From the IMG/VR virus record IMGVR_UViG_3300028840_004242, positions 23,831-87,830 of that record: DNA of 64,000 nt; one strand, 5' to 3'. How positions within the stretch are numbered: the first letter of the stretch is position 1; each line of letters starts with the position of its first letter. A program made the translations under genes and the position numbers. The stretch comes from a virus. The notes under the pieces are model-generated. The model had not been told where the DNA came from and did not search any database. It was given only the letters and a program-made list of their open reading frames with translations. This document shows positions 1 to 64,000 of the stretch, piece after piece.

Positions 1-471
1 GCAGGGTGTGCTGTTGGAGATCTAATAAAAGAGTTTGACAAAAGAAAGATAATGTGCTATGGGATAGAGGGTACGGATAATGTAGTTCCCTACCTTTTGG
101 TTCCTAAAGATAAAGTTTTCATCAAAGACCTGAGACTTCCACTTAACTTAGGTCTAAGTTTTGATCTTGCAATTTGTTTAGAGGTAGCAGAGCATATAGA
201 TGAAGAGTGTGCAGATCAATTTGTTGAGAATTTAACCAATCTCTCCAAAAGAGTTCTAATTTCAGCCGCTCCTCCTGGACAAGGAGGTCACGGTCATGTC
301 AACTGTCAGCCTTACACCTATTGGGTATTCAAGTTTGTTAATAGAGGTTTTATTAACGGGCAATCTATTCAGGATAGAGTAAAGAATCTGTTAAAACCTT
401 GGAAAGACAAGAAAGGAATCAAAGCCTATTACGATAACATGATGTATTTTGAAAGGATAAAGCCGTTTTGA
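1..471 (+). CDS. Class I SAM-dependent methyltransferase, 5' end outside window
   Basis: The frame is open from the left edge to the TGA at 469-471, so the true start is missing. The visible part begins with a glycine loop (AGCAVGD) and an acidic strand end (YGIEGTD), matching motifs I and II of a Rossmann-fold methyltransferase, and DLAICLEVAEHI fits motif IV of the Methyltransf_11/23 type. The substrate is unknown. It overlaps the next gene by 4 bases (TTGA) and heads a run of transferase genes ahead of the fibre genes, so modification of a sugar or virion protein is plausible (inference). Confidence 0.75.
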   Translation, partial: AGCAVGDLIKEFDKRKIMCYGIEGTDNVVPYLLVPKDKVFIKDLRLPLNLGLSFDLAICLEVAEHIDEECADQFVENLTNLSKRVLISAAPPGQGGHGHVNCQPYTYWVFKFVNRGFINGQSIQDRVKNLLKPWKDKKGIKAYYDNMMYFERIKPF

Positions 472-1097
472 GGAAGTTTGTTTTTGTTCATATACCTAAA
501 TGTGGAGGCACTTCTTTTAATATTACGGTAAGGGAAAAGTTTAAAGATAAGATATTTAGGGATCGTCATTTTAGGAAAGACAGATACTTGGGAATGATAA
601 AATTTACTGATAGGTCTGAAAAGGGTTACCCTGGTGGTTTTGACGAAAACTACCATGTAGGCGTTATTGGTCATTTTACAGCCAATAAGTATAAGCATTT
701 AGGGTGGCCTATGATTACTTTCCTTAGGGATCCTGTAGACAGATTGATTTCCTATTACTCTGTTTGGAAGCACGGGGCTGAGGGAATTAAATCAAAGAAT
801 ATATTTTGGTTCGCCCGTCAATTTCCTAACTATATGCATCTAATGACAGGCGGGGATTTAGATCAATTTGCTTTTGTAGGTATTACAGAGAGGCATGAAG
901 AAAGTATGAGAATAATAGAAAAGATTTTGGGATTTGAAATCATACATAAGATGCATGCCAACAGAACTCCTGGTAGGAAGAAGTTTAGGTTTAGTGGACG
1001 TACCAGGAGAATACTTGATGAAATAAATCAAGAGGATAGAAGTATTTACAATGAGGCATTAAGTAGGTTTGATATAATGGCTCAAAGATATCTATAG
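468..1097 (+). CDS. Sulfotransferase-like protein
   Basis: 209 residues from a TTG start that overlaps the preceding stop. FVHIPKCGGTSF near the N-terminus matches the 5'-phosphosulfate-binding loop of the Sulfotransfer_2 family, and FLRDPVDRLISYY about 80 residues later matches the 3'-phosphate-binding motif that grips PAPS. The expected reaction is transfer of sulfate from PAPS to a hydroxyl, often on a sugar. It sits between a methyltransferase and glycosyltransferases, which suggests it decorates the same glycan. The family is unusual in phages. Activity and acceptor are inferred only. Confidence 0.72.
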   Translation: MRKFVFVHIPKCGGTSFNITVREKFKDKIFRDRHFRKDRYLGMIKFTDRSEKGYPGGFDENYHVGVIGHFTANKYKHLGWPMITFLRDPVDRLISYYSVWKHGAEGIKSKNIFWFARQFPNYMHLMTGGDLDQFAFVGITERHEESMRIIEKILGFEIIHKMHANRTPGRKKFRFSGRTRRILDEINQEDRSIYNEALSRFDIMAQRYL

Positions 1098-1105
1098 GAG
1101 GTATC

Positions 1106-1834
1106 ATGATAGATGTTACAATCACAGCTTGCAGAAGGCGTGAATTACTATTCAAGACTCTTAATTCTTTTTTAGAAAACCTTTTATGGAACCATGACTT
1201 TAGAATTATTATTAATGTGGATCCTGTAGGAGTAAATGAGGACAGCTATAAGTCGATAGAATTATGCTATTGGTTCGCAGAACCCGTTATTGCTCGCTGT
1301 CCAGCAGAGCCTAATTTTAGTGATGCTTTTAAGTGGTGTTGGGATCAGGTAGAAAATAATTGGATCTTACAACTGGAAGACGATTGGGAATTGTTGCAAA
1401 GGGTGGACTTACGACATATGATGGGAATATTAGAATCATATCAAGATCTTGCACTTCTGCGCCTACCTCAGTTTAAGTGTGGCAAGGATGGTATGAAGAA
1501 CTGGGATCGTTGGTTTCCCTGGAATGGCACTTATTATGAATGCCCAGAGGAAATTAAACAAGCAGTAGGTTTCTGTGGTCATCCTTCCCTTATAAAGGGA
1601 TCCTTCGTTAAAGCCTGTCGCCAACATCTACTCACCGATCGTAATCCTGAAAAGCAATTTCATGGGGGTAATGAAGCATTGGTAAACGAGGTGATGCATT
1701 GGAAGTATGGGGTATATGGTCATCCAGGAGAGCCTAATTATATACGAGATATGGGGAGGGAGTGGGCTGTTAAGAATGGATGGAAAAAGAAAGGTAATAA
1801 AGCTCACTTTATGATATGGGAAAAGGAAGAATGA
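1106..1834 (+). CDS. GT-A type glycosyltransferase-like protein
   Basis: 242 residues, preceded by a strong AGGAGG. The N-terminus (IDVTITACRRRELLFKTLNS) has the strand-helix opening of GT-A enzymes, and LQLEDDWEL around residue 92-100 supplies a DxD-like acidic cluster expected to bind the metal and nucleotide sugar. It ends in ATGA overlap with the next glycosyltransferase, so the two are probably co-translated. Donor and acceptor sugars cannot be read from the sequence. Confidence 0.65.
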   Translation: MIDVTITACRRRELLFKTLNSFLENLLWNHDFRIIINVDPVGVNEDSYKSIELCYWFAEPVIARCPAEPNFSDAFKWCWDQVENNWILQLEDDWELLQRVDLRHMMGILESYQDLALLRLPQFKCGKDGMKNWDRWFPWNGTYYECPEEIKQAVGFCGHPSLIKGSFVKACRQHLLTDRNPEKQFHGGNEALVNEVMHWKYGVYGHPGEPNYIRDMGREWAVKNGWKKKGNKAHFMIWEKEE

Positions 1835-2742
1835 AGGTACTTTATCTTTTTCACAAAGGAGCGAATGGATATTATCTTGAGAATGTAGTAAGGGAAATGA
1901 ATTTATTTCCAGATATATCTTCCTCCATAGTTTACTTTTCAAGATTTAAGGAAAGTATGTTAGAGGAAGATTATGATGTACTTATTTATGAAACTTTTCC
2001 TGATGAGTACAATCCTAAAAAGTTTAATAAGGAAACGGTGGACTATTTTGATAACATATTCTTAAAGTTTAAAGGGGTTAAGATACTACACGACACCCAT
2101 GATGATGGTAACAAGGATGGATACACTAGATTTGATGATATAACTCCTTACCCTCCAGTTATAAAAGCATTTACAGGTAAGTACTACCCTAAAATTGATT
2201 ATGTAATATTGAATACCAGTTTAAGTTTGTCTGATGCTAAGGTGTATAGAGATGAATTCGATAGGGACATTTCAATAAGTTTCAAGCATGGTCAAATAGG
2301 AGTTGAATATTATCCTCATTATGTTAGGGAGTCGGTTCGTAAAATATTGAAAGTTAATAAAGATCTTCCTGATGTTAGTTATAAAAGGGTGGAAGGTAGA
2401 GAGAATTATATTCAAGAATTAAGAAGAACTCTAATAAGTGTGGGCTGCTGTGGTTTTGGACAGTATTCAGGATCTTACGCAGATTGCTTAAAAGCTGGTG
2501 CTTTGCTGTATGCTCATTGTTCCTTGGAGGATATCCACTTTCTGCCTAATGAAGATTTAGTAGATGGGGAAGATTATATATCTTGGAACTCCCATAATTT
2601 TCATTCTAAACTTAAATGGTTATTAGATAATCCTTTATTGATAGATCGGGTTAGGAAGAATGGGAGAGAAAAGTTCAAGAAATCTTTTAGCTATGATAGG
2701 TCTGCAATTAAATTGATAAATTATTTAAAGAAGGAGGTATGA
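1831..2742 (+). CDS. Glycosyltransferase-like protein (GT-B, group 1 style)
   Basis: I place the start at ATG 1831 (MKVLYLFHKG), which overlaps the previous stop as ATGA; an upstream ATG at 1816 would add only five residues. The N-terminal Rossmann-like half is followed by a C-terminal segment with GSYADCLKAGALLYAHCSLE and a terminal DNPLLIDRVRKNGREKF stretch typical of Glyco_trans_1_2 proteins. It is the second of three glycosyltransferases in this block. Sugar specificity is unknown. Confidence 0.65.
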   Translation: MKVLYLFHKGANGYYLENVVREMNLFPDISSSIVYFSRFKESMLEEDYDVLIYETFPDEYNPKKFNKETVDYFDNIFLKFKGVKILHDTHDDGNKDGYTRFDDITPYPPVIKAFTGKYYPKIDYVILNTSLSLSDAKVYRDEFDRDISISFKHGQIGVEYYPHYVRESVRKILKVNKDLPDVSYKRVEGRENYIQELRRTLISVGCCGFGQYSGSYADCLKAGALLYAHCSLEDIHFLPNEDLVDGEDYISWNSHNFHSKLKWLLDNPLLIDRVRKNGREKFKKSFSYDRSAIKLINYLKKEV

Positions 2743-2743
2743 A

Positions 2744-3619
2744 ATGAATTATTGCAATCCAGAAGGTTTCCGTAATGAGATTAAATTATTAAGGGAACAG
2801 GGAAGAGATAAGTTCTTTAGTTGGTTTGATGGACCTAAAGGTGAAAATGAAACTACGGATGCGGCTTTTGAAAAGGCAGAGGATGTTTTCAACAGGCTTA
2901 TGCTTCCAAGTGCCAAAAAGTATCTTAAGAAACTTAATACCAAGACTTCTTTAGATATAGGTTATGGAAGTGGTGGACAAGTTTTGGCTGCCTCATTGTA
3001 TTTTGACAAGGCATATGGTTTAGATGTTCATGAAGAAGCCGACTTTGTTATGGAAGAACTCAATAAGAGGGGAATTAAGGACGAAGAGGTAGAATTAGTA
3101 GTAGGAGATGGTAAAACAATTCCACTTCCAGAAGAGAGTATTGATTTTGTCCACAGTTGGGTTACGTTTATGCACTTAGGAACGGTGGAAAATATCAGAA
3201 ATTATTTGAAAGAGGTTTACCGTGTTATGAAACCAGGAGGAGTTGGAGTAGTTTTCTTTTCCAGAATGCTAAGGTCAGCTCTTCACCAGCCTTGGTCTGA
3301 GGTACTGAAAGACATCGAAAAGGAGAAAGAAGGACCAGGATATCGTGAAGGCGGACCTAAAACTAAAGTTCGTGGCATTAACATACAGATGTCAATGTGG
3401 TATATGGAAGACTTGGCAAAGAGTACAGGATTTGATTTATTAGATAGAACGGGGTCCTGGGATATGATACACAAGCGCAGGTATTTTTTTGGTCAGTATG
3501 GTATCGTATTTAGAAAACCCTCTACCAAATCTTCTACCACTTCTAAAAGTGTATCAAGCACAGATGTTGAAAGTACTCCAGCAAGACCCAGAAGGAAATT
3601 GTTTAGTGGAAATAAATAA
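2744..3619 (+). CDS. Class I SAM-dependent methyltransferase
   Basis: 291 residues with a strong AAGGAGG and one base after the previous stop. LDIGYGSGGQVLAAS (around residue 69) is motif I, the acidic end of YGLDVHEE is motif II, VVGDGKTIPLPEESIDFVHS is the motif III/IV region and MKPGG is the typical post-motif turn of Methyltransf_11/25 enzymes. The last 35 residues are Ser/Thr-rich and look disordered. It probably methylates a sugar, as methyltransferases in glycan gene blocks often do (inference). Confidence 0.8.
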   Translation: MNYCNPEGFRNEIKLLREQGRDKFFSWFDGPKGENETTDAAFEKAEDVFNRLMLPSAKKYLKKLNTKTSLDIGYGSGGQVLAASLYFDKAYGLDVHEEADFVMEELNKRGIKDEEVELVVGDGKTIPLPEESIDFVHSWVTFMHLGTVENIRNYLKEVYRVMKPGGVGVVFFSRMLRSALHQPWSEVLKDIEKEKEGPGYREGGPKTKVRGINIQMSMWYMEDLAKSTGFDLLDRTGSWDMIHKRRYFFGQYGIVFRKPSTKSSTTSKSVSSTDVESTPARPRRKLFSGNK

Positions 3620-3630
3620 AGCATAGTGAA

Positions 3631-3675
3631 GCATTAAGCAAGCACAGTTCGTGCAGAATTCGTCAAATATCAGCG
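3631..3675 (+). repeat. Dispersed 45-bp repeat, copy 1
   Basis: First of four copies of an intergenic element whose core reads TTCRTGCAGAATTC followed by RKCAAAT and, upstream, CATTAAGCA. The other copies are at 24,636-24,682 (minus), 43,987-44,030 (minus) and 48,476-48,519 (plus). This copy lies in the 120-base gap before the next glycosyltransferase gene and points the same way. Function is unknown; see findings. Confidence 0.8.
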
Positions 3676-3741
3676 TCAATTTTAACGTGTAATTACATGA
3701 CTTTACGACAATCTCGCAGGAGAAGAAAGGAATACGATAAA

Positions 3742-4713
3742 ATGGCAGAACTTTCAGTAATTATACCGTATGTAAATGAATATCCACAGCTGATATTCAC
3801 TTTGCAATCCATCGCAGGAGAGCTGCGTGACAGGGTAGACTTCGAGATCGTAGCAGTAAACAATTATTGTGATCAATTTGTGAATCAAAGAAAGACTCAG
3901 AACCTACCTTGGGAAGAGGATAAGGGAGCCGAAGCCATTAAAGCTACAGCTCAGAAACAGAACCCATGGTTGAAACATGCAGAGTATTCTGAAAGGCTGT
4001 CCCATTGGAATGCCAAAAGGGTGGGTGTTAAGCACAGCACTGGTGATTATTTATTTTTTGTGGATTCACACGTTATCCTTGCTCGTGACAGCCTTTATGG
4101 TATGCTCCAGTACTATAAGCAGAATGAGGAAAAGATAAACGGATCAATGCACTTACCACTCACTTATAAAATATTAGAATCTCGTAGGTTGATATACAAA
4201 CTTAATGTTGAGTGGTTTGAACATGGGTTACTTGACTACAAATTCACACCCTGTCGTGTAGACAAAGGAGATCCTTTTGAGGTTCCCTGCATGAGTTGTT
4301 GTGGAGTACTCGTATCAAGAAAAGTATATGAAGCATTAGGAGGTTGGTCTCCTGAGCTTGGTATATATGGAGGAGGTGAGAACTTTTTTAATTTTACCCT
4401 ATCCGTTTTGGGAATGAATAAATGGATCTATCCTAATGGTACTTGTTTCCATCATGGTGAAAGGAGAAGCTATCATTACCTTTATGATGACTATGTACGC
4501 AATAAGCTCATCGCTTGTTACCTTTATGGAGGAAGGGATTATGCACTCAAAGCTATTAATGGGGGTCTCAAGGGGAAACCTGAAGTTCTTCACTCTATTT
4601 ATAGGAATGTAGACCTGAAATGTCGCCGCCACAGAGATCATATTCAAAGGCGTCAAAAGGTCAGTATAGAGGATTGGGTAAAGAAGTGGATGCCCCCAGA
4701 CGCTTCTGCCTGA
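3742..4713 (+). CDS. Family 2 glycosyltransferase
   Basis: 323 residues from ATG 3742, chosen because an AGGAGAAGAAAGGA ribosome site precedes it and the protein then opens with the classic GT2 strand (AELSVIIPYVNE). FFVDSHV around residue 108 is the metal-binding DxH/DxD, and SRKVYEALGGWSPELGIYGG resembles the acceptor-side GGxxxx motif of GalNAc-type GT2 enzymes. The resemblance to the GT27/polypeptide GalNAc-transferase end of GT2 is notable because the fibre gene downstream is Ser/Thr-rich. Specificity remains inference. Confidence 0.8.
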   Translation: MAELSVIIPYVNEYPQLIFTLQSIAGELRDRVDFEIVAVNNYCDQFVNQRKTQNLPWEEDKGAEAIKATAQKQNPWLKHAEYSERLSHWNAKRVGVKHSTGDYLFFVDSHVILARDSLYGMLQYYKQNEEKINGSMHLPLTYKILESRRLIYKLNVEWFEHGLLDYKFTPCRVDKGDPFEVPCMSCCGVLVSRKVYEALGGWSPELGIYGGGENFFNFTLSVLGMNKWIYPNGTCFHHGERRSYHYLYDDYVRNKLIACYLYGGRDYALKAINGGLKGKPEVLHSIYRNVDLKCRRHRDHIQRRQKVSIEDWVKKWMPPDASA

Positions 4714-4847
4714 CCAGAAAGTTATTCTATAAAATAAGGGTGAAGATACAACAGGATGAGGAATTGGAAGATTATCAGAAACGTAAATTAATCTATTTGC
4801 TTGACTTTGTGATTGAGTCAAGATTTAACAAGGGAGGTAAAAAATGA
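4620..4847 (+). CDS. Small hypothetical protein, start uncertain
   Basis: A 75-codon frame overlaps the end of the glycosyltransferase by 94 bases and the start of the next gene by 4 (ATGA). The part beyond the glycosyltransferase is charged and helical (QQDEELEDYQKRKLIYLLDF). A shorter version from GTG near 4738 would avoid most of the overlap. No recognisable family; it may not be expressed. Confidence 0.4.
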   Translation: MSPPQRSYSKASKGQYRGLGKEVDAPRRFCLTRKLFYKIRVKIQQDEELEDYQKRKLIYLLDFVIESRFNKGGKK

Positions 4848-5272
4848 AAAAATCTATTTATGTAGTAATTCTGTCATTGGTAATTATTTTTAGTGCTTAC
4901 GCATTAGATTGGCAAAAAACCAACCAGGCAACTGTTGCCTGGGATGCTGTAACTACCTTGGAGGATGGTACAGTAATACCTGCTGGAGATGTAATTAAGT
5001 ACAATGTCTACCTGGCTAATTTTAAGACCGATCCTAACAAAGAGAATCCTTCTTTGCTCACTACTACACCTATTGTTGATTTACAATATGTTATTACTTT
5101 GAATACCGAAGGTCGCTATTTAGTAGGTGTTAGTGCTGTTAGGTTTGATTCAGAAGGAACTTTATTAGAAGAGAGTGAGGTTAACTGGTCGGATACTAAT
5201 GGGGAATATACGCCAAACCCTTTCGGTATCGTGCATCACGTTCCACCGGGCAAGCCGAAGAACTTGAGGTAA
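4844..5272 (+). CDS. Secreted fibronectin III-like small protein
   Basis: 142 residues. Residues 1-20 are a signal peptide (KK then a long hydrophobic stretch ending AYA). The rest is beta-rich with VAWDAVTTLEDGT, IKYNVYLA and GRYLVGVSAVR, the strand pattern of a single fibronectin type III-like domain. The signal peptide suggests export before lysis or insertion in the host envelope, which is unusual for a protein encoded beside fibres. It could alternatively be a virion surface protein whose hydrophobic end is internal to the particle. Confidence 0.6.
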   Translation: MKKSIYVVILSLVIIFSAYALDWQKTNQATVAWDAVTTLEDGTVIPAGDVIKYNVYLANFKTDPNKENPSLLTTTPIVDLQYVITLNTEGRYLVGVSAVRFDSEGTLLEESEVNWSDTNGEYTPNPFGIVHHVPPGKPKNLR

Positions 5273-5321
5273 CAAAAGAGCTTATAGAAAGTTCCAGTTG
5301 TTTTATCAATACGGTGATTAA

Positions 5322-8300
5322 ATGAGACTTGTAAAATCAGAAGAACAAAACCCTCAGGATTATTTTCTGCAAAGTGGAGTCGATGAACAGGGTGATCCGA
5401 TTTACAAAGATGTAAATCAAGAAGTCACAGACTATGCACCCGCCAAGGCTTTCCGCAAAAAGGTGTTCGATGGGACTGCCGACATCGTGGTCCTGTCGAA
5501 CACGATTCAGATTTATTGGAAAGGTAACCTTGTAGCTGAAGCCCAGCTTGAAGGGCAGGTAGAAATATCACCCAACAACTGGCAAGGGCAGTTGTTTTCT
5601 TTTGCTGATTCCAACGTGCAGAAGATAACTGAGATTGAAACAGACGAAGGTACGGTTCCAGTGACTCCATTTTTCAGGTGTTATGTAGTCAAAGACATTC
5701 CGGCACTTGGTATAACTGATGCGGTTTTCGGCATGGATGTTCACTGGGCTTTTAAAAACACCAAGCTATCGTTTTATCTGGACACGCCAGGTTTCAATGC
5801 CCGAATCCGTTGGCAATGTAGGGTTAAGGATTCAGCTTTGCGATGGGTTGATGAATCTGATCCATTGTTTCCTGTTGTTCATAAAGGCTTGTGGTTTTCT
5901 GTTTCAGACTATGAGGGCAATGTCAATCATGGATCACAGGGAGACCCAGAACCAGGATGGACTCAGCATTGGTGGACATTTGAGCCGGATGGAAAACAAA
6001 TAGACGTTGCAGACGCAAGGACTCCACTTGAACGCTATGAGCAAGGCGTGGGGCTTGTGGTTGATCCGTATTTGTCAATCGAAGAATCCGGCAGCACAGT
6101 AACAGTTTATTGTGATGGATTTAGTATATTATTTGATCCGACAGAAACTGGTGGTTTAAATTGTGACAACAATAGTGCGACTACATGGAATTATTATTAT
6201 CCCGCTCAAGTCGTTGTTTCTTCAGGTGTCTACAATTTAGGATACGACCCAAATTCAATTATAGAAATAATTGAATCAAATGCAAACAGGGTAGTTTTGA
6301 GATTTAGAGGAAACTTTTATAATTCAACTCCTACTGTATTGACCAATTCAGATTCCATTGAAATTTATCTTTATATTTATTCAGACCGTATTGTGCAGCA
6401 CAGTAAATGGATAACTTCTGGTGGAAATATTAGTATTGATAGCAATGGTCAAAATGGCTTCCCTATGAATTATATAGGAAGTGGAGTTTTAACGAACGAT
6501 ACAGCAATTTATGAAAATGGTGGCTCTGAATCAACAGGTACAGGAGAGCATGGGAGTGCTGACTATGTTGGAATTGATGCTGATGAGCTGGATCATATTT
6601 TAATTAACTTATCGGAATCATCAACAGGAGGCAGTTTAAGCCAATATCATAGTAGTACAAGGCAATATCGAATAGGGTGGGATAACTGCACTATTGAGCC
6701 AGGTACACATGAGATTGTAAATGTTTGGATATTTGATACAGAAGACCGCGAAGGCTCCACAAAAATCTATGACTCCACTGACCGCCTTGCAATGGGTGAT
6801 CAATATAAAGACGCCATCTTGGATCAAAGCCCAAGCAAAGGTGATGATGTCACCGACATGATTTTACCGGCAAGGATTTCAAGCGGCACCCTGCATTCAG
6901 ATGGAGCACACCATTATGAGGTGGATACAAACGATGCAGTTAAATTGACTTTAGATACAACCCGCATACGCCCTGCATTTGCAATTCATGATTGGCCTTT
7001 TCAGTATGGAACCGTGGCAAGCCCGACAGATATTTTGCTGTGCCATTTAAAATGTGATGAGAACGCCGCAAGCCCCACTCTTACAGATCAAACTGCAAAC
7101 AATGCAGATGGCACTTGGAGCAACATTTCAGATGGAAGTGACAGGAATACCAACACAAGTGGAGATTCTGTTCAGGTGTTTGGCAGGGGTAGGAATTTGG
7201 ATACTCAGGACGGTGCTGGACATATTGAAATGACATTTGGAAGCGGGACTGTACATGATAATGCGTTTTTTTGTCGTGGGTCACTTATGATAAAACTTTT
7301 ACCCCAATTTGATTATGATACAGTTGATGGACAAGGTCTTTTTGAACTCTACATAAGTAGTGATGATTATTTTACATGCATTTATAATCCAACGCCTGAT
7401 AATTGGAATACAGGTGGTTCCGTTGGAGGATCAGCTATTTGGCAAGGTTCAGCACCACAAACTTATGATAATTATAGTCTTAAAAGATGTCATGTGATTT
7501 TATTTTCATGGGATCTTTTAAGGCATGAGTGGTTTATTTTTTATGATGGGGTATGTGCAGCAAGTAAAATTAATACTGGAACAGCTGGATCAGGCGATCC
7601 TGTAAATTTCGAGATTGGTTCAAGAATAAATCGTACTTATCCTGCTGATATAATCATTGACGATGTCAAAACCTTTAGTGAGTGTCTGCTGCCCTTCGGT
7701 GCCTACTTCATCGGCAACGGCGAAGGGCTGTTGGCAGACATTAACAACCCACATGCTGATTTGACTTTTTTCTGGGATTGTCAGGCATCAGGGGCGGGGG
7801 CAGCCAAGGGTGGTGCAAACCTCGGCACGAATTATACAGTCACCCTGAATGGGTCAGGTGTGCTGACAACCGCCGATAAGATTATTGGAACAAAAAGTTT
7901 TGACACTACGGCAGAGGGGAGCCACTCAGCTTCATTTTCAATAGATGCAAATAATTTTGATGGCAGCTATGGGCGAATAGGTATGTGGGTTAATTTTCAG
8001 ACTGTCACAGCATCCAAGTACTTTTTAGGGTTTGGAGATGCAACAGATTATATAGATTTGTATATAAGTGCGAGCAGTTATTTCTATGCTATCTGGCAAT
8101 CTGATGGAGTAACAAGATATTTGGCAAGCACATTAACGCCAACAGCAGGAGTATGGTACTGGGTTGAACTTGCTTGGGATGATTCAGATTATATAGATTT
8201 CTATGTAAATGGAATCTTATTAGATCATGAAGATTCAGGTGGAAGTTGGTCAAAGACGACAGGAACAATGTATCTGGGTGCAGATGAAAGTGGAGCAAAT

Positions 8301-8411
8301 TCTGCTGACTGTCTGATCGGGGCTTTTTATATAACCAAGGACAGATTTACACCACAAATCTGGACGGCATTTGGCAAGCCGCTGCATGTGCCGCTGGTGG
8401 ACTTACAATGA
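5322..8411 (+). CDS. Tail fibre or appendage protein with lamin G-like domains
   Basis: 1,029 residues. The first 300 residues are beta-rich without a recognised family. The C-terminal half carries two concanavalin/lamin G-type jelly rolls, about residues 565-790 (opening ILLCHLKCDEN, with IDDVKTFSECL at the end) and about 810-1025 (LTFFWDC, then VWYWVELAWDDSDYIDFYVNG). Such domains bind glycans, so it is likely a host-recognition protein. It overlaps the next gene by 4 bases (ATGA) and is directly before the giant repeat protein, suggesting they are made and assembled together. Confidence 0.75.
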   Translation: MRLVKSEEQNPQDYFLQSGVDEQGDPIYKDVNQEVTDYAPAKAFRKKVFDGTADIVVLSNTIQIYWKGNLVAEAQLEGQVEISPNNWQGQLFSFADSNVQKITEIETDEGTVPVTPFFRCYVVKDIPALGITDAVFGMDVHWAFKNTKLSFYLDTPGFNARIRWQCRVKDSALRWVDESDPLFPVVHKGLWFSVSDYEGNVNHGSQGDPEPGWTQHWWTFEPDGKQIDVADARTPLERYEQGVGLVVDPYLSIEESGSTVTVYCDGFSILFDPTETGGLNCDNNSATTWNYYYPAQVVVSSGVYNLGYDPNSIIEIIESNANRVVLRFRGNFYNSTPTVLTNSDSIEIYLYIYSDRIVQHSKWITSGGNISIDSNGQNGFPMNYIGSGVLTNDTAIYENGGSESTGTGEHGSADYVGIDADELDHILINLSESSTGGSLSQYHSSTRQYRIGWDNCTIEPGTHEIVNVWIFDTEDREGSTKIYDSTDRLAMGDQYKDAILDQSPSKGDDVTDMILPARISSGTLHSDGAHHYEVDTNDAVKLTLDTTRIRPAFAIHDWPFQYGTVASPTDILLCHLKCDENAASPTLTDQTANNADGTWSNISDGSDRNTNTSGDSVQVFGRGRNLDTQDGAGHIEMTFGSGTVHDNAFFCRGSLMIKLLPQFDYDTVDGQGLFELYISSDDYFTCIYNPTPDNWNTGGSVGGSAIWQGSAPQTYDNYSLKRCHVILFSWDLLRHEWFIFYDGVCAASKINTGTAGSGDPVNFEIGSRINRTYPADIIIDDVKTFSECLLPFGAYFIGNGEGLLADINNPHADLTFFWDCQASGAGAAKGGANLGTNYTVTLNGSGVLTTADKIIGTKSFDTTAEGSHSASFSIDANNFDGSYGRIGMWVNFQTVTASKYFLGFGDATDYIDLYISASSYFYAIWQSDGVTRYLASTLTPTAGVWYWVELAWDDSDYIDFYVNGILLDHEDSGGSWSKTTGTMYLGADESGANSADCLIGAFYITKDRFTPQIWTAFGKPLHVPLVDLQ

Positions 8412-8725
8412 GCAAAGGAAAATGGAAAATATATTACACCGACAGTAGCTTTAACGACGAACAGGGCTCCCCTAGGGAGGCACCGTTCTGGGACGTGCAA
8501 GACATTATTCAGTATGATTTGCACACCGAGAGAAAATATCACCAGAACGGTAGCGACTGGTATATTTTCCAAGACGGCTTCTGGGTGGGTGTGGACATGA
8601 TAGGTTTAATTGACTACATGGCACATTATAAGGGAGAAATAATCGTGAAGGCGGGGCGCACCATACCCTCTAAACAATGGCAAAAAATATTCGATACGGC
8701 AAGGAAAGACCCGTACATTAAATGA
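8408..8725 (+). CDS. Hypothetical protein between fibre genes
   Basis: 105 residues, aromatic-rich and soluble (KIYYTDSS, GSDWYIFQDGFWVGVD, SKQWQKIFDTA). It overlaps both neighbours by 4 bases, so translation is coupled with the two fibre proteins. I do not recognise a family. A chaperone or minor tail component is possible from position only. Confidence 0.75.
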   Translation: MSKGKWKIYYTDSSFNDEQGSPREAPFWDVQDIIQYDLHTERKYHQNGSDWYIFQDGFWVGVDMIGLIDYMAHYKGEIIVKAGRTIPSKQWQKIFDTARKDPYIK

Positions 8726-11700
8726 CAAATCCAATTTATACACAGGAGGACTTTCAGGGCTACAAAGACGATGCCGTTCCTGGTAGCGCAACCACGAAAG
8801 CCTCGCTTAATAATGATTGGACGCAGAATACTGATGAGAACTTCCGCATCCGTTTTGCCGTTGTGGAGTCGAACAACAAGGCGGAAGCTAACCCGATGTT
8901 CGAACTGGAATACCGCTACGATTCCACCGGCACGGGGTCAAGCTATGGCTCTTGGACTCAAGTAACAACCACATCAGTCGAAATAGCCTTCTCGACTACC
9001 ACCTACTATACTGACGGCGACCTTGACAATAACAAGCGGGTTTATGACGGAGGTGCATCGTCCAGCGGAGATTTCGGTGAGCTGAGTGACGGCGCAACCA
9101 ACGACACGATTGCTGACACCATCGACTTCGGGGGAAATGAGTTCTGTGAGATGGAGGTCTGCCTCCAGATTAATTCTGTGAACGTTGTCAATGGTGGTTT
9201 GATACAGGTTAGGGTTAAAGACCCGAATTTATCGACATTTGACGAGACGCCCACGATCACGATTTCCTCGCCTACCACTACCACGAGTACTACCACTACC
9301 ACCTTTAGTACTACAAGTACCAGCACCTATTCAACCACAAGTACCAGTACAAGCACTCAAACAAGTACAAGTACCAGCACTCAAACAAGTACAAGTACCA
9401 GCACCTATTCTACCACAAGCACCAGTACAAGCACCTACTCAACTACCAGCACAAGCACCAGCACTTTCAGTACAACCACTACCTTTAGTACAACTAGTAC
9501 TACAACTACCGAACCTCCTTCTACTTGTAATATACAACAGTATGGAGGTACTAATAATTATCAACTAGTATGGTTGCCTGGTGGTGAAATATTAATAACC
9601 ACTGATGATGAACTTACAGCCTCAGAAACTTTGGAGTTCCTATTAGAGTGTGAAGGGGAGGCTGCTACTACCACTACCACTACCACTACTTTTACTACGA
9701 CCAGTACAAGTACCAGCACCTACTCAACAACCAGCACCTATTCTACCACCAGTACAAGTACCAGCACCTATTCAACTACCAGCACCTATTCTACCACCAG
9801 TACTTCTACTAGTACCTATTCTACCACCAGTACTAGCACTCAAACAAGTACCAGCACTAGCACCTTAAGTACAACCAGCACCAGTACCAGTACAAGCACT
9901 TCAACCTATTCAACCACCAGTACAAGCACCAGCACTTCTACCAGTACCTATTCAACTACCAGTACAAGTACCAGTACAAGCACCAGTACCAGCACATACT
10001 CAACCACAAGTACCAGTACCAGTACAAGTACCAGTTCCTATTCAACTACCAGTACAAGTACCAGAACAAGCACAAGTACTTCAACCTATTCAACCACTAG
10101 CACATCTACTAGCACAAGTACTTCAACCTATTCAACCACAAGTACCAGTACCAGCACTAGTACATATTCAACCACAAGTACCAGTACCAGCACAAGTACC
10201 AGCACATACTCAACAACCAGCACAAGCACCAGCACATACTCAACCACCAGCACCAGCACTAGTACATATTCAACCACAAGTACCAGCACTAGCACAAGCA
10301 CCAGCACATACTCAACCACAAGTACAAGTACCAGCACAAGCACCAGCACATACTCAACAACCAGTACCAGCACAAGCACCAGTACCAGCACATACTCTAC
10401 TACAAGTACCAGTACCAGCACAAGCACCAGTACCTATTCAACCACAAGCACCAGTACCAGTACTTCTACCAGCACATACTCAACTACAAGTACCAGTACC
10501 AGCACAAGCACCAGTACCTATTCAACCACAAGCACCAGCACATACTCTACCACAAGCACTAGTACCAGCACATACTCTACCACAAGTAGCAGTACCAGCA
10601 CATACTCAACTACAAGTACCAGTACCAGTACCAGCACCAGTACATACTCAACAACCAGCACTTCTACCAGCACATACTCAACAACCAGTACCAGTACAAG
10701 CACCAGCACCAGTACATACTCAACAACCAGCACCAGCACCAGCACCTATTCAACCACAAGTACCAGTACAAGCACCAGCACCAGTACATACTCAACAACC
10801 AGCACCAGCACCAGCACATACTCAACCACAAGTACCAGTACCAGTACAAGCACCAGCACATACTCTACCACAAGTACAAGTACTAGTACATATTCAACCA
10901 CAAGTAGCAGTACCAGCACTTCTACCAGCACATACTCAACAACCAGCACTTCTACCAGCACATACTCAACAACCAGCACAAGCACCAGCACATACTCAAC
11001 CACAAGTACCAGTACCAGCACAAGTACCAGCACATACTCTACTACAAGTACCAGCACCAGCACATACTCTACTACAAGTACCAGTACCAGCACAAGCACA
11101 AGCACCAGCACTTTCAGTACAACTAGTACCTTCAGTACCACTACAACTACAGAACCAGGAGAAACTACCACCAGTTCCACAACTACTACTTCCTTTACAA
11201 GCACCAGCACCAGCACATACTCAACTACCAGCACAAGCACCAGCACATACTCAACCACAAGTACCAGTACCAGTACCTACTCTACCACAAGTACCAGTAC
11301 CAGCACAAGCACCAGCACATACTCAACCACAAGTACAAGCACTAGTACATATTCAACCACCAGCACATCTACTAGTACAAGCACTTCAACCTATTCAACC
11401 ACAAGTACCAGTACCAGTACAAGTACCAGTACCTATTCAACCACAAGCACCAGTACCAGTACTTCTACCAGCACCTACTCAACAACCAGCACATCTACTA
11501 GTACAAGCACCAGCACATACTCTACTACAAGTACCAGCACCAGTACTTCTACCAGCACCTACTCAACAACCAGCACCTACTCTACTACAAGCACCAGCAC
11601 CTACTCAACAACCAGCACATCTACTAGTACAAGCACCAGCACATACTCTACTACAAGTACCAGCACCAGTACTTCTACCAGCACATACTCAACCACAAGT

Positions 11701-13677
11701 ACAAGCACCAGCACATACTCAACCACAAGTACAAGTACCAGCACAAGCACCAGCACATACTCAACTACCAGTACTTCTACCAGTACATACTCGACAACCA
11801 GCACCAGCACCAGCACCAGCACCAGCACATACTCAACCACAAGTACCAGTACCAGTACAAGTACCAGCACATACTCAACCACAAGTACAAGTACCAGCAC
11901 CTACTCTACAACCAGTACATCTACTAGCACAAGTACCAGCACATACTCAACCACCAGTACCAGCACTAGTACATATTCAACAACCAGCACAAGCACCAGT
12001 ACTTCTACCAGCACCTCAACTTATAGCACTACCAGTACCTTCAGTACCACTACGACTACAGAACCAGGAGAAACTACCACTAGTTCTACAACCACTACTT
12101 CCTTTACAAGCACCAGCACATCTACCTTCAGCACAACTAGCACCAGTTCTAGTACTTCTACCAGTACCTACTCAACCACCAGTACCAGTACCAGTACCAG
12201 TACAAGCACTTACTCTACAACCAGTACAAGTACCAGCACATACTCAACCACAAGTACCAGTACCAGTACAAGTACCAGCACATACTCAACCACCAGCACT
12301 AGTACTTCAACCTATTCAACCACCAGTACAAGCACCAGTACTTCTACCAGTACATATTCAACCACAAGTACAAGCACCAGTACAAGCACCAGTACATACT
12401 CAACTACCAGCACTAGTACTTCAACCTATTCAACCACCAGTACAAGTACCAGCACCAGCACATCTACCTTCAGCACAACTAGCACCAGCACATCCACCTT
12501 CAGCACAACTAGCACCAGCACATCTACCTTCAGCACAACCAGCACCAGCACATACTCTACCACAAGTACCAGCACATCCACCTTTAGTACCACCAGTACA
12601 AGCACCAGCACATACTCTACCACAAGTACCAGCACATACTCAACCACAAGTACCAGCACATACTCAACCACAAGTACCAGCACATACTCTACTACAAGCA
12701 CTAGCACATACTCAACCACAAGTACCAGTACCAGCACCTACTCAACCACAAGTACCAGTACCAGCACTAGTACATATTCAACCACAAGTACCAGTACCAG
12801 CACAAGTACCAGCACATACTCAACAACCAGCACAAGCACAAGCACCTATTCGACCACCAGTACAAGCACAAGCACCAGTACCAGTACCAGTACCAGTACC
12901 TACTCTACTACTAGTACAAGCACCAGTACAAGCACCAGCACATACTCTACCACAAGTACCAGCACATCCACCTTTAGTACCACCAGTACAAGCACAAGCA
13001 CCAGCACCAGTACCAGCACAAGTACCTACTCGACAACCAGCACAAGTACCTACTCGACAACCAGTACCAGTACCAGCACAAGCACAAGCACAAGCACCTT
13101 CAGTACCACTAGTACTCTCAGCACAACGAGCACTACTGGAACAGGAACAACTTCTAGTACTTCTACCAGCACCTTCAGTACAACCAGCACCTATTCAACC
13201 ACAAGTACCAGCACATCTACTTCTAGTACTTACAGTACCACTACGACTACATACCCTCCCTCTGAGGAGCCCCACATTGGATTTACCCGTGACGAGGTCA
13301 CGTTAGGATATAAAAGAGATGTTGTAACATTAGGATTTAAGGAGGTGATTGAGGTGGGCAGCACACCAAAAGTAAAGAACTTTTTCAAGCAACCTTGGGA
13401 GTCCTTCGTGCCATATGGTGACTTTGAGGATGTACTCGAGAGTGGAGAAACTATAGACACCAATAACTCTACCGTAACTGCTAAGGATAAGGACGGCAAT
13501 GCTGTTACTGATATATTGTCAGGCAGTCCCTATGTGGTAGATGTTTACAAATACTGTCAAAGAGTGGTTAGCGGGGATCCAGACTTAGATCCTTATCTAA
13601 TCACTTTTCGCATACAGACTAATCTTAACAATAAATGGGAAGTTGATGTTAAGATGAAAGTAGGTGAGTTAGTATGA
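8722..13677 (+). CDS. Giant Ser/Thr/Tyr-repeat fibre protein (mucin-like)
   Basis: 1,651 residues. Residues 1-180 form a beta-rich head domain. Residues about 183-261 and 314-1510 are almost entirely alternating Thr and Ser, broken by Tyr or Phe in the module YSTTSTST with even spacings. A small folded insert (STCNIQQYGGTNNYQ region, about 267-313) and two copies of a TTTTTEPGETTTSS linker interrupt it. Residues 1511-1651 are a non-repetitive C-terminal domain (EEPHIGFTRDEVTLGYKRD at its start). The DNA is a degenerate AGTACCAGCACA-type repeat, yet the frame is kept open for nearly 5 kb, so coding is under selection. The composition is that of a mucin-like, potentially O-glycosylated stalk. 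Confidence 0.9.
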   Translation: MTNPIYTQEDFQGYKDDAVPGSATTKASLNNDWTQNTDENFRIRFAVVESNNKAEANPMFELEYRYDSTGTGSSYGSWTQVTTTSVEIAFSTTTYYTDGDLDNNKRVYDGGASSSGDFGELSDGATNDTIADTIDFGGNEFCEMEVCLQINSVNVVNGGLIQVRVKDPNLSTFDETPTITISSPTTTTSTTTTTFSTTSTSTYSTTSTSTSTQTSTSTSTQTSTSTSTYSTTSTSTSTYSTTSTSTSTFSTTTTFSTTSTTTTEPPSTCNIQQYGGTNNYQLVWLPGGEILITTDDELTASETLEFLLECEGEAATTTTTTTTFTTTSTSTSTYSTTSTYSTTSTSTSTYSTTSTYSTTSTSTSTYSTTSTSTQTSTSTSTLSTTSTSTSTSTSTYSTTSTSTSTSTSTYSTTSTSTSTSTSTSTYSTTSTSTSTSTSSYSTTSTSTRTSTSTSTYSTTSTSTSTSTSTYSTTSTSTSTSTYSTTSTSTSTSTSTYSTTSTSTSTYSTTSTSTSTYSTTSTSTSTSTSTYSTTSTSTSTSTSTYSTTSTSTSTSTSTYSTTSTSTSTSTSTYSTTSTSTSTSTSTYSTTSTSTSTSTSTYSTTSTSTYSTTSTSTSTYSTTSSSTSTYSTTSTSTSTSTSTYSTTSTSTSTYSTTSTSTSTSTSTYSTTSTSTSTYSTTSTSTSTSTSTYSTTSTSTSTYSTTSTSTSTSTSTYSTTSTSTSTYSTTSSSTSTSTSTYSTTSTSTSTYSTTSTSTSTYSTTSTSTSTSTSTYSTTSTSTSTYSTTSTSTSTSTSTSTFSTTSTFSTTTTTEPGETTTSSTTTTSFTSTSTSTYSTTSTSTSTYSTTSTSTSTYSTTSTSTSTSTSTYSTTSTSTSTYSTTSTSTSTSTSTYSTTSTSTSTSTSTYSTTSTSTSTSTSTYSTTSTSTSTSTSTYSTTSTSTSTSTSTYSTTSTYSTTSTSTYSTTSTSTSTSTSTYSTTSTSTSTSTSTYSTTSTSTSTYSTTSTSTSTSTSTYSTTSTSTSTYSTTSTSTSTSTSTYSTTSTSTSTSTSTYSTTSTSTSTYSTTSTSTSTSTSTYSTTSTSTSTYSTTSTSTSTSTSTSTYSTTSTFSTTTTTEPGETTTSSTTTTSFTSTSTSTFSTTSTSSSTSTSTYSTTSTSTSTSTSTYSTTSTSTSTYSTTSTSTSTSTSTYSTTSTSTSTYSTTSTSTSTSTSTYSTTSTSTSTSTSTYSTTSTSTSTYSTTSTSTSTSTSTFSTTSTSTSTFSTTSTSTSTFSTTSTSTYSTTSTSTSTFSTTSTSTSTYSTTSTSTYSTTSTSTYSTTSTSTYSTTSTSTYSTTSTSTSTYSTTSTSTSTSTYSTTSTSTSTSTSTYSTTSTSTSTYSTTSTSTSTSTSTSTSTYSTTSTSTSTSTSTYSTTSTSTSTFSTTSTSTSTSTSTSTSTYSTTSTSTYSTTSTSTSTSTSTSTFSTTSTLSTTSTTGTGTTSSTSTSTFSTTSTYSTTSTSTSTSSTYSTTTTTYPPSEEPHIGFTRDEVTLGYKRDVVTLGFKEVIEVGSTPKVKNFFKQPWESFVPYGDFEDVLESGETIDTNNSTVTAKDKDGNAVTDILSGSPYVVDVYKYCQRVVSGDPDLDPYLITFRIQTNLNNKWEVDVKMKVGELV

Positions 13678-14030
13678 GTGATTGGAATGGAATAGAAGAT
13701 AGAAGGAAACACATAAGGAGGGAATCAGATAGATCCGTCTGTGCATTTCATGATATCAAATGTTCTGCTATTCATAAAAATGAAGCACATATAGAACAAT
13801 TATTCGAGAGAACGGCAACTAAGGAGGATTTGAAGGAAATGAGAGAAGATATTAAATCTAGGGCACCACGATGGGTCTTGATAATATTAGTAGGTATAAC
13901 GATTACGATGTTTGGATGGATAGCTACGAGAATGGAGGAGAAATTTGATACCATACACACTATCAAGGCTAATCAAGAAGTACTACTCAAGGCGTTTCAT
14001 ATCCAACCTAAACAGAAAGGAGGTGAATGA
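13674..14030 (+). CDS. Small membrane protein, holin-like
   Basis: 118 residues. The N-terminal 60 residues are charged (DRRKHIRRESDR, then a helical ERTATKEDLKEMREDIKSR), followed by one transmembrane helix (WVLIILVGITITMFGWIA, about 67-84) and a short amphipathic tail. The layout resembles XhlA-like haemolysin/holin accessory proteins. It overlaps the fibre gene and the next small gene by 4 bases each. Holin function is inference from topology and position. Confidence 0.6.
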   Translation: MSDWNGIEDRRKHIRRESDRSVCAFHDIKCSAIHKNEAHIEQLFERTATKEDLKEMREDIKSRAPRWVLIILVGITITMFGWIATRMEEKFDTIHTIKANQEVLLKAFHIQPKQKGGE

Positions 14031-14230
14031 GTATGAAGGATATCCTTTTAAAGCTGTTCAGTATTTTGTTTGGTCTCTTGACGCCAGAAATGTTGAAGGA
14101 TTTAATGGACCATGTGCTGGATTTTATCGAGGATAAAGTTGCCAGCACTGATGCAGATTGGGACGATAAAATATTTCTACCCATTTGCAATTTAATTAGA
14201 GTGTCATTCAACATTCCGGACAATGATTAA
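14027..14230 (+). CDS. Small hypothetical protein in lysis-like block
   Basis: 67 residues after AAAGGAGGTG; either ATG 14027 or ATG 14033 could be used. The N-terminus is amphipathic (DILLKLFSILFGLLTPEMLKDL), the rest acidic. No family recognised. It is followed by a strong terminator, so it ends the fibre transcription unit. Confidence 0.65.
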   Translation: MSMKDILLKLFSILFGLLTPEMLKDLMDHVLDFIEDKVASTDADWDDKIFLPICNLIRVSFNIPDND

Positions 14231-14251
14231 TCTTCAACAGCCTTGCAGCCG

Positions 14252-14288
14252 AAAGTGGCTGTCTGATAGAGACAGCCACTTTAATTTA
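14252..14288 (+). terminator. Rho-independent terminator
   Basis: Perfect 13-bp stem AAAGTGGCTGTCT with AGACAGCCACTTT around a GATAG loop, followed by TTTAATTTA. It closes the fibre and holin-like operon. Confidence 0.85.
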
Positions 14289-14298
14289 GGAGAATAAA

Positions 14299-14463
14299 AT
14301 GAAGTGGTTAGGTATAATCTTGAAGGCCTTTTTTGAATCACTTTTAGGTCTTTTAAAGAAAGAAACTCAAACCATGGAGGTAGGTCATAGTAATGGAGAC
14401 ACCGAAAAAAGACTACATGACAAAATTAATGATACTTGGAGTAAGCCTTCTGATCCTAAGTAG
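14299..14463 (+). CDS. 54-residue hypothetical protein
   Basis: ATG 14299 follows TTTAGGAGAA, a good ribosome site, and the frame closes at TAG 14461-14463. The N-terminal 20 residues are amphipathic-hydrophobic (KWLGIILKAFFESLLGLL) and the remainder charged. The following lipoprotein gene starts inside it in another frame, the overlapping arrangement seen in Rz/Rz1 spanin pairs, although the N-terminal helix is weak for an inner-membrane spanin. Confidence 0.5.
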   Translation: MKWLGIILKAFFESLLGLLKKETQTMEVGHSNGDTEKRLHDKINDTWSKPSDPK

Positions 14464-14620
14464 CTGTACTTGGATGGCACCTAAAATTAAGACCATTTAT
14501 GTGCCTGAAGGTGATGCGGTGATGCTCAGGCAGGATGTAAAGAATGTAGATATATGGGCTAAGGCTAAAGATCAGGCTCCTGTTCCAGGAAAGATGACTT
14601 TAGAAGAAGGTTGGATGTGA
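14393..14620 (+). CDS. Small lipoprotein (outer-membrane spanin candidate)
   Basis: 75 residues with a lipobox LSSC (Cys25) after a hydrophobic segment, then a short periplasmic part ending PGKMTLEEGWM. This is the shape of small phage lysis-region lipoproteins that pair with a membrane-anchored partner to fuse envelopes in Gram-negative hosts. The frame overlaps the preceding 54-residue gene. ATG 14417 is an alternative start. A Gram-negative host is implied if this is a spanin (inference). Confidence 0.55.
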   Translation: METPKKDYMTKLMILGVSLLILSSCTWMAPKIKTIYVPEGDAVMLRQDVKNVDIWAKAKDQAPVPGKMTLEEGWM

Positions 14621-14660
14621 CTGTCTGACCCTAGGTACCACCGTGAGTGGAAATCAGAAC

Positions 14661-14918
14661 TTAACGCTTTGGAACAGTAGGTTTCTTTTCAGGTCGATAC
14701 ACTACACTGTCTCTCCAGTATTCTAAGTAATCTATTCTAATTAGGTTTTCTGCTATACTCGCTTCTAGTCTCATCACATCCTTTTGTAGCATAGCAATCT
14801 CTTGAGCTAACTGTTTATTTCCTTCTAGGGGTTCTCTAAGCATCTGATTATTAGATACCAGGTAACCTAGAATAAATCCACTAATAATAAGAGCCACACC
14901 AAATATCAATTCTTTCAT
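14661..14918 (-). CDS. Membrane-anchored coiled-coil protein
   Basis: 85 residues: an N-terminal transmembrane helix (LIFGVALIISGFILGYLV, about 4-21) then a coiled coil (EGNKQLAQEIAMLQKDVMRL). It is the last gene of the long minus-strand block and converges with the lipoprotein gene. The shape fits an inner-membrane spanin, but its strand matches the replication block, so another function is as likely. Its ATG overlaps the upstream stop (ATGA). Confidence 0.55.
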   Translation of the reverse strand: MKELIFGVALIISGFILGYLVSNNQMLREPLEGNKQLAQEIAMLQKDVMRLEASIAENLIRIDYLEYWRDSVVYRPEKKPTVPKR

Positions 14919-15628
14919 ATTACCTCTACTTTACTCACTTTCCCTTTCTTGCTGTTATGGAATGTCCTGTTGGCAGCTATATTGATGTCCTCTGCATGGC
15001 TGACCATTATGATTTGCAGTCCAAGTCGATCACAGACCATTTTGAGCATTTCGCTGACCTTATCCTGCCTGTCTGGGCTGACATTACGGAAAGGCTCATC
15101 AAGTATAAATGTTGGTCTATTCTTTTTGAGAGACCAGTAAGCAATTCTGAGAGCAAAGCTGGCGATATCTTTGACTCCTCCACCACTGCTATCTTTTGGA
15201 CGTTGATCGACACCTTCCTCTCTGAAGAGCAAGTCACACTCTGTTCTGTTTCTTCGTATGGTAATTTTAACGACAAACTCTGGCCAGTCTGGGTCAACGG
15301 CTTCAATGGCAGTAGTGACGAGAGAACTGATGTGGAACTCAAGTCTTTCTTGAGTCTTTTTAGCCACCTCCTGGATAATGGCGAGGGCACGAGCGCCATC
15401 TTCTATTTTCCTTTCTGTCTCTTCCTTCTTAACCTGTAACGAGTAATACTGCTGTCTGATGGATTCTTGAGCAGTTTTGAGTTCATGGTACTTTCTTTGA
15501 ATTTCTGAAAATTTCTCAGTACTGAAGGGATATGCAACCGTTTTGTTCATACTGCTTTCATCTACAACTAGGGTTTTATTCCCAGTCGTAGTTAGCTTTG
15601 AGCTCCGAGTAATCTTTCTGGATTTCAT
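14915..15628 (-). CDS. SbcC/Rad50-like ATPase, C-terminal half
   Basis: 237 residues from ATG 15628, placed by a GAGG eight bases upstream. A coiled-coil entry (KFSEIQRKYHELKTAQESI) leads to the ABC signature DSSGGGVKDIASFALRIA and Walker B/D-loop TFILDEPFRNVSPDRQDK, then MVSHAEDI. There is no Walker A and no zinc hook here: those are in the separate gene at 16,957-18,012. It would act with SbcD as the gp46-like part of a nuclease complex that processes DNA ends for recombination-dependent replication. Confidence 0.85.
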   Translation of the reverse strand: MKSRKITRSSKLTTTGNKTLVVDESSMNKTVAYPFSTEKFSEIQRKYHELKTAQESIRQQYYSLQVKKEETERKIEDGARALAIIQEVAKKTQERLEFHISSLVTTAIEAVDPDWPEFVVKITIRRNRTECDLLFREEGVDQRPKDSSGGGVKDIASFALRIAYWSLKKNRPTFILDEPFRNVSPDRQDKVSEMLKMVCDRLGLQIIMVSHAEDINIAANRTFHNSKKGKVSKVEVI

Positions 15629-15818
15629 TCTCAATTTCCTCGAGTTCTGAAGTTAAGGTAACAATCTTAATTTTAGCTTCATTATAGTCCTTAACGTCAA
15701 ATTCTTCTTTAAGTGATTTATACATCTCCTCCAGTCTGCCTTCCTCCCTAGAGAGATTGCTCTTAGCCTCTTCTAAAGAGCTTCCTAGCTTCTCAAGGTC
15801 TTTCAGTATATCATCCAT
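15576..15818 (-). CDS. Small coiled-coil protein between SbcD and SbcC C-half
   Basis: 80 residues, almost all heptad-like helix (LEKLGSSLEEAKSNLSREEG and onward). It overlaps the end of sbcD (ATGGATGA) and the start of the ATPase C-half by 53 bases. It probably supplies the descending arm of the Rad50-like coiled coil as a separate chain. A frameshift joining it to the ATPase half is possible but I see no slippery site. Confidence 0.7.
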   Translation of the reverse strand: MDDILKDLEKLGSSLEEAKSNLSREEGRLEEMYKSLKEEFDVKDYNEAKIKIVTLTSELEEIENEIQKDYSELKANYDWE

Positions 15819-16752
15819 CTGACAGGACTCCTTCTATTAACTTCCTCACACTCGGTTTAACACGGTGTGATTTAAGGTATGAATCAATATTGTGTTTAAA
15901 ATCTAGCCCTTCGATTTGGACGTCTTTGCGGACCCCTTCCACGAAGGCTTCCAGCTTTTCATTCCTTTCTTTTTCTTCCGCTGCTTGATCCACACGGAGA
16001 ACCTCAGTGATGGGAGCCAATGGGTGTACTTCATGTTTTTCCACCGTCCTTCCTACTGTGTCGTAAATGTATATGCAAGGTATGTGATGAATTTGATCTA
16101 TGGTAGATCGCATTAGGCTACCACAATTAATGAGTACCCTATTGTTTGCCTTAATTAGGAAACTTCTATGGTTGTCACCTGTAACTATGAGGTCAAATTT
16201 AGTTCTTCTGAGTAAAAGTTCACCTTGTTCATAGTCAGTCTGTCCTGGCCATAGGGGGTCGCCTGATACCACCATACGGTGTGTGACCCATACATGGAGC
16301 CCAGAGGCATCACAGGGCTCGGGTATGGCGGCATTCCAGCCTGAGCCGTAGAAGTGTACTCTATCTGCAAAGGTGCTAGGTCTTCCAAATTCTAAGATTG
16401 ATTCTTCTTTTAGGATCCTTATTACACCCGCCGCAGCCAGCACCCCCATAGGTGTATCCCTCAAGTCGCTGGTATGGTAGCGCATGTCATGTTGACCAGG
16501 AACAGTGAGTACTTTTATACCATCATTAGATAGAACATTTTTCCATCTTTCTATCCAATCTGTTTTCATCCTGTCCCTGGCTTTGAAGCTGTCGAACATA
16601 TCCCCAGGCTGTAGAATATATTTGCATCTATTCTGTACAGCCATTCCTATCATCCAGCTTATCTTGCGGTGCTGTGTAGCTGGATAATCGTCAATACGGT
16701 TCCTCGGGGTTTTGTCCGTAAGGTGCCAGTCACCCGTTATCAGTAGTTTCAC
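15811..16752 (-). CDS. sbcD: SbcD/Mre11-like nuclease (gp47 type)
   Basis: 313 residues from GTG 16752, which follows TTGGAGAAG and gives the typical opening KLLITGDWHL. Phosphoesterase motifs visible: GDWHL (D-x-H), QPGDMFDS (GDxxD), PGQHDMR (GNHD-like, with Gln for Asn) and VTGDNHRS. Members are Mn2+-dependent exo/endonucleases that pair with SbcC/Rad50. It lies between the two halves of the split SbcC-like ATPase, confirming a joint role. Confidence 0.88.
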   Translation of the reverse strand: MKLLITGDWHLTDKTPRNRIDDYPATQHRKISWMIGMAVQNRCKYILQPGDMFDSFKARDRMKTDWIERWKNVLSNDGIKVLTVPGQHDMRYHTSDLRDTPMGVLAAAGVIRILKEESILEFGRPSTFADRVHFYGSGWNAAIPEPCDASGLHVWVTHRMVVSGDPLWPGQTDYEQGELLLRRTKFDLIVTGDNHRSFLIKANNRVLINCGSLMRSTIDQIHHIPCIYIYDTVGRTVEKHEVHPLAPITEVLRVDQAAEEKERNEKLEAFVEGVRKDVQIEGLDFKHNIDSYLKSHRVKPSVRKLIEGVLSDG

Positions 16753-16957
16753 ATTCTTCTCCAATTACAATGCCTTTAGGTACAAATACCATCGACTGGC
16801 TGACGGTAACTTTTGTCATCAAGTGTCCTACACCAATAGCGATTATATTCTTATATAGAGTACCTTCAGGTATCTCCATCTTCTCCGTAACCTCTTCACC
16901 AGTAACTCCGCCTTCTGGCGGATGTGATACTTTATGAACTTCTTCCCATTTGTACAT
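16730..16957 (-). CDS. Hypothetical protein between SbcC N-half and SbcD
   Basis: 75 residues from ATG 16957, which overlaps the upstream stop as TAATG. The sequence (MYKWEEVHKVSHPPEGGVTG, then a beta-rich TKVTVSQSMVFVPKGIVIGE) matches nothing I know. Its place inside the sbcCD cluster is the only hint of function. Confidence 0.7.
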   Translation of the reverse strand: MYKWEEVHKVSHPPEGGVTGEEVTEKMEIPEGTLYKNIIAIGVGHLMTKVTVSQSMVFVPKGIVIGEECETTDNG

Positions 16958-18012
16958 TACCAAGCCCTCCCACACAGCGGACAAGCGTTTGTGCTTTTTA
17001 GCAAGCTGTCATATTTGGACTGTAAATTTCTTACGTGCTTATTTGCTGAATTCACGACGATTTCTGCTTCGTCTATACGCTTACATACACTTTTTAACTG
17101 CCTTATTTGCACCAAAAGCTGTTGCCTTCGTGTAACCTTCTGTGATAACTGCACATACTTATCCTCAACTGACAGCCACTCTTTGCCCCTCTCCACAGCT
17201 TTGCTGTAGTTGTCCACCTGCATTAATAAATAACTGAGTCTTCCTTTTTTGATCTTTATATTATCTCTTCTTTCGAGTTTCCACATCAGATTGATGTAGT
17301 GATCCTCAACTTTTAACCAATGGCTGTACTCTTTTATCTTATCTTCAACTGATCTTATGTTCTCAATCTTTTCATTAAGAATATATATTCTGTATTTAAT
17401 CTTATCAGTCCTATTTATGTTCTCTTTTACTCTTAGTATTTTAGGACCAACTTCATCTATCCAGGCAAGTGACTCCAGGTCATTCTCTGCTTTAAATATA
17501 TCTTCGTTGATTATCTTCAGCGCAAGGTTAGCTTTGGATACTATGCTGTTTACCTTACTCATACTTTCATCTATTATGTCAAGCCCTACTGCCTCATTGA
17601 GCTTTCGGGCTACACTGCCTGGACTGTCAAGTATGAGAAAATAAGGATCGTCCTGCCCTTGAAGGTTAACTTCATTCATCTGTGATGCTTCCAGTACTTC
17701 ATCAGGCAAGTCAGATTTTATTGCTTTCAGTTCTTTTCCATTTACAAGGTAACTGTTTTCACTATCAGACTTATTGCGGAAGATGGTAGCATCATTGAAT
17801 TCTAATCCTGTTGTAGTTACGCTACCTTTGGGTGCGAAGTAGGAACGGAATCCTTCACCTAAAGGGCGGTTCTGGAGAGCCCAATTAAGAGCTCTCCAGA
17901 TTGAGGATTTACCGCTATGCGAAGTGCCCTTTATGACATTAAGGCCTTTATCAAACTCTAGTACAGAGTGTTCGTGTCTTTGGTAGTATTTTATTTCAGC
18001 CGTCTCTAGCAT
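16957..18012 (-). CDS. sbcC: SbcC/Rad50-like ATPase, N-terminal half ending at zinc hook
   Basis: About 351 residues (ATG 18012; ATG 18027 is the alternative). Walker A is GTSHSGKSSIWRALN near residue 30, followed by Q-loop region QGQDDPY and then a long coiled coil. The protein ends ten residues after NACPLCGRAW, so the CxxC zinc hook is its C-terminus instead of the centre. The returning coiled coil and Walker B half are in separate genes (15,576-15,818 and 14,915-15,628). Normal SbcC/gp46 proteins are one chain, so this is a natural split at the hook. Confidence 0.88.
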   Translation of the reverse strand: MLETAEIKYYQRHEHSVLEFDKGLNVIKGTSHSGKSSIWRALNWALQNRPLGEGFRSYFAPKGSVTTTGLEFNDATIFRNKSDSENSYLVNGKELKAIKSDLPDEVLEASQMNEVNLQGQDDPYFLILDSPGSVARKLNEAVGLDIIDESMSKVNSIVSKANLALKIINEDIFKAENDLESLAWIDEVGPKILRVKENINRTDKIKYRIYILNEKIENIRSVEDKIKEYSHWLKVEDHYINLMWKLERRDNIKIKKGRLSYLLMQVDNYSKAVERGKEWLSVEDKYVQLSQKVTRRQQLLVQIRQLKSVCKRIDEAEIVVNSANKHVRNLQSKYDSLLKSTNACPLCGRAW

Positions 18013-18218
18013 TGTTTCATGATCCATTCAGGAGTTTGTTGTACATCTAAACATTCCCAATCGTCTCCTGCAAGGTTCTTGACATTATATACCAGTCTAG
18101 ATCCAAAATCCATGGAGTAAATTTCGTTTACGTTATCAAGATTTACAAGTACTACATTGGATATGATTCCACTGGCTTTTAATATGGGGTGAACTCTAGT
18201 TACCTTTATCCAGTTCAT
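18006..18218 (-). CDS. Small hypothetical protein, FlbD-like
   Basis: 70 residues from ATG 18218 (NWIKVTRVHP). VLVNLDNVNEIYSMDFG is reminiscent of the short FlbD-type beta proteins, but identity is weak. It overlaps the start of the SbcC N-half. Function unknown. Confidence 0.6.
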   Translation of the reverse strand: MNWIKVTRVHPILKASGIISNVVLVNLDNVNEIYSMDFGSRLVYNVKNLAGDDWECLDVQQTPEWIMKQC

Positions 18219-18406
18219 TGAGTAAGCAACCTCTCTGCCCAAATGGCCTTTTTAAGGATCCATTTTTCCTTAGTAGTTAGGTTAGTTTTGACACCACTTC
18301 TTATCTCCGCCAGCTTCCAACGGTATCGTTGTAAGTGACGACGAGCCATCTTCTTCAGGTGCCTTTCCTTCTTTTCCCTATTCACTCTTTTTATCATGAT
18401 GTTCAA
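18215..18406 (-). CDS. Small basic hypothetical protein
   Basis: 63 residues, very rich in Lys and Arg (RVNREKKERHLKKMARRHLQ), so probably nucleic-acid binding. It overlaps both neighbours. No family recognised. Confidence 0.55.
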   Translation of the reverse strand: MNIMIKRVNREKKERHLKKMARRHLQRYRWKLAEIRSGVKTNLTTKEKWILKKAIWAERLLTQ

Positions 18407-18875
18407 GAATCCTTCCTATAAAAACAGCTCTTTCGATGGCATTCTTTGCTATCAGCATAGGCTCCCAAAGTGCTCCTGTTGTTTCTCTTCTGAGGTTACT
18501 CGACATATTATTCATAAAACAATGTACAACTCTATCGAGCAAAAATTCTATATCTTTATTGCTCTTACCTATGCTTTTCATCGCTAATTCCGAGTAGCCA
18601 TGAAATATATAAAGGAACTCGTTTTGGGACTCCCTGGTAGTTTTTATATTATCAATCCATTTTCCTGCATATCTACAGTCCACACCCTTCCTTTTAAGAA
18701 AGTTGCTCACCTTACCTCTGGATTTTCGGGTGACTCTTATCACCGTATAGCTACCTTCATAAAAGAAGTGCCACCAATTATCTTCAGACAGCACCTCTTT
18801 CCATAGAGTATGAAGTATCTTTTCCTCATCTTCATTAAAGTTCCACAGTTTATATTCATATAATTTTTTAATCAA
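18378..18875 (-). CDS. Hypothetical protein
   Basis: 165 residues. AAGGAGG lies nine bases upstream of TTG 18875; a TTG at 18884 is too close to it. Mostly helical with several Trp (WKEVLSEDNWWHFFYEG). Unknown family; in the recombination block between the FEN/RuvC genes and sbcC. Confidence 0.65.
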   Translation of the reverse strand: MIKKLYEYKLWNFNEDEEKILHTLWKEVLSEDNWWHFFYEGSYTVIRVTRKSRGKVSNFLKRKGVDCRYAGKWIDNIKTTRESQNEFLYIFHGYSELAMKSIGKSNKDIEFLLDRVVHCFMNNMSSNLRRETTGALWEPMLIAKNAIERAVFIGRILEHHDKKSE

Positions 18876-19065
18876 AGCGAACAATCCTCCTTGGTTTTTG
18901 TCTTTTAGGTTCCCAGGGTATAGTGTCTATTTCCCCTTTACGACAATTAACGTGGAGAGGTGTAACTGTCCAACCAGATACTGAGCAGTACTTTTCCCAC
19001 TCTATTAAGTTCTCTCTTTTGAACCGTTTACAGTGGCCGCAAAGGAATCTTCTTTGTTTTTCCAC
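18868..19065 (-). CDS. Small zinc-finger-like protein
   Basis: 65 residues from GTG 19065 with an AGAGG site. LCGHCKRF gives one CxxC and two more Cys follow (KYCSV, VNCRKG), enough for one zinc site. Very basic C-terminus. One of several small zinc proteins in this phage; function unknown. Confidence 0.6.
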   Translation of the reverse strand: MEKQRRFLCGHCKRFKRENLIEWEKYCSVSGWTVTPLHVNCRKGEIDTIPWEPKRQKPRRIVRFD

Positions 19066-19334
19066 AGGTGAATTACCTCTCCCATCTTCTCTTTCAGTTC
19101 TTCCTTTTTCTTTAATATCTCTTCCTCAACAGTTTTGGTTTCCTCACACAAGCGCCAGGCTTCATCCACTTCCATTTTCATGTCAATCGCTGCTAAGGCA
19201 AGCACAAGAAGCTCATCAAAACTGCCTACTTTATTCAACACATAGTACATGTTTTTAGGTTTTTGTCCAAAAATGAATGACAGGCTGTTCACAACTTTCA
19301 CAAACATATTCAGCGTTTCGACATCCTTAGTCAT
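19005..19334 (-). CDS. Hypothetical helical protein
   Basis: 109 residues after CAGGAGG. Helical with a long charged coiled-coil stretch (VEEEILKKKEELKEKMGEVI). First gene after the promoter at 19,361-19,369. Overlaps the next gene by 61 bases, so the real C-terminus or the next start may differ. Family unknown. Confidence 0.6.
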   Translation of the reverse strand: MTKDVETLNMFVKVVNSLSFIFGQKPKNMYYVLNKVGSFDELLVLALAAIDMKMEVDEAWRLCEETKTVEEEILKKKEELKEKMGEVIHLWKNKEDSFAATVNGSKERT

Positions 19335-19360
19335 AGGCTAACCTCCTGTATTTATTACAT

Positions 19361-19369
19361 ATTATAGCA
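19361..19369 (-). promoter_or_regulatory. Extended -10 promoter candidate
   Basis: Reading the minus strand, TGCTATAAT is a perfect extended -10 element located 27 bases upstream of the ATG at 19,334. No good -35 box is visible. It sits in the only gap of this stretch, just after the resolvase gene. Confidence 0.4.
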
Positions 19370-19386
19370 CACAGCCTTTGGCTTTT

Positions 19387-19905
19387 TTAGGGTTTCCGTT
19401 TAGCCCTTTTGATATTTCCTGTGGTAGTTTGTCTTTCCATCATGTCCTCCATTGCCATCCGTGCAAGGCAGTAAGCATCACACAGGTTATTATTCTCGAA
19501 TTCTACACCCCACTTCTTAAAGCAATGGAGCAACATCAGTTCTTTCTTGCTACCCTTCTTCTTACCCTTAGTACCTATTACGAACTTCTTTAAGGATGTA
19601 GGGTTGATTATCTTGTATGGAAATAAGTGCTTTCTGGTTTCAATTATGATATAGTATAAGAGGCCTCCATCGTATAGGGCTTGCTTTCGTGATTTGCCAA
19701 CAAACTTGTCCTCAATATATACCATATGAGGCAAGTCAAATTGGTCAAGGAAGTAAAAGATTTCCTCACCTATATAGATGATTCTTTCTTCAGGCTTTTG
19801 TTTAGAGTTTGATTTTATTAAGGTTTCACCAAGTATAAATTCTTTATCAGTAAGTACAGACACACCTGTCTCAGTAAAGCTGAGGTCTAAGCCCACATAG
19901 TTCAT
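19387..19905 (-). CDS. RuvC-like Holliday junction resolvase
   Basis: 172 residues from ATG 19905 (NYVGLDLSFTETGVSVL). The RNase H-like fold is shown by the first-strand Asp in GLDLS, the Glu in MVYIEDKFVGKSRKQA, and the C-terminal acidic helix NNNLCDAYCLARMAME. Family members cut four-way junctions; in phages they resolve recombination and replication intermediates before packaging. It directly follows the FEN-type exonuclease gene. Confidence 0.78.
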   Translation of the reverse strand: MNYVGLDLSFTETGVSVLTDKEFILGETLIKSNSKQKPEERIIYIGEEIFYFLDQFDLPHMVYIEDKFVGKSRKQALYDGGLLYYIIIETRKHLFPYKIINPTSLKKFVIGTKGKKKGSKKELMLLHCFKKWGVEFENNNLCDAYCLARMAMEDMMERQTTTGNIKRAKRKP

Positions 19906-20807
19906 CTTGCTAACTCCTTCCACGCTCTCAACCTGCTATTTTTCAACAAAGTAAACAACCCGTAGTCCTCACATATGGAGAATATATTATCTAAATCAAA
20001 ATTCTCTTCAAAGTCAAGCTGTGGTGTTTTAATACCTGGAAATGGTAGGTTTACAAGTAGGTCATTTCGTGTTATGAATTCTTCCGTTGCAAATTTAATG
20101 TCATGATAGAACTTACCAGGTTTAAGCTCTCCTTTTAACCAAGAAATGGCTCTCGCATTTCCTATACCTGGCAGTCCAGGTACTCCATCCCCAGGGCAAC
20201 CTACTAGGATTTTAACCTGGACCCATTGCTCAGGTTCTATGTCATATTCATTATAGAAGTCTTGGTGAGTATAGAACTTTTTAGTGTTGAGTCTCCACAT
20301 CCTACAGTGGCTTAGCAGTTGGTAAAGATCATTATCACTACTCACTACTATATAATCAACATAGCAATCATTTAGGACGATGTCTGCTATGATATCATCA
20401 GCTTCGTAACCTGTCTGTATGAACACATTTTTGAATCCCAGTGCAGGGAGTATGTTTTTCCTAAGTTGGTGCATCTGTTCAAAACAATGAGAGTATAATA
20501 TTTGTTCTTCTTCTGTCCTTTCCACATTGTGCTTCTCTTTTTTGTAGTCAGGAAATACTTTCTCCTTACGGTAGCTTTTCCTGCTGTCCCAAGCAAACAC
20601 GAACTTAGTGGTGTCAAACATATTTACAAAGGACAGAAGGCGATTAAGGAAGTGAAAAATAACACCAGTATGGCGGTCCTCCCATTGAAGACCGCCAAAA
20701 TGGTGCATAGCTTCATAGCAGATAGGATGGCAGTCAATGATGACTATCTTGCTTTTCGCTTGCGGTTGCGAGTATTCTTTTTGAACTTGTCCTCGATTTC
20801 CAGCCAT
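19902..20807 (-). CDS. 5'-3' exonuclease / flap endonuclease (FEN family)
   Basis: 301 residues. IVIIDCHPICYEAMHHF carries the first catalytic Asp, FVFAWDSRKSYRKEKVFPDYKK is the Arg/Lys-rich 5'-binding helix, GYEADDIIADI and VVSSDNDLYQLL hold the acidic metal cluster, and GCPGDGVPGLPGIGNARAI is the helix-hairpin-helix that contacts the 3' duplex. This is the stand-alone version of the PolA 5' nuclease; the phage polymerase lacks that domain, so this protein should remove RNA primers. Confidence 0.9.
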   Translation of the reverse strand: MAGNRGQVQKEYSQPQAKSKIVIIDCHPICYEAMHHFGGLQWEDRHTGVIFHFLNRLLSFVNMFDTTKFVFAWDSRKSYRKEKVFPDYKKEKHNVERTEEEQILYSHCFEQMHQLRKNILPALGFKNVFIQTGYEADDIIADIVLNDCYVDYIVVSSDNDLYQLLSHCRMWRLNTKKFYTHQDFYNEYDIEPEQWVQVKILVGCPGDGVPGLPGIGNARAISWLKGELKPGKFYHDIKFATEEFITRNDLLVNLPFPGIKTPQLDFEENFDLDNIFSICEDYGLFTLLKNSRLRAWKELAR

Positions 20808-21820
20808 AAGTCAATTACCTGTTCCTTCAGCTTTTGTTCTAAATTGTGCTTCTCTACATATTGTATAGCATAGTCCATGGCTTGGTAAGTTTGTCCGTCT
20901 CCACATTCATAAGTGCTGGCCTTTTTCATGTCCTTTTGCCATTGCAAGTTAGCCCTAATATCATCTATACCATATCCAAAGATGATAGGAATATAGGCCT
21001 CCCTGTGAGGATCGTCCTTGCTATTCTTAATAACTGTGGCAATACTGTTAATGCCTATTACTTTAGGAACCTTCGCACCACTTTCCAGTGTAACTTCTTT
21101 ATCAATATGATGAGCACGGCCATATTTCTTTTTGTACATGGCTTGGATATAAATTCTAACTGAAGCCCAGAAAGGAATTCCCTTGCCGCCAGGTGTTTTA
21201 AGTCCCGTGTCTCCTTGCCGTACTTGATTGGTGCACACTAATGTTTTATACCCTCCTTGAGCCAACATATTTCCTGTTTTCCTTAAGCCAGCACTAAAGT
21301 CCTTGGCTATCCTCATGCCCATTTTATCACCTTTCTCCATCTCGAGCTTAGAAGAAAGAGCTGCCAAGGAATCACATCCATAAATGCTCACGGTTCCTTC
21401 GTTTGGTGGATTCCATTCTCTAATATCGTCAAATACTTCCTCCACCAAGCTAGGTCTCCAGTACTTGTCCTCAGGTAGGTTCACTCCATAAATCTCTGCG
21501 TATTCCCTGTCCAGTCGTGCCTCAGGATCTGCAAATCGAACTGTGCCTCCTGCTGCCTGAGAGCATCCACATATTTCAGCCAGAACTGCTGTCTTTCCCA
21601 GTTGTGCTTCGCCAAAGATCTCTACAATAAGACCTCCAGGAAGTCCACCTCCTCTTACTCTTCCACCAAAGATAGCAAGGTCAAGTAGTGTACTGCCTGT
21701 GCTGATAATTAGGTCTTTTGATTTAGGAGTGTCCTCTTTCTCCTCCTTTGCTTTAGTTGCTTGGGAGTACTCCTCCGCTGCCTGCGAAGGAGTCCTTGCC
21801 CTTCTTATTATTCTAGCCAT
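20744..21820 (-). CDS. recA: RecA-like recombinase
   Basis: 358 residues. Walker A is GEAQLGKT (70-77), the Walker B region is TVSIYGCDSLAALS, and L1/L2-like regions follow (TLVCTNQVRQGDTGLKTPGG). The N-terminal 35 residues are charged and disordered. It forms filaments on single-stranded DNA for recombination and recombination-dependent replication. It starts immediately at the stop of the gp32-like gene, so the SSB and recombinase are made together. Confidence 0.88.
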   Translation of the reverse strand: MARIIRRARTPSQAAEEYSQATKAKEEKEDTPKSKDLIISTGSTLLDLAIFGGRVRGGGLPGGLIVEIFGEAQLGKTAVLAEICGCSQAAGGTVRFADPEARLDREYAEIYGVNLPEDKYWRPSLVEEVFDDIREWNPPNEGTVSIYGCDSLAALSSKLEMEKGDKMGMRIAKDFSAGLRKTGNMLAQGGYKTLVCTNQVRQGDTGLKTPGGKGIPFWASVRIYIQAMYKKKYGRAHHIDKEVTLESGAKVPKVIGINSIATVIKNSKDDPHREAYIPIIFGYGIDDIRANLQWQKDMKKASTYECGDGQTYQAMDYAIQYVEKHNLEQKLKEQVIDLWLEIEDKFKKNTRNRKRKAR

Positions 21821-22926
21821 TACTTACCTCCTTTTTCCAACCTGTCTGCCTCTGCCGCACAATCATCCCATACTTTGCAGTCGTCACATTCAGGTAGAGG
21901 TTTGTCTATGTCCTTGCCAAAAACACCGCCTGCTGGACATTTGTTTCCATTCTCTTCTTCCTCTTCAGGTTGTTCTTCTTGCTGAGGTTTCCGCACTCTC
22001 CTGCGTGTAGGTTGTTCCTCAGGTTCCTGCTGTTCTTCTTCCTCATCCGGCTGTCTTTCCTCAGTTTCAGGTTCTTCCTCTTCCTGTACTGGAGGCCGTC
22101 GTGTAGCCCGTGTAGCTTTTGGTTGTTCCTCTTCCTCTTCTGGACTGGTAGCAGGTATATCCTCTCCACCCCAATATTTACGTTTCAGTTCTTCATAGGT
22201 AAGAACTATTATACCTTGATCTAGGGAGATTGTGCTGTCCAACACTTCATCCGACACTTTATATTCCCTGTCTAGGAATTGATGTGCCATGTACTCAGTA
22301 TTGAATTGTCCCTGTCCTTTTCGTTTGAAGTATACCTGTTTGCCTTCGTCAGGATCAGCGTAAGGGATAAACCCTCCCCTCTTTGGCTTCTGTGAAAGCT
22401 CGGTCAAGTGACGTTCCATGAAGAAATGAGCAACGTCCCAAATCTGCACACCTTTTGACTCCTCCTCATGGCTGTCATAGCACACGATCTGGTAAATACT
22501 GCGGCGCTTAGGGTTCTTTTCGGATGTTTTTTCTTTAATCTCATCCTCAGTAAGATCGTCCCGCTTTCTAATCTCATTTATGTGCTCACAGATAGGACAA
22601 GGCAGACCATAGTTACGAGCAGGACAGACTACACTATCCTCATTAGGTCCTACATTGTAGTGTACCCAAAGGTCAAGTACTATGGCAATGTCACCACTTT
22701 TGATGTCATAGCTCTTGGTCGGATAATTGTCGCCTGCAATCCAGGGTATGATGTCAATTTGGTGTTCTCCTTCTCCACACTTCCAAAACTCTTTGTTTCC
22801 AAGTTCACTTTTAGACTTGAAGAATGATCCATACCTACCACTTTCGTCCTTTTTGTCATAGCTCTCTTGGCTACGTTTTAGGAGATCCTGTTGTAGGGTT
22901 TTTCTGCTTCTGATTTTTGATACCAT
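21820..22926 (-). CDS. gp32-like single-stranded DNA-binding protein
   Basis: 368 residues. The N-terminus is basic (KIRSRKTLQQDLLKRS), the core holds a zinc site (CPARNYGLPCPICEH) inside an OB-like region, and residues about 255-335 are extremely acidic (EEEEEQP, QPDEEEEQQEPEEQP), the T4 gp32 plan in which the acidic tail recruits partners. Unusually it ends with a second Cys-rich segment (KCPAGGVFGKD, PECDDCKVWDDC) after the acidic tail, a possible second zinc site. Upstream of recA. Confidence 0.82.
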   Translation of the reverse strand: MVSKIRSRKTLQQDLLKRSQESYDKKDESGRYGSFFKSKSELGNKEFWKCGEGEHQIDIIPWIAGDNYPTKSYDIKSGDIAIVLDLWVHYNVGPNEDSVVCPARNYGLPCPICEHINEIRKRDDLTEDEIKEKTSEKNPKRRSIYQIVCYDSHEEESKGVQIWDVAHFFMERHLTELSQKPKRGGFIPYADPDEGKQVYFKRKGQGQFNTEYMAHQFLDREYKVSDEVLDSTISLDQGIIVLTYEELKRKYWGGEDIPATSPEEEEEQPKATRATRRPPVQEEEEPETEERQPDEEEEQQEPEEQPTRRRVRKPQQEEQPEEEEENGNKCPAGGVFGKDIDKPLPECDDCKVWDDCAAEADRLEKGGK

Positions 22927-23071
22927 TTTTACCTCCTCTGTCAGATTGTTTTCTTACTTGTTGTTTACTTATATGCCAAGCATATGATACGAGTCTTACC
23001 ACCATATATATAAAGAATAATAGTAACAATATCACTATTATAGATCTTAAAGTATCAATCAATAGTTCCAT
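22871..23071 (-). CDS. Small single-pass membrane protein
   Basis: 66 residues with one N-terminal transmembrane helix (IIVILLLLFFIYMVVRLV) and a basic Gln/Lys-rich tail. It overlaps the start of the SSB gene by 56 bases. One of about ten tiny membrane proteins in the early block. Function unknown. Confidence 0.55.
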   Translation of the reverse strand: MELLIDTLRSIIVILLLLFFIYMVVRLVSYAWHISKQQVRKQSDRGGKNGIKNQKQKNPTTGSPKT

Positions 23072-23558
23072 CTTCTTGCCTTCTCTTGAGTCGTGGATTA
23101 TCAGCCACCTTTTCCCTTAGCTGCTCCCTTCTGTAATCGTCTACTGTGGTGTCAGTGGTAAAGTAGTCAGCTAAGAATAAACGAGTGAGATACTCAAGCG
23201 CCATTTTCTTATCTAACATGGCATAGCTCGCAGCCTGGAGAATATTTACATCATGCTCTGCATCAATAAAGTCTCTGTAGGCTTTTTGATACTCTTCGTT
23301 CTTCATCGCAGCGTTACGAACAAAAGTACTGCTGTTGGCCTGCTGTTTATTTAATCCATAGTCCTCATAGTTTTGAAGAATGAAATCCATAGCGTCTGCC
23401 AGTGCCAAGTCCATAAGGCGTTTCTTATTTGCCATATCCTTCCTAGCATCTGCTAAGTCTTTCCCAAAGTCAAAGCTCGACCTTGACTGTCTTTCCCACT
23501 CTTCGTCAAGGTTGTTCTTGTCAACATCTATTTCATCATATATCATTTCTGTTTCCAT
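23055..23558 (-). CDS. Hypothetical helical protein near SSB
   Basis: 167 residues, acidic N-terminus and helical core (DLADARKDMANKKRLMDLAL, FIDAEHDVNILQAASYAML). Located between clamp loader and SSB genes, so a recombination-mediator or SSB accessory role is possible. No family is recognised. Its ATG overlaps the stop of the upstream microprotein (TAATG). Confidence 0.65.
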   Translation of the reverse strand: METEMIYDEIDVDKNNLDEEWERQSRSSFDFGKDLADARKDMANKKRLMDLALADAMDFILQNYEDYGLNKQQANSSTFVRNAAMKNEEYQKAYRDFIDAEHDVNILQAASYAMLDKKMALEYLTRLFLADYFTTDTTVDDYRREQLREKVADNPRLKRRQEDGTID

Positions 23559-23692
23559 TATCTTTCCAGTAAATTCTGTATACCTAATAAAATCATTAGA
23601 ATTCCTAAAGGTAGGAAGATGCTTTTAAGGTGTAACCCAATAAGTATAATTCCAAAAACAAAGAATATCGTTGTAATTATTGATCTAATCAT
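23558..23692 (-). CDS. 44-residue membrane microprotein
   Basis: ATG 23692 overlaps the clamp-loader stop as ATGA and its own TAA overlaps the next ATG as TAATG, so it fits exactly between two genes. The product is one hydrophobic hairpin or helix pair (IITTIFFVFGIILIGLH, then LGILMILLGIQNLL). Function unknown. Confidence 0.6.
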   Translation of the reverse strand: MIRSIITTIFFVFGIILIGLHLKSIFLPLGILMILLGIQNLLER

Positions 23693-24627
23693 AATTTACA
23701 TGCCAAGTATAATGAATACACTATACCTGCCCTTTTTCCTGTGTTATAGTATGGTTCAATAAAAAGGCTGATTATTTCAGCTAACCTATCGTCCTCATTT
23801 CTACCAACCAGCACTTTGCTTAAATAGTTTAGTATTCCTACCCGTGCGCTCTCCTGCTTATCGTCCTCAATAGCCACTATATATGTTCTCATTTTAGCCC
23901 AACTTATACCATCTACTAAGCCTTGACATATTTGCTTCAGTGTGGCTTCTCCAATAATGCCTTCACGAACCATCTTTAGAGCTTCCCTTGGCTTCTCTAT
24001 GTAGCGCACCATGTCAAGGGTTTTCAGCGCCGCTCTACAACTGCCTTCACTCACTTTGGCAATTTCTTGCAGTACAGGATCAGGAAATTTAATTCCCTCC
24101 TTCTCACATACTATCTTTAACAACCCCACCACTTCGTGGCTTGCCAGTCTTTTAACTGTATAAATGTGGCAGCGATTACGGATGGTGTCGAGTAGCTTTT
24201 CAGGTTCGGTAGTGCAGAGGGCGAAGTAAGCAAAGCTGGGTGGTTTTTCAAGTAGTCTGAGCACAGCATTTTGAGCTTCATTAGTGAGTTTATGACACTC
24301 ATCTAGTATGTAAAATTTAACCTTACCCCCCATAGGTCTTAACTTAGAGAGCATGTCAATCTCTCTCATCGTGTCAATACCCCTAGTGTTGGAAGTATTT
24401 AGGTATTGGAAGTCCCTATCATGACAGCCAAGGATGTCTTTGAGAATCATAGCAAGGGTTGTTTTACCACACCCACTAGGACCAGCGAAAAGGAAACTAT
24501 GGTGTTTTATATCATCTTTAGTGTAAGACCTAAGCGTTTCTACCAGCGTTTTATTGCCTACGAAGTCGTCGAATGTCTTGGGTCTGTACTTTTCAGGTAG
24601 GCTTTCGTCTAATAGCATGTTGGACAT
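23689..24627 (-). CDS. Sliding-clamp loader ATPase (RFC small subunit / gp44 type)
   Basis: 312 residues. LPEKYRPKTFDDFVGN is the RFC box II-like N-terminus, FAGPSGCGKTTLA Walker A, FYILDECHKLT Walker B with DEC-H, FALCTTEPEKLL sensor 1 and SEGSCRAALKTLD sensor 2. The AAA+ protein opens the beta-type clamp encoded at 28,929. No second (gp62-like or delta) subunit is recognised. The gene is preceded by repeat copy 2. Confidence 0.9.
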   Translation of the reverse strand: MSNMLLDESLPEKYRPKTFDDFVGNKTLVETLRSYTKDDIKHHSFLFAGPSGCGKTTLAMILKDILGCHDRDFQYLNTSNTRGIDTMREIDMLSKLRPMGGKVKFYILDECHKLTNEAQNAVLRLLEKPPSFAYFALCTTEPEKLLDTIRNRCHIYTVKRLASHEVVGLLKIVCEKEGIKFPDPVLQEIAKVSEGSCRAALKTLDMVRYIEKPREALKMVREGIIGEATLKQICQGLVDGISWAKMRTYIVAIEDDKQESARVGILNYLSKVLVGRNEDDRLAEIISLFIEPYYNTGKRAGIVYSLYLACKL

Positions 24628-24635
24628 AATATTTT

Positions 24636-24682
24636 CGCTTTCTTATTTGCTGAATTCTGCATGAACTTCCTGTGCTTAATGC
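24636..24682 (-). repeat. Dispersed 45-bp repeat, copy 2
   Basis: Minus-strand copy in the 80-base gap upstream of the clamp-loader gene. Core TGCAGAATTCAGCA is close to palindromic (TGC-N-GAATTC-N-GCA). It has two extra bases after the core compared with the other copies, which argues against a coding role. On its upstream side lies AAGTGGAAACATG, a string shared with the promoter at 49,830. Confidence 0.8.
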
Positions 24683-24707
24683 TACGCTATACTTAACATG
24701 TTTCCAC

Positions 24708-25280
24708 TTAACCTTCTAACTTATAATATATACGCCTAACGACACGAGCGTCGAACATAGCACCATGAAAATTATCATCTTTCATTTCAAAACCCATCGC
24801 TTTTGCCAATGTATTTAACCTAAAGTTAGGTAACAGACCACGTTTGTCTTGCAAAGCCCAGGCAGCTATTGTCATCACGTCTAAATAGGGAAACCAAAAG
24901 AAGCTACCAAAGAATTTGTCGTCATGGTTCATCCAGAGGCGTCGGCAGAACCTGTAATCAAACTCAGCATTGTAAGCTACAAAGAACATTTTATCATCAC
25001 TATCAAACTTGTCAACCCATTCACTCAGCCATGCTTCAAACATCTCTTTGAGTTCTATCTGTGTGTTTTTATAGTTACAGATTTCCTCCACTGTTTTACC
25101 ACATGCTGTGAGGGCTTCTGTATTAATAGGAGCACCTTTAGGAGGTCGTGCCTTCATATGGAACTTATCTTTCTGCACCCCATCTACATCAAGTATGCAC
25201 CCTAATTCCCATATGTGATGTTTACTTTCAAATATACCTGTGGTTTCAACGTCGAGAAAGAGCATCTTTTTTTCACTCAT
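24708..25280 (-). CDS. DnaQ-like 3'-5' exonuclease
   Basis: 190 residues. LFLDVETTGIFE is ExoI with the catalytic DxE, FVAYNAEFDYRF is ExoII with Asp, and FHGAMFDARVVRRIYY is ExoIIIepsilon with HxxxxD. This is a complete DEDDh exonuclease. The phage polymerase has its own 3'-5' domain, so this one may process ends or RNA. Confidence 0.85.
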   Translation of the reverse strand: MSEKKMLFLDVETTGIFESKHHIWELGCILDVDGVQKDKFHMKARPPKGAPINTEALTACGKTVEEICNYKNTQIELKEMFEAWLSEWVDKFDSDDKMFFVAYNAEFDYRFCRRLWMNHDDKFFGSFFWFPYLDVMTIAAWALQDKRGLLPNFRLNTLAKAMGFEMKDDNFHGAMFDARVVRRIYYKLEG

Positions 25281-25470
25281 GAATTAGGTCCTCCCTTTGT
25301 GGCCATAATATTACTGATTCTTCTGGGTGAAGTTTGCATGGAACAACTGTGAGTTTTACACTATAGGGCGGCATCCTTTTCAATACAATCAAGAGTCTGG
25401 TTCCACACTTCCCACATCTACCTTCAAAATCATATTCCCTCTTACCTTCGTGTTTGTATTGTTTAGCCAT
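25273..25470 (-). CDS. Small zinc-ribbon-like protein
   Basis: 65 residues from ATG 25470 after AAGGAGG. One CxxC (CGKCGTRL) plus a lone Cys (VVPCKLHPE). Overlaps the exonuclease start and the upstream 49-residue gene by 8 bases each. Function unknown. Confidence 0.6.
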   Translation of the reverse strand: MAKQYKHEGKREYDFEGRCGKCGTRLLIVLKRMPPYSVKLTVVPCKLHPEESVILWPQREDLIHE

Positions 25471-25612
25471 CTTGTTCCTCCTTGATGTCAATACGAATAA
25501 TCTTACCTACCCAGTATGCTTTCACCGTTGTGTGGTCCTCATAAAGGTCAATTCTCTTCTGACCATCAGCTACTCTTGTGTAGGCTTCTTGGATCATTTC
25601 CATTGTGTCCAT
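25463..25612 (-). CDS. 49-residue hypothetical protein
   Basis: ATG 25612 follows TAGGAGGATGATTG, an excellent ribosome site, and TAA is at 25,463-25,465. Product is small, charged and soluble (EAYTRVADGQKRIDLYEDHT). No family recognised. Confidence 0.6.
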   Translation of the reverse strand: MDTMEMIQEAYTRVADGQKRIDLYEDHTTVKAYWVGKIIRIDIKEEQDG

Positions 25613-25763
25613 CAATCATCCTCCTAAAGTATCTGTTGAAGTCACCACCTTCACGTACCCAAAAGTAAGACATCACCAACCGTGCTTTTACCTTTCTGAA
25701 GTAAGCCTCACGGTGTAAGCCTGCTTTGCCATGTCCTGGATTGCCTGCTAAGTAGAGTTTCAT
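25566..25763 (-). CDS. Small MK-[IL]-Y-x-AG family protein, paralogue 1
   Basis: 65 residues beginning MKLYLAGNPGHGKAGLHREA and continuing KARLVMSYFWVREGG. Three more genes in this window share the plan (28,548; 29,896; 30,274): MK-aliphatic-Y-x-A-G/A, a charged helix with an early Arg, then R/xL-x-S/T-F/Y-Y. The pattern resembles, from memory, the first strand and helix of phage TGT-like (DpdA-type) proteins, but the catalytic part is absent. Function unknown. Confidence 0.65.
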   Translation of the reverse strand: MKLYLAGNPGHGKAGLHREAYFRKVKARLVMSYFWVREGGDFNRYFRRMIDGHNGNDPRSLHKSS

Positions 25764-25903
25764 ATTTTATCAAACAGCCTTAATACACAGGTGGTAAATA
25801 AGGCCGTCATGCAGATTAAACCAATAGCTCTCCACACAATATTACCTATTTTGTGCCAGTTAATTCCTGGGCTTGGTTTTAGACTTGGTGGTACATATCC
25901 CAT
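25760..25903 (-). CDS. 47-residue membrane microprotein
   Basis: ATG 25903 to TGA 25,760-25,762, overlapping the next ATG as ATGA. A Pro-rich N-terminus is followed by one transmembrane helix (IVWRAIGLICMTALFTTCVL). It lies directly after the DNA polymerase gene. Function unknown. Confidence 0.55.
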   Translation of the reverse strand: MGYVPPSLKPSPGINWHKIGNIVWRAIGLICMTALFTTCVLRLFDKI

Positions 25904-25912
25904 AATTCACCA

Positions 25913-28558
25913 TCAATAATTTAAATCATATATCTTTCCTGACTCTACACCTACGAAGTCACCATTCTTATTCATCGTCACTTCCTCTTTCGTGTACCAA
26001 TTAGCATTGATAGGTGTAAATTCAAATTCCATTATAAGTGGTACAATAATCCAATCAAATTCATCTCGTATGTCTTTCTCTGCTACTTGGCGTATAGTTT
26101 CAACCACCATCTCTTGTTCAGGAGGATAAGTATCAAACATCATACTGTCATGTACTTGACTGAGCAACTCGCTGTCCCAGTTTTCATCCCTTGCTATGTC
26201 ATCACACCTGTTACATGACCACAGTAGGCAGTGAAAAGCGGTTGCCTGTATAGGTGTGTTGATAACTTCATTCATGGATAAGTAGCCACTCCTTCTATGT
26301 CCAAAATAAGTAGTTACATATCCCTTTTTTACATAATCACGAATCACCTTTTCTTGCCATTGTTTAGTTTTCTTAAAACGGTTCCAGTAACGGCGTTCGT
26401 AGTTCTTACAGTGAGTCTCAAAGCGATCATAAGAGGCTATGTCTTTAGATCTTAACCACTCTTTCATTAGCTCACCTTCAACTGTTTTCAGTCCTCCTTC
26501 TACAACTGAACTCCAGAGGTGCTTTGCACAATTACCATAGTAGGAGCCATATAACTGTGGAAATACCCATTGATTCTTACTGTAAAATCTTACTGCACCC
26601 GTAACCTGCTTACTGTCCAACTTAAATACCTCTGCCGCACAATCACGGTGCATGTCAGCACCTGGGGTGACGATATAGTTTATCCATTCAGGGTCCTCTG
26701 TATAGCATCCAGCGATTCTGACTTCTTGGCTTCCATAGTCAGACTCAATAAATCTAAAGTCATCTGAAGGGATGATTCCAGTTCTACAAGTACGTTTTGC
26801 ATCCTCTTCACGGACCGGAATATTATGCAGATTAGGATTGTTTGAGCTACTACGGTAAGTGCGAGCGATATGAAGATTAAAGAAGCTGTGGACTCGTCCA
26901 TTGTATTCCTCCCTTAGAAATTGTGCTAAGTAGGTATCTTTGATCTTTTTAGATCGCCTGTGCTGTAATATTCTCTGAGTGAAATCAGTATTTATCTCGT
27001 CTAATACCTCAACGTCTACACTCTCCTGCTGACCTGTTTTAGTTTTCTTAACAGGAGGATATTTTAAGATATTGAACAGTAAGTGGCGAACGTCAGAGCC
27101 TGAGCTATGGTTGAAGGGCTTACCTGTCTTAGATCTGAACTTTTTTGCTTCAGGAGAATTTAGTATCATTCTATCCAGCCTCTTCATCTTATTCTCAAGC
27201 CTGACATCCTCCTTTTTGTAGTAATTTATATCAACAGGAACCCCACGCCGTTGCATATTATTGAAGGTGTAGATAGAGCGTTGGTAGAAGCTGCGGGCTC
27301 TTTCAAGCTCTAAATTTTGCTCTAAATATTGTTTCTGTAGGAAATACAGTTTGCGAGTGAAGATACAATCCATCCCACAGTAAAGCATCAGCTTTTCAAG
27401 TGGTGCATTATCAATATCATTATACTCTACTGTGTTGTCCGTTTCTAGGTAAGGTCTAATCTCATCTTCATACCCCTCAACACCAAAATTGAGGAAGGTT
27501 TGAAATTTGAGCCCAGTAAAGTATTTCCTATCGTCTATTAAGTGAGCTGTGTTCATCGTACACCAGCTCAAGTTTCGAGGTCTAACTCCAGCTCTTATTG
27601 TGCTCCAGAGGTCCTCATATGCTACATTGTGGGCTATTTTCTTTACGGGTTCCCATGTTAGAACTCTTCTCCATAACCTTAGCACTTTATTTTGCTCATT
27701 TTCTTTCCAATAGTTAGGCTTCTCTAAGGGAAACACATAAGCATCTTCATCAAAAGAGAGACCTACACAGTGAATCCTGTGCTCAGGTTTAAATGGTTTA
27801 CGACCTGTAGTTTCGTAGTCGAAGGACATGATAGCATTATTCATATCCAGTATTTTATGGACTAATTCCTCAACCTCTTTTATTTTGTAAAGCAAATGAA
27901 CATTCTTTTCATAATTTTTATATAGAGGTAGTGGAGTTTTCCATTTAAGGGCTTCCTTTAGATCTCTTTCAAAGGTAGCTTGTATGTTGGGATCCTTTTG
28001 TCCTCTCATAGCCCAACTGGGGTGAAACATAGGATGTACCCAGAGCATGTGTTTCATATCAGGCACATGCAACCCTCTCCACCTTGTTATTGCTCGCTTG
28101 TCAAACCTATCTCCATATAAGCTGTCTATCGCATAGCCTCCCATTGTCCAGAGGTGGTCAAATTTATATTCTTCCAGTGCTTTGAGAACATAAGGACGGC
28201 AGCAGTTTATCTCTTTCATGGAGGGCTTTGCGTTCTTGGGCTTGCGGCAGTTGATAGCGTTAAGCATGTAGCAATCGCGATGTAGACTGATTCCTAAAGA
28301 TGATAATTTATTGGCTAAGAAAGTGCCAGCCTCCCCCACCAGCTGTGTTCCTTTTATGTCTTCCGTTTCCCCAGGCTCTTCACATAGTATGAAGATTCCT
28401 TTTTCACCCTTTCCACCTACAGGCATTTTAGGTGTCTTAGGCCAAGTATGTAGCCCACATGCCTTGCAATCAGGCTCTCCTGGTGTGTTATATTTTATAT
28501 CAAGAGCTGACTTTCGTGGTGCCTTCTTTTCGAATGTAAAGAAACCTTTATTTGCCAT
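25913..28558 (-). CDS. Family A DNA polymerase with N-terminal UDG-like domain
   Basis: 881 residues. Residues 28-205 resemble family 4 uracil-DNA glycosylases: Cys31/Cys34 and Cys104/Cys119-120 could hold the Fe-S cluster, CEEPGETEDIKGTQLVGEAG is motif A and HPMFHPSW motif B. Residues about 243-410 are the 3'-5' exonuclease (DYE at 247-249, HNVAYEDLW, YCGMD). Residues 420-881 are the polymerase: motif A IESDYGSQE (Asp607), motif B RFYSKNQWVFPQLYG (Arg657, Lys661), motif C QVHDSM (Asp804). No 5' nuclease domain, matching the separate FEN gene. The UDG-PolA layout is known from SPO1-like phages. Confidence 0.93.
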   Translation of the reverse strand: MANKGFFTFEKKAPRKSALDIKYNTPGEPDCKACGLHTWPKTPKMPVGGKGEKGIFILCEEPGETEDIKGTQLVGEAGTFLANKLSSLGISLHRDCYMLNAINCRKPKNAKPSMKEINCCRPYVLKALEEYKFDHLWTMGGYAIDSLYGDRFDKRAITRWRGLHVPDMKHMLWVHPMFHPSWAMRGQKDPNIQATFERDLKEALKWKTPLPLYKNYEKNVHLLYKIKEVEELVHKILDMNNAIMSFDYETTGRKPFKPEHRIHCVGLSFDEDAYVFPLEKPNYWKENEQNKVLRLWRRVLTWEPVKKIAHNVAYEDLWSTIRAGVRPRNLSWCTMNTAHLIDDRKYFTGLKFQTFLNFGVEGYEDEIRPYLETDNTVEYNDIDNAPLEKLMLYCGMDCIFTRKLYFLQKQYLEQNLELERARSFYQRSIYTFNNMQRRGVPVDINYYKKEDVRLENKMKRLDRMILNSPEAKKFRSKTGKPFNHSSGSDVRHLLFNILKYPPVKKTKTGQQESVDVEVLDEINTDFTQRILQHRRSKKIKDTYLAQFLREEYNGRVHSFFNLHIARTYRSSSNNPNLHNIPVREEDAKRTCRTGIIPSDDFRFIESDYGSQEVRIAGCYTEDPEWINYIVTPGADMHRDCAAEVFKLDSKQVTGAVRFYSKNQWVFPQLYGSYYGNCAKHLWSSVVEGGLKTVEGELMKEWLRSKDIASYDRFETHCKNYERRYWNRFKKTKQWQEKVIRDYVKKGYVTTYFGHRRSGYLSMNEVINTPIQATAFHCLLWSCNRCDDIARDENWDSELLSQVHDSMMFDTYPPEQEMVVETIRQVAEKDIRDEFDWIIVPLIMEFEFTPINANWYTKEEVTMNKNGDFVGVESGKIYDLNY

Positions 28559-28739
28559 TGCTGAAGTCGTTCACTCCTTTGTAGTTAATTTCCTCTATCC
28601 GTTTGTAGTGTTTCAGCGTGATGAGGCACTTCTTGAGGTAGAAGAAGGTTACAAGTCTGTTTTTGATTCCAGATGCTTCCAGCCCTTCTTCCCGTGTGCG
28701 TTGTAGCCCTGCTGGTACTCCTGCAAAGTAGATTTTCAT
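28548..28739 (-). CDS. Small MK-[IL]-Y-x-AG family protein, paralogue 2
   Basis: 63 residues opening MKIYFAGVPAGLQRTREEGL and then KNRLVTFFYLKK. Aligns with the genes at 25,566, 29,896 and 30,274. ATGA overlap with the upstream membrane protein; its end overlaps the polymerase start. Function unknown. Confidence 0.65.
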   Translation of the reverse strand: MKIYFAGVPAGLQRTREEGLEASGIKNRLVTFFYLKKCLITLKHYKRIEEINYKGVNDFSNGK

Positions 28740-28927
28740 TTGCTTATCTTATAGATGATTCCAAGTACAAAGGATAATATTGACCAAAGCAGCACTTTAA
28801 TTTCTCCAATGTCAGATAGAGGTTGGGTAGAAATCCAATCGTATCTAAAGTTATGTATTTCATTCCAACTCACTATACCTATTAAAAATAGGAAAAACCA
28901 TCCAAGTAGGTAGAAAAGAACTTGCAT
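28736..28927 (-). CDS. Small two-helix membrane protein
   Basis: 63 residues: LFYLLGWFFLFLIGIVSW and LLWSILSFVLGIIYKI are two transmembrane helices with a 20-residue loop. Directly after the sliding clamp gene. Function unknown. Confidence 0.6.
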   Translation of the reverse strand: MQVLFYLLGWFFLFLIGIVSWNEIHNFRYDWISTQPLSDIGEIKVLLWSILSFVLGIIYKISK

Positions 28928-28928
28928 C

Positions 28929-29945
28929 TTATTGTTCCGGTAAGCTAATTATATGTTGAAATCGTTCGCTCTTAAAGTAAGCTAGGTCATCTGTGGCAAC
29001 CATTGTGGTTGCTTTCTCAAGTACTTGGCTGAGGAAGAAAGGGTTGATGAAGAAATGGAACTCCTTATCACTTTCGAAGTCAACGAAGTCCTCAATCTCC
29101 CCTACGCTCTTCTCTGCCTTGCACTTTATCTTGTCCTTCTCTATAATCACTTCAACCCGTTTGTCTAAATCAATCTTACCTTCCGCCATAAACACTACAG
29201 ATTCTATTAAGGGCTTTAGCTCTGTAGGTAGTGTGAGTTCTGTGCCCTGAACGTCAAAGTATTCTAAAACGTCAGGGTATTTATCTTCCATCACCCTTGC
29301 TGAAAACGTAACATCTTTGCCAGTCTTAAAATGCACCCAATTCTTCTTCAGACAAACTTTAGTGATGTCAAAATTGATCAAGTCAGCTACCGACCTAGCT
29401 GGTATCAGCGTAGAGAATCCTGTGCCTGAGGGAAGTGTATAAAGGGAGATACGTGCTTCATCAGAGCTTGCAAGGTAAGTGTCGTTTACATATACACAGG
29501 TGCCTGCTCCCTTTGTCATGTCCTTACTGGCGCTAAACATGCAGAGGAACATTCCTTTTACGAACTCCCTTGGTAGCCTCTGCCATTCTTCTATTTTATC
29601 CAATTCCAGCATTTCGATCATCTTCTCTGCATCCCTCTCCACTTCTGTGCTCAACTTCGCCTCCCTGCTGCTCGTTTTAACGAGCATTTTATCATCTTCC
29701 ATTTCAAGTTTAACAGCTTGGTTCCCACGGGTGCCAGTTAGGGTTTTATACAGATCATCAGCTATGACGCTACATTGGAAGTCAGTTTGGAGAGGATGGC
29801 TTACACAGATTTCATCATTATATGTCATCACTGCGTTGCCACTGAAAATGAAATGAGTAAACTGTTCTATGATTCCCTTGCTTGCCAGTCCAGGTTTAAC
29901 TGCTTGGAGTATCTCCAGCAGGTCGTTCTTTTCCATTAGTTCCAT
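28929..29945 (-). CDS. DNA polymerase sliding clamp (DnaN-like)
   Basis: 338 residues after AAAGGGGGAAG. Strand-rich throughout with three repeats of a clamp-type domain; SSDEARISLYTLP resembles the DnaN 'TDGHRL' loop, FSTLIPARSVADLI the central domain, and ARVMEDKYPDVLEYF the 'G.YPD' signature. A homodimeric ring that tethers the polymerase is expected, loaded by the clamp loader at 23,689. Sequence is divergent, so the call rests on these motifs plus position beside the polymerase. Confidence 0.75.
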   Translation of the reverse strand: MELMEKNDLLEILQAVKPGLASKGIIEQFTHFIFSGNAVMTYNDEICVSHPLQTDFQCSVIADDLYKTLTGTRGNQAVKLEMEDDKMLVKTSSREAKLSTEVERDAEKMIEMLELDKIEEWQRLPREFVKGMFLCMFSASKDMTKGAGTCVYVNDTYLASSDEARISLYTLPSGTGFSTLIPARSVADLINFDITKVCLKKNWVHFKTGKDVTFSARVMEDKYPDVLEYFDVQGTELTLPTELKPLIESVVFMAEGKIDLDKRVEVIIEKDKIKCKAEKSVGEIEDFVDFESDKEFHFFINPFFLSQVLEKATTMVATDDLAYFKSERFQHIISLPEQ

Positions 29946-30123
29946 TTAGCTTCCCCCTTTCATAAGGTATTCCTGTTGCTAACTCCCAGCTCTTTCTGCG
30001 AAATTGAAAGCCTCCATGTTCTAAATCATAGTAACTAAAAAGGACTCTCTGGGTAGCACCATGCAAGGCCCGTACATGATGCTCCCAGAGGTCACTTCCC
30101 ACTGCCGCGAAGTATATTTTCAA
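29896..30123 (-). CDS. Small MK-[IL]-Y-x-AG family protein, paralogue 3
   Basis: 75 residues from TTG 30123 (TTGA overlap with the upstream stop), opening MKIYFAAVGSDLWEHHVRAL and then QRVLFSYYDLEHGG. Same plan as the genes at 25,566, 28,548 and 30,274. The tail overlaps the clamp gene by 50 bases. Function unknown. Confidence 0.6.
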   Translation of the reverse strand: MKIYFAAVGSDLWEHHVRALHGATQRVLFSYYDLEHGGFQFRRKSWELATGIPYERGKLNGTNGKERPAGDTPSS

Positions 30124-30335
30124 GGTAGGATTATTCCTCCTTTACTTCTGCGTTCAGGTAATAACTTTTTTACGCCGCCTTCTGTGCGTAGAGCAATTAA
30201 TATGGACTCCACGGTGGGTAGAAATTTGTTATCTGACTTTCGGAAGTGTCGGACACCCTGCTTAAGGGCATTCTCAATCGTCATTATCAGCTTTCGGGCG
30301 TCCTGCTCTGGATTCCTCACTAACTTTGATGACAT
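30120..30335 (-). CDS. Hypothetical protein
   Basis: 71 residues from ATG 30335, chosen for the AAAAGGAGCAAAGA site just upstream; ATG 30392 lies further upstream with no such site. Helical and basic (NPEQDARKLIMTIENALKQG). Sits between two members of the MK-Y-AG family and overlaps one of them by 62 bases. Family unknown. Confidence 0.55.
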   Translation of the reverse strand: MSSKLVRNPEQDARKLIMTIENALKQGVRHFRKSDNKFLPTVESILIALRTEGGVKKLLPERRSKGGIILP

Positions 30336-30474
30336 TCTTTGCTCCTTTTCTATGGTAAAAGCTGGCAAGTCTGTTGTAGGAACTATAGCCATTCTTCAGT
30401 ACATACTCTTTCATAGCTCGTTCCTTCTGTATGTCATTCATTACAGGGAAATTGCCAGCCATATATAGTATCAT
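30274..30474 (-). CDS. Small MK-[IL]-Y-x-AG family protein, paralogue 4
   Basis: 66 residues opening MILYMAGNFPVMNDIQKERA and then RLASFYHRKGAKN. The fourth family member, the closest to the DpdA-like gene, with ATGA overlap upstream. The first Lys of the motif is Ile here. Function unknown. Confidence 0.55.
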   Translation of the reverse strand: MILYMAGNFPVMNDIQKERAMKEYVLKNGYSSYNRLASFYHRKGAKNVIKVSEESRAGRPKADNDD

Positions 30475-30665
30475 TTAGATTGATCCACTAAGACAGTTAT
30501 TCTTCCTTTTATTGTTAAAAAGGATAGTTTCAGTAATCTCCATCCTACTCTCCTTGCTTCTTTCCTAGAGATATTTAGAATTACCATTTGTTTAGGTAGG
30601 GTAGTAGTGGTTACTGGAATTTTACTCGTAGAAGAATCAGTTTTATTATTTGATGTATTAGTCAA
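30471..30665 (-). CDS. Small hypothetical protein, start uncertain
   Basis: 64 residues from TTG 30665, which overlaps the dpdA-like stop (TTGA); AAGGA is eleven bases upstream. Thr/Ser-rich N-terminus, basic C-terminal half (SRKEARRVGWRLLKLS). Unknown family. Confidence 0.45.
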   Translation of the reverse strand: MTNTSNNKTDSSTSKIPVTTTTLPKQMVILNISRKEARRVGWRLLKLSFLTIKGRITVLVDQSK

Positions 30666-31849
30666 AATAAGTTGAATCCTTTCGGCATTTTGTGGCGCTT
30701 GAAAGCCCAAGGCCAGTCAGGTTGACTCTTTTCTAAATCTAGATAGTAAAGTATGTTCAATTCATCTCTTACTCTGTAGTCAGTAGCAAGGCCCTTTTCA
30801 ATTTCGATTTCAACTTCCCGTTCTTTATCTCCTTTTCTTCCACTAACGAATCTCTCATTATCCTGGAGGTCGTAGCCATTGCCGACAAGTTTATACTTAC
30901 AACTTCCAAGTCGGAAACCTTTTTCGTGGTAGTAATTAAGGATGAAATTTCGTTCAGCAGGTGAGTAATTTGAGATATGTTTTCCCTGCATCTCTTTAAA
31001 CGGACTTCTATCTGAAACTGCAACGCTGTGGGGCGAGACGTTGTAGACACGTTTACCTCCTTTTGTTCTTGGAGTCAATACTATACCATACTTACCATAT
31101 TTTACCCAGCTGGCACTATCCACACTGTACCAGGGATAGCGACTAACAAGTTCAGGTGCTGTCACCGCGAAGCCATGTACTTTAACCCGCGGGATGCCAT
31201 TGTCGTAGGTCAACAGGTAATCCCAAATGTCATCCAACGGAGGTATAATAACTGAAGTAGGGTTAGGAACCAATCCACCTATTGCTATGTACTCATAGCC
31301 TTTAGCTAGATACATCTCAAGCCATTTGATCTCGCATCCAAAATGCCAAACAGGTATAGGCTTTAGGCCTTTGCTCTCCATATACTGCTGATTCTCCCAG
31401 GTAGCTTCTGCATTATTAATCACATCAAGTACGGCATAGACTTCTAGGTTAGGAAGGTACTCCTTAATAAACATGGTATACTTGCGACGATAGATTTTGT
31501 ATTCGTTCATCTCAAGGAAGCTGAAGTCATCATGCTTCCTGTCCTTTAGGTAACTTCCCATGTAAGTGTGAGCACCTCCTTCTTTGTTTCTCACAAGGGA
31601 GTTATAAAGGCTAGGAGCCCCAGAGTCCATAAATATCTTTACATCGTCATATTTCACCATATACTTTATCCTTTCCCATAAATCCCTTACAGTTCTATCC
31701 CGTACCTGAAGTAGCTTAATTGCGGTGTGAGGTCTCATTCCTATTCTAGGAGTAGCAGGAGGTTTGCTTATAGCATTTCCCAGCTCTTCTCTTAGATTGA
31801 GTATATCGTAAGTGCCTTCAATGCTGAAATGATTATTATAGAGTTTCAT
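30662..31849 (-). CDS. dpdA: DpdA-like 7-deazaguanine DNA transglycosylase (TGT fold)
   Basis: 395 residues. FMDSGAPSLYN (about 76-86) matches the DSGAFS nucleophile/base-binding loop of queuine tRNA-ribosyltransferases, YIAIGGLV the GGLA substrate pocket, and VKVHGFAVTAPELVSRYPWY with VDSASW the typical DpdA barrel signature. DpdA swaps guanine in DNA for a 7-deazaguanine base. folE, queD and queE in the same block support this. It starts with ATGA overlap and the adjacent small paralogues may be partners. Confidence 0.8.
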   Translation of the reverse strand: MKLYNNHFSIEGTYDILNLREELGNAISKPPATPRIGMRPHTAIKLLQVRDRTVRDLWERIKYMVKYDDVKIFMDSGAPSLYNSLVRNKEGGAHTYMGSYLKDRKHDDFSFLEMNEYKIYRRKYTMFIKEYLPNLEVYAVLDVINNAEATWENQQYMESKGLKPIPVWHFGCEIKWLEMYLAKGYEYIAIGGLVPNPTSVIIPPLDDIWDYLLTYDNGIPRVKVHGFAVTAPELVSRYPWYSVDSASWVKYGKYGIVLTPRTKGGKRVYNVSPHSVAVSDRSPFKEMQGKHISNYSPAERNFILNYYHEKGFRLGSCKYKLVGNGYDLQDNERFVSGRKGDKEREVEIEIEKGLATDYRVRDELNILYYLDLEKSQPDWPWAFKRHKMPKGFNLF

Positions 31850-32112
31850 TCCATGTATGTTCTTTCCGTTGTGTCTTCCTCTTTTTCACGTTCAGGACAG
31901 GGAACCTCTTCTCCAGTTTCAGAATCAATACACTTATAAATAAACACTCTCTTCCTCTTATTATGAGGCCTAATAGGTCTCGTTGTGTGGATTCCTTCGC
32001 TCTCAATTCTTTTGTTATCAATATATATTTGGCGAGTACTTTTGGGCAAGTCACCTGCCTGACTTATCATCACTGTTGCTAACAGTATAACAGCTATCCT
32101 TAGTACCTTCAC
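31846..32112 (-). CDS. Small secreted protein
   Basis: 88 residues from GTG 32112. Residues 1-19 are a signal peptide (VLRIAVILLATVMISQAG), the remainder basic then acidic with two Cys (YKCIDSE, VPCPERE) that could form a disulfide outside the cytoplasm. Located between the glycosyltransferase and dpdA genes. Function unknown. Confidence 0.55.
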   Translation of the reverse strand: MKVLRIAVILLATVMISQAGDLPKSTRQIYIDNKRIESEGIHTTRPIRPHNKRKRVFIYKCIDSETGEEVPCPEREKEEDTTERTYME

Positions 32113-33152
32113 AATTCCTCCAATATAGTTAGCATTTTCTCTATGGCAAACTTTCCTTTCATTATAAACTTTTGTGCCAGTATTTGAGCCATCACTTGCA
32201 TGGCTTCAAAGTATTGTTCATCTGTTACCATCTTTACAATCATACCTACGCATTGACCAAAATTGTGAAAGCGAAACTCTGCAGGGTACAGCTCTTGGTA
32301 GCTTAGTCTGTTTGGTACCAGAGGAATACACCCACACATCACAGCCTCTTGCATAGCTATACCCCAAGTTTCCTGCTCTGCAAAGCTCACTGCTATGCTT
32401 CCATTATTCAGCATATTGTAGTATTCTTGTTTACTCTTTATCATATCCTTAGTCTTGAAAAAGTTCCATTTGCTGAAGTCAACATCAGACTCACGACATG
32501 CTTTCTCTAGTTCATCAAACATGTGAGGATTCTTTTCTATGTCCAGTCGGTGTGGAAATAATATGTCCTGTCTAGGACGAGGGTTAGGATTAGCAAACTC
32601 AGGATAGATAGGCAGACCTGTGATGTGTATTTTATTATCTATATCATGTGGTTTACTGGGTGTCCATCCTCTTTGTTCTAATATTAGATTTTTATGAAAT
32701 TGAGTAGCTACAAATATATGATCGATAAACTCCAACCATCCTCTTTCAATCCACTGTGCCCACCTCGTCATTCCTACTCTGTGGAGCATGTCGTGTTCGT
32801 CATAGCTACCAGCATGTAGTATGCCAGCTATTTTGAAATCAATTTTCAGTGCATCTCTCATATAGGCTAACATTTCAATACCAGGAAACCAGAGGTCGTG
32901 AAATAGGAATGTGTCGCCTGGCATTACTTTATTCATCCAGAATAGTTGACAGATAGTGGATAATTGGTTAGCTTTAAAATGATTGGTAGTTATGACATCA
33001 AGGAAGCTACCCTGCTCTATTTTGTTAGATAGTGGAGTGGGATATACAGTTTTGCTCTCGATTTTCAATCGTTTAAGCTCTTCAGGGAACCATTTGTTCC
33101 ACTGTTTACTGTACCTCTCCTCAAGACTTTCGATTGGAATGTTGTAAATCAT
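32109..33152 (-). CDS. GT4-like glycosyltransferase in the modification block
   Basis: 347 residues. The C-terminal half has the GT-B signature SFAEQETWGIAMQEAVMCGC, with the E-x7-E spacing of retaining GT4 enzymes, and LFPHRLDIEKNPHMFDEL as the donor-site loop. It abuts the radical SAM gene and lies two genes from dpdA, so it may glycosylate a modified base or another phage product (inference). No link to the fibre block beyond fold. Confidence 0.7.
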   Translation of the reverse strand: MIYNIPIESLEERYSKQWNKWFPEELKRLKIESKTVYPTPLSNKIEQGSFLDVITTNHFKANQLSTICQLFWMNKVMPGDTFLFHDLWFPGIEMLAYMRDALKIDFKIAGILHAGSYDEHDMLHRVGMTRWAQWIERGWLEFIDHIFVATQFHKNLILEQRGWTPSKPHDIDNKIHITGLPIYPEFANPNPRPRQDILFPHRLDIEKNPHMFDELEKACRESDVDFSKWNFFKTKDMIKSKQEYYNMLNNGSIAVSFAEQETWGIAMQEAVMCGCIPLVPNRLSYQELYPAEFRFHNFGQCVGMIVKMVTDEQYFEAMQVMAQILAQKFIMKGKFAIEKMLTILEEL

Positions 33153-34429
33153 ATTATCCCCAGTCTGGCAAGTATAGCATAAAAGGTTGCAGAGTCTGCT
33201 ATACTGATGCCTTCTTTAAGATTGCGTAGAATATTTTCCCATACTGTACCTGAATTAGGTATGCCTATATCAGGAAGTCTGTAAAGATTGATGTAATAAT
33301 CTAAATCTTCGTGGTCTTGTCTGTGTTTTATGAGTTGAGATAGGAAACTGTTAGGCAGGTAACTGGGAAGCAAACGCATCGGTCTACTTGAAATGAACTT
33401 ACCTCTCTTCTTGAGTTGTGAGTAATCTTTAGTTCCATGATAGGGCTGAAAGAATTGTCCTAATCCCCCTTCAGTTCCATTAGTACGGACCCGTCCATAC
33501 AGCTCTTCAGGTTTAAAACCATGCTCTCTTAAAAACTTTCCAGTTTCGTTTAGAGTTTTCAGCGTTTCACCTGGGAAGAACGTCAGGGCTAACCAGAATA
33601 TATCAACTGAGCATTTCTCAGAAAGTTCCTTGCATTTATTGACAGGGGCTTTACCCATCTTCTTACCTAAGTCAGGGTCGGCCGTCTCCATGCCTATTTC
33701 AATCAACTTCATACCACTGTCTGTGAGCACCTCATTACCATGAAGGTCAATAAAACGGTTTACAGTGGTTACTTCACCTAGAGCGATAAAATTAAAACTT
33801 CCTAACCGTGCAGCATGATTCAGTATTTCAAATGCTCTTTGGTGATCGAAAAAGAAGTCCTCATCTGTAAAATGAATGTTATTGATATCTCTTTCTATAC
33901 AGTGATCGAGCATCATTTTGACATCTTCTATGGGAATTACTATTCTCTTCCTACCACAGTTAACCGTAGAGGGACAGAAAGCGCAGCCTCTTGGACAACC
34001 ATATGAGGTAAACAGTGGATATACCTGCCCCTCATACTTTGTAAGATGCATATCACAATCACTCAACAGCAGATGTTTTAGTGAGGCATAGCATTGAGGA
34101 TAATTGTACATTCCTGCCAATATCATTTCTTCTTTAGGATACCAGTGCTTTAATTTAAGGTGTTTAATTAAAGGTGTGTACCCAAAGAAAATAGGCTGTT
34201 TAGGAAGGAACTTATTGAGCATGAGGCAGAGATCTATCTGCGGATATGACCAAAGAGCTACCAAATAGTCCTCTGCCTTTGGTATTCTGTTAATTTGTGC
34301 CATAGTGAAGTCTTCCATTAGCCATGCGTTCTGTTTTAAGGCTATGCTGTTGTAGACAATATAGGGAAGATAACAGAAGCTGCCTCGGTTGACTTCTGGA
34401 CTTGTGGGATCAATAACTACTACTTTCAT
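33149..34429 (-). CDS. Radical SAM protein with B12-binding-like N-terminus
   Basis: 426 residues from ATG 34429 (KVVVIDPTSPEVNRG); upstream start codons would overlap the preceding gene. Residues 1-135 look like a reduced cobalamin-binding Rossmann domain, then SYGCPRGCAFCPS supplies the CX3CX2C cluster ligands (Cys145, 149, 152). IHFTDEDFFFD and IEIGMETADP are typical of the B12-dependent radical SAM group. Such enzymes methylate or rearrange unreactive carbons. Its place between QueD-like and glycosyltransferase genes suggests nucleotide hypermodification (inference). Confidence 0.75.
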   Translation of the reverse strand: MKVVVIDPTSPEVNRGSFCYLPYIVYNSIALKQNAWLMEDFTMAQINRIPKAEDYLVALWSYPQIDLCLMLNKFLPKQPIFFGYTPLIKHLKLKHWYPKEEMILAGMYNYPQCYASLKHLLLSDCDMHLTKYEGQVYPLFTSYGCPRGCAFCPSTVNCGRKRIVIPIEDVKMMLDHCIERDINNIHFTDEDFFFDHQRAFEILNHAARLGSFNFIALGEVTTVNRFIDLHGNEVLTDSGMKLIEIGMETADPDLGKKMGKAPVNKCKELSEKCSVDIFWLALTFFPGETLKTLNETGKFLREHGFKPEELYGRVRTNGTEGGLGQFFQPYHGTKDYSQLKKRGKFISSRPMRLLPSYLPNSFLSQLIKHRQDHEDLDYYINLYRLPDIGIPNSGTVWENILRNLKEGISIADSATFYAILARLGII

Positions 34430-34433
34430 AGGT

Positions 34434-34772
34434 TTACCTTGGTTCGAATGTTCTGTAGTATTCTGCTCCATTTTCACCATCCTCAAATACACTCACATAG
34501 TCAGCCTTAAAGTGGTCTGCGAGCTGTTTACATATCATCTCGCAACTCCTATGCCCTAGGTCCATTGTCATATTTGCATTGATATATTCCTGTACTTCCC
34601 ATTTCATCATGAAGAATTCTATATCTCTATCGTCATGATGAACAATCCACTTCATCTCTACATGGAACATGTGACGATGGGGCTCTCTTAGGAAAGCTAC
34701 TTCATCCGGTGCGCTAGGCCAACAATGCAAGGCTTCAAATTGAGTTCTAATTACAACGAATGTTTTAGGCAT
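34434..34772 (-). CDS. QueD/PTPS-like T-fold protein (divergent)
   Basis: 112 residues from ATG 34772, overlapping the upstream stop (TAATG). QFEALHCWPSAP followed by REPHRHMFHVEM places His16, His32 and His34 like the zinc triad of QueD (FDAAH, then HGH), and a terminal SVFEDGE resembles the catalytic-Glu region. The usual Cys before HxH is missing, though Cys17 follows the first His. So it may be a second, altered carboxy-tetrahydropterin synthase or a binding protein of that fold. Call is tentative. Confidence 0.5.
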   Translation of the reverse strand: MPKTFVVIRTQFEALHCWPSAPDEVAFLREPHRHMFHVEMKWIVHHDDRDIEFFMMKWEVQEYINANMTMDLGHRSCEMICKQLADHFKADYVSVFEDGENGAEYYRTFEPR

Positions 34773-35158
34773 TACTTCCTCCAATAAAGTGACCAGTCAC
34801 ATCCATCCTTGTCAGCTAAGAAAGGGAAGATGTGCCAAATAACCCAGGTAGGTTCATGTTCGTTTAAGGCATCACAGTAGTCTTTTTCAGGATACACGTA
34901 TTCGTTTGGGACATCTCCGTCTGCTGCTGCTCCAGGAGAAGCACCTGCAGATGCAGAACCTCCAGAACCGCCAGAACCGCCAGAACCACCTGAACCTCCA
35001 CCGTCGTCTCCACCTGAACCTCCACCGTCGTCTCCACCTGAACCTCCACCGTCGTCTCCACCTGAACCTCCACCGTCGCCGCCCCCACAACTCAAGGCGG
35101 GATTTACCACAAGGGCAAATACACAGACGATTGCTAAAATCCAAATTATTTTTCTCAT
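34772..35158 (-). CDS. Exported Gly/Asp-repeat protein
   Basis: 128 residues. A signal peptide (IIWILAIVCVFALVVNPALS) is followed by Cys24 and four copies of an 8-residue GGDDGGGS-type unit, a GGS/GSGG run and a small Cys-containing C-terminal part (YCDALNEHEPTWVIWH). The repeat could bind Ca2+ or act as a flexible spacer; whether Cys24 is lipidated is unclear because the preceding residues ALS are a poor lipobox. Strange company for nucleotide-modification genes. Confidence 0.65.
   Translation of the reverse strand: MRKIIWILAIVCVFALVVNPALSCGGGDGGGSGGDDGGGSGGDDGGGSGGDDGGGSGGSGGSGGSGGSASAGASPGAAADGDVPNEYVYPEKDYCDALNEHEPTWVIWHIFPFLADKDGCDWSLYWRK
34987..35082. repeat. Tandem 24-bp repeat, four units
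   Basis: Units of CACCTGAACCTCCACCGTCG plus four more bases at 34,987, 35,011, 35,035 and 35,059, the last with changes. They encode the GGDDGGGS repeat of the surrounding gene. The first three units are almost identical, implying recent slippage or recombination. A shorter 9-bp repeat (AGAACCGCC) adjoins it. Confidence 0.9.
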
Positions 35159-35183
35159 TTTAGTATCTCCTTAATCCCCCTGA

Positions 35184-35384
35184 TTAATAAGCATCAACGT
35201 ATTCACACATTATAGACAATGCTTCATCATAACTGCCACTATGAAAAATTCTATCTACCATCTCCTTAGCCTCATCATTAAGGCCTTCCTTTCTAAGGGC
35301 TTTCTGGCAGATTCCCATAAGGTTGAATACATTACCATTTTCTCCAACGAGTTTTACTTTTGGTTTCTTTTTCTTTTCGTTCAT
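35184..35384 (-). CDS. Small conserved phage protein
   Basis: 66 residues (KVKLVGENGNVFNLMGICQK, then SGSYDEALSIMCEYV). This looks like a small protein often seen in phage replication regions, of unknown function (recall, not search). ATG overlaps the folE stop. Confidence 0.65.
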   Translation of the reverse strand: MNEKKKKPKVKLVGENGNVFNLMGICQKALRKEGLNDEAKEMVDRIFHSGSYDEALSIMCEYVDAY

Positions 35385-35968
35385 TCTATCATCCCCTGCA
35401 TCATTGAAAGTTTGATTAAGTCCATTGCTTCCGCTCTTGCTTTTGCATCCTTTTTAAGAACTCCAGATAAAGAAGAGGTTATCATTCCTGCTCCTCCACT
35501 CTGCTTTACTCCTCTGCATCTCATACAGCTATGAATAGCTCGCATTACGAGTATAGTTCCTTTAGGTTCAATTTGTTTGTCAAATTCTTTAATGCAGTTC
35601 ATACATAGGAATTCTTGAAGATTAGGGCAAGCACTATAATGCTCTATAAGGCGTGAGGGTTTAGAGGCACCTATAACAAATTTATCTGGAATATATCCCA
35701 TCCAAGCGTATCCCTCAAAAGGTAAGAAATGATGACTACACCAACTTACGAAGTGTATTCTATCTAACATTATTAGCTCTTGAATGTTTTCTTCGTTTGG
35801 AAACTTGGTGAGTTTTGGTTTACATTCCATTTTAGCATTCCTGAAAATATGACGATACATTTTTGCCATACGTTCAGGGGTGCCAACAAGGTTGGGGTCA
35901 TCTAACGACAACCCCAACCCTTGTTCGATGATCAGCTTGAAACAATCCTTGATAAGTCTTTCATTCAT
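35381..35968 (-). CDS. folE: GTP cyclohydrolase I
   Basis: 195 residues. GTPERMAKMY and SWCSHHFLPFEG are the FolE signatures; Cys77, His80 and Cys151 (CMRCRGV) are the expected zinc ligands. It converts GTP to dihydroneopterin triphosphate, the first step toward 7-deazaguanines. Close to queD, queE and dpdA, so it most likely feeds DNA modification. The N-terminus is shorter than in bacterial FolE. Confidence 0.93.
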   Translation of the reverse strand: MNERLIKDCFKLIIEQGLGLSLDDPNLVGTPERMAKMYRHIFRNAKMECKPKLTKFPNEENIQELIMLDRIHFVSWCSHHFLPFEGYAWMGYIPDKFVIGASKPSRLIEHYSACPNLQEFLCMNCIKEFDKQIEPKGTILVMRAIHSCMRCRGVKQSGGAGMITSSLSGVLKKDAKARAEAMDLIKLSMMQGMIE

Positions 35969-35971
35969 GAA

Positions 35972-36481
35972 TTATTCCTTCGCTTCTCCTTTGGCAGGTG
36001 TAGCCTCCCCACCTTCTTCCTTTTCGATCCTCTTTTTGGCAATGCGAATGTAGATGTCGATTCGCTTTTTGATGAAATCAGCGTCTTTCTGATCCCGCTT
36101 GTGATACCTTTCAGTGAATGCCTTAGCGATTTCATTTTCAGATTTGCCAGCTTTGACCATGTCGTAGGCTAACTGCTCATTAGAAGGTCCTTCCCGTTTA
36201 GGTCCTTTCTTCTTGGCAGCTTCCATCGCGGCAATCTCTTCAGGGCTAGGATCTTTCCCTTCGACAATGCTGTTATAGAATTCCACGACGGAATCCGGCA
36301 GCTTCTTTTCTTCCTCACTGCCTTCTGGAATGCTATCTACGGCCTTGAGAAAACTGTCGACCATGACCTCTTTCTTAATGCCTACGGTCTTCAACTTCTC
36401 TTCCAGAACACCGGTTGCATTGAGAGCACCAATCTGCTCTCTCAGCTCTTTTGCGTTTACAAATTGCGGACTTAATGCCAT
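35972..36481 (-). CDS. Hypothetical protein upstream of folE
   Basis: 169 residues after a strong AAGGAGG. Charged and helical; NEQLAYDMVKAGKSENEIAK looks like a helix-turn-helix-type repeat segment and the tail is Glu/Lys-rich. First gene behind the promoter candidate at 36,557. High-quality start and codon use like its neighbours suggest strong expression. Function unknown. Confidence 0.7.
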   Translation of the reverse strand: MALSPQFVNAKELREQIGALNATGVLEEKLKTVGIKKEVMVDSFLKAVDSIPEGSEEEKKLPDSVVEFYNSIVEGKDPSPEEIAAMEAAKKKGPKREGPSNEQLAYDMVKAGKSENEIAKAFTERYHKRDQKDADFIKKRIDIYIRIAKKRIEKEEGGEATPAKGEAKE

Positions 36482-36556
36482 AATGTGTTACCTCCTTGTG
36501 TGATATTTGAGCTCTCGCCCAGTTAGTTATTCAGCCTTTCAGCTAATTATAGCTAC

Positions 36557-36590
36557 ATTATAGAACGTTTCCATTGGTGTTTATAAACTT
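36557..36590 (-). promoter_or_regulatory. Promoter candidate ahead of the folE-side operon
   Basis: Minus strand TATAAT at 36,557-36,562 lies in the 130-base gap upstream of the gene starting at 36,481. The -35 is poor (TTATAA or TATAAA), but ATGGAAACGTTC between them matches the spacer of the promoter at 49,830 (ATGGAAACATG). Confidence 0.4.
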
Positions 36591-36613
36591 TTTGATGATA
36601 TTTTTTAGGCAGT

Positions 36614-37270
36614 TTACCTAGGTTCTGGAAGTTTCACCAATTTGTGCAACTGAAGGCTGAGCTGTACGTCCCAAATATTGTCTTCCAGCATCCAATAGTA
36701 TAGAGCAGCAGGTTCTAACCTATCCAGGACTGGAGAGAAAGCGCACCTTGCCTTGGAATTTCTCTGTTTCAGTCTCCTATAAGCTCTTTTTGCCTCTTGA
36801 TAGTCACTCTCGTCTGATATCACAAATTTAACCACGTCATTTTGGGAAAACACGTTAGTATTAGCCCATTGAAAAACATCACCTACTCCTGCACCAGGCA
36901 GCTTATAGTCTACCACATAGCAATCCACGGTGCAGAGCTGCCGTGGGGGTAGAGCGTAGGCTCCATTTGTTTCTACCGTAACGTGGAATCCTTTAGTTCT
37001 AACCAGTGAGATAAACTGAAGCAATTCTTCCCCTTGCTCTAGTGGCTCACCCCCTGTGATCAACAAATAGGGACCTTTATACTTCTCCACTCTTTCTATT
37101 AACCTAAAAATGTCCATTTCCTTGCCTACTCTAGGATCTTGGGCATACTTTGTATCACAGTAGTTACAACCTAAGCTACACCCAGCAGTTCGTACGAATG
37201 TTGCCCAACTACCCTGTCCACGGCAATTTGCCTCCCCGTGTATGCTGGAGAAAATGCTGTAAATCTTCAT
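36614..37270 (-). CDS. queE: 7-carboxy-7-deazaguanine synthase
   Basis: 218 residues. The radical SAM cluster is CSLGCNYCDTKYA (Cys31, 35, 38), preceded by the QueE-typical FSSIHGEANCRGQGSWATFV and followed by LLITGGEPL. It converts carboxy-tetrahydropterin to 7-carboxy-7-deazaguanine (CDG). Its start overlaps queD by 62 bases, which is long but the AGGT site at GGAGGTACGTC supports it. Confidence 0.93.
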   Translation of the reverse strand: MKIYSIFSSIHGEANCRGQGSWATFVRTAGCSLGCNYCDTKYAQDPRVGKEMDIFRLIERVEKYKGPYLLITGGEPLEQGEELLQFISLVRTKGFHVTVETNGAYALPPRQLCTVDCYVVDYKLPGAGVGDVFQWANTNVFSQNDVVKFVISDESDYQEAKRAYRRLKQRNSKARCAFSPVLDRLEPAALYYWMLEDNIWDVQLSLQLHKLVKLPEPR

Positions 37271-37640
37271 GACGTACCTCCACGTAACTGGTTGGTGTTT
37301 CCCACAGCCTTACTTTTGAAATACCTCTATCCTCTTCCTCTTCAAAGTATTTATCTAGCTCATAAAATATCTTAAAGGCTATGATTTCTGCTGTGGGATT
37401 CTCAAATATATCATTTAGGTAAGAATGATCAAGGTTGTTAAGAACAACCTCTTCTACTAAATCTTTTAGATCTTTAAAGTCAATAACCATTCCTTCTATT
37501 GTGCTTCTTTCATTCGTAACTACAGGTCCATATGCTTCTACCTCCAACTTATAGGTATGACCATGTAGCTTATTACAGTCCCCACGATACTTAGGTAGTT
37601 GATGAGCTGCATCAAATGTAAATGTCTTTCCTACTATCAT
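37209..37640 (-). CDS. queD: 6-carboxy-5,6,7,8-tetrahydropterin synthase
   Basis: 143 residues. FTFDAAHQLPKY and CNKLHGHTYKLEVE give the catalytic Cys22 and zinc ligands His13, His26 and His28; DFKDLKDLVEE and LDHSYLND follow as in the family, and the terminal LWETPTSY has the catalytic Glu. It makes the substrate of QueE. Good GGGAGGTAACTAA site. Confidence 0.93.
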   Translation of the reverse strand: MIVGKTFTFDAAHQLPKYRGDCNKLHGHTYKLEVEAYGPVVTNERSTIEGMVIDFKDLKDLVEEVVLNNLDHSYLNDIFENPTAEIIAFKIFYELDKYFEEEEDRGISKVRLWETPTSYVEVRHEDLQHFLQHTRGGKLPWTG

Positions 37641-37894
37641 TTAGTTACCTCCCTTTTACTTAGGTCTATATGAATAATTCCTTCTCTAGTATAAACGTAA
37701 ATGCTCGGATCTACAGGAACCCAACGTATAGTTAAATCATCTGTTACTTTGTAGTCTTCCACCTTACCGTGCATGTGTTTTCTAACATATTCCCATTTCC
37801 ATTGATTTATTTTGTAGCTATAAACATATAAAAAGAACAGGAGTACTAATAAGATTGTAGTTATTGTTAGATAAATCTTTGAACGGTCATCCAT
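37637..37894 (-). CDS. Small membrane-anchored protein
   Basis: 85 residues: an N-terminal transmembrane helix (IYLTITTILLVLLFFLYVY) and a beta-rich tail (LTIRWVPVDPSIYVYTREGI). ATGA overlap with queD. Function unknown. Confidence 0.6.
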   Translation of the reverse strand: MDDRSKIYLTITTILLVLLFFLYVYSYKINQWKWEYVRKHMHGKVEDYKVTDDLTIRWVPVDPSIYVYTREGIIHIDLSKREVTK

Positions 37895-37895
37895 T

Positions 37896-39422
37896 TTAAT
37901 CTCCTCTCACTTTATCAAGTGCGGCATCCAGGTAAGGTTGCCCGAGATCTAATTGTTGAAGAACCTTGATAGTCATCGTTTCGTCAAATTGTTTGTGCCT
38001 ATGTGCTATCACTCCAAAGCGCATTATATTTTTTCTCTTCTCGAAGTCTTTTTGATTAAGAACCGCCATTAAGTTTACGTGTGCTAACTTCCTGATATCT
38101 TCACCTGTGTTTTTTTGTCTAACATATGTCTTTTCCATTGAGTCTCTATTTGCCTGTGTAGCCGTGGCAACTAAACAGCCCCGCTCCTGTGCTAGGCTCT
38201 TTGCTGTCATCCAGGTATCGTTTATAGCTTCACGACCAACCAGCTTAGGATTTTCTGGACCCAAAATGTCCATATAGTCTATCAGTATAACGTCAGGTAT
38301 AAAATCCTCTGTATATTCCAGCAAGTCAAGATCCCTCTTTATATCTCCTATGTTGGCAGTCTTTATGGGATAGCTTATAGTTCTAAGCAAATTGTTTCCA
38401 TACATCATCATAAAAGATTTGGTAGCCTTTTTAACCTTAGCTACTGACATGGTGGGAACCTCTTGCTCTTCATACCAAGGTTCAGGATCAAAGAATCCCA
38501 ATTTATTGTCAAGGCAGTAAGTACAAACTGTCCAATCTAAGTTAGGACTGTAAGGTGATAATTTGCCTTCATCATTTATTAGTGAACCAGAACCCCTACG
38601 CTCTTTCATGTCACAGGTGCCCTGCTGGTTCTTAAGGCAGTCAAATATGGGAAAACGGTAGATGTTTTTTTCTTCGGTAGATAGGGCGGTAAGTCGTTGA
38701 TAGGACCTTATAGACGTTTCCTCTTTTGACATCTCTAATGAAATGGAAGCTACCTTCAGCCTGTTATACAAGGCAGCGAATTTTATCTCTTCCAACCACC
38801 AAGTCTTTCCCCGCTTCATAGGACCCATAAGGGATATTAGCCAAGTTCTTTTAAGAGGACCTAATATCTGTCCTAGCCTACCTGGCATTTTAAACAAGTA
38901 TTCTTCATCACGAATCATCACTTGTTCTATTTGTTGGATATCAAAAGGATTTATCCATTCTGATGTAGTTTTACTGACCTTCCTAAAGTTAGAAATTTCT
39001 ATCTCAGCCTCCTCAACTTTACCAAGGTCAATTAAGTTCATCAGTTTGTCTTTGTGGTCTATTATGGATCTTTTCTTTAGATATTTTAAACAGCGCCTCT
39101 CTAAATATTCCTCATTGAAACTCTCCATTTCTTCATAATAACCACTCAGTCCTGCAATAAATTCTCCTACCAGCTTCTGCTCTTCTTCCTCCAGTTCCTC
39201 CTTCTCTACTTCATAGATTTTCTGTATATTGTGTCCAGGTGCATCTTCAAATTCTTTGTAATAATCTCTCACCCATTTGTACACCCTTTTACTGTACTTA
39301 CTTTGTAGGTAATGGGACTGTATCATAGGAAGGAAGGTTTGACAGAACCTTTTACTGATAATCAGACCTATCATTAAGTTCTTCTCATCAGCTGTGTCTA
39401 TTTTGACTCGTCTGCGGATCAA
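37896..39422 (-). CDS. dnaB: Replicative DNA helicase (DnaB-like)
   Basis: 508 residues from TTG 39422 with an ACAGGAGGG site. Walker A GPMKRGKTWWLEE (about 196-208), DVILIDYMDIL as Walker B, QANRDSM as the H3/H4-like motif and an arginine-rich end. A Cys-rich insert (TCDMKERRGSG, VCTYCLDN) in the middle of the RecA core is unusual and may bind zinc. It unwinds the fork as a hexamer with the primase at 40,897. The gene upstream overlaps it by 4 bases. Confidence 0.85.
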   Translation of the reverse strand: MIRRRVKIDTADEKNLMIGLIISKRFCQTFLPMIQSHYLQSKYSKRVYKWVRDYYKEFEDAPGHNIQKIYEVEKEELEEEEQKLVGEFIAGLSGYYEEMESFNEEYLERRCLKYLKKRSIIDHKDKLMNLIDLGKVEEAEIEISNFRKVSKTTSEWINPFDIQQIEQVMIRDEEYLFKMPGRLGQILGPLKRTWLISLMGPMKRGKTWWLEEIKFAALYNRLKVASISLEMSKEETSIRSYQRLTALSTEEKNIYRFPIFDCLKNQQGTCDMKERRGSGSLINDEGKLSPYSPNLDWTVCTYCLDNKLGFFDPEPWYEEQEVPTMSVAKVKKATKSFMMMYGNNLLRTISYPIKTANIGDIKRDLDLLEYTEDFIPDVILIDYMDILGPENPKLVGREAINDTWMTAKSLAQERGCLVATATQANRDSMEKTYVRQKNTGEDIRKLAHVNLMAVLNQKDFEKRKNIMRFGVIAHRHKQFDETMTIKVLQQLDLGQPYLDAALDKVRGD

Positions 39423-40543
39423 AAATCCCTCCTGTCCTCAATAATACTATTAGAGTAGAGGAAAGCTGGTAACCTTTTGTCAAACATCGTATCGCTGCTG
39501 AACCACCCAGGCGTCAATTTATGGAGATCTCCATTCACGCTTTGCTCTAACGCTTCGGTTACCAGCTCTCCAAATTGTAGCAAGCTATAAATGCCTGCCC
39601 CTCTTAACTCCATCTTATCTTCGTGCTCTTTATAGAATTCTGCTGTTCGCTCTGCAGCGCGGACAAAATGGTTCATATCGTACTGGCTGAGGCCATTTTT
39701 AGGTTTTATACCTCCGAGCACTTTATCTAGATAGAAATTGGCGTAGTACTTAGTTAGATTGGGATATTTATCTTCTGGATGCTCTTGTTGTTCTATTTTC
39801 TTAGGAGGTTCTAAATATTCCTCTAGGTAGGACCTGCTGGAATGTTTACTGTAGACATAATAAGCGAGAGGTATTTTAGTGAGCGATTTCTTGTATTTAC
39901 TTTCAGGTGGATGGTAATGAGGATGAGTAGCTGCCAGGTGAAAGTTAGTTATAGACTTTATGATTTCTTCCTTATTAAATTTCCTTCCTTCAGCACAGGA
40001 TAGGGAACCTCTCATAGCTCTTTTTACCTGTCTTATGTTTTCATTATAGGTCTTAGTTCCTGGTTGAGCATTATGCAGTCCTAATGTGTTCCAAAAGTTA
40101 ATAATTTCCTCTACCACCTTAGGGCAAGAGATAGGTGTGATTTCTTTTCTCTGTCTTTTAGGTTTTATAGGACCTTTTTTAGTCTGTGCTTCCCTGATCT
40201 TTTGACTGTTAGCATGAGTTTCCTCTTTGTATTCCCTATAAGATTTGCTTCTTTTTTTGATCGGCCGAGACGTACTTTTTTGGCGTAAAAAAGAGGAAAC
40301 AACAGAATGTTGAATGCTAGATTTGCTATGTATAGCTTTAGCTATACATGTCAGGTCTTGCGTTTGGCTTTCTGATGCATCTTTATTAGGACAAAAAAGG
40401 TACTTTCCGTCGAAACATCGCGCTGAGTGAAGGTAGGGCTTAATTTGGCTATCCCAGCAGGAGTTGCATATAATTTTTCCTCTGATTGTTCCTTCCAACT
40501 CTGTACTTACCTTTCTGTTACACAGCCCACATCTCAGTATCAT
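39419..40543 (-). CDS. Zinc-finger protein beside helicase, possible loader or initiator
   Basis: 374 residues. Cys5, Cys8, Cys26 and Cys29 (CGLC, CNSC) make an N-terminal zinc finger; residues 70-140 are basic and disordered, and the rest is helical. Position directly before the helicase suggests a helicase loader or replication initiator (inference). Its mRNA would carry a long structured leader (40,544-40,712), so expression may be controlled by RNA folding. Confidence 0.65.
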   Translation of the reverse strand: MILRCGLCNRKVSTELEGTIRGKIICNSCWDSQIKPYLHSARCFDGKYLFCPNKDASESQTQDLTCIAKAIHSKSSIQHSVVSSFLRQKSTSRPIKKRSKSYREYKEETHANSQKIREAQTKKGPIKPKRQRKEITPISCPKVVEEIINFWNTLGLHNAQPGTKTYNENIRQVKRAMRGSLSCAEGRKFNKEEIIKSITNFHLAATHPHYHPPESKYKKSLTKIPLAYYVYSKHSSRSYLEEYLEPPKKIEQQEHPEDKYPNLTKYYANFYLDKVLGGIKPKNGLSQYDMNHFVRAAERTAEFYKEHEDKMELRGAGIYSLLQFGELVTEALEQSVNGDLHKLTPGWFSSDTMFDKRLPAFLYSNSIIEDRRDF

Positions 40544-40563
40544 GGTAGAACTCCATCAGATTT

Positions 40564-40695
40564 CCTCTTCCCCCCTCTTACCCTTGTGGTGGATTAACAA
40601 TAGTGAACCGGGCTACTGCTTGGTAGGTACTAACAGGAAGAGGGGTGTTAGTGTGTGGAAGGAGCAGCCCAGCTCACTATTATTAATCCCTCTTC
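40564..40695 (-). promoter_or_regulatory. Structured 5' leader RNA with possible pseudoknot
   Basis: On the minus strand a 24-bp helix pairs 40,666-40,689 with 40,591-40,614 without a mismatch if three G-U wobbles are allowed; on the plus strand those become A-C mismatches, so the fold belongs to the minus transcript. Inside it is a 7-bp hairpin (40,629-40,635 with 40,646-40,652) whose loop CCCCUCUUCC can pair with GGAAGAGG at 40,564-40,571, AAGAGGGG at 40,572-40,579, or GAAGAGGG at 40,688-40,695. No U-run follows, so it is not a simple terminator. Confidence 0.7.
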
Positions 40696-40718
40696 GCAGT
40701 ACTTGTGTATAGGTACAC

Positions 40719-40748
40719 ATAATAGCACAGCACCATGACAGCTTGCAA
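40719..40748 (-). promoter_or_regulatory. Sigma70-type promoter for the helicase operon leader
   Basis: Minus strand TTGCAA (40,743-40,748), 18-base spacer, TATTAT (40,719-40,724), preceded by TATC. Start of transcription near 40,712 would give a leader of about 170 bases before ATG 40543. Confidence 0.7.
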
Positions 40749-40756
40749 GATAATTT

Positions 40757-40900
40757 TTAGGATTTATTTGTATCTTTATTTTTATCTTTTCCCTTTTGGA
40801 CTGCTTCTTTTATTACCTTCTTGATATGTTCTTTCCATAACTGTCTAAATGTAGAACCTTCTACATAATCGTCTATTCCACTAAGTCTACTCCATTTCAT
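40757..40900 (-). CDS. 47-residue basic hypothetical protein
   Basis: ATG 40900 overlaps the primase stop (ATGA); TAA at 40,757-40,759. Lys-rich helical product (RQLWKEHIKKVIKEAVQKGK). Placed between primase and helicase operon; may bind nucleic acid. Function unknown. Confidence 0.6.
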   Translation of the reverse strand: MKWSRLSGIDDYVEGSTFRQLWKEHIKKVIKEAVQKGKDKNKDTNKS

Positions 40901-41796
40901 AACAGTTCGCTCCTTAACTGTGCAGCCTCTTGTGGTGTGAGGTCTGCTGGATCTTTGCCTTCTGGTAGATCTAATTCCACTCTTTCTACTTCGGATATAA
41001 ACATACCTAAATCATAAGCTATCTGATCTGCCACTTCTTGTGCCTCCTCTTCAGGGTCATACAACACTATCGCTCTCTTAACACCTTTATTCACAAGTGC
41101 TGATGTTTGGGCTGTAGTGGCTGTGGTTCCCATGAAACTTACAAATTCATTACCCATACGCCATACATCAAAAGGTCCTTCTACTATTACCACTGTGTCT
41201 CCTGTAATTCTATCTATGTTGTAAACCCATCGCTCTGGTAGCACAGGACATTCATTCTGTGGTTGGTTCTTATAGCGTATAGGACTTTTGAAGGTAACAT
41301 CTCGTGCCGTGAAGCCTGCCAGTTTGAAGTTCATATAAATAGGAATGATAAGGCGGAATTTATATTTACCTCCTTCCCAGCAGGCTTTGACATAATATTT
41401 ATCCTGAATTTCTACAGGATCAAATCCCCTCCGCCTTAAGTAGTCTTTATGTATAGTTGGTAAGGTGTCTAAGGATTCTTTAGGCAGCCCTTTTGGATCC
41501 CTCCTTTTAGGATGATAGGTGCCTATGTGAGAAGATCTAAACTCTTCTAATATGGAATATATATCCCCTTGTCCGTCCTCAATTATGCTTATTACTTTAG
41601 TAATAAGCCCTGTTTGGTGACATTTCCAACAGTGCCATTTCTTAGACTTTAGGTTGATACCAAGATGGTTAGACTTGTCACCACAGAAAGGACAGCGAAT
41701 GTTTACCCAACCAGGACTACAGTTCTTTCCTGAAGTGTATATCCTTACACCTCTGTCATTAAGGTAGGCCTTTACATCAAACAGTTCTATATCCAT
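40897..41796 (-). CDS. dnaG: DNA primase (DnaG-type)
   Basis: 299 residues. The N-terminal zinc ribbon is RCPFCGDKSNHL with WHCWKCHQTG; TVVIVEGPFDVWRM is the TOPRIM Glu motif and AIVLYDPEEEAQEVADQI its second acidic motif. It is shorter than bacterial DnaG and lacks a helicase-interacting domain. It synthesises RNA primers at the fork with the helicase at 37,896. Confidence 0.9.
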   Translation of the reverse strand: MDIELFDVKAYLNDRGVRIYTSGKNCSPGWVNIRCPFCGDKSNHLGINLKSKKWHCWKCHQTGLITKVISIIEDGQGDIYSILEEFRSSHIGTYHPKRRDPKGLPKESLDTLPTIHKDYLRRRGFDPVEIQDKYYVKACWEGGKYKFRLIIPIYMNFKLAGFTARDVTFKSPIRYKNQPQNECPVLPERWVYNIDRITGDTVVIVEGPFDVWRMGNEFVSFMGTTATTAQTSALVNKGVKRAIVLYDPEEEAQEVADQIAYDLGMFISEVERVELDLPEGKDPADLTPQEAAQLRSELL

Positions 41797-42014
41797 TAAT
41801 AGAAGTCCTCAGGTTCTAGGTCAGCTCTGCGTCCATTGAAGAAAATACGGCAATCTTCTGAATCAGTGTCACGCATGAACACGTATTCGTGTTCTTCTAA
41901 GTGACCAATGGCAGCTCTAAGCTCTTGGGTCAAAGAAGTTGTCCAATGTCCCCATTTTGATCTGATGCAGAACTTTCTTGGTGAAACTTTAAAAGCATCT
42001 TTGATAACTATCAT
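41796..42014 (-). CDS. Small hypothetical protein
   Basis: 72 residues from ATG 42014, which forms ATGA with the helicase stop and sits eight bases from GAGGAGGG. Beta-rich with aromatic residues (FCIRSKWGHWTTSL). Unknown. Confidence 0.65.
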   Translation of the reverse strand: MIVIKDAFKVSPRKFCIRSKWGHWTTSLTQELRAAIGHLEEHEYVFMRDTDSEDCRIFFNGRRADLEPEDFY

Positions 42015-43522
42015 AGCCATCCCTCCTCACAATAAAGTGAAATGCGTTCTCCAAAGTGGTCAACAAACCACCTTGCGTTTGGATCGAAAAAGTCAACTAT
42101 CAATCCATATTCCTTTTCTGCACTCGCTGTCAGCGACCTGCTCGCAGCCTGTATTGTTTGTATCTCTGACTTACCTCCTGCGGCATTAATGATAGCATCC
42201 AGCGTTGGTATGTTAATGCCTTCATTCCATATATTGGTTACAATAATACATCTTATGCTGCGGTCATTGAGGGCTTTTCGGTAGTGAGGACGTTTCTGAT
42301 TGTTTACTTTTATTTTTGCTTCCAAGTTCTTGTAGTCTTGAAATTCATCATACATTTCTTGCAACTTGGCTTTTCCCTTATCTGAAGTCAATCTTTTCTC
42401 AATGTCCTTCTGTAACCGCTTCATCTCTCTTTTTGTGTCAGCATCTATTCCGCCACAAAGAAAAGGAGCCTCATACTCTGAAAATTTCTCAAACATATTT
42501 GCTAATTCAAATCCATGTCGCACTCGTCTCACCAGTATGAGTACTGTTTTGTTCTCATCCAATAATCCTGTAGCAGTTTTCATTATCAGTCTGTTTCTGG
42601 TTCTGCTGAGTACTATTCCTTTTTTGTAGGCTTCGTAGTAAGTTTTGATATTTTTTACCGACACATTTAGGGGTACTTTAACTATCTTTACTTTGGCCTG
42701 CGTAACAACTTCCGCTACACGAGCTTCTTCCTGAGTGATTTCACCTATAACAGGACCTATCAAGCCTTCCATTGCAAGTCGCTTTCCTAATTCAGGAGAA
42801 GGAGTTGCTGTTACACCAAAGCGAAAGGGAGCAAGGTCATTCTTAAGTATCTTCCCATAATTGCTGTCATCGCTTGCTATGTGATGAGCTTCGTCAACCA
42901 TTATGAGGTCATGATGAGTATGTCCGTTAGTTCCTAACGCTTTGACATAGCTTTGATGTAGAGCAATAGTGATCCTATGTCCATACTCTTTCTTACCATC
43001 TCCTACTATACCTATATCTTCAAAGCCAAAGCGTTGGAACTCTTCATAGGTTTGCCATAGTAGGTCTTTTGTGTGCATTAGGATTAAGATAGTTTGAAAT
43101 TTGCTCTGGAAACAGCTCGCTATGCCTCCCATGATCACCGTCTTGCCACTTCGTGCAGGTGCTTTTATGACACCTCTCTGAGTCATGATGGCTTTGAGTA
43201 TGAGTTTGTCCTGGAATTCCCTTAGCGTGATTCCCTCAAGGTAGGGATCTGTAGTGGGCAGTGGAATCTCCTTCATGATATCACCGAAGGTCCATATGGA
43301 CTTCATTCCTCTTTGCATCAGTGTGTCTTTCACCCGTGGCACGAGCCCTGTTAGGAAGACACCACCTTTTGTGGACATATACTTATTGTGCATCTTAGTG
43401 GTGCCTCCATATTTCTTTTTCACATAGAAGGGCTCTTGGTAGCGGAGAGCTGACCGTAAGAATTGTTTTGCTTCGTTGTCCAGTCCTTTGCTAAAGACTG
43501 GACTTTCGATTAGGAATCTCAT
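42011..43522 (-). CDS. Superfamily 2 DNA helicase (UvsW-like)
   Basis: 503 residues. Motif Ia/Walker A KAPARSGKTVIMGG, motif II MVDEAHHIA, motif III GVTATPSPE, motif V TNIWNEGINIPTLDAII and motif VI QAASRSLTASAEKE are all present, with an N-terminal substrate-binding region (GVFLTGLVPRVKD). UvsW-type helicases unwind branched recombination intermediates and R-loops. Confidence 0.88.
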   Translation of the reverse strand: MRFLIESPVFSKGLDNEAKQFLRSALRYQEPFYVKKKYGGTTKMHNKYMSTKGGVFLTGLVPRVKDTLMQRGMKSIWTFGDIMKEIPLPTTDPYLEGITLREFQDKLILKAIMTQRGVIKAPARSGKTVIMGGIASCFQSKFQTILILMHTKDLLWQTYEEFQRFGFEDIGIVGDGKKEYGHRITIALHQSYVKALGTNGHTHHDLIMVDEAHHIASDDSNYGKILKNDLAPFRFGVTATPSPELGKRLAMEGLIGPVIGEITQEEARVAEVVTQAKVKIVKVPLNVSVKNIKTYYEAYKKGIVLSRTRNRLIMKTATGLLDENKTVLILVRRVRHGFELANMFEKFSEYEAPFLCGGIDADTKREMKRLQKDIEKRLTSDKGKAKLQEMYDEFQDYKNLEAKIKVNNQKRPHYRKALNDRSIRCIIVTNIWNEGINIPTLDAIINAAGGKSEIQTIQAASRSLTASAEKEYGLIVDFFDPNARWFVDHFGERISLYCEEGWL

Positions 43523-43661
43523 CTTTTAGTTTCCTTCTTATACATTTCAGGATAGGAATAAGTACAGCTCTGTCCCATGCTACTCCTGGAAGGTTTGTGC
43601 TTAATTGTTTGAGTAGTGTTTTTTCGAATTTAAAGTATAGTTTCTTCCATGGTGTACTCAT
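43491..43661 (-). CDS. 56-residue basic hypothetical protein
   Basis: ATG 43661 forms ATGA with the upstream stop; the frame ends at TAG 43,491-43,493 inside the helicase start (32-base overlap). Basic, amphipathic product (WKKLYFKFEKTLLKQLST). Unknown. Confidence 0.5.
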   Translation of the reverse strand: MSTPWKKLYFKFEKTLLKQLSTNLPGVAWDRAVLIPILKCIRRKLKDEIPNRKSSL

Positions 43662-43924
43662 AATGCTAAAAACCTCTCATGAGCCCGCCTGAGGTCACTC
43701 ATTACTTTCTTGACCTTAGTTGCACTCCATCTTTCTTCAAACATGAGGTAGTTTTCGAGGCGTCGGCGGGAAAAGGAGTTATTAAATTTGAATTGGCTGA
43801 GGAACTCTTCTGGGGCTTCCAGCAGTATTATCATCAATGCTTTAGCCTCATCACAGACTTCCCTCATTATGTGCCTTTTCGCTTCCAAGTCAATGTGGTA
43901 ATCTTCAATGTGTTGTAGCGACAT
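43658..43924 (-). CDS. Hypothetical helical protein
   Basis: 88 residues from ATG 43924. The frame stays open up to GTG 44011, but those extra 29 residues would be encoded by repeat copy 3 and are absent from other contexts, so I prefer the inner start; an extended -10 TGCTACAAT near 43,970 would drive it. Helical (EAKRHIMREVCDEAKALMII). Unknown family. Confidence 0.55.
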   Translation of the reverse strand: MSLQHIEDYHIDLEAKRHIMREVCDEAKALMIILLEAPEEFLSQFKFNNSFSRRRLENYLMFEERWSATKVKKVMSDLRRAHERFLAL

Positions 43925-43986
43925 AATAGGATTGGGCCTTTCTGCTTCAATTAGCTGTAAAGTATTGTGATTGTAGCAAATTCCTA

Positions 43987-44030
43987 CGCTTTTATTTGCT
44001 GAATTCTGCACGAACTTTACTTGCTTAATG
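43987..44030 (-). repeat. Dispersed 45-bp repeat, copy 3
   Basis: Minus-strand copy with TTCGTGCAGAATTCAGCAAAT and, upstream, GACATTAAGCAAG. It shares a further TTTACTGC about 40 bases upstream with copy 4. It lies just upstream of the 88-residue gene. Confidence 0.8.
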
Positions 44031-44053
44031 TCAAAGTATGCAGTAAATTTTTC

Positions 44054-44443
44054 CTATTGCAGGCAGTTTTCAGGGAATGTGAAATGAATTTCTTCATTTT
44101 GTTCTTCTACCTGCACGTTTATGGCTTCAACAGGTCCATTACTTTCTGGAGGGATAGGCATCCCTTCTTTCCAGGTGAAGTTTAAAACACCTCTACCATT
44201 TTTTAGGATCGTTACAGTTTTACCTTCTTCAGTTTGAACAATAGCACCAGCACCTGTAGTGTCGTCCCAAAGCACGTCCAGCTTGTCACTGGGACGTATG
44301 TTGGCTTTCTCACATAGTTTGGAACCAATATAGAATACTACCATAGCGTTGTCTCTGTTTTTCTGATTAGAAATGAGTAGCTTTTCTGTGGTGTGGCTTG
44401 TTCTCTCTTTTCTGCTAAATCCCGACATAGATCTTAGTGCCAT
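44054..44443 (-). CDS. Hypothetical protein
   Basis: 129 residues from ATG 44443, with AAGGAGGTGA seven bases upstream. Beta-rich C-terminal part (KTVTILKNGRGVLNFTW). First gene after the promoter at 44,477 with an excellent ribosome site, so probably abundant. Family unknown. Confidence 0.7.
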   Translation of the reverse strand: MALRSMSGFSRKERTSHTTEKLLISNQKNRDNAMVVFYIGSKLCEKANIRPSDKLDVLWDDTTGAGAIVQTEEGKTVTILKNGRGVLNFTWKEGMPIPPESNGPVEAINVQVEEQNEEIHFTFPENCLQ

Positions 44444-44476
44444 TTGTTTCACCTCCTTCTTTTTGTTTTCTAATTA

Positions 44477-44505
44477 ATTGTAGCAATTTCAATATGATAT
44501 TGCAA
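44477..44505 (-). promoter_or_regulatory. Sigma70-type promoter
   Basis: Minus strand TTGCAA (44,500-44,505), 17-base spacer, TACAAT (44,477-44,482), with TTATC directly upstream. Drives the gene starting at 44,443. Confidence 0.8.
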
Positions 44506-44517
44506 GATAAGTTTGAA

Positions 44518-44639
44518 GGCTGACCTCCTCTTGCAACCTGTCCGAGCATTGGGGCTCTGGTCAGTAGGACAATTACCAAGAGGTTCACCTACTTTGCTTA
44601 CCCGTCAGCGTGATTAGGGAGCTCTCGGTTAGGTCAGCC
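44518..44639 (-). ncRNA. Structured element, possible small RNA
   Basis: A 122-base non-coding segment closed by a perfect 9-bp helix (44,518-44,526 with 44,631-44,639). Inside, CCTCTTG at 44,527-44,533 pairs with 44,577-44,583, within that TGTCC pairs with GGACA, and a GAGC/GCTC hairpin caps it. The helices have no G-U pairs, so the strand is not decided; minus is assumed because it follows a minus gene. No known family recognised. Confidence 0.45.
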
Positions 44640-44648
44640 ATAAGGTCT

Positions 44649-45482
44649 TCAGTTAAACATAACCTTTCTGATTCTATCTTCTAACTGCTGACGGCGTACT
44701 TCACTGGCTATATGGTGTGTGGTAAACTGTGTGAGTATATTGTAGAAGATCCACATATTCATATACTCTTCTGCTTCCTTCTCCCATTTACCGCCCATTT
44801 CATGTAAAGCTAACCAGCGGGCTAAGTTAGCGTTGGTGCTTGTTTCAGGTTCTTCCAACAGCAACGTGGTCTCTTTGTTATTAAGATCCAATTTCTTTTC
44901 CACCTTTTCAAACTTCTCAGGCAGTAAAGGGGTAGAGGTCCAATCCTGCCACTGCTTCCTTTGGTCGTCGATAGCTGTAAAACCATCTTTGAGTGCATAC
45001 TGTACATCTTCCAAGTACAGGTCAGGCATGTGGCGTTTCTTGTACTTAGCGAAGGTTTCTCCTATAACAAGACCGTTCGTGCATACCATTCTAAATGCTC
45101 CCAGCATCACTGTGTGTTTACAACTACGGTCATAGCTGTTGAAAACCTCCAGTGTGGGATTCATAACGTCATCTTTCCCACGGAATTTAACTACTACCTG
45201 AGCATCGTCAAACCTGTATTTGGTCCTCATGCGGGCGCCGTCTTTGTAAAGGAACACATGCTTGGAGTAGGAACCAAAATCTACTGTATTTCTTTCCAGT
45301 ACTTCCTCTACATTCTCCAGCACCTTTTCATGCCTTACCAGTTTGTATTTAGGGCTGACGATATCATAAATCTGGTCTGTTTCGACATTCCTCACCGCCT
45401 TGTAGTTCTCAGCAGTAATGCCAGCCACCTCTACCGTTGTGAGTTCTACTTCAGGGAACTCAGGTGTAACTTGTTGTTCCAT
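44649..45482 (-). CDS. DUF932 family protein
   Basis: 277 residues from ATG 45482 after AACAGGAGG. YKLVRHEKVLENVEEVLERN, EVFNSYDRSCKHTVMLGAFR and MVCTNGLVIGETFAKYKKRH match the conserved DUF932 phage/plasmid protein pattern. The family is widespread in phages and plasmids and has no settled function. Confidence 0.78.
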   Translation of the reverse strand: MEQQVTPEFPEVELTTVEVAGITAENYKAVRNVETDQIYDIVSPKYKLVRHEKVLENVEEVLERNTVDFGSYSKHVFLYKDGARMRTKYRFDDAQVVVKFRGKDDVMNPTLEVFNSYDRSCKHTVMLGAFRMVCTNGLVIGETFAKYKKRHMPDLYLEDVQYALKDGFTAIDDQRKQWQDWTSTPLLPEKFEKVEKKLDLNNKETTLLLEEPETSTNANLARWLALHEMGGKWEKEAEEYMNMWIFYNILTQFTTHHIASEVRRQQLEDRIRKVMFN

Positions 45483-45714
45483 GATAAACCTCCTGTTTTG
45501 GGATTGATATGTCAAATTTATATGGACTTTTACCTATTTCTTTTATACTATCCTTTAAGATTTCAGTCCATTCTATTTGGAACTGCCAATACCTTCTTTT
45601 ATAACTGTACCAACAGAATACCGCGTGGTCTTCTATGATTGCAATTACATGTATCACTTTATTAGAAACCATAGGTCTTTCGTAGTGGTATTTATAACCT
45701 GGTTTTAGTTTCAT
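45460..45714 (-). CDS. Hypothetical protein
   Basis: 84 residues, beta-rich with many Tyr and Trp (KYHYERPMVSNKVIHVIAII). Overlaps the DUF932 start by 23 bases. Unknown. Confidence 0.6.
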   Translation of the reverse strand: MKLKPGYKYHYERPMVSNKVIHVIAIIEDHAVFCWYSYKRRYWQFQIEWTEILKDSIKEIGKSPYKFDISIPKQEVYHGTTSYT

Positions 45715-45808
45715 TGTGTTTCTCTCTTAGTATGCGTCCTATTATTATACCTAATGGTATGCTGACGAGTACCCACAAGGCTAGGACTATTATGATTTTA
45801 AGTACCAT
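45692..45808 (-). CDS. 38-residue membrane microprotein
   Basis: ATG 45808 to TAA 45,692-45,694, overlapping both neighbours. One transmembrane helix (IIIVLALWVLVSIPLGIIIG) and a short basic tail. Function unknown. Confidence 0.55.
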   Translation of the reverse strand: MVLKIIIVLALWVLVSIPLGIIIGRILREKHNETKTRL

Positions 45809-46256
45809 TTGCTACACATATCCTTCCTTTGTCATCGACTTTGATGTCCCATCCTTTGTTCTTTCTCAAGTCAGCTATTGTTCCACTGACCGCTACTTTG
45901 TTCTTCTTTAAGGGCCATGTCTCGTTCTTCATGTGCAACATTTCTGCCAACGTAACCGTGTCCCATATTCCTTCTTTTATCGCTTCGATGATTATACTGC
46001 GTCGGCTACCTGCACGGGAAGTAACTTTGTGGTAGTTGTTTTCAGTGATGCCAAACTGGGGGTCGATGTCAGGATTGTACTCTTCTGCGCTGGGGTTCTC
46101 TTTGTTGAGCTCTTTGAACCTGTCGTAGAGCTTTTGGATGATGTCCTTCTTTTTAAACTTAGCGGGGGGAGATTGCGTGAAGATTTTCTCGTACAGTGGT
46201 TTAAGGTGACTTAGGTTCTTTCCAGTCAAGTGGTTGAGGTACTCTTGATTAGTCAT
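45798..46256 (-). CDS. Winged-helix-like protein, paralogue of the 53.7-kb gene
   Basis: 152 residues. The C-terminal half (SRRSIIIEAIKEGIWDTVTL, then KKNKVAVSGTIADLRKNKG) aligns with the gene at 53,681, sharing SRR, II, a helix, AVSGTI and DL. The pattern is a winged helix-turn-helix. It stands directly behind a promoter and may be an early regulator (inference). Confidence 0.6.
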   Translation of the reverse strand: MTNQEYLNHLTGKNLSHLKPLYEKIFTQSPPAKFKKKDIIQKLYDRFKELNKENPSAEEYNPDIDPQFGITENNYHKVTSRAGSRRSIIIEAIKEGIWDTVTLAEMLHMKNETWPLKKNKVAVSGTIADLRKNKGWDIKVDDKGRICVANGT

Positions 46257-46289
46257 AGCTACACCCTCTCTTCCTTTAGTGTTTCCTTA

Positions 46290-46318
46290 AGTATAACAGC
46301 TATTTAAACGGATTGCAA
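46290..46318 (-). promoter_or_regulatory. Sigma70-type promoter
   Basis: Minus strand TTGCAA (46,313-46,318), 17-base spacer, TATACT (46,290-46,295), TATC upstream. About 30 bases before ATG 46256. Confidence 0.8.
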
Positions 46319-46326
46319 GATATTTT

Positions 46327-46521
46327 TTATATTTTATCGCAAAGTTTATCATACACCCTTGAGGGCACAAGGAGGTATATTTTACCAGCATACCAATCTT
46401 TGAGTATGTCATGTACAGCACCTGGGGAGGCTTCTGTAATACTCTTCCAAGCATCTATTACCTCATCTTCCATACTCTTTGCCTTTGCTAACTCTGCGGA
46501 TACAGCGAATTTATGATTCAT
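46327..46521 (-). CDS. Small hypothetical protein
   Basis: 64 residues from ATG 46521 behind AAAAGGAGAGAG; earlier in-frame ATGs lie inside the upstream gene. Helical (SAELAKAKSMEDEVIDAWKS). Unknown. Confidence 0.65.
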   Translation of the reverse strand: MNHKFAVSAELAKAKSMEDEVIDAWKSITEASPGAVHDILKDWYAGKIYLLVPSRVYDKLCDKI

Positions 46522-46718
46522 AGCTCTCTCCTTTTGTACCAAACCTCTATTACTTCTCCAGTACTGCAATCTTCTCGACAACCAAAAGAGTAATAGTAGT
46601 ATCCTTCCACATCGTCGATGAACCGTGTAGGAAAGGGAGTGTCTCCAAAGGCGACAAAGGAAGGATCTGATATTTCCTCGTCCCAACATTTCATCCCTCT
46701 ATTCACAAAGTGTCCCAT
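46518..46718 (-). CDS. Small hypothetical protein
   Basis: 66 residues from ATG 46718 (GAGG eight bases upstream), ATGA overlap downstream. Aromatic and acidic (FIDDVEGYYYYSFGCREDCS). Ends EVIEVWYKRREL, echoing the DIIEVWCRNG of the gene at 51,164, so both may share a small beta fold. Unknown. Confidence 0.65.
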   Translation of the reverse strand: MGHFVNRGMKCWDEEISDPSFVAFGDTPFPTRFIDDVEGYYYYSFGCREDCSTGEVIEVWYKRREL

Positions 46719-46720
46719 TT

Positions 46721-47257
46721 CTATAACCTCATTGGCATTATTAGTGCTTTGCGCTCTCCTTGATGAAAGTAGTTGGGATTCTCGTCTCTTATATATCCCT
46801 CCCAAGGTCCGTCAGTCAGTATCTCCAACCACGTTATGTTCATACACTCTTTGCTCATAGTTCTTATAATGGTTGCAAGAGCCCTGCTGTAACCAGGCTT
46901 GTCGTCTGAATCAAGATCAATGCTGACATATGGACCTGTCTCTTTTGCCCAGTCGTGGAGTATGTCCTTGTAGTCTGGGTAGTTCAGTGGTGCTTCTTCC
47001 ACCTTGCATACAAACTCTATCTCCAGCATATTTCTATGCACCTTTTTAGGTTTATAGAAACCAGCTACTAAAGGAACATGTTTTACCCAGTGCAGTACAG
47101 AACCATTTGTGCTAACAGCAGAGCGATCCTCTTCTACCAGAAAATGGTTTACATGGAACCTCATGTCGCCTTTATCTATTGTTCTCAAAGGGCGTGCCAG
47201 GAAAGAGAGATTGTTGAACTCCACGTCTCTTCTCGTGTACTTCAGGGTCTTTGGCAT
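46721..47257 (-). CDS. Protein resembling a sliding-clamp domain
   Basis: 178 residues from ATG 47257 after ATCAGGAGG. DRSAVSTNGSVLHWV and NYPDYKDIL resemble the 'TDG..L' and 'YPDY' landmarks of a beta-clamp N-terminal domain. If so it is a second, single- or double-domain clamp-like protein. This is weak and could be convergence. Confidence 0.5.
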   Translation of the reverse strand: MPKTLKYTRRDVEFNNLSFLARPLRTIDKGDMRFHVNHFLVEEDRSAVSTNGSVLHWVKHVPLVAGFYKPKKVHRNMLEIEFVCKVEEAPLNYPDYKDILHDWAKETGPYVSIDLDSDDKPGYSRALATIIRTMSKECMNITWLEILTDGPWEGYIRDENPNYFHQGERKALIMPMRL

Positions 47258-47459
47258 TTTGTACCTCCTGATTGATTTGATAATTTTTATCAATACTGTA
47301 GTAATTGGATACGTAGGCGAAATGGTATCCTACTTTGTCAGCTAATTTGTGGAATAGGGAAGTGCGGGCTTTAGCGAAGGAGGAGGAGTGAGTGTAGAGT
47401 GTGTGAACTTCTCCGAACCAGTTGAAAGTGCCTTTGTATAGATTCTTTTTTACTTCCAT
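47172..47459 (-). CDS. Hypothetical protein
   Basis: 95 residues from ATG 47459, with a compact aromatic N-terminal domain (LYKGTFNWFGEVHTLYTHSS) and a polar tail that overlaps the next gene by 86 bases. Unknown. Confidence 0.6.
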   Translation of the reverse strand: MEVKKNLYKGTFNWFGEVHTLYTHSSSFAKARTSLFHKLADKVGYHFAYVSNYYSIDKNYQINQEVQNAKDPEVHEKRRGVQQSLFPGTPFENNR

Positions 47460-47584
47460 GAAGCGTATCCCATGATGTTAGCGAACACGAAAAGGGCATA
47501 AAGTAAACCAATTAATCCAATTATGTCCTTAATCCACTCTGGAACCTCTTCCCATCTTTTTTGTATTCTTCGTATTGTTTTCAT
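47450..47584 (-). CDS. 44-residue membrane microprotein, apparently leaderless
   Basis: ATG 47584 lies only seven bases from the -10 box of the promoter at 47,591-47,619, so its message would have almost no leader. Basic N-terminus then a transmembrane helix (IIGLIGLLYALFVFANIMGY). The TAA overlaps the next ATG. Function unknown. Confidence 0.55.
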   Translation of the reverse strand: MKTIRRIQKRWEEVPEWIKDIIGLIGLLYALFVFANIMGYASWK

Positions 47585-47590
47585 ATCTAT

Positions 47591-47619
47591 AGTATAGTAT
47601 AAAAGGCCGGTGCTGTCAA
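47591..47619 (-). promoter_or_regulatory. Sigma70-type promoter with perfect -35
   Basis: Minus strand TTGACA (47,614-47,619), 17-base spacer, TATACT (47,591-47,596), with TTTATC upstream. The best consensus match in the minus block. Confidence 0.85.
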
Positions 47620-47633
47620 GATAAATTATAAAT

Positions 47634-47990
47634 TTAAATCATACCTTTAGTTGGACACTCATCTATATCTTCATCGTCGTGCTGTACAATAGCAATTGGA
47701 GTTATGTCGTAGTTTCCTTCTTCAGGGCTACTCAGTCCTTGCACTTCGAGAAACCTTTTCTGTGTTTCCTCATTGAGATCGTCAAAGTAAATTGGGAATT
47801 CTATCATTTTATTTTCCTCCTTTTCATATTTCCTTTTTGCTTCTTCCCATCCTTCTAAGAAATCTTCCAAATGATGTTTATACCACCATGACTTTTTAGG
47901 GTAGTCGAAGAAATCTTCAGGATTAGTTTCTCCTGGCACAAATGCGTTACGTCCTTTTCTTCTGTATCTTCCTGGAGAGTGTGTGCCCAT
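47634..47990 (-). CDS. Protein with RMF-like N-terminus and internal start
   Basis: 118 residues. The first half (RKGRNAFVPGETNP, then WYKHHLEDFLEGWEEAKRKY) resembles ribosome modulation factor-like small proteins (GW-x-EA end). A second ATG at 47,807 has an excellent AAAAGGAGGAAAATAAA site and would give a separate 57-residue protein (IEFPIYFDDLNEETQKRF). One full-length and one short product are therefore likely. Function unproven. Confidence 0.6.
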   Translation of the reverse strand: MGTHSPGRYRRKGRNAFVPGETNPEDFFDYPKKSWWYKHHLEDFLEGWEEAKRKYEKEENKMIEFPIYFDDLNEETQKRFLEVQGLSSPEEGNYDITPIAIVQHDDEDIDECPTKGMI

Positions 47991-47993
47991 TTT

Positions 47994-48059
47994 TCAATTC
48001 CTCACTATGAAAGGTATTAGTGCCAAAACAATGATCCAAAATATGATTATTTCATCCAT
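47994..48059 (-). CDS. 21-residue membrane microprotein
   Basis: ATG 48059 overlaps the upstream stop, with GAGAAAAGG ahead of it, and TGA is at 47,994-47,996. The whole product is one transmembrane helix (EIIIFWIIVLALIPFIV). Very short, so confidence is limited. Confidence 0.4.
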   Translation of the reverse strand: MDEIIIFWIIVLALIPFIVRN

Positions 48060-48441
48060 TTTTCCTTTTCTCCCATTCTTTTAAGAAGTACTCGTCCTCT
48101 CCTTTAATCATTATTTTAATCCAATGGTCGACTTCTTCCAAGCAGTCATCGTACATTTGGTCTGACTCCATGAGGGACTGGAGGAAATAATCATACTCGT
48201 TAGCTACTTTCTTCCAGTCACCATTGCTTTCTTTTATCAGCTTTGGTAGGTCATCAGGAGTACCTATTCCTCCTAAGAGCCCTAAGTTACCCATACCAAA
48301 ATGCCAACCCGCTGCAATGGCTTCCTCTTTTGGTAACTTACCAAATGTTGTGCAATAAGAGCAGATACCATATTTCTCCATATCTGTGCTGTCGTAGGGG
48401 TACAGTTTGCTCTTACATTTCGGACAATACTTCATCTTCAT
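48052..48441 (-). CDS. Zinc-ribbon hypothetical protein
   Basis: 129 residues (ATG 48435 is an alternative, better spaced start). YCPKCKSKLYPYD and ICSYCTTFG form a four-Cys ribbon; the rest is helical and acidic. Unknown. Confidence 0.65.
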   Translation of the reverse strand: MKMKYCPKCKSKLYPYDSTDMEKYGICSYCTTFGKLPKEEAIAAGWHFGMGNLGLLGGIGTPDDLPKLIKESNGDWKKVANEYDYFLQSLMESDQMYDDCLEEVDHWIKIMIKGEDEYFLKEWEKRKNG

Positions 48442-48475
48442 TTCCCTTCGTGGTTTTTATTTACTGCTTGTCATA

Positions 48476-48519
48476 GCATTAAAAGCAAAAGTTCATGCAG
48501 AATTCGTCAAATGAAAGCG
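48476..48519 (+). repeat. Dispersed 45-bp repeat, copy 4
   Basis: Plus-strand copy between two minus-strand genes, so it opposes local transcription, unlike copies 1-3. TTCATGCAGAATTCGTCAAATG core and an upstream TTTACTGC shared with copy 3. Confidence 0.8.
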
Positions 48520-48557
48520 TGGGATTTACGATTCTGTACGCTATTAAAACTGCAATT

Positions 48558-48770
48558 TCAGCGCAGACGAGTAATAATGTCACCAGTTTCAAAGTTCATA
48601 ACCAGTTCATTACACTCACTGTTTTCTATCCATAAGCTGATGGTTTCAAATCTTTCTCCCGCCTTATCAAATACTTTATAAAGAGTATCGGCTACGAGCT
48701 TTTCTCTGGTGAAACCATCTGCTCCCTTGAAACCTTCTATCTTTTCGTCCAATTTAATTACGATACGCAT
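48558..48770 (-). CDS. Small hypothetical protein
   Basis: 70 residues from ATG 48770 (GGAAGGAGATAGAA upstream). Beta-alpha pattern (RIVIKLDEKIEGFKGADGFT). Unknown. Confidence 0.6.
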   Translation of the reverse strand: MRIVIKLDEKIEGFKGADGFTREKLVADTLYKVFDKAGERFETISLWIENSECNELVMNFETGDIITRLR

Positions 48771-48772
48771 TT

Positions 48773-48991
48773 CTATCTCCTTCCTACTTCCCACATCCTC
48801 TGTATTTCTCTCAGTATTTGGCGACCATAAGAGGAGGCAGAGAGTGGAGCCCTGTTTACCTCACTGATGATAATTTTATCTTCAGCCCAGTCATCATCTA
48901 GGTCTTCAAAATCAAAGTCTACTGGGTAATCTTCTACAATTTCCCAAGTGTTTAGGACTTCGCCTTCATTGTCGGAGAGTGTGAGTCTCAT
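48773..48991 (-). CDS. Small acidic hypothetical protein
   Basis: 72 residues, strongly acidic in the middle (DYPVDFDFEDLDDDWAEDK), C-terminal helix with Arg. Could mimic DNA, but this is only a composition argument. Unknown family. Confidence 0.6.
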   Translation of the reverse strand: MRLTLSDNEGEVLNTWEIVEDYPVDFDFEDLDDDWAEDKIIISEVNRAPLSASSYGRQILREIQRMWEVGRR

Positions 48992-49190
48992 GGCATTTCC
49001 TTTCTACCGCTTTCTGGGTGGCTTCAAATATCTCCCTGTGTTCTTCTGGGGTCAAACAGTCACCGCATATACCTTGGTACTTTTCTCGTATATGTTGTGG
49101 TACACCCCAGATTGACCTATTTGTGGTTGCTAATACCTTACCGCAACCTCTTCTGCATTTAACTGTATAGACTCTAATCTTTTTTGGCAT
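48966..49190 (-). CDS. Small zinc-finger protein
   Basis: 74 residues after AAAAGGAAAG. CRRGCGKV and GICGDCLTPEEH supply four Cys; His residues follow. Possibly DNA binding. Unknown. Confidence 0.65.
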   Translation of the reverse strand: MPKKIRVYTVKCRRGCGKVLATTNRSIWGVPQHIREKYQGICGDCLTPEEHREIFEATQKAVERKCHETHTLRQ

Positions 49191-49201
49191 TTTGCTTTCC
49201 T

Positions 49202-49260
49202 TTTCTCAGGATTTCTCAGCATCTTTTCTCACTACTACCTACAACAGCAGTGAGAAAAGA
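49202..49260 (-). repeat. TGAGAAA boxes and 12-bp inverted repeat
   Basis: In minus-strand orientation TGAGAAA occurs at 49,202, 49,212 and 49,225, and TCTTTTCTCACT at 49,222-49,233 is repeated in inverse at 49,249-49,260 around a 15-base loop. The arrangement recurs at 52,467-52,517. No T-run, so not a standard terminator. Confidence 0.6.
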
Positions 49261-49272
49261 GGTTGAAGAATC

Positions 49273-49485
49273 CTAAATGAGTCCTCCAAGTACCAGTACA
49301 CTGTTTACCTTGCCACCTTCACATTCCCAGCAATCGTAGTTGCTGGCGTCAGGCTCCACGTCACGGATTGCGTGGCATTTGTCGCAGATTCCCACAGCGA
49401 TACCGTCTACTGAGTCTTCCAGCATACCCATCACTGTGTCATAACCAGACGCTTCTTTTGCTAATACCAGTAAGTTTTCTCCCAT
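49273..49485 (-). CDS. Small zinc-ribbon protein
   Basis: 70 residues after TTAAGGAG. CDKCHAIRDVEPDASNYDCW with a further Cys gives CxxC twice. N-terminus helical. Unknown. Confidence 0.65.
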   Translation of the reverse strand: MGENLLVLAKEASGYDTVMGMLEDSVDGIAVGICDKCHAIRDVEPDASNYDCWECEGGKVNSVLVLGGLI

Positions 49486-49498
49486 GACTCTAATCTCC

Positions 49499-49681
49499 TT
49501 AACTGTAAATTTTGCCGTACGATCTCATTATCCGCAATACCAGCACGTTGCACTCTGCAAAGCGGCACTCTGAAGCGAGTCTCTTAGCTGTTTCCCAACG
49601 GGGATCGTTTAAGTAGCGGTCTTCGTGAGATCTTGGACGGCGGGGTTTATATTGATGTTGCTCTTGGGCCTCTTCCATTTC
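49499..49681 (-). CDS. Small basic hypothetical protein
   Basis: 60 residues from ATG 49681, placed by AAAGGAG seven bases upstream. Rich in Arg (QYKPRRPRSHEDRYLNDPRW). Unknown. Confidence 0.6.
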   Translation of the reverse strand, partial: EMEEAQEQHQYKPRRPRSHEDRYLNDPRWETAKRLASECRFAECNVLVLRIMRSYGKIYS

Positions 49682-49695
49682 AGTCGCTCCTTTCC

Positions 49696-49773
49696 TTAGC
49701 AAAGGCTAAAGTGAAGAACCGAGATGATAGCTATAATTGCTACCATCAATCCAATGTAAATGTCCAATTTCAT
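49696..49773 (-). CDS. 25-residue membrane microprotein
   Basis: ATG 49773 with GAGGG ahead, TAA at 49,696-49,698. Single transmembrane helix (YIGLMVAIIAIISVLHFSL). First frame after the promoter at 49,830. Too short for certainty. Confidence 0.45.
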   Translation of the reverse strand: MKLDIYIGLMVAIIAIISVLHFSLC

Positions 49774-49829
49774 GAGCTATTTCCCTCTTCCTTAGTCATG
49801 TGCTCACCAATTTCTTAGCTTGCACATAT

Positions 49830-49858
49830 AATGTAGCATGTTTCCATTCGCCCTGCAA
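49830..49858 (-). promoter_or_regulatory. Sigma70-type promoter
   Basis: Minus strand TTGCAG (49,853-49,858), 17-base spacer containing ATGGAAACATG, TACATT (49,830-49,835), TATC upstream. Confidence 0.7.
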
Positions 49859-49867
49859 GATATTTTT

Positions 49868-50248
49868 TCATACATACTCACGCACCTGATATGCTACGTT
49901 GGGACCAGCGTGATCGTTGTATTCATCACATTGGTCTTGTGCTTCCTGCTCGTCCTCAAAGATCATCACCTCACCATCACGCTTGCACCAGGACTCAGCA
50001 GGTCCCATATGGCTCAGGGAGGACCGCATGGCCCATATGCCCCACCTTCTGCTTCGCTTCTCCACCTTCTTCATCGCTTTCAGCACCATCATCAAGTACT
50101 CCTGCCTCATGTCCAGCCCAGTGTACTCTTCCACAATCTCCATCGCCTCAATCAGCTTATCCCGTTCTGCCACCGTCAAGCACCGTTCTATCGCCCTGTC
50201 CAAATCTCCACCAGTTTCTGCTTTATTATACTCGTCTTTGAAACTCAT
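49868..50248 (-). CDS. Hypothetical protein
   Basis: 126 residues from ATG 50248 with GGAAGGAGGTGAAG upstream. N-terminal helical half, C-terminal half with many acidic and amide residues (FEDEQEAQDQCDEYNDH). Base composition is more GC-rich than the replication genes. Unknown. Confidence 0.6.
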   Translation of the reverse strand: MSFKDEYNKAETGGDLDRAIERCLTVAERDKLIEAMEIVEEYTGLDMRQEYLMMVLKAMKKVEKRSRRWGIWAMRSSLSHMGPAESWCKRDGEVMIFEDEQEAQDQCDEYNDHAGPNVAYQVREYV

Positions 50249-50326
50249 ATTCTTCACCTCCTTCCCAGTGCAGTAGCACTTACCACATAGCTTATGCCCT
50301 CTCCACATAAGCTATGTAATCATGAG

Positions 50327-50530
50327 CTATTGTACTTGCCATGGTTGCAGTACTAAGTCAAGTGGGTCAACCTGCTCCATTAATGTGAAGCGCCCATAGC
50401 GTTTGTGGTATGAAACGCCACACTTTGGGCATCTCCAAAATGAACCGACACCAGGTGCACCAGCCTCACCTTCGTAGTCAAGCGTATCATTACCACACCT
50501 GCTACACCCTTCAAAGTCTTTGATACACAT
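50327..50530 (-). CDS. Small zinc-ribbon protein
   Basis: 67 residues from ATG 50530 after AAAAGGAGGTG. CSRCGND and WRCPKCGVSYHK give a classic four-Cys ribbon. Unknown. Confidence 0.65.
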   Translation of the reverse strand: MCIKDFEGCSRCGNDTLDYEGEAGAPGVGSFWRCPKCGVSYHKRYGRFTLMEQVDPLDLVLQPWQVQ

Positions 50531-50543
50531 TTTGCACCTCCTT

Positions 50544-50744
50544 TTAAAGTTCCTCATCAAATGCTATGTGCTCATCTAAATGCCCGCTGCTGTAGCATGG
50601 GTCAGCGGGGTTGAAGTCACCAGTCCGTGCTGTAATACACGCATCCGTACAGCACTCGTCAGTAGCCCGAAACCAGTGTATGTTTTTAGCGCATCCACTT
50701 AGTATCAGACCTGCTAAAATTAGCGCAAAGAGTTTCTTTTTCAT
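50544..50744 (-). CDS. Small lipoprotein
   Basis: 66 residues with lipobox LSGC (Cys18) after a short basic and hydrophobic leader, then a Cys-rich domain (DECCTDACITARTGD, DPCYSS) that should form disulfides in the periplasm or outside. Early expression of an envelope lipoprotein suggests superinfection exclusion (inference). ATGA overlap upstream. Confidence 0.65.
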   Translation of the reverse strand: MKKKLFALILAGLILSGCAKNIHWFRATDECCTDACITARTGDFNPADPCYSSGHLDEHIAFDEEL

Positions 50745-51007
50745 GGTAGCAACCCGTCGTATGTGATGTACATGTTTGAGTTACGAAAATAGACAAGACC
50801 ACGTGTTTCTTGGTCGTGGTCACATTCCCAGGGCGTTGCACAGCATCCTTCATCCGCTTTGAAGCATCCGTCGTCATATTCCCACAACAGTCTGTAATCG
50901 TCTACGACCTCTCCGCATTTCATTTCACCGTGTACCGCTTGCACCCAAACGCTGTCAACATCCACACGCTGTACCGTACCGTCTTGTTTTCTAATTGAAA
51001 ACCGCAT
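50741..51007 (-). CDS. Small hypothetical protein
   Basis: 88 residues from ATG 51007 behind GGGGAGGTGAAAAG. Beta-rich with Cys residues in the C-terminal half (CFKADEGCCATPWECDHDQ). First gene after the promoter at 51,058. Unknown. Confidence 0.65.
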   Translation of the reverse strand: MRFSIRKQDGTVQRVDVDSVWVQAVHGEMKCGEVVDDYRLLWEYDDGCFKADEGCCATPWECDHDQETRGLVYFRNSNMYITYDGLLP

Positions 51008-51057
51008 ACTTTTCACCTCCCCTCTTTTGCTGTTTTGTTTTCGCTTTTCATATTAAT

Positions 51058-51086
51058 AATGTAATACATTTCATGTGGTTATACAA
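51058..51086 (-). promoter_or_regulatory. Sigma70-type promoter, duplicated copy A
   Basis: Minus strand TTGTAT (51,081-51,086), 17-base spacer, TACATT (51,058-51,063), TATC upstream. The block 51,046-51,093 is identical to 52,366-52,413. Confidence 0.65.
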
Positions 51087-51163
51087 GATATTTTGTTTAT
51101 ATTTTAGCGGATAACTCTGCTTGCACCTCACCTCCCCAACACACATTAAACTGCGCTACCCGC

Positions 51164-51538
51164 CTAGTACCGTATGCTTACACTCTTACCAGCAAAGCGA
51201 CCTTCTAAAATGTAAACCCGTGCATGGTAATTGCGAAAGCACCCATACAGCATGTGCTCGTTCTCCGTGTAGTACCGCTGCACTATCCGTGCCTTAAAAG
51301 CCGCTACATGATCGTACCGCAGTTTCTTTTGCCAGCGACCATTCCTGCACCAAACTTCTATAATGTCACCGACTCTGTTACCCTTTGACCCAGTGCAGAA
51401 ATACCTTTCTCGCTCCACTACTCTGTAGCCCGTGGGCATGCGTCTCATGAACCCATAGTCCTTAAACTCACACGCTACCCTACATTTGTAGCTGTCGCCC
51501 AAAAGCTGCGGGCCTTTTTGTGGTAAATTGTTACTCAT
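51164..51538 (-). CDS. Hypothetical protein
   Basis: 124 residues. Basic and beta-rich with aromatic residues (YRVVERERYFCTGSKGNRVG, then DIIEVWCRNGRWQKKL). The DIIEVW segment matches the small gene at 46,518. ATG overlaps the upstream stop by 8 bases. Unknown. Confidence 0.6.
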   Translation of the reverse strand: MSNNLPQKGPQLLGDSYKCRVACEFKDYGFMRRMPTGYRVVERERYFCTGSKGNRVGDIIEVWCRNGRWQKKLRYDHVAAFKARIVQRYYTENEHMLYGCFRNYHARVYILEGRFAGKSVSIRY

Positions 51539-51791
51539 CGACCAGTTCTCCTCTCACTTCTAAGTCAATAATTAAACCCACCATTGCCACCATATCACAC
51601 TCAATTCCAGTGTGCTCCAAGCAACTAACCAGTCCGTTTTCGTTGTCAATACTCAGTTTAAACCCATGTGTGTCGTTTCCATCATCTGCTACCCAACTCA
51701 CCTCAACCCAGTCAGCAGTATAATCAATTCTAAATTGTCTATCCCCGTAGTCGCCAGAAACAAACTCATAATAATCAGTTCTTTCTTTCAC
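51531..51791 (-). CDS. Hypothetical protein
   Basis: 86 residues from GTG 51791, about nine bases from AAGGGAGG; a GTG at 51800 overlaps that site. Acidic, beta-rich (QFRIDYTADWVEVSWVADDG). Unknown. Confidence 0.55.
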   Translation of the reverse strand: MKERTDYYEFVSGDYGDRQFRIDYTADWVEVSWVADDGNDTHGFKLSIDNENGLVSCLEHTGIECDMVAMVGLIIDLEVRGELVDE

Positions 51792-51851
51792 CCTCACCAC
51801 CTCCCTTCTTGTTTTAATTTTCGCACGTTAAAACTGCAAATGGTTACTTAG

Positions 51852-51916
51852 TTTGCGCTTGCTTATTTCGCGGACATTGCATGATCTTTTCTTTCTAATG
51901 CACAAGCAAGCACAAA
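51852..51916. repeat. Inverted repeat with GCTTGCTT arms
   Basis: TTTGCGCTTGCTTAT (51,852-51,866) and ACAAGCAAGCACAAA (51,902-51,916) pair at 13 of 15 positions, in the gap between two minus genes. AAGCAAGC also occurs in repeat copy 1 and in the inverted repeats around the 53.7-kb gene. Confidence 0.55.
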
Positions 51917-51927
51917 ATAAACACCAC

Positions 51928-52332
51928 TTACGACAACACCGCCATCAGATCGTCATAGTCTTTAAACTCGTAATTGTCGCAACTGTATAAATCATGGTCC
52001 CTTTTCACCCAATCCAAATAGTTTTCACATGCTACCCAAACTTCGTTTCTGTCATAATCCAGATCGAAGCACAACAAATCCCATTGCCCATTGTCTATAA
52101 TGACCGCTTCGTGCTTGTCGTGGTGCATTACGAAAGAAACACGGTAAGGTGTAGTGCCCTCATACTCGCTGATGACCGCGGTACAATTACGACCGTCACC
52201 CTTAACAGTCCAAACTCTGTGCTCGTGACTCGTTTCAGGGTTGGGGTGCAGACCATGATTCTGTGCTGCTTTCCTATCCTCTTCAGCACTCGTCACCCTG
52301 CTCTTATAAATTTCTCGCTTCGCTTTTATCAT
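51928..52332 (-). CDS. Hypothetical protein
   Basis: 134 residues after GGGAGGTGAG. Basic N-terminus then acidic, aromatic beta-rich part (QWDLLCFDLDYDRNEVWVAC). It is the first gene after promoter copy B. Some resemblance in style to the 51,531 gene product. Unknown. Confidence 0.6.
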   Translation of the reverse strand: MIKAKREIYKSRVTSAEEDRKAAQNHGLHPNPETSHEHRVWTVKGDGRNCTAVISEYEGTTPYRVSFVMHHDKHEAVIIDNGQWDLLCFDLDYDRNEVWVACENYLDWVKRDHDLYSCDNYEFKDYDDLMAVLS

Positions 52333-52377
52333 CCCTACTCACCTCCCTTCTTTGTGTTTTCTTGCTTTCATATTAAT

Positions 52378-52406
52378 AATGTAATACATTTCATGTGGTT
52401 ATACAA
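52378..52406 (-). promoter_or_regulatory. Sigma70-type promoter, duplicated copy B
   Basis: Minus strand TTGTAT (52,401-52,406), 17-base spacer, TACATT (52,378-52,383). Exact duplicate of the 48-base block at 51,046-51,093. Confidence 0.65.
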
Positions 52407-52466
52407 GATATTTCTTACACATACCCATAAAATTTATCACACCTATCCATTAAAAATTTCTAACAA

Positions 52467-52517
52467 TTTCTCACTAATATTTTCTCACAAATTTCTCAGC
52501 AACCTAATCTTTTCTCA
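52467..52517 (-). repeat. Array of four TGAGAAA boxes
   Basis: TGAGAAA (minus strand) at 52,467, 52,481, 52,492 and 52,511, upstream of promoter copy B. AGTGAGAAAAGAT and GCTGAGAAAT strings match those at 49,202-49,260. Looks like a binding-site array. Confidence 0.5.
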
Positions 52518-52637
52518 CTAATCTTCTGACCACATCGACTCAACCACATCAGTAATCGTTCCACAAACCATCCCACAACAAATAAGTACCACCAAAGGCC
52601 ACCGTACCATATCAAACAAGCTAATTAATAAGTCCAT
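52518..52637 (-). CDS. 39-residue membrane microprotein
   Basis: ATG 52637 to TAG 52,518-52,520. One hydrophobic helix (WPLVVLICCGMVCGTI) with acidic tail. First frame after the promoter at 52,693. No good ribosome site except GGAAAG. Confidence 0.4.
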   Translation of the reverse strand: MDLLISLFDMVRWPLVVLICCGMVCGTITDVVESMWSED

Positions 52638-52692
52638 CCCTATTCTTTCCTTTCCAATCCAAGTTAAAAGTTATACACTTCACATAGTACAT

Positions 52693-52720
52693 AGTATAGC
52701 ATAGTAAAAATGGAGAACAA
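52693..52720 (-). promoter_or_regulatory. Sigma70-type promoter
   Basis: Minus strand TTGTTC (52,715-52,720), 16-base spacer, TATACT (52,693-52,698), TTATC upstream. First promoter of the minus block after the control region. Confidence 0.6.
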
Positions 52721-52739
52721 GATAATACTCAGGTATATC

Positions 52740-53389
52740 CGTTTATAGCAGTAGCATCATGGGAAGGTGCGAATCGTGATAAGGATAGTATCTTTCCTTT
52801 AGTATCGCAGTAGTAGCTAAGAAACAAAGTAAATAAGGGTAGGTATAGCTTGATTGATTGTATCGAATCATGGAGTGCATGGGGTGTGGCGACGAGCCCA
52901 GGTATGAGCAAGAGCAGATGTGAGTACGAAAGCATATAATCATCTACACCTATCCTGCCCACACAGTCTTAATCAATCATATCAACCCGCGCCTACCCTC
53001 TGATTGCATAGTTTAACGACTCACGCAGGTTTACGGGCAAGAGCAGAGCAGGGCGTGGGTGAGGAGCAGAGGCTTCGGGCTTCATGATTTAGATAGTATC
53101 AGACCAGACCACGCCTGCCCAGACCAGACCAGACCATGGGCTACGAATGGATTAGAATGGGACGATTGGGAGGCTGCGTGGGTGAGCGTGGATTAGATTG
53201 AATCACATCAGACCAGACCGCGCCAGACCAGACCGTGGGGGTAGGGGTGCAGGCTATGTGGGATCACGGGCGTATAGGGATCACGGTAGGTCATGGCTGG
53301 CGGAGGTATACGGGATGGCGGATATGGCGTGGTCTGGGGTGGAGGTCGGGCTTCATGGGTTGTATGGGTTTCAGTAAATATTGCATATT
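52740..53389. other. Non-coding G-rich tract with CAGACC repeats
   Basis: About 650 bases with no supportable gene. Composition is unlike the rest: GC-richer, plus strand rich in G. ACCAGACC-type units cluster at 53,101-53,140 and 53,206-53,240, in a shared string ATCAGACCAGACC. GGTATAGC, TGGGTGAGC and similar short words recur. It directly adjoins the AT-rich island. Candidate packaging, origin or terminus sequence; no direct evidence. Confidence 0.5.
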
Positions 53390-53390
53390 T

Positions 53391-53427
53391 ATTGCATGTA
53401 GTTTATTTATTTAATGAAGCATATTTA
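53391..53427 (+). repeat. 37-bp inverted repeat, left arm of AT island
   Basis: ATTGCATGT followed by a TTTATTTATTTAATGAAGCA stretch. It matches the reverse complement of 54,956-54,992 at 35 of 37 positions. Bases 53,411-53,445 themselves form a near-perfect palindrome around TTAATGAAGC. Confidence 0.85.
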
Positions 53428-53474
53428 GTAAATTTGCTTCATTAAGTAAATAACACCGCTTCATCATTTTGCTT

Positions 53475-53517
53475 AAAAATAATACATGTATATGTAATTA
53501 ATACATGTATTATTTTT
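53475..53517 (-). terminator. AT-rich stem-loop, possible terminator
   Basis: Perfect 17-bp inverted repeat (AAAAATAATACATGTAT with ATACATGTATTATTTTT) around a 9-base loop, with A and T runs built into the stem. It lies downstream of the minus gene at 53,681 and could stop transcription in either direction, though the stem has little GC. A second 8-bp hairpin (ACACTATT/AATAGTGT) follows at about 53,550-53,570. Confidence 0.45.
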
Positions 53518-53652
53518 ATATACAGTTAGTTTAAAACTAAGTAAATAACTACACTATTAAAAAATAGTGTTGTTACAAGCAAAATAATTTCAGTTAGTAA
53601 ATTAATTAATTTTGTCATGTTTTTAGCTTTCTTTTTTAGTTGTTTAAAATAT

Positions 53653-53670
53653 ACAGCTTGACTTGCTTGC
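53653..53670 (+). repeat. 18-bp inverted repeat, left arm around gene cassette
   Basis: ACAGCTTGACTTGCTTGC, the exact reverse complement of 54,205-54,222. The two arms enclose the whole gene 53,681-54,160. Confidence 0.9.
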
Positions 53671-53680
53671 AAGTTATTGA

Positions 53681-54160
53681 CTACGCAAAAACTGAAATTA
53701 TTTTGTCTGTTTCGTTGTCAATTTTAAATGTAGCTACGTTGTGTGTAGCTAGATCGTAAATTGTACCCGAAACCGCTTTCAAGTTATTTTTGTAGTCAGC
53801 AATTTCATGCTTTTCAGTCAATATGCTTGCAATTTCACGTTTCGTGAAATTGTTTTCTTTCAGCATGTCAATAATAAGTTTTCTGCGTGACCTCTTATTA
53901 TTACTTGCTTTCAGCGTATTGTCTGAAAGTTTGTAATTTCGTTTGACTTCAGTTTCTTTCTTTTCGCTGAAGTCAAACAGTTTAGCGTTGTCAGCGCTTA
54001 CGTTGTCAACAAAGTCAGCTAAACTTGCTTTATGTTTTTTTAGCAAGTTAGTCAGCTTGTTTTTAGCTGTACTTTTTTCGTTGTCAGTCGTTGCGCTGTC
54101 AACAAACATACTGTATAATTTACTTGCTTTGCTTTTTTCTTTACTTGTCATAATGCACAC
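53681..54160 (-). CDS. Winged-helix-like regulator in repeat-flanked cassette
   Basis: 159 residues. Lys/Ser/Asn-rich N-terminal half; the C-terminal half (SRRKLIIDMLKENNFTKREI, then NLKAVSGTIYDLATHN) aligns with the gene at 45,798 and looks like a winged helix. Codons are strongly AT-rich, more so than in its paralogue. Its promoter start region overlaps one arm of an 18-bp inverted repeat, a natural operator for self-control. Alone in the control region, so possibly a master early regulator or origin-binding protein (inference). Confidence 0.65.
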   Translation of the reverse strand: MCIMTSKEKSKASKLYSMFVDSATTDNEKSTAKNKLTNLLKKHKASLADFVDNVSADNAKLFDFSEKKETEVKRNYKLSDNTLKASNNKRSRRKLIIDMLKENNFTKREIASILTEKHEIADYKNNLKAVSGTIYDLATHNVATFKIDNETDKIISVFA

Positions 54161-54204
54161 TTCGCTTTTCTGCTATTATTTAAAATAGCTGTTAAAGAAA
54201 TTAA

Positions 54205-54222
54205 GCAAGCAAGTCAAGCTGT
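54205..54222 (-). repeat. 18-bp inverted repeat, right arm around gene cassette
   Basis: GCAAGCAAGTCAAGCTGT, perfect inverse of 53,653-53,670, immediately downstream of the -10 box of the cassette promoter. The transcript start would fall in this arm. Confidence 0.9.
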
Positions 54223-54223
54223 C

Positions 54224-54252
54224 ATTATAAGTAATACAATAAAGTATTGCAA
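54224..54252 (-). promoter_or_regulatory. Sigma70-type promoter of the cassette gene
   Basis: Minus strand TTGCAA (54,247-54,252), exact 17-base spacer, TATAAT (54,224-54,229). Perfect -10. Unlike the other minus promoters it lacks TATCTTG (here TATTTGCAA). Confidence 0.8.
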
Positions 54253-54720
54253 ATAAGTATAACGAAATTAATATTTTAATTGCTTTTGACATAGTAATAT
54301 TTTTTAGCGTCAAATAAGTTGTTAATTTTGTAGTTTGTAATACATAAAAGTCTATATACTTTTAAGTCTTTTGTCAAGTCTTTTATGTACTTTTTATTTT
54401 TTTGTTTCGCTGTCATGCTATTATATAAAGCAAGTTTCATGCACAATAGCATATATTTGCATATTTTTTTTAATTTATTTATAAGTACTTAATATCATTA
54501 CAAATATAAATATAAATTTATTTCTTATATACTACATTGTAGTATATGCTATATACTGAAAAGTGACAATTCACGTCACTTTTGACAATTTTTGTCAAAA
54601 AACGCTATAACATACTGTAATTATTAATAATATTACAATGTAGTATATGACAATTATTGTCAATATATACTACAATGTATTACTGCTACAATGTAGCATT
54701 ATATATACACTATATTACTA

Positions 54721-54800
54721 CATTACTATACTACTGTATTACTACATTACTATACTACTACATTACTATACTACTGTATTACTACATTACTATACTACTA
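54721..54800. repeat. Exact 40-bp tandem duplication
   Basis: 54,721-54,760 and 54,761-54,800 are identical, each built of CATTACTATACTACTGTATT plus a related second half. Flanked by shorter CATAACTA repeats. Confidence 0.95.
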
Positions 54801-54955
54801 CATAACTACATAACTACAATAATATTTCTAAACAATATTTACTTATTATATATACATATAGTAAATATATATTAATACATTAATATAATACATAATAAAT
54901 AAATGAAGCATATTTATTTATTATACATGCAATAACTAAGCCCCCACACATTTAA

Positions 54956-54992
54956 TAAATATGCTTCATTAAATAAATAAATAACATGCAAT
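54956..54992 (-). repeat. 37-bp inverted repeat, right arm of AT island
   Basis: Reverse complement matches 53,391-53,427 with two mismatches. A third, shorter copy in direct orientation lies at about 54,896-54,917. Confidence 0.85.
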
Positions 54993-55209
54993 ACAAACTA
55001 CATTAATTGTAGTAAGCTACATTATTTGTAGTATGACAATTTACATTTTATTGCAACATTTATTAATTACATGCAACATGTGATAACTGAAGCCCCTTCA
55101 ATAAACAAATGGGGTATACTTAATAAATGAGCATGGAGGCCCGACCATAAATTAGAATACCGAATTCACACAACTTTAACGGAGGCCAATCCTGCATCGT
55201 ATTTTCCAC

Positions 55210-55239
55210 TTGACACCACGCTCCGGGGTGTGCTATACA
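55210..55239 (+). promoter_or_regulatory. Sigma70-type promoter for the packaging operon
   Basis: TTGACA (55,210-55,215), 18-base spacer, TGCTATACA with TATACA at 55,234-55,239 and the TG extension. Transcription would begin within a few bases of ATG 55250. Confidence 0.8.
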
Positions 55240-55249
55240 GCGAATTAAT

Positions 55250-55783
55250 ATGAACCTTCCCCAACTCATAAACCGCATACGCAATGGTGTGTATGAACTC
55301 ATTAACACCCCTTCTAAGCAAACCGTGGTGCCCCAGGCCAAAGCAAAGATCAATCAAAACGTGCGCTTTGACGACCACACCTTGCGAGAGCTCACCAGCA
55401 ACGGAAAGCAAGTGTATATCGTGCAAGCAGCTCAAATCAACCTTCAACAGTCACTTACCAACGAAGGCACCAAAGTGCTCACCTATATTGACCAACTACA
55501 AACCGCCTTAGAAGACCAAGCCCGTGACCAATCTCTATTCGAAATATTACTCCGTAAATATAATGAGGGATGCACCTTGAAAACCATCCGCGACATCGTA
55601 GAGCGTTTATACATCGAGATTGCCCTTGCCAACACGCCTACGCAATCAGATGCCGCCCGTCGCCTTGGTATTGCCCGCAGCGGCATATATGAGCGTCTAA
55701 AGCGCCTTACCTACGCCGAAGAGGCCGAACCAACCATGACAAAGGAGATCACCAAATGCGAGACACAGAACTCTACCGACTGA
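55250..55783 (+). CDS. Fis-type helix-turn-helix protein, likely leaderless
   Basis: 177 residues. The N-terminal two thirds are polar and helical; TQSDAARRLGIARSGIYERL (about 142-161) is a clear Fis/HTH_8 DNA-binding motif. No ribosome site precedes the ATG, and the promoter -10 ends 10 bases before it, so the message may be leaderless. Base composition is richer in C than neighbours, with many GCC and CGC codons. It might be a late-gene regulator or contribute to terminase DNA recognition. Confidence 0.7.
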   Translation: MNLPQLINRIRNGVYELINTPSKQTVVPQAKAKINQNVRFDDHTLRELTSNGKQVYIVQAAQINLQQSLTNEGTKVLTYIDQLQTALEDQARDQSLFEILLRKYNEGCTLKTIRDIVERLYIEIALANTPTQSDAARRLGIARSGIYERLKRLTYAEEAEPTMTKEITKCETQNSTD

Positions 55784-56358
55784 CACCCACAAAGGGATAC
55801 ACTAAGGAAGGCCTACGCATGATCGCTATCGACGCGGTCAGAGACTGCGTAGGAGAGGACTGTCCTGTATACCAGAAATGTCCTTATAGCAAGAATGGAA
55901 AGTGCAGCGTGGAGACTGGGTATATCAGTGCCGTTATGGACAGCTACTATGATTTGATTAAGAAGGATATGAACCAAGAACTACTCAACGCCTTCACCCT
56001 GCGCCTGCTGCCACTGTTCCATCAGCTTGTGCGCTTCCAGATATTCGCCTACAGCGTTCAGGAGGTGTGCTACGTCACCTCCCGAGGGTTGCTAAAGATG
56101 CACCCCGTATTTAAAGAGATAAGGGAAACCATCCGCTCCATTGAGGCTACGCAGAAGTCCATTGGGTTGGAAGGAGAGTATATACGTGCTCTTGGTAACC
56201 TTAAGCAGCCAGGCATACTGCCTAGAGACCGAGAGGATGCTGAAGAGGTGCCTGGAGGTGCTAATTGGCGTGAGCAGTGGAACAAAAAGTACTTTGATCA
56301 GAACTTAGGACTGCGTGAGCCTAATGAAAGACCCACATTGAGGAGGGCGGCGAAGTGA
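55756..56358 (+). CDS. Possible small terminase subunit
   Basis: 200 residues, overlapping the HTH gene by 28 bases. A Cys-rich segment (DCVGEDCPVYQKCPYSKNGK) could hold metal. The C-terminal KMHPVFKEIRETIRSIEATQ resembles the end of P27-like small terminases, and position six genes before the large terminase fits loosely. The call is tentative. Confidence 0.5.
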   Translation: MRDTELYRLTPTKGYTKEGLRMIAIDAVRDCVGEDCPVYQKCPYSKNGKCSVETGYISAVMDSYYDLIKKDMNQELLNAFTLRLLPLFHQLVRFQIFAYSVQEVCYVTSRGLLKMHPVFKEIRETIRSIEATQKSIGLEGEYIRALGNLKQPGILPRDREDAEEVPGGANWREQWNKKYFDQNLGLREPNERPTLRRAAK

Positions 56359-56633
56359 TGGAGGTCAAGAAATGTGGATGCAAGGATTGGGAAGAGAACA
56401 TAAACCTTATTAATGCACCATGGACATTGCCGTTAACCATAGTAGGGAAGTATGAAGGGAAAGAGTTTGAATACTGTCCCTGGTGTGGAGGTAAGTTGTG
56501 GACTACTTATAAAGTAGAGTATGGTAATTGTAGTAGTCCAAAATGTACGTGTGGCACATCAGAGTTTAAGAAGTCTACTGTTGGGTGTCCAGTGCATGGC
56601 ATTTACGAGTGGGGGTATAAGGAGAACTACTAA
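56358..56633 (+). CDS. Small zinc-binding hypothetical protein
   Basis: 91 residues from ATG 56358 (TGATG overlap). Cys pairs in KKCGCKDWE, EYCPWCGGKL and SPKCTCGTSE, plus a late CPVHG, suggest two zinc sites. Ends as TAATG with the next gene. Unknown. Confidence 0.65.
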   Translation: MEVKKCGCKDWEENINLINAPWTLPLTIVGKYEGKEFEYCPWCGGKLWTTYKVEYGNCSSPKCTCGTSEFKKSTVGCPVHGIYEWGYKENY

Positions 56634-56830
56634 TGCCACGCCGATCACATAATATAAAGCGCCGTATGGAGGGTAGGTGTATAGATTGTGGTGCTATGGC
56701 AGAGTATGGGAAGGTGAGATGTGAAAAATGCTTGGTGGAACAGAGGGTTAAAAAGAGGGCTAGCTATGATGAAAAAAAGCGCATAGCAAAGCATACAAGC
56801 AATAGAAATCTTTTAAAATTCAACAGATGA
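56633..56830 (+). CDS. Small zinc-finger protein
   Basis: 65 residues, very basic. GRCIDCGAMAEYGKVRCEKC is a compact four-Cys finger. DNA binding is likely. It could be an HNH-related remnant but no His-Asn-His is present. Unknown. Confidence 0.65.
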   Translation: MPRRSHNIKRRMEGRCIDCGAMAEYGKVRCEKCLVEQRVKKRASYDEKKRIAKHTSNRNLLKFNR

Positions 56831-56845
56831 GAGGGGGTAAAAATT

Positions 56846-57034
56846 ATGGCTAACAATGATTTAAACGTCAAGTTGCAGGTGACAGAGGACAATATAGAGC
56901 ACATGTTGAATGGATTGGAAGAGTACAGTGGACTAGAAGTTAAGGATATAGGATTGCTGAGAAATGAGAAGGGCAAGCTGAAGGCTATAATTGTAATGTG
57001 GAGAGGGAAAGGTGCAAAATCTAAAGAAGATTAA
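56846..57034 (+). CDS. Small hypothetical protein
   Basis: 62 residues after GAGAGGGGG. Alpha-beta pattern (VTEDNIEHMLNGLEEYSGLE, then KLKAIIVMWRGKG). Overlaps the next gene by 23 bases. Unknown. Confidence 0.65.
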   Translation: MANNDLNVKLQVTEDNIEHMLNGLEEYSGLEVKDIGLLRNEKGKLKAIIVMWRGKGAKSKED

Positions 57035-57575
57035 AAAATGGCTGATTAAGAACGTAGCCGACATCCGTCTCTATAAAGGTGGCGTTATACTCTTCGGCGA
57101 CAGCCACTACCGTATGAAGGGGGAGGACGTGAGAGATATCCTGAACTCCTTGCAGAAGGGAGATGTGCTGTTGCGAAGGTATGATCATTATTTAGGAGGT
57201 ATGCTAACACCTGGCTACTTCACCCATGCCGCTATTTATGTTGGGGATAACAGAGTGATTCACATGTTAGGTGAAGGTATATGTAGTGAGGACATCCTTA
57301 CGTTCTGCCGCTGTGACCACGTTGCTGTGCTGAGGCATGTTGGTGCCCACTATCCTCGATACCAAGCTGTAAAGAAGGCATTCGCATTTCTGGAAAAACA
57401 TGTACAGTATGATTACGAGTTTGAGAGTGAAGATGAAGAGTTTTACTGTACTGAGTTTGTATGGGAATGTTATGGCAGACCTCCCGATCTCTACTTTGAT
57501 AAATATATACTGCCTGATGACTTCTTAGCTTCGGTTAGCATATTTGAATTGGTAATAAGGAGACCTTCTCCATGA
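57012..57575 (+). CDS. Permuted papain-like (YiiX/NlpC-P60 fold) hydrolase
   Basis: 187 residues from GTG 57012. KGDVLLRRYDHYLGGMLTPG with FTHAAIYVGDNRVIHM is the His-containing strand of the permuted family, and EEFYCTEFVWECYG holds the Cys nucleophile later in the chain, as in YiiX/YebB. Members cleave peptide or amide bonds. It precedes the large terminase with ATGA overlap, an unusual location, so whether it acts on peptidoglycan or a virion protein is open. Confidence 0.7.
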   Translation: MQNLKKIKKWLIKNVADIRLYKGGVILFGDSHYRMKGEDVRDILNSLQKGDVLLRRYDHYLGGMLTPGYFTHAAIYVGDNRVIHMLGEGICSEDILTFCRCDHVAVLRHVGAHYPRYQAVKKAFAFLEKHVQYDYEFESEDEEFYCTEFVWECYGRPPDLYFDKYILPDDFLASVSIFELVIRRPSP

Positions 57576-59446
57576 CAGTAAAAAGAGCGAGTAGAATCAA
57601 AGCAGCAGATCACGAAGTGGTAACATATCAGGATGGAGCCGAAGGGTGTATTCGCTTCTGTGAGGATCATGTAAGGGTTCCTATTTTCATAGACAAAATG
57701 GAGTACTGGTGCCCCCTAAGTGATCTACCTGACACACCTAATCCCAAGACTAAGCGTTCCTACAAAGAGATGTGGGAAAGGCAGAAGGATATATTAAGGG
57801 AATGTCTAGCGATGGATGAGGAAGGTTATTTCCTCTACAGGCAGATAGTGTTTTGTTGGATGAGAGGTGAAGGTAAATCACTAATAGTCTGCCTTATAAT
57901 AATCTGGAAGTTTATGGCATTCTCCCGCCAGAAGATCATGCTAGGGGCTAATAGTAGAGACCAAGTTAAGTTCGTTCATTATGATATTATACGGGATATC
58001 ATTCTCCACAGCCCATCGTTGTTAGCACTAATTGGTAAGAATAATATCCAAGAAAAAGAAATCAGATTGAAGGAAGACCCTGACGATCCTAAGAGTAAGG
58101 ACATAGATTGTATCATCCGCAGCGTTGGTACCTTTACTGGTATACTTTCTAATATAACAGCCTACTCATTCAGTGAAATGTTTGATATGAAGAATCCAAG
58201 GTTCTATGTACAGCTAGATGGTAGTATTAGAAATATACCTAATGCGTTTGGCTTAATCGACTCAACCGTGTCAGATAAGACCCATGTACTCTATAATTTA
58301 TATAAAGAATGGAAAGCAGGAAACCTGCGAAATGTCTACTTCAGCTATAGGTGCTCGAGAAGTGCAGATTCGGAAGATTATTGGAACCCTCTTATGGATG
58401 AGGATCAACTTAATGACTATAAAGTCAAATTTCCTTTTGGAGAGTTTGAGAGATATTTTCAGAACCTCTGGGAGGCTGGAACTGTACGGGTTTTTACAGA
58501 TGAAATGATTGAGGAAATGGGTTACATCGGTGTAGATAATGGATTTTTAAATCATGATGAAATACAAACGGCTATTAGAAGAAAGTATGAGTTGATTGCT
58601 AGAGCGGAGGATACTGCTGGTAAAGGATTTAACGAAGGGGCGGCAGCTGATTGGGAAAGAGTAGCTCTTATAGATAGTAAGTTTAGAAAGGTAGAGTCCC
58701 TTTTCACCCTTGAAGGTCCTTTTGTAGATAGTCCACCTTCGGTTTCTACGTTGCAGTTCCTTTCTGATATTTTTGATACTGATTGGGCTTTACTTACTGG
58801 ACTTGACATGGCAGATCCTACTGCTGTGCATGGACAAGCTCGCACCATTTTCTGTGCTGTGCTTAAGGGACTGGCAGGAAGCCGCAGTAATCCTTTCCAT
58901 GAAACTATTGAAATACCAGATATGAAGTATATCTACATATTGATATTCCTGACAAGTATTCAGAATCAAGATATCAATATTGTTAAACGTCTAATGGACG
59001 AAATGGATACAGAATATGATGGAATTGATGCATTCTGCAGCGAGCGCTACGGGTCCTGGGATATGGTTCAGTGGTGCGAGGATCGAGATATTTTCTTCGA
59101 ACCTATCTTTCCTAATTACGACCGACAACGGGAAGCATTTAAAGAGTTTTATAATGTTGCCCGTGAGGGTAGATTTAAATGCCCACCAATCCATGTGGTC
59201 GGAAGTAAACGGGTCGATGTTTTACGTGAAGAGCTGTCAGTCTTTGATCATGATCCCATTAAGCGATGGTTCGGAAGTCCAGAAAAGACTGAAAAGGGAG
59301 GAATACAGGACGATTCCGTGTATAGTGTGGGATGGTGTTTATACGGAGGTCGTATGCTCGGACCTGACTCTTTTAGAATCAGAAAGTCAATGACTAGCTT
59401 TGGAACATTCATTCAAGGCACAGGAATCGTAGGGGATTATACTTGA
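57572..59446 (+). CDS. Large terminase subunit (TerL)
   Basis: 624 residues. The ATPase has FCWMRGEGKSLIVCL (Walker A, about 90-104), YSFSEMFDMK (Walker B region with acidic end) and LIDSTVS coupling motif. The RNase H-like nuclease shows LLTGLDMADPTA (first Asp, about 410), EYDGIDAFCSERYG and IQDDSVYSVGW. It packages DNA into the procapsid through the portal encoded next. ATGA overlap with the papain-like gene. Confidence 0.9.
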   Translation: MTVKRASRIKAADHEVVTYQDGAEGCIRFCEDHVRVPIFIDKMEYWCPLSDLPDTPNPKTKRSYKEMWERQKDILRECLAMDEEGYFLYRQIVFCWMRGEGKSLIVCLIIIWKFMAFSRQKIMLGANSRDQVKFVHYDIIRDIILHSPSLLALIGKNNIQEKEIRLKEDPDDPKSKDIDCIIRSVGTFTGILSNITAYSFSEMFDMKNPRFYVQLDGSIRNIPNAFGLIDSTVSDKTHVLYNLYKEWKAGNLRNVYFSYRCSRSADSEDYWNPLMDEDQLNDYKVKFPFGEFERYFQNLWEAGTVRVFTDEMIEEMGYIGVDNGFLNHDEIQTAIRRKYELIARAEDTAGKGFNEGAAADWERVALIDSKFRKVESLFTLEGPFVDSPPSVSTLQFLSDIFDTDWALLTGLDMADPTAVHGQARTIFCAVLKGLAGSRSNPFHETIEIPDMKYIYILIFLTSIQNQDINIVKRLMDEMDTEYDGIDAFCSERYGSWDMVQWCEDRDIFFEPIFPNYDRQREAFKEFYNVAREGRFKCPPIHVVGSKRVDVLREELSVFDHDPIKRWFGSPEKTEKGGIQDDSVYSVGWCLYGGRMLGPDSFRIRKSMTSFGTFIQGTGIVGDYT

Positions 59447-59482
59447 TTTTCCGCCTTTCTTTTTGGGAAAGCAAAAAATAGT

Positions 59483-59512
59483 TTGACAACCCGCCCCCAG
59501 GTGTGTTATATA
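59483..59512 (+). promoter_or_regulatory. Sigma70-type promoter before the portal gene
   Basis: TTGACA (59,483-59,488) then TTATAT (17-base spacer) or TATATA (18), in the 100-base gap between terminase and portal. Leader to ATG 59562 about 45 bases. Confidence 0.75.
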
Positions 59513-59561
59513 TTTGGCAATTTGTTCTCTTAATACCATCTTGTAGATGAGGAATCAAAAA

Positions 59562-61139
59562 ATGACAGTGGAGTTGAGTAGAGATGAGATAGCGGAGAGA
59601 ATACAAGAAATTCCAGATGACGTTTTAAGGCACATCACCTTCAGTATGCCCTGGCAATCACTAGCTGAAGGGTACTCTGGAGCAACCGATGAAGATGGAT
59701 TCCCTATCATTCCTGATGCAGGGAAAAAGGAAGATCCAACCGAAGTAAGGAAGCGACTACAGACGGTCTGCTTCCAGAAAGCTCATCAAAATCCCCACAT
59801 TAATACTGCAATAAGAGGTCTAGCTGGCCGTGTTACTGGCATGGGCTTCGAGGTCTCTTCAGGAATACCTGAAATTCAGCAAGCCATTGACGAAATTTGG
59901 TATGATCCCCGCAACCGTCTTTATTATTTCCTTTATAAGTACTACGTGAGGCATTTGATAGAAGGTGAACTATTCTTATGTCTTACTTTACACAAAGATG
60001 GCTTTGTAGAAGTAGATTTTGTGGATCCCTCTGTGGTTAGCAGCAGTGGAGGGGACGGAAGTGGAGTAATCAATCATCCTACTAAGCCTACAATGCCTCT
60101 GATGTACAATATCCGCTACGATAGCAATAATATGCAACAGATACCCTCGATTTTCTGTGCTTACTACCCAGAACTGTTATCGTTAGCCGCAGAATCCGAG
60201 CTTTACGACCCAAAATTGCAATCGAATAGCAAATCTAGGGCTAGAACTTTCACTAAATTCAAGAGTTATAATAAATTTATTGTAGTGCTTGAGAAAGGAT
60301 TTGTTACGAAAAGAGCGATATCCTACCTAAGAACTACGCTTGAGTGGATAAATCACTACGAAAACCTTAAAAAGTATGAAATAGACCATAAAAAGTCATC
60401 TGGGGCTTATTTATGGATATTCAAAATAACTGAGCCAAAGAGTTTCAAACTTTGGCTATCTTTATCTGATGATGACCGTCGTAAGACGGGTATCATGGCA
60501 AAAAAGACCCCAGGATCGTCATTGGTGCTTCCCCCTGGCATGGAGGTAGAGGTTAAGAATCCTGTACTTTCTAATATTAGGGAGCAGGATACGGATATTC
60601 TTGAAATGGTTGGGAGCGGACTCAACGAGCCCGAGGATATTCTCTCCTCCAAATCTCGGAGCCCTTATGCTAGTATAAGGGCTTCGAGAGGTCCAATGTC
60701 AGACCGTGTAAGTGATGAGGTTGTGCTGTTCGATCGCTGGTTTATTCATGACTTTTGGGGTTCCATATTCTACCTTAAATCCGTAGTTTCTGATTTCCCT
60801 TCTATATTTAAAGTAAAGGAAGCTGTGGGATTTAATGAAGATAAAAGTCCGATTGTGAAAAAGGTGGATAGGAAACCTCAAGAACTCATCAAAGTTTCCT
60901 ATCCCATTAGCGAAGTAATAGACCTAGAGGGCCGTGCTAAAGCATTGTTAGGGGTTAAACATGGTCCTGTGAGTGAGCAACTAGGTATACCTAATGAAGA
61001 GGTAGCACGAAGGATGGGTGTGGGTAACTACCATAAAGCTAGATTGAAAAAGGCTACAGAGGATGAGATGTATCCCGAGCTTATTTACAATGTAGATGCT
61101 GAAGCTACCCAGGAAGACTTAGAAGGAGGAGGAGCATGA
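59562..61139 (+). CDS. Portal protein
   Basis: 525 residues from ATG 59562 (GAGGAA eight bases upstream; ATG 59547 is alternative). INTAIRGLAGRVTGMGFEVS, DEIWYDPRNRLYYFLYKYYV and a VDFVDPSVV wing segment are typical of large-phage portals; SKSRSPYASIRASRGPMSDR near the end fits the clip/crown region. It forms the dodecameric DNA gateway. Followed directly by the NlpC/P60 gene with ATGA overlap. Confidence 0.85.
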   Translation: MTVELSRDEIAERIQEIPDDVLRHITFSMPWQSLAEGYSGATDEDGFPIIPDAGKKEDPTEVRKRLQTVCFQKAHQNPHINTAIRGLAGRVTGMGFEVSSGIPEIQQAIDEIWYDPRNRLYYFLYKYYVRHLIEGELFLCLTLHKDGFVEVDFVDPSVVSSSGGDGSGVINHPTKPTMPLMYNIRYDSNNMQQIPSIFCAYYPELLSLAAESELYDPKLQSNSKSRARTFTKFKSYNKFIVVLEKGFVTKRAISYLRTTLEWINHYENLKKYEIDHKKSSGAYLWIFKITEPKSFKLWLSLSDDDRRKTGIMAKKTPGSSLVLPPGMEVEVKNPVLSNIREQDTDILEMVGSGLNEPEDILSSKSRSPYASIRASRGPMSDRVSDEVVLFDRWFIHDFWGSIFYLKSVVSDFPSIFKVKEAVGFNEDKSPIVKKVDRKPQELIKVSYPISEVIDLEGRAKALLGVKHGPVSEQLGIPNEEVARRMGVGNYHKARLKKATEDEMYPELIYNVDAEATQEDLEGGGA

Positions 61140-61561
61140 TAGATGAAAAAGTAGCCAGAAAGCTCGTACAGAGAATCGCTATGTCCTATCTTGGCACTTT
61201 TTATATTTGGGGAGGAGACGATCCCTCAGGATTTGACTGTAGCGGTCTTGCTATCGAGTGCTTAAAATCTGTGGGAATTCTTCCTAGATCGGGTGACTGG
61301 ACAGCTCATATTCTAGCTAAAAGATTTGTTACTACTGAAGGACCTAGACCAGGAGATCTTGTTTTCTGGGCTAACGAGAATGCCCATGTCGTACATGTTG
61401 AGATATATATTGGTAATGGGCTGTCTGTTGGCGCTTCTGGCGGAGGTAGTAAAACTAAAACTGTAAAAGATGCAATCAAACATAATGCCTTTATTAAAGT
61501 AAGACCTGTAGCCTCTCGTGGCGGAGAGGTTTTTTATTGCAACCCTTATATAGAGGTATGA
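61136..61561 (+). CDS. NlpC/P60 cysteine peptidase
   Basis: 141 residues. GFDCSGLAIECLK has the catalytic Cys, AHVVHVEIYIGNG the His, and YLGTFYIWGGDDPSG the conserved aromatic-GG lead-in. No signal peptide or binding domain. Family members cut D-gamma-glutamyl-meso-diaminopimelate links in peptidoglycan. Position between portal and capsid protease suggests a virion-associated or lysis enzyme. Together with 57,012 the phage has two papain-fold enzymes near packaging genes. Confidence 0.85.
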   Translation: MIDEKVARKLVQRIAMSYLGTFYIWGGDDPSGFDCSGLAIECLKSVGILPRSGDWTAHILAKRFVTTEGPRPGDLVFWANENAHVVHVEIYIGNGLSVGASGGGSKTKTVKDAIKHNAFIKVRPVASRGGEVFYCNPYIEV

Positions 61562-61562
61562 G

Positions 61563-62033
61563 ATGCCTTGGACAGCGGCAGATGCCAAAAGGTTTAAAAA
61601 GGGCTTGACTTCAGCTCAGGCAGCTCAATGGGCTAAAATAGCTAATGGTGTACTGAGATCATGCCAGAGTCAGGGTAGTAGTGATTGTGAGGGAAAAGCA
61701 ATAAGGATAGCGAATAGTAAATTTAGTGATGAAAGTTTTGAGCTTGAAGCCTTGGTAGAAATGGGATCTACTTGGAAACAGGTAGATTTACTTTTGCATG
61801 ATTCATTTTTTGGTCTCCAGCAGCAGAAAGCCGGAGGCTCTAATGCAGGTAAATATAAAACAGGACCTTTTTGTGGTCCTTCAGGAGGAGCACCTAAGGG
61901 CACCTATCCTGTAAATACAAAGGCAAGGGCTATAGCGGCCTTGGCGTATGCTCGTCACGCACCTAATCCTTCTGGTATTCGAAGATGCGTGTGTCGTCAT
62001 TGGCCAAGTTTACCAGCTTGCAAAAGGAGCTAA
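61563..62033 (+). CDS. Hypothetical head-region protein
   Basis: 156 residues. PWTAADAKRFKKGLTSAQAA and ANGVLRSCQS, IRIANSKF near the N-terminus resemble the short N-terminal segment of many phage head genes; the C-terminal GPFCGPSGGAPKGTYPVNTK and RHAPNPSGIRRCVCRH are Cys-rich. The family is widespread but uncharacterised (recall). Overlap with the next gene if the protease began earlier. Confidence 0.6.
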   Translation: MPWTAADAKRFKKGLTSAQAAQWAKIANGVLRSCQSQGSSDCEGKAIRIANSKFSDESFELEALVEMGSTWKQVDLLLHDSFFGLQQQKAGGSNAGKYKTGPFCGPSGGAPKGTYPVNTKARAIAALAYARHAPNPSGIRRCVCRHWPSLPACKRS

Positions 62034-62035
62034 AA

Positions 62036-63238
62036 ATGAGTGAGAAACAAGTACCGAAAGGAGCACTACGTTTTGTAGATGAGGGACATGGATGCCAAGC
62101 ATTCGTGGACTTCGGGGAAGGTGAAGAAGGACAGCCTAAATTGAGTATGGTTGGGTACTCAGGCAAGATTATTAAAGGTCATTGGTACTGGGGGGACCTT
62201 GCCATTGACTTGCAAGGCATGAAATTCGAGGAATCCCGCTATCCTATCCTTGAAAATCATGATACCAGTCGTAAGGTTGCCTTTATGGGTAAACCTATTG
62301 TGAATGAGGAAGGACAGCTCGTAGCCCCTGAAAACAGCAAGCTGTTGGATACTGAAGCTGCTGATGAGTTCATTAAATTATCAAAACAGGGATTTCCTTA
62401 CCAGTCTAGTATTAGTGCCAAGCCGCTCGTGGTAGAGAAGCTGGATGAAGGTGCGAAGGCAGAGGTTAATGGGTTCTCCATGAAAGGACCAGCTACTATC
62501 TGGAGGCAGTCAAAGTTTCGAGAGATGTCTGTTTGTGTGTTTGGATGGGATAATAAGACTAGTGCTTCGGCTTTCAGCAAGGAGCCTATCGATATTGATT
62601 ACGAAGAGAAAGTAATCAACGCTGAGGATGACCTCAGTGATAACCAAAAACCTGTTTTAAAGAGAAGGGAGGTGAAAGAGATAATGGATATTAAGGAACT
62701 CCAAGAGAAGTATCCAGAAATTTATGATGCTGCTCTTAAACTTGGCAGGGAGGCAGCCGAGAAGGAATTCTCTAAAGAGAAGACCGTTTTGGAAGCCAAA
62801 CTGGAGACGATGCAGAAGGACAATGAGTCTATGAGTGAGAAAGTTCTTGAGCTGGAGAAGAAAGATGCAATCCGGACTGAGAATGAGCTCAAAGCCGAAG
62901 GTTCTAAAATATGGCTTGATAAGTTGTCTGACAGCAAGATTCCCGAACGTTATTACGATAAAGTTCAGCCCCATGTTTCCTACAGCAAGTTTGTGGAGGA
63001 TGGGGTACTGAATGTCGAAAAGTTTGGGGAAGCCATCGACGCTGAGATTAAAGATTGGGAAGACAGGGGCATGACTGAACAGGTCCTGGGCTCTGGCTTC
63101 ACCAAAAAGGAAGTCGAGGATGGCTCTTCTGAGGGATCGGAAGAGGAGACCAAGAACGATATGGCTATAGCAGAGAAATTGGTCCATCTTGCTGGGCATC
63201 AAACCAAATCGGACTTGGAGAAGAAAGCTCAAACTTAA
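62036..63238 (+). CDS. Capsid maturation protease fused to scaffold
   Basis: 400 residues from ATG 62036 (AAAAGGAG). Residues 1-200 are a prohead protease-like domain: PILENHDTSRKVAFMG has the His region, FPYQSSISAKP the Ser region, and EMSVCVFGWDNKTSA the closing strand. Residues 217-400 are coiled coil (EKTVLEAKLETMQKDNESMS) with acidic end, a scaffold. An internal start at 62,684 gives the scaffold alone. The order is as in the lambda C/Nu3 arrangement. Confidence 0.8.
   Translation: MSEKQVPKGALRFVDEGHGCQAFVDFGEGEEGQPKLSMVGYSGKIIKGHWYWGDLAIDLQGMKFEESRYPILENHDTSRKVAFMGKPIVNEEGQLVAPENSKLLDTEAADEFIKLSKQGFPYQSSISAKPLVVEKLDEGAKAEVNGFSMKGPATIWRQSKFREMSVCVFGWDNKTSASAFSKEPIDIDYEEKVINAEDDLSDNQKPVLKRREVKEIMDIKELQEKYPEIYDAALKLGREAAEKEFSKEKTVLEAKLETMQKDNESMSEKVLELEKKDAIRTENELKAEGSKIWLDKLSDSKIPERYYDKVQPHVSYSKFVEDGVLNVEKFGEAIDAEIKDWEDRGMTEQVLGSGFTKKEVEDGSSEGSEEETKNDMAIAEKLVHLAGHQTKSDLEKKAQT
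62684..63238 (+). CDS. Scaffold protein from an internal in-frame start
   Basis: 184 residues in the protease frame from ATG 62684, eight bases after a full GGGAGGTGA ribosome site that sits inside the coding sequence. The product starts DIKELQEKYPEIYDAALKLG and contains only the coiled coil. Such nested scaffolds are established for other protease-scaffold genes; the ribosome site here is direct evidence. Confidence 0.75.
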   Translation: MDIKELQEKYPEIYDAALKLGREAAEKEFSKEKTVLEAKLETMQKDNESMSEKVLELEKKDAIRTENELKAEGSKIWLDKLSDSKIPERYYDKVQPHVSYSKFVEDGVLNVEKFGEAIDAEIKDWEDRGMTEQVLGSGFTKKEVEDGSSEGSEEETKNDMAIAEKLVHLAGHQTKSDLEKKAQT

Positions 63239-63282
63239 ACCTTTAACCCTTTGAAGCCTATTAAGATAGGAGGTGAAACTGT

Positions 63283-63978
63283 ATGGTAGATATAGCTCGA
63301 GGAGGCGATATCCCTCATGTACTTCATGGTACGCAGAAGGATTATAAACGCCTATATTATTCAGACCACATGGCAGCTCTTCGTGTTCCTGTCACCCTTC
63401 AGGCTGGTTATGGCTTGATTGAACAAGGTACCACCTTGGCAAAGAACCTGTCGGCTGCTGGTGGGAAGGCAAAACTTTTGCCTTACGCTCCTACTACCTT
63501 CCCAGCGGACGTTGATAATGCGCGGGCTTATTTGGTTGCTAATAGTGGAACTACTGATAAGTTCGTGTATGTTACCTTGGACGATAGTTATAAGTTCCAG
63601 GTAGGCGACGATGTTATCATCAATGACAACACCACCGCTGCGGAGAACAAGGGAGCGATCACGGCTATCGATCGTACTTCTGATCCACATCGTGCAAAGA
63701 TCACTTTCACGACTGCTATTGGAGGTACTGCTTTTACAACCGCCCGAAGAGCCTACATCATTGTCGAAGCTGGCACGAGTGGTAATAATTACTCAGATTG
63801 TGTCGGTATTTTGGAGAAAACTGTGGATACAGGCACTGGTGTTACGGCTAAAGGTGCTGTTGCAACCCTTATACTTGGTAATTGCGTTCTGTACACAGGA
63901 TGTCTTACCAACTTGGATGCCGCTGCTATTGCCGACATTAGCTCTGCTACTTTCGGCCAATACACATACATCCGTTAA
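63283..63978 (+). CDS. Head decoration or minor capsid protein
   Basis: 231 residues after ATAGGAGGTG. Small, beta-rich, Ala/Thr/Gly-rich (GGKAKLLPYAPTTFPAD, VYVTLDDSYKFQVGDDVIIN). It follows the protease/scaffold where decoration proteins are often found; a capsid protein should follow, since a GGAAGGAGGTGAA ribosome site is at 63,988-64,000. The lack of typical HK97-fold length argues against it being the major capsid. Confidence 0.6.
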   Translation: MVDIARGGDIPHVLHGTQKDYKRLYYSDHMAALRVPVTLQAGYGLIEQGTTLAKNLSAAGGKAKLLPYAPTTFPADVDNARAYLVANSGTTDKFVYVTLDDSYKFQVGDDVIINDNTTAAENKGAITAIDRTSDPHRAKITFTTAIGGTAFTTARRAYIIVEAGTSGNNYSDCVGILEKTVDTGTGVTAKGAVATLILGNCVLYTGCLTNLDAAAIADISSATFGQYTYIR

Positions 63979-63987
63979 TTCCACGAT

Positions 63988-64000
63988 GGAAGGAGGTGAA
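63988..64000 (+). promoter_or_regulatory. Ribosome-binding site of a gene beyond the window
   Basis: GGAAGGAGGTGAA at the last 13 bases, ten bases after the preceding stop. Its start codon lies outside; by gene order it probably serves the major capsid protein. Confidence 0.7.

Follow-up and report, generated by a model that had tools for sequence, protein, structure and literature searches.

What does a phage do with four short, diverged genes distributed among its DNA polymerase, its sliding clamp and dpdA? DpdA is the phage enzyme that exchanges guanines in DNA for modified (7-deazaguanine) bases. The four genes, which we call arms A to D, lie in a 64,000-nucleotide stretch of a viral metagenomic record (positions 23,831 to 87,830 of IMG/VR record IMGVR_UViG_3300028840_004242), hereafter the window. 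An earlier sequence-only reading had singled them out, and all four open reading frames do exist where it placed them (Table 1), all on the minus strand, with a real common start (M-K-[IL]-Y-x-A), a real [RV]-L-x-[ST]-[FY]-[FY] core and diverged tails. That reading also had the genes interleave with polymerase and clamp genes and lead to dpdA. The interleaving holds, as the clamp lies between arms C and B and polA between arms B and A, but the order is reversed: the arm genes are on the minus strand, so that dpdA is transcribed before them and the arms follow it. The end of arm B overlaps the start of polA, arm C overlaps the start of the clamp, and the clamp itself is related to that of phage 9g. 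FolE, QueD and QueE are present nearby; QueC was sought throughout the 87.8 kb record and was not found, which reflects either an incomplete record or an inserted base that is an earlier intermediate of the pathway. The same neighbourhood encodes (34772-35158) a protein with a signal-like start and (GGGSGGDD)n repeats.

Table 1. Arm genes and neighbouring genes of the window
Feature	Position	Strand	Length and type	Evidence
Arm A	25566..25763	-	65 aa	jackknife HMM E 3.1e-8
UDG-like domain fused to family A DNA polymerase (polA)	25913..28558	-		PF03167 E 5.5e-18; PF00476 E 3.8e-55
Arm B	28548..28739	-	63 aa, VPAG/VPGG type	HMM E 4.5e-12
Sliding clamp	28929..29945	-		PHROG 947 (processivity factor) E 2e-25
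Arm C	29896..30123	-	75 aa, TTG start, AVGSD..SYYDL..FRRK type	HMM E 4.7e-11
ORF overlapping arm D	30120..30392	-	90 aa	no significant family match (Pfam, PHROGs)
Arm D	30274..30474	-	66 aa, NFPVMN/SVMN.KGRE type	HMM E 6.9e-8
dpdA (TGT-like DNA base exchange enzyme)	30662..31849	-	395 aa	PHROG 887 E 8e-37
FolE (GTP cyclohydrolase I), 7-deazaguanine pathway	35381..35968	-		PF01227 E 3e-42
QueE-like radical SAM protein	36614..37270	-		PF04055 E 2e-12; aligns with QueE of relatives
QueD (6-pyruvoyl tetrahydropterin synthase family)	37209..37640	-		PF01242 E 1e-32

The four window arms are only weakly alike in pairwise comparison (about 13-23 identities per 51-61 aligned positions), and chance similarity therefore had to be tested. 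To train a profile HMM, 128 stand-alone relatives were taken from other phages' records, the window and its near-copy L201 being left out. Among the 371 open reading frames of the window, the arms took ranks 1-4 (E 4.5e-12 to 6.9e-8), with the next window ORF at E 0.22 and the best of 1855 shuffled ORFs at 0.07. Chance similarity is thus rejected, and the profile comparison confirms that, as judged from sequence, A to D constitute one protein family, as the sequence-only reading had proposed. No further arm was found in the whole 87.8 kb record. Arms C and D resemble arms of relative L193 (37/55 and 32/61 identical residues, respectively), and the nearest relative of arm A (21/51) is an arm of relative L004 (1169-1324), which is likewise located downstream of polA.

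Curated families do not cover these proteins (Pfam, NCBIfam, PHROG). Searched singly against Pfam and PHROGs, A to D gave nothing significant; arm B aligned weakly (E 0.11, profile positions 10-47) with PHROG 887, a queuine tRNA-ribosyltransferase family, and a tblastn search of phage records with it returned chance matches only. A larger set of 47 arms gave no match at E<=0.01 in Pfam or NCBIfam and a single weak one in PHROGs (one member to phrog_33194, E 0.0011).

The origin of the family became apparent from the stand-alone HMM, which matches full-length DpdA/TGT-like phage proteins from residue 1 (E 3e-15 to 1e-4). Among proteins carrying the arm in cis, the best scores were obtained for L043 (3e-15), L152 (1e-12), L107 (1e-8) and L017 (8e-8), with weaker matches to the 9g type (2e-4 for L211 and 2e-3 for 9g itself, L010). 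Structural placement was established on a cis form, the DpdA of relative L155. In its AlphaFold2 model (pLDDT 89.8) beta1 spans residues 2-5, alpha1 13-19, beta2 24-28 and beta3 51-55; the LFLDSGAFS strand is beta3, and the stretch corresponding to an arm precedes it as beta1-alpha1-beta2. The loop around residues 11-20 is flexible, and this beta1-alpha1 loop is the least confident part of the model besides its C-terminal end. With Foldseek alone, neither the L155 nor the window DpdA model had a convincing match. On the other hand, VIA-align placed a DpdA structure (7ui4) at the top for L155 (Z 18.1, 262 residues, 3.4 A), with TGTs close behind (Z about 17.9), and equated TGT residue 40 with arm residue 1. 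We therefore regard homology of the arms to the DpdA/TGT N-terminus as near certain, in strong agreement with the earlier description of the four as stand-alone N-terminal elements of TGT-like phage proteins. By position in the structural alignment, the arms would supply the part of the barrel next to the substrate backbone. At 63-75 residues they lack the catalytic core (the DSGA strand and the remaining barrel) and hence are not enzymes on their own.

Cores encoded apart from this N-terminal element are common among the relatives. Nearly all relatives have a core start codon within about 5-10 codons upstream of beta3, and in many of them the dpdA core gene begins there, commonly preceded by a purine-rich stretch. 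A cis arm is absent in about 30-36 of the 68 non-redundant loci, a count given as a range since the scripted N-terminus classes are approximate (several rows scored as "none" or "b2-only" do hold cis arms). Where a cis arm is present, the start codon of the core is usually retained. The cis arm of one phage may be 54-60% identical to a stand-alone arm of another (L156/L158 32/53, L179/L133 32/53, L170/L132 30/56), and two further cis/stand-alone pairs share 27/45 and 21/40 residues; arms therefore change place. In the window DpdA, beta3 is preceded by 70 residues. In its AlphaFold2 model (best structural match human TGT 7nq4, Z 12.6 by VIA) residues 1-67 show a pLDDT of about 32-48 and no strand is predicted ahead of residue 73, although this low confidence may stem from a shallow alignment with few homologues covering the region. 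The model fits a core lacking both beta1 and beta2.

Some genomes, however, combine one cis arm with several trans arms, and in TGT the beta1-alpha1 loop-helix is located at the homodimer interface, where its displacement disturbs the dimer (PMC5395182). Both observations would suit dominant-negative or regulatory subunits that mimic the DpdA dimer interface and limit or time its activity. We consider this unlikely, as many cores lack an arm in cis and a barrel missing two strands would need one, while the exchange of whole arms between cis and trans better fits a constructive part. The preferred reading is that exchangeable arms, phase-variable in relatives (see below), complete a split DpdA barrel in trans; the complex itself is presumed, and we hold the reading as a whole to be probable, though far from certain. 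The partner-subunit role that the sequence-only reading had offered as one option is thus the best-supported function, by virtue of the split cores, the cis/trans exchange and the linkage to dpdA, with binding to the core itself putative.

The extent of this linkage was assessed by two routes. Relatives were collected from IMG/VR with degenerate DNA patterns and, independently of arm sequence, by a DpdA-core alignment scan that gave 463 relatives, of which 80 were kept; the same core scan of bacterial and archaeal assemblies added 15 loci, making 95 in all. A two-motif search in any frame (M-[KRI]-x-[YFHWN]-x-[AS], then an L-x-[ST]-[FY] motif) detected 191 arms on the dpdA strand of these 95 loci and 0 on the opposite strand. 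At least one arm occurs in 74 of the 80 viral loci and a stand-alone arm in 67, with up to six copies in this uncultured phage clade, and the arms reside in a helicase-QueD-QueE-QueC-FolE-dpdA-clamp-polA-loader gene block. High-identity members of this DpdA clade were not found in cultured phages or plasmids (best 50%). Recurring types can be distinguished among the arms (ATW..QG, APGNE, SVMN.KGRE, ADT.QR, TPGT.ERE, VPGG, FRRK), several of them shared by many phages, arms D, B and C of the window being SVMN-like, VPGG-like and FRRK-like, respectively. The dN/dS ratio, mostly about 0.1-0.4 in close arm pairs, shows purifying selection.

Position within the block also points in another direction. 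Partners other than DpdA are possible, because several arms lie nearer to the clamp or polA than to dpdA and, in relative L009, an FRRK-type arm (a relative of arm C) runs in frame into UDG-PolA (10422-13160, 912 aa from the arm start, with the polA start codon kept inside). In many phages arms are situated between clamp and polA, and they could now act independently of DpdA, as replisome partners or anti-defence factors. This we judge quite unlikely: dpdA is present in 28 of 30 arm-bearing records, the remaining two being fragments; none of the control phages that encode an ordinary DpdA or TGT-like protein carries a stand-alone arm (some have the N-terminus in cis); and in L051, L070 and L110 arms are found between QueD and QueE, among deazaguanine synthesis genes and away from dpdA. 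The suggestion that the four genes are toxins or anti-defence factors found no direct support, and no evidence for a toxin role emerged.

In many relatives, the segment of the arm that separates the two motifs carries a poly-G, poly-C or (AG)n tract, which places the tract in the beta1-alpha1 loop. In 36 records of the family, 46 of the 86 such repeats fall within arms, which account for 3% of the DNA. In a non-redundant set of 175 arms, those out of frame number 27 of 59 where a tract is present and 6 of 116 where it is absent (odds ratio 15, P=3e-10); assembly errors could account for some of the homopolymer frameshifts. The tract-bearing arms that are in frame (32/59) exceed the expectation of one third (P=0.0008). 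Four relatives that are about 91% identical differ in tract length (C7/C8/C9, G8/G9 and AG counts) and in the gain or loss of whole arms, while their DpdA cores align without any indel. One pair of 98.7% identity has just two indels, a small one of 29 bp within an arm and a 301 bp block. The tracts, their length variation and the frame loss linked to them bear the signature of phase variation in these relatives. Programmed ribosomal frameshifting is disfavoured, as five kinds of repeat occur (G, C, AG, CT, AT), tract lengths vary between close relatives and in-frame versions exist. Inspection of window arms A to D revealed no tract, and the window phage therefore appears fixed.

Two further explanations were weighed. 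According to the first, the arms are translational switches, i.e. coupled frames whose phase sets the expression of downstream dpdA, clamp or polA, the peptide itself mattering little; the overlap or adjacency of arm starts and stops with neighbouring genes and the position of the tracts early in the frame would be in line with this. It is nevertheless very unlikely, given that amino-acid sequences are kept as distinct types across phages, with the low dN/dS given above for most close pairs, and that many arms have no tract. According to the second, the arms are functionless, decaying relics of repeated partial dpdA duplications, as might be read from the frameshifted arms and from the turnover of whole arms between close relatives. 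Purifying selection, the recurrence of conserved types, the tie between frame loss and repeats and the excess of in-frame tract-bearing arms all speak against decay; the relic explanation is extremely improbable, and we reject it on the conserved types and dN/dS.

The mechanism that we propose for barrel completion in trans would operate as follows. In this clade DpdA is often encoded in pieces, with a core gene beginning at beta3 (LFLDSGAFS) and arms supplied by separate small genes; an arm would dock on the core and complete the barrel, and alternative arms, as different versions of the part near the substrate backbone, would tune the enzyme. In the relatives, replication slippage at a tract would switch single arms on or off and so yield mixed enzyme forms within a phage population. 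Motif preference does exist in the DpdA family, since CAjan DpdA is reported to modify GA and GGC sites (PMC8306585). That the arms alter target specificity is nonetheless speculative, and we put it forward only tentatively. Equally conjectural is a viral combinatorial phasevarion, in which any of several phase-variable arms could complete the barrel, each with its own DNA target preference, to give many modification patterns per population. The physical complex, the change in specificity and the benefit against host defences are what we infer; repeats able to switch arms suggest that related phages may shuffle the disguise of their DNA.

DpdA, TGT and phage poly-G tracts (in Campylobacter phages) are known already. 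Phage DpdA of the 9g/CAjan kind (PDB 7ui4, a DNA preQ0 insertase) shares the core fold and family, its 9g-like N-terminus corresponding to a cis arm. It is, however, a single full-length chain, whereas in the clade described here the arm often has its own gene, occurs in as many as six copies and may be subject to phase variation. Bacterial TGT likewise has the barrel, with the arm at residues 40 onward, but is one chain with a tRNA substrate and no loose arms. In phasevarions and in HsdS or Mod switching, slippage at repeats or recombination determines which form of a DNA-modifying enzyme is produced. Those systems are bacterial restriction-modification methylases, whereas the enzyme here is viral, exchanges bases and has interchangeable arms of its barrel. 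Campylobacter phages reportedly use hypermutable polyG tracts to create diversity and evade bacterial resistance (Sorensen 2021, cited in PMC10877375), with neither DNA modification nor an arm family involved; the genes concerned are those for receptor binding. Neither DpdA splitting nor phase variation is mentioned in PMC6884629, and a literature search of incomplete coverage, and hence weak as evidence, found no account of phages with a split DpdA, with loose arms or with DNA modification subject to phase variation.

If the proposal is correct, these phages would both modify their DNA against restriction and randomise how they do so, by means of micro-genes that finish an active enzyme. It would also represent a natural split TIM barrel with strands interchangeable in trans, on which the evolution of barrels out of beta-alpha modules could be tested and which could provide enzymes whose DNA motifs are selectable. 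Loose arms occur in hundreds of related uncultured phages, and hundreds of small unannotated phage genes would gain a name. Three things had escaped the sequence-only reading: that DpdA is split, how large the family is, and that relatives carry hypermutable tracts.

Several loci showed additional peculiarities. In L157 two dpdA-like ORFs are arranged in tandem (2037-2957 and 2957-3805), the second with a diverged cis arm, and the DpdA of L034 is interrupted (about 539-1458). L196 has an insert in its clamp loader gene near position 9632 that is missing from its near-copy L194. Intein-like inserts are present in QueC of L007 (ORF 2-1561) and in PolA of L020 (ORF 7653-10121).

Follow-up and report, generated by a model that had tools for sequence, protein, structure and literature searches.

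The gene block analysed here is, on balance, best read as a self-contained, QueC-independent operon for the 7-deazaguanine hypermodification of DNA, yielding a glycosylated 7-deazaguanine; the linkage of its genes and the folds of their products are observed, and from them we infer the chemistry. It lies in a window of 64,000 nucleotides (positions 23,831 to 87,830 of the IMG/VR record IMGVR_UViG_3300028840_004242), in which Pfam and PHROG profile matches place queD, queE, folE and an intact dpdA on one strand (30662-37640, minus strand), and three genes between folE and dpdA encode a second QueD-fold protein, a radical-SAM enzyme and a GT-B glycosyltransferase (GT). More tentative, with slightly less than an even chance of being right, is the wider proposition that hundreds of phage genomes use as a DNA base a glycosylated 7-deazaguanine derived from 7-carboxy-7-deazaguanine (CDG), which would be edited by the radical-SAM enzyme in the present lineage, QueC being replaced by a QueD-fold CDG-processing enzyme and a GT4-type GT.

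The genes predicted by homology to lead to CDG are readily recognized. QueD (6-carboxytetrahydropterin synthase; 37209..37640, minus strand) matches the PTPS family (PF01242, E 1e-32) and phrog_2389, and carries the Cys and HxH Zn motif as C-N-K-L-H-G-H. QueE (CDG synthase; 36614..37270, minus strand) matches the QueE-like phrog_2076 (E 2e-32) and the Radical_SAM family, its CSLGCNYC motif conforming to CxxxCxxC, and FolE (GTP cyclohydrolase I; 35381..35968, minus strand) matches GTP_cyclohydroI (PF01227, E 3e-42). The dpdA gene (30662..31849, minus strand) encodes a DpdA-type DNA-guanine transglycosylase of the 9g-like group, a TGT-superfamily sequence that groups with phage DpdA (phrog_887 'queuine tRNA-ribosyltransferase', E 8e-37; 34-36% identity to the DpdA proteins of Queuovirinae by tblastn). 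A profile search of the PDB with this protein returned no matches. Loss of the catalytic Asp residues, which an earlier sequence-only reading of this DNA had named as counting against such a function, is not what is found, as the candidate catalytic residues D75, D142 and D244 are conserved throughout the 12 relatives aligned. The single block of folE, queD, queE and a DpdA-like transglycosylase described in that reading is thus confirmed, and the 7-deazaguanine DNA-modification pathway that it proposed is supported by the intact dpdA and the CDG-synthesis genes. Insertion of the base into tRNA, in the manner of a queuosine-like glycosylation, would agree with the membership of DpdA in the TGT superfamily and with the existence of glycosyl-queuosines in tRNA. 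We nevertheless regard it as scarcely credible, the protein grouping with phage DpdA, of which the 9g member modifies DNA and does not complement tgt (PMC6884629), and the window containing no tRNA genes.

The absence of QueC, noted before for the window, extends to the whole genome: PF06508 gave no match at E<=1 across the 87,830-bp record and two sister contigs (87,833 and 87,797 bp), and the search of the remaining genome, which had been suggested for QueF as well, found no match to PF14489. The record ends in an exact 144-bp overlap and the sister contigs break at other positions, so we consider the 87.8-kb genome complete. No near relative at the DNA level was found in a search of phage records. 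Thus neither the QueC of a preQ0-type phage pathway (in the complete genome and both sister contigs) nor the Gat-QueC, QueF or QueF-L of a dG+/preQ1-type pathway is present. FolE, QueD, QueE and a DpdA of the same group are shared with the preQ0/dG+ pathway of Queuovirinae (Escherichia phages 9g and CAjan; Vibrio phages), which however possesses QueC or Gat-QueC where the present block has the QueD paralogue, the radical-SAM enzyme and the GT. A downstream amide form of the base, also considered in the sequence-only reading, is unlikely, since the amide is made by QueC, which forms 7-amido-7-deazaguanine as an intermediate (PMC13329287).

The second QueD-fold protein (34434..34784, minus strand; 116 aa; phrog_17812, E 3e-25) adopts a T-fold according to its AF2 model (pLDDT 92.5), for which E. 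coli QueD is the best Foldseek match (TM about 0.75), and hhalign links it to QueD at 94%. Three Zn-binding His residues (H20, H36, H38), the pocket Glu E101 and the stretch S80-C81-E82 are invariant in the alignment. The catalytic Cys of QueD (CxxxHGH) is missing, the aligned position not being Cys, and the protein is therefore a paralogue; the possibility that it serves as a spare QueD was rejected on this ground. It is a candidate CDG-processing enzyme, and it is possibly the protein called DpdL.

The glycosyltransferase (32109..33152, minus strand) scores below the cut-off of Pfam Glycos_transf_1 (17.1 against 26.4 bits); its AF2 model (pLDDT 92) has a GT-B fold that Foldseek matches to MshA/BshA (E about 1e-11 to 1e-10), and the alignment reveals the Arg/Lys donor-binding pair (R202/K207) and the EX7E motif (E261-x7-E269), the features of a GT4-type retaining enzyme. 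The homologue in Acidovorax phage ACP17 superimposes with a TM of about 0.9, and no relatives were found in a scan of bacterial genomes. The third gene (33149..34492, minus strand) encodes a radical-SAM enzyme with a CPRGCAFC cluster motif of the CxxxCxxC type (PF04055, E 6e-11), whose nearest solved relative is AprD4, an aminoglycoside sugar diol dehydratase (PDB 6fd2, E 2e-10); the likeness concerns the radical-SAM domain, and diol dehydration is only a candidate role for the phage enzyme. On inspection of a six-member alignment, the N-terminal domain showed no cobalamin motif (DxHxxG), and AprD4 scores above CysS, so cobalamin-dependent methylation was rejected. Overlaps of 4 bp link the radical-SAM gene to that of the GT, and an 88-aa ORF (31846..32112, minus strand) to its neighbours on either side, the GT gene and dpdA; this ORF had no family match in the PHROG search.

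Comparison of related loci suggests that these genes stand in the place of QueC. Among 80 DpdA-anchored loci, 28 have the GT only, 38 QueC only, none both and 14 neither; phrog_17812 is present in 28/28 GT loci and missing from the remaining 52, and a Pfam scan of whole contigs for QueC agrees with this exclusion. In an unbiased comparison, all ORF families of same-lineage neighbourhoods were clustered blindly (41 GT-type, 38 QueC and 14 neither), and only phrog_17812 and the GT separated the classes perfectly (41/41, 0/38 and 0/14). The radical-SAM gene is confined to GT-type loci (24/41 versus 0/52 of the others). A 169-aa protein with no assigned function (35972..36481, minus strand) occurs in 12/41 GT-type loci of the lineage and in 0/38 QueC loci by BLAST clustering, to which a looser profile adds two QueC loci. 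As the loci are related, with only about three changes of the QueC/GT state on the DpdA tree, they cannot be counted as independent events, and the Fisher test value of 4e-11 is not taken as a probability. When the loci are anchored on the GT instead, phrog_17812 is found in 78/80 and FolE/QueD/QueE in 71/80. The pair formed by phrog_17812 and the GT also accompanies two further DpdA-like families (72/80 and 60/80 loci); none of the 160 loci anchored on them was found to have QueC. These two families, called DpdA-like from TGT motifs and context only, match each other in profile comparison, and hhalign detected no direct profile link between them and the DpdA group of the window. Viral sequences in their hundreds show this conserved exchange of QueC for the GT and its partner enzymes. 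In five loci, a methyltransferase gene fills the slot after CDG.

These distributions bear on the earlier suggestion that QueC is encoded elsewhere or by the host, in which case its absence would be incidental and the DNA would carry preQ0 (or dADG). Many bacteria do encode QueC, and 9g dpdA expressed alone in E. coli gives dPreQ0 in DNA (PMC6884629). However, reliance on the host would predict neither the exclusion of QueC by the pair within the lineage nor the recurrence of the pair with two further DpdA-like families, where QueC is again not found, and we consider it improbable. The phage thus probably does not depend on its host for this step, QueC having given way to a different final part of the pathway.

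In the QueC-independent pathway that we favour, FolE, QueD and QueE would produce CDG, on which the phrog_17812 protein may act in the stead of QueC, most likely by decarboxylation or another Zn-dependent change. DpdA would put the CDG-derived base into DNA in exchange for guanine, and the GT would add a sugar to this base before or after insertion; the radical-SAM enzyme would probably edit sugar or base afterwards. The resulting bulky glycosylated 7-deazaguanine is expected to block restriction enzymes, an effect analogous to that of T4 glucosyl-hmC. The carboxy form envisaged by the sequence-only reading therefore stands in so far as a carboxy-derived base is likely, but that reading missed the three genes most probably processing CDG further. 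Conceivably, the phrog_17812/GT pair does not build a DNA base and instead consumes or masks CDG, so as to counter immune systems that depend on it (type IV CBASS Cap9, QatC); for these two QueC-family proteins, attachment of carboxy-deazaguanine to partner proteins has been proposed (PMC13329287). We think this very improbable, since the operon itself makes CDG and DpdA is found in nearly all loci, which argues for incorporation rather than removal.

Some points speak against the glycosylation step. Neither CDG nor 7-deazaguanine possesses an obvious hydroxyl for O-glycosylation, and with a median pI of 5.7 the GT proteins are acidic, which is not typical of DNA-binding proteins, so that glycosylation may precede insertion or the enzyme may have another target. 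Plain dCDG or dDG in DNA, with phrog_17812 as the predicted decarboxylase DpdL and a GT directed at a pterin, the nucleotide pool or the host surface, is the alternative that we take most seriously, unlikely as we judge it to be. It gains from the structural resemblance of the GT to a tetrahydrobiopterin glucosyltransferase (PDB 9v0l) and from Cellulophaga phage phiST, where phrog_17812 has FolE/QueD/QueE and a short DpdA-like protein as neighbours but no GT; as phage Roos also carries phrog_17812 without a GT, the two are not obligate partners. A scan of IMG/VR found no relatives of the phiST phrog_17812 protein. Both dCDG and dDG have reportedly been described in phage DNA, and DpdL as a predicted CDG decarboxylase, by Cui et al. 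in 2023 (NAR), among whose bases we know of no glycosylated deazaguanine; the phages concerned share the QueC-less CDG branch, to which the present block adds the GT and the radical-SAM enzyme. Against this alternative, three DpdA-type backgrounds show the GT linked with phrog_17812 and DpdA, and it is the GT that swaps with QueC; so close an association with the modification pathway would not be expected of an enzyme with an unrelated target.

Decoration of a modified DNA base by a GT-B glycosyltransferase, as proposed here, has a counterpart in phage T4, which forms glucosyl-hydroxymethylcytosine by means of its alpha-GT and beta-GT. There the modified base enters by dNTP replacement, whereas here a 7-deazaguanine would enter by transglycosylase base exchange, and we saw no close similarity between the present GT and those of T4. 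Mycobacterium phage Bipper, which has FolE, QueD, QueE and DpdA, shares the QueC-less set, and CDG has already been suggested as its base; it is compared here by its published description, which has it lacking only QueC and mentions no GT (PMC6884629). The searchable literature yielded nothing relevant on glycosylated deazaguanine in phage DNA; such a base would be new, in distinction to dCDG and dDG, which are reportedly already published.

What appeared as a missing QueC can be turned into a testable rule: once CDG is made, the next step is open to exchange, being taken by QueC, by the QueD-paralogue/GT cassette or, in those five loci, by the methyltransferase gene. The rule further offers candidate roles for phrog_17812 and phrog_10773, at present both families of unknown function, and predicts that DNA of a new class, with sugar-bearing deazaguanine, occurs in the culturable phages ACP17, PA5oct, Xanthomonas phage X1, Phosso and BUCT-ZZ01, all of which have the GT and phrog_17812 arrangement and no QueC above the cut-off. 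In the first four of these the pair lies beside FolE/QueE as in the present block, but the clusters have DpdA-like proteins of phrog_10773 or of the 540-aa PA5oct type, without a radical-SAM enzyme of the present kind, and their GT and phrog_17812 genes are mostly annotated as hypothetical.

The sequence-only reading had placed folE, queD, queE and a DpdA-like transglycosylase gene in one block, and all four were recovered intact on the minus strand with strong family matches: queD (37640-37209), queE (37270-36614), folE (35968-35381) and dpdA (31849-30662). The DpdA shares 34-36% identity with Queuovirinae DpdA, and its three candidate catalytic Asp residues, whose loss would have told against the proposed pathway, are invariant in 12 relatives. 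The entire record likewise lacks QueC, which had been reported missing from the window, as do two sister contigs of near-equal length (E<=1, a search that detected QueC in control genomes), and no QueF was found in the genome. The window is the final 64,000 bp of the 87,830-bp IMG/VR record, which is classed as linear; since its termini share an exact 144-bp overlap (window 63857-64000, record positions 1-144) and the sister contigs, whose compared stretches show 99.9-100% identity, are broken at different places, the genome is complete, or mapped as a circle, with a length of about 87.7 kb.

The block itself held up as to its four named genes, but three further genes between folE and dpdA had been overlooked, encoding a phrog_17812 protein (34434-34784), a radical SAM protein (33149-34492) and a GT4-type glycosyltransferase (GT; 32109-33152), all on the minus strand. 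The phrog_17812 member (116 aa), from a family annotated as "unknown function", is modeled as a T-fold (pLDDT 92.5) with E. coli QueD as top structural match; in alignment the three Zn-binding His and the pocket Glu are kept, the catalytic Cys of QueD is lost, and a Ser-Cys-Glu is invariant. The best solved relative of the radical SAM protein is AprD4, an aminoglycoside sugar dehydratase. For the GT, a GT-B fold was modeled with confidence (pLDDT 92), MshA and BshA being the nearest structures; 35/36 homologues conserve the EX7E pair and the Arg/Lys that bind the donor. Successive 4-bp overlaps link radical SAM, GT, an 88-aa ORF and dpdA, a pattern indicative of translational coupling. Within the operon, a 128-aa ORF (34772-35158) is rich in Gly and Ser, of low complexity and signal-like at its N-terminus; a DUF932 protein (44649-45515; 5.7e-20) lies upstream of the replication genes.

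Among 80 loci selected by DpdA only (profile scan with the window's DpdA group), 28 carry GT without QueC, 38 QueC without GT, none both and 14 neither, some of these last being short contigs. phrog_17812 occurs in 28/28 GT loci and 0/52 others, and a whole-contig Pfam search for QueC, where run, agrees (GT contigs 0/14, QueC-labeled 8/8, "neither" 0/9). So that the genes compared were not hand-picked, every ORF of these loci and of 13 GT-anchored loci was clustered: phrog_17812 and GT were the only families present at 41/41 GT-type, 0/38 QueC-type and 0/14 "neither" loci, the radical SAM protein being found at 24/41, 0 and 0, respectively. Further families (e.g., 893-, 517-, 339- and 310-aa proteins) are common to the neighborhoods at similar frequency, indicating that the loci are close kin; as the QueC/GT state switches only about three times on the DpdA tree, including one QueC locus (L152) within a GT clade, the counts are not 80 independent trials. 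A SAM methyltransferase (Methyltransf_23, also matching mRNA guanine-N7 MTase) occupies the slot before folE in L133:8357-9223, L136:7971-8834, L121, L139 and L159, that is in 5/14 "neither" and 0/79 other loci. These form a third class of the same lineage, with DpdA and without QueC or GT, and the enzyme is a possible alternative methylating 7-carboxy-7-deazaguanine (CDG) or the base.

When 80 loci were anchored on GT instead, phrog_17812 was present in 78/80, FolE/QueD/QueE in 71/80 and a DpdA-like protein in 69/80, with QueC near GT in 0/80. Two mutually homologous DpdA-like families with tRNA-guanine transglycosylase (TGT) motifs, phrog_10773 and the PA5oct 540-aa type, to which no profile link from the window's DpdA was found, anchor loci with GT in 72/80 and 60/80, many GT-less ones ending at contig ends, and with QueC in 0/160; contigs of the three DpdA-type sets partly overlap one another and the GT-anchored set. 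This arrangement is also found in the cultured phages Acidovorax ACP17, Pseudomonas PA5oct and kin, Xanthomonas X1, Sinorhizobium Phosso and Synechococcus BUCT-ZZ01; their whole records lack QueC, X1 giving only a sub-cut-off match. Proteins of phrog_10773 (L005:10715-11989), the PA5oct 540-aa protein (L007:8364-9986) and phrog_20335 (L256:14813-15592), annotated as unknown or hypothetical, adjoin 7-deazaguanine genes and bear TGT/DpdA-like motifs (DSGGFQ or LDNGA, later Asp-Ser or Asp-x-Ala-Ser). Another family, with no assigned function and members mostly of 155-220 aa (L005:10233-10718 and kin), occurs in 47/80 GT-anchored loci, chiefly alongside the PA5oct-type protein.

A mechanism can be built on what was observed: which genes are present, how they are linked or exclude one another, their predicted folds and their conserved residues. 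By homology, FolE, QueD and QueE would make CDG, and DpdA would swap bases in DNA. QueC converts CDG to the amide and then to preQ0 (PMC13329287). Because the cassette stands in place of this enzyme, its expected substrate is CDG or the DNA-borne form of CDG. A Zn T-fold with the pterin/deazaguanine-anchoring Glu, and without QueD's Cys, makes phrog_17812 a plausible CDG-processing enzyme. It may decarboxylate CDG, which would match the DpdL step reportedly described by Cui and colleagues in 2023. The Cellulophaga phage phiST cluster (L256:11487-15592) comprises QueD, QueE, FolE, MazG, phrog_17812, an AAA_18 kinase-like protein and a short DpdA-like protein; phrog_17812 without GT, beside this QueC-less pathway, fits decarboxylation. 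The base would next be glycosylated by the GT; the radical SAM protein, present only alongside GT, would act after that enzyme. One weak point of base glycosylation is that there is no obvious acceptor atom. Another is that GT proteins are acidic (median pI 5.7), so that glycosylation could precede DpdA, on the free base.

CDG as a DNA nucleoside was reportedly found in phage DNA in 2023, and QueC-less phage pathways were already noted in 2019 in Mycobacterium phage Bipper (PMC6884629), so that the carboxy form suggested from sequence would not in itself be new. The PA5oct deazaguanine system is mentioned in passages of a jumbo-phage review that do not tie a GT to deazaguanine (PMC7824862). 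The literature searched, with the key 2023 paper outside its scope, yielded no description of a GT/QueD-paralogue cassette or of glycosylated 7-deazaguanine in phage DNA.

In Chryseobacterium phage MA9V-3, an annotated ORF (L258:9464-10345) fuses a phrog_17812 domain to an HNH/endonuclease VII-like domain. In the QueC-less cluster of Xanthomonas phage X1, a PAPS-reductase-type PP-ATPase (L008:10332-10865) directly follows folE and, QueC itself being a PP-ATPase, could be an unusual substitute for it.
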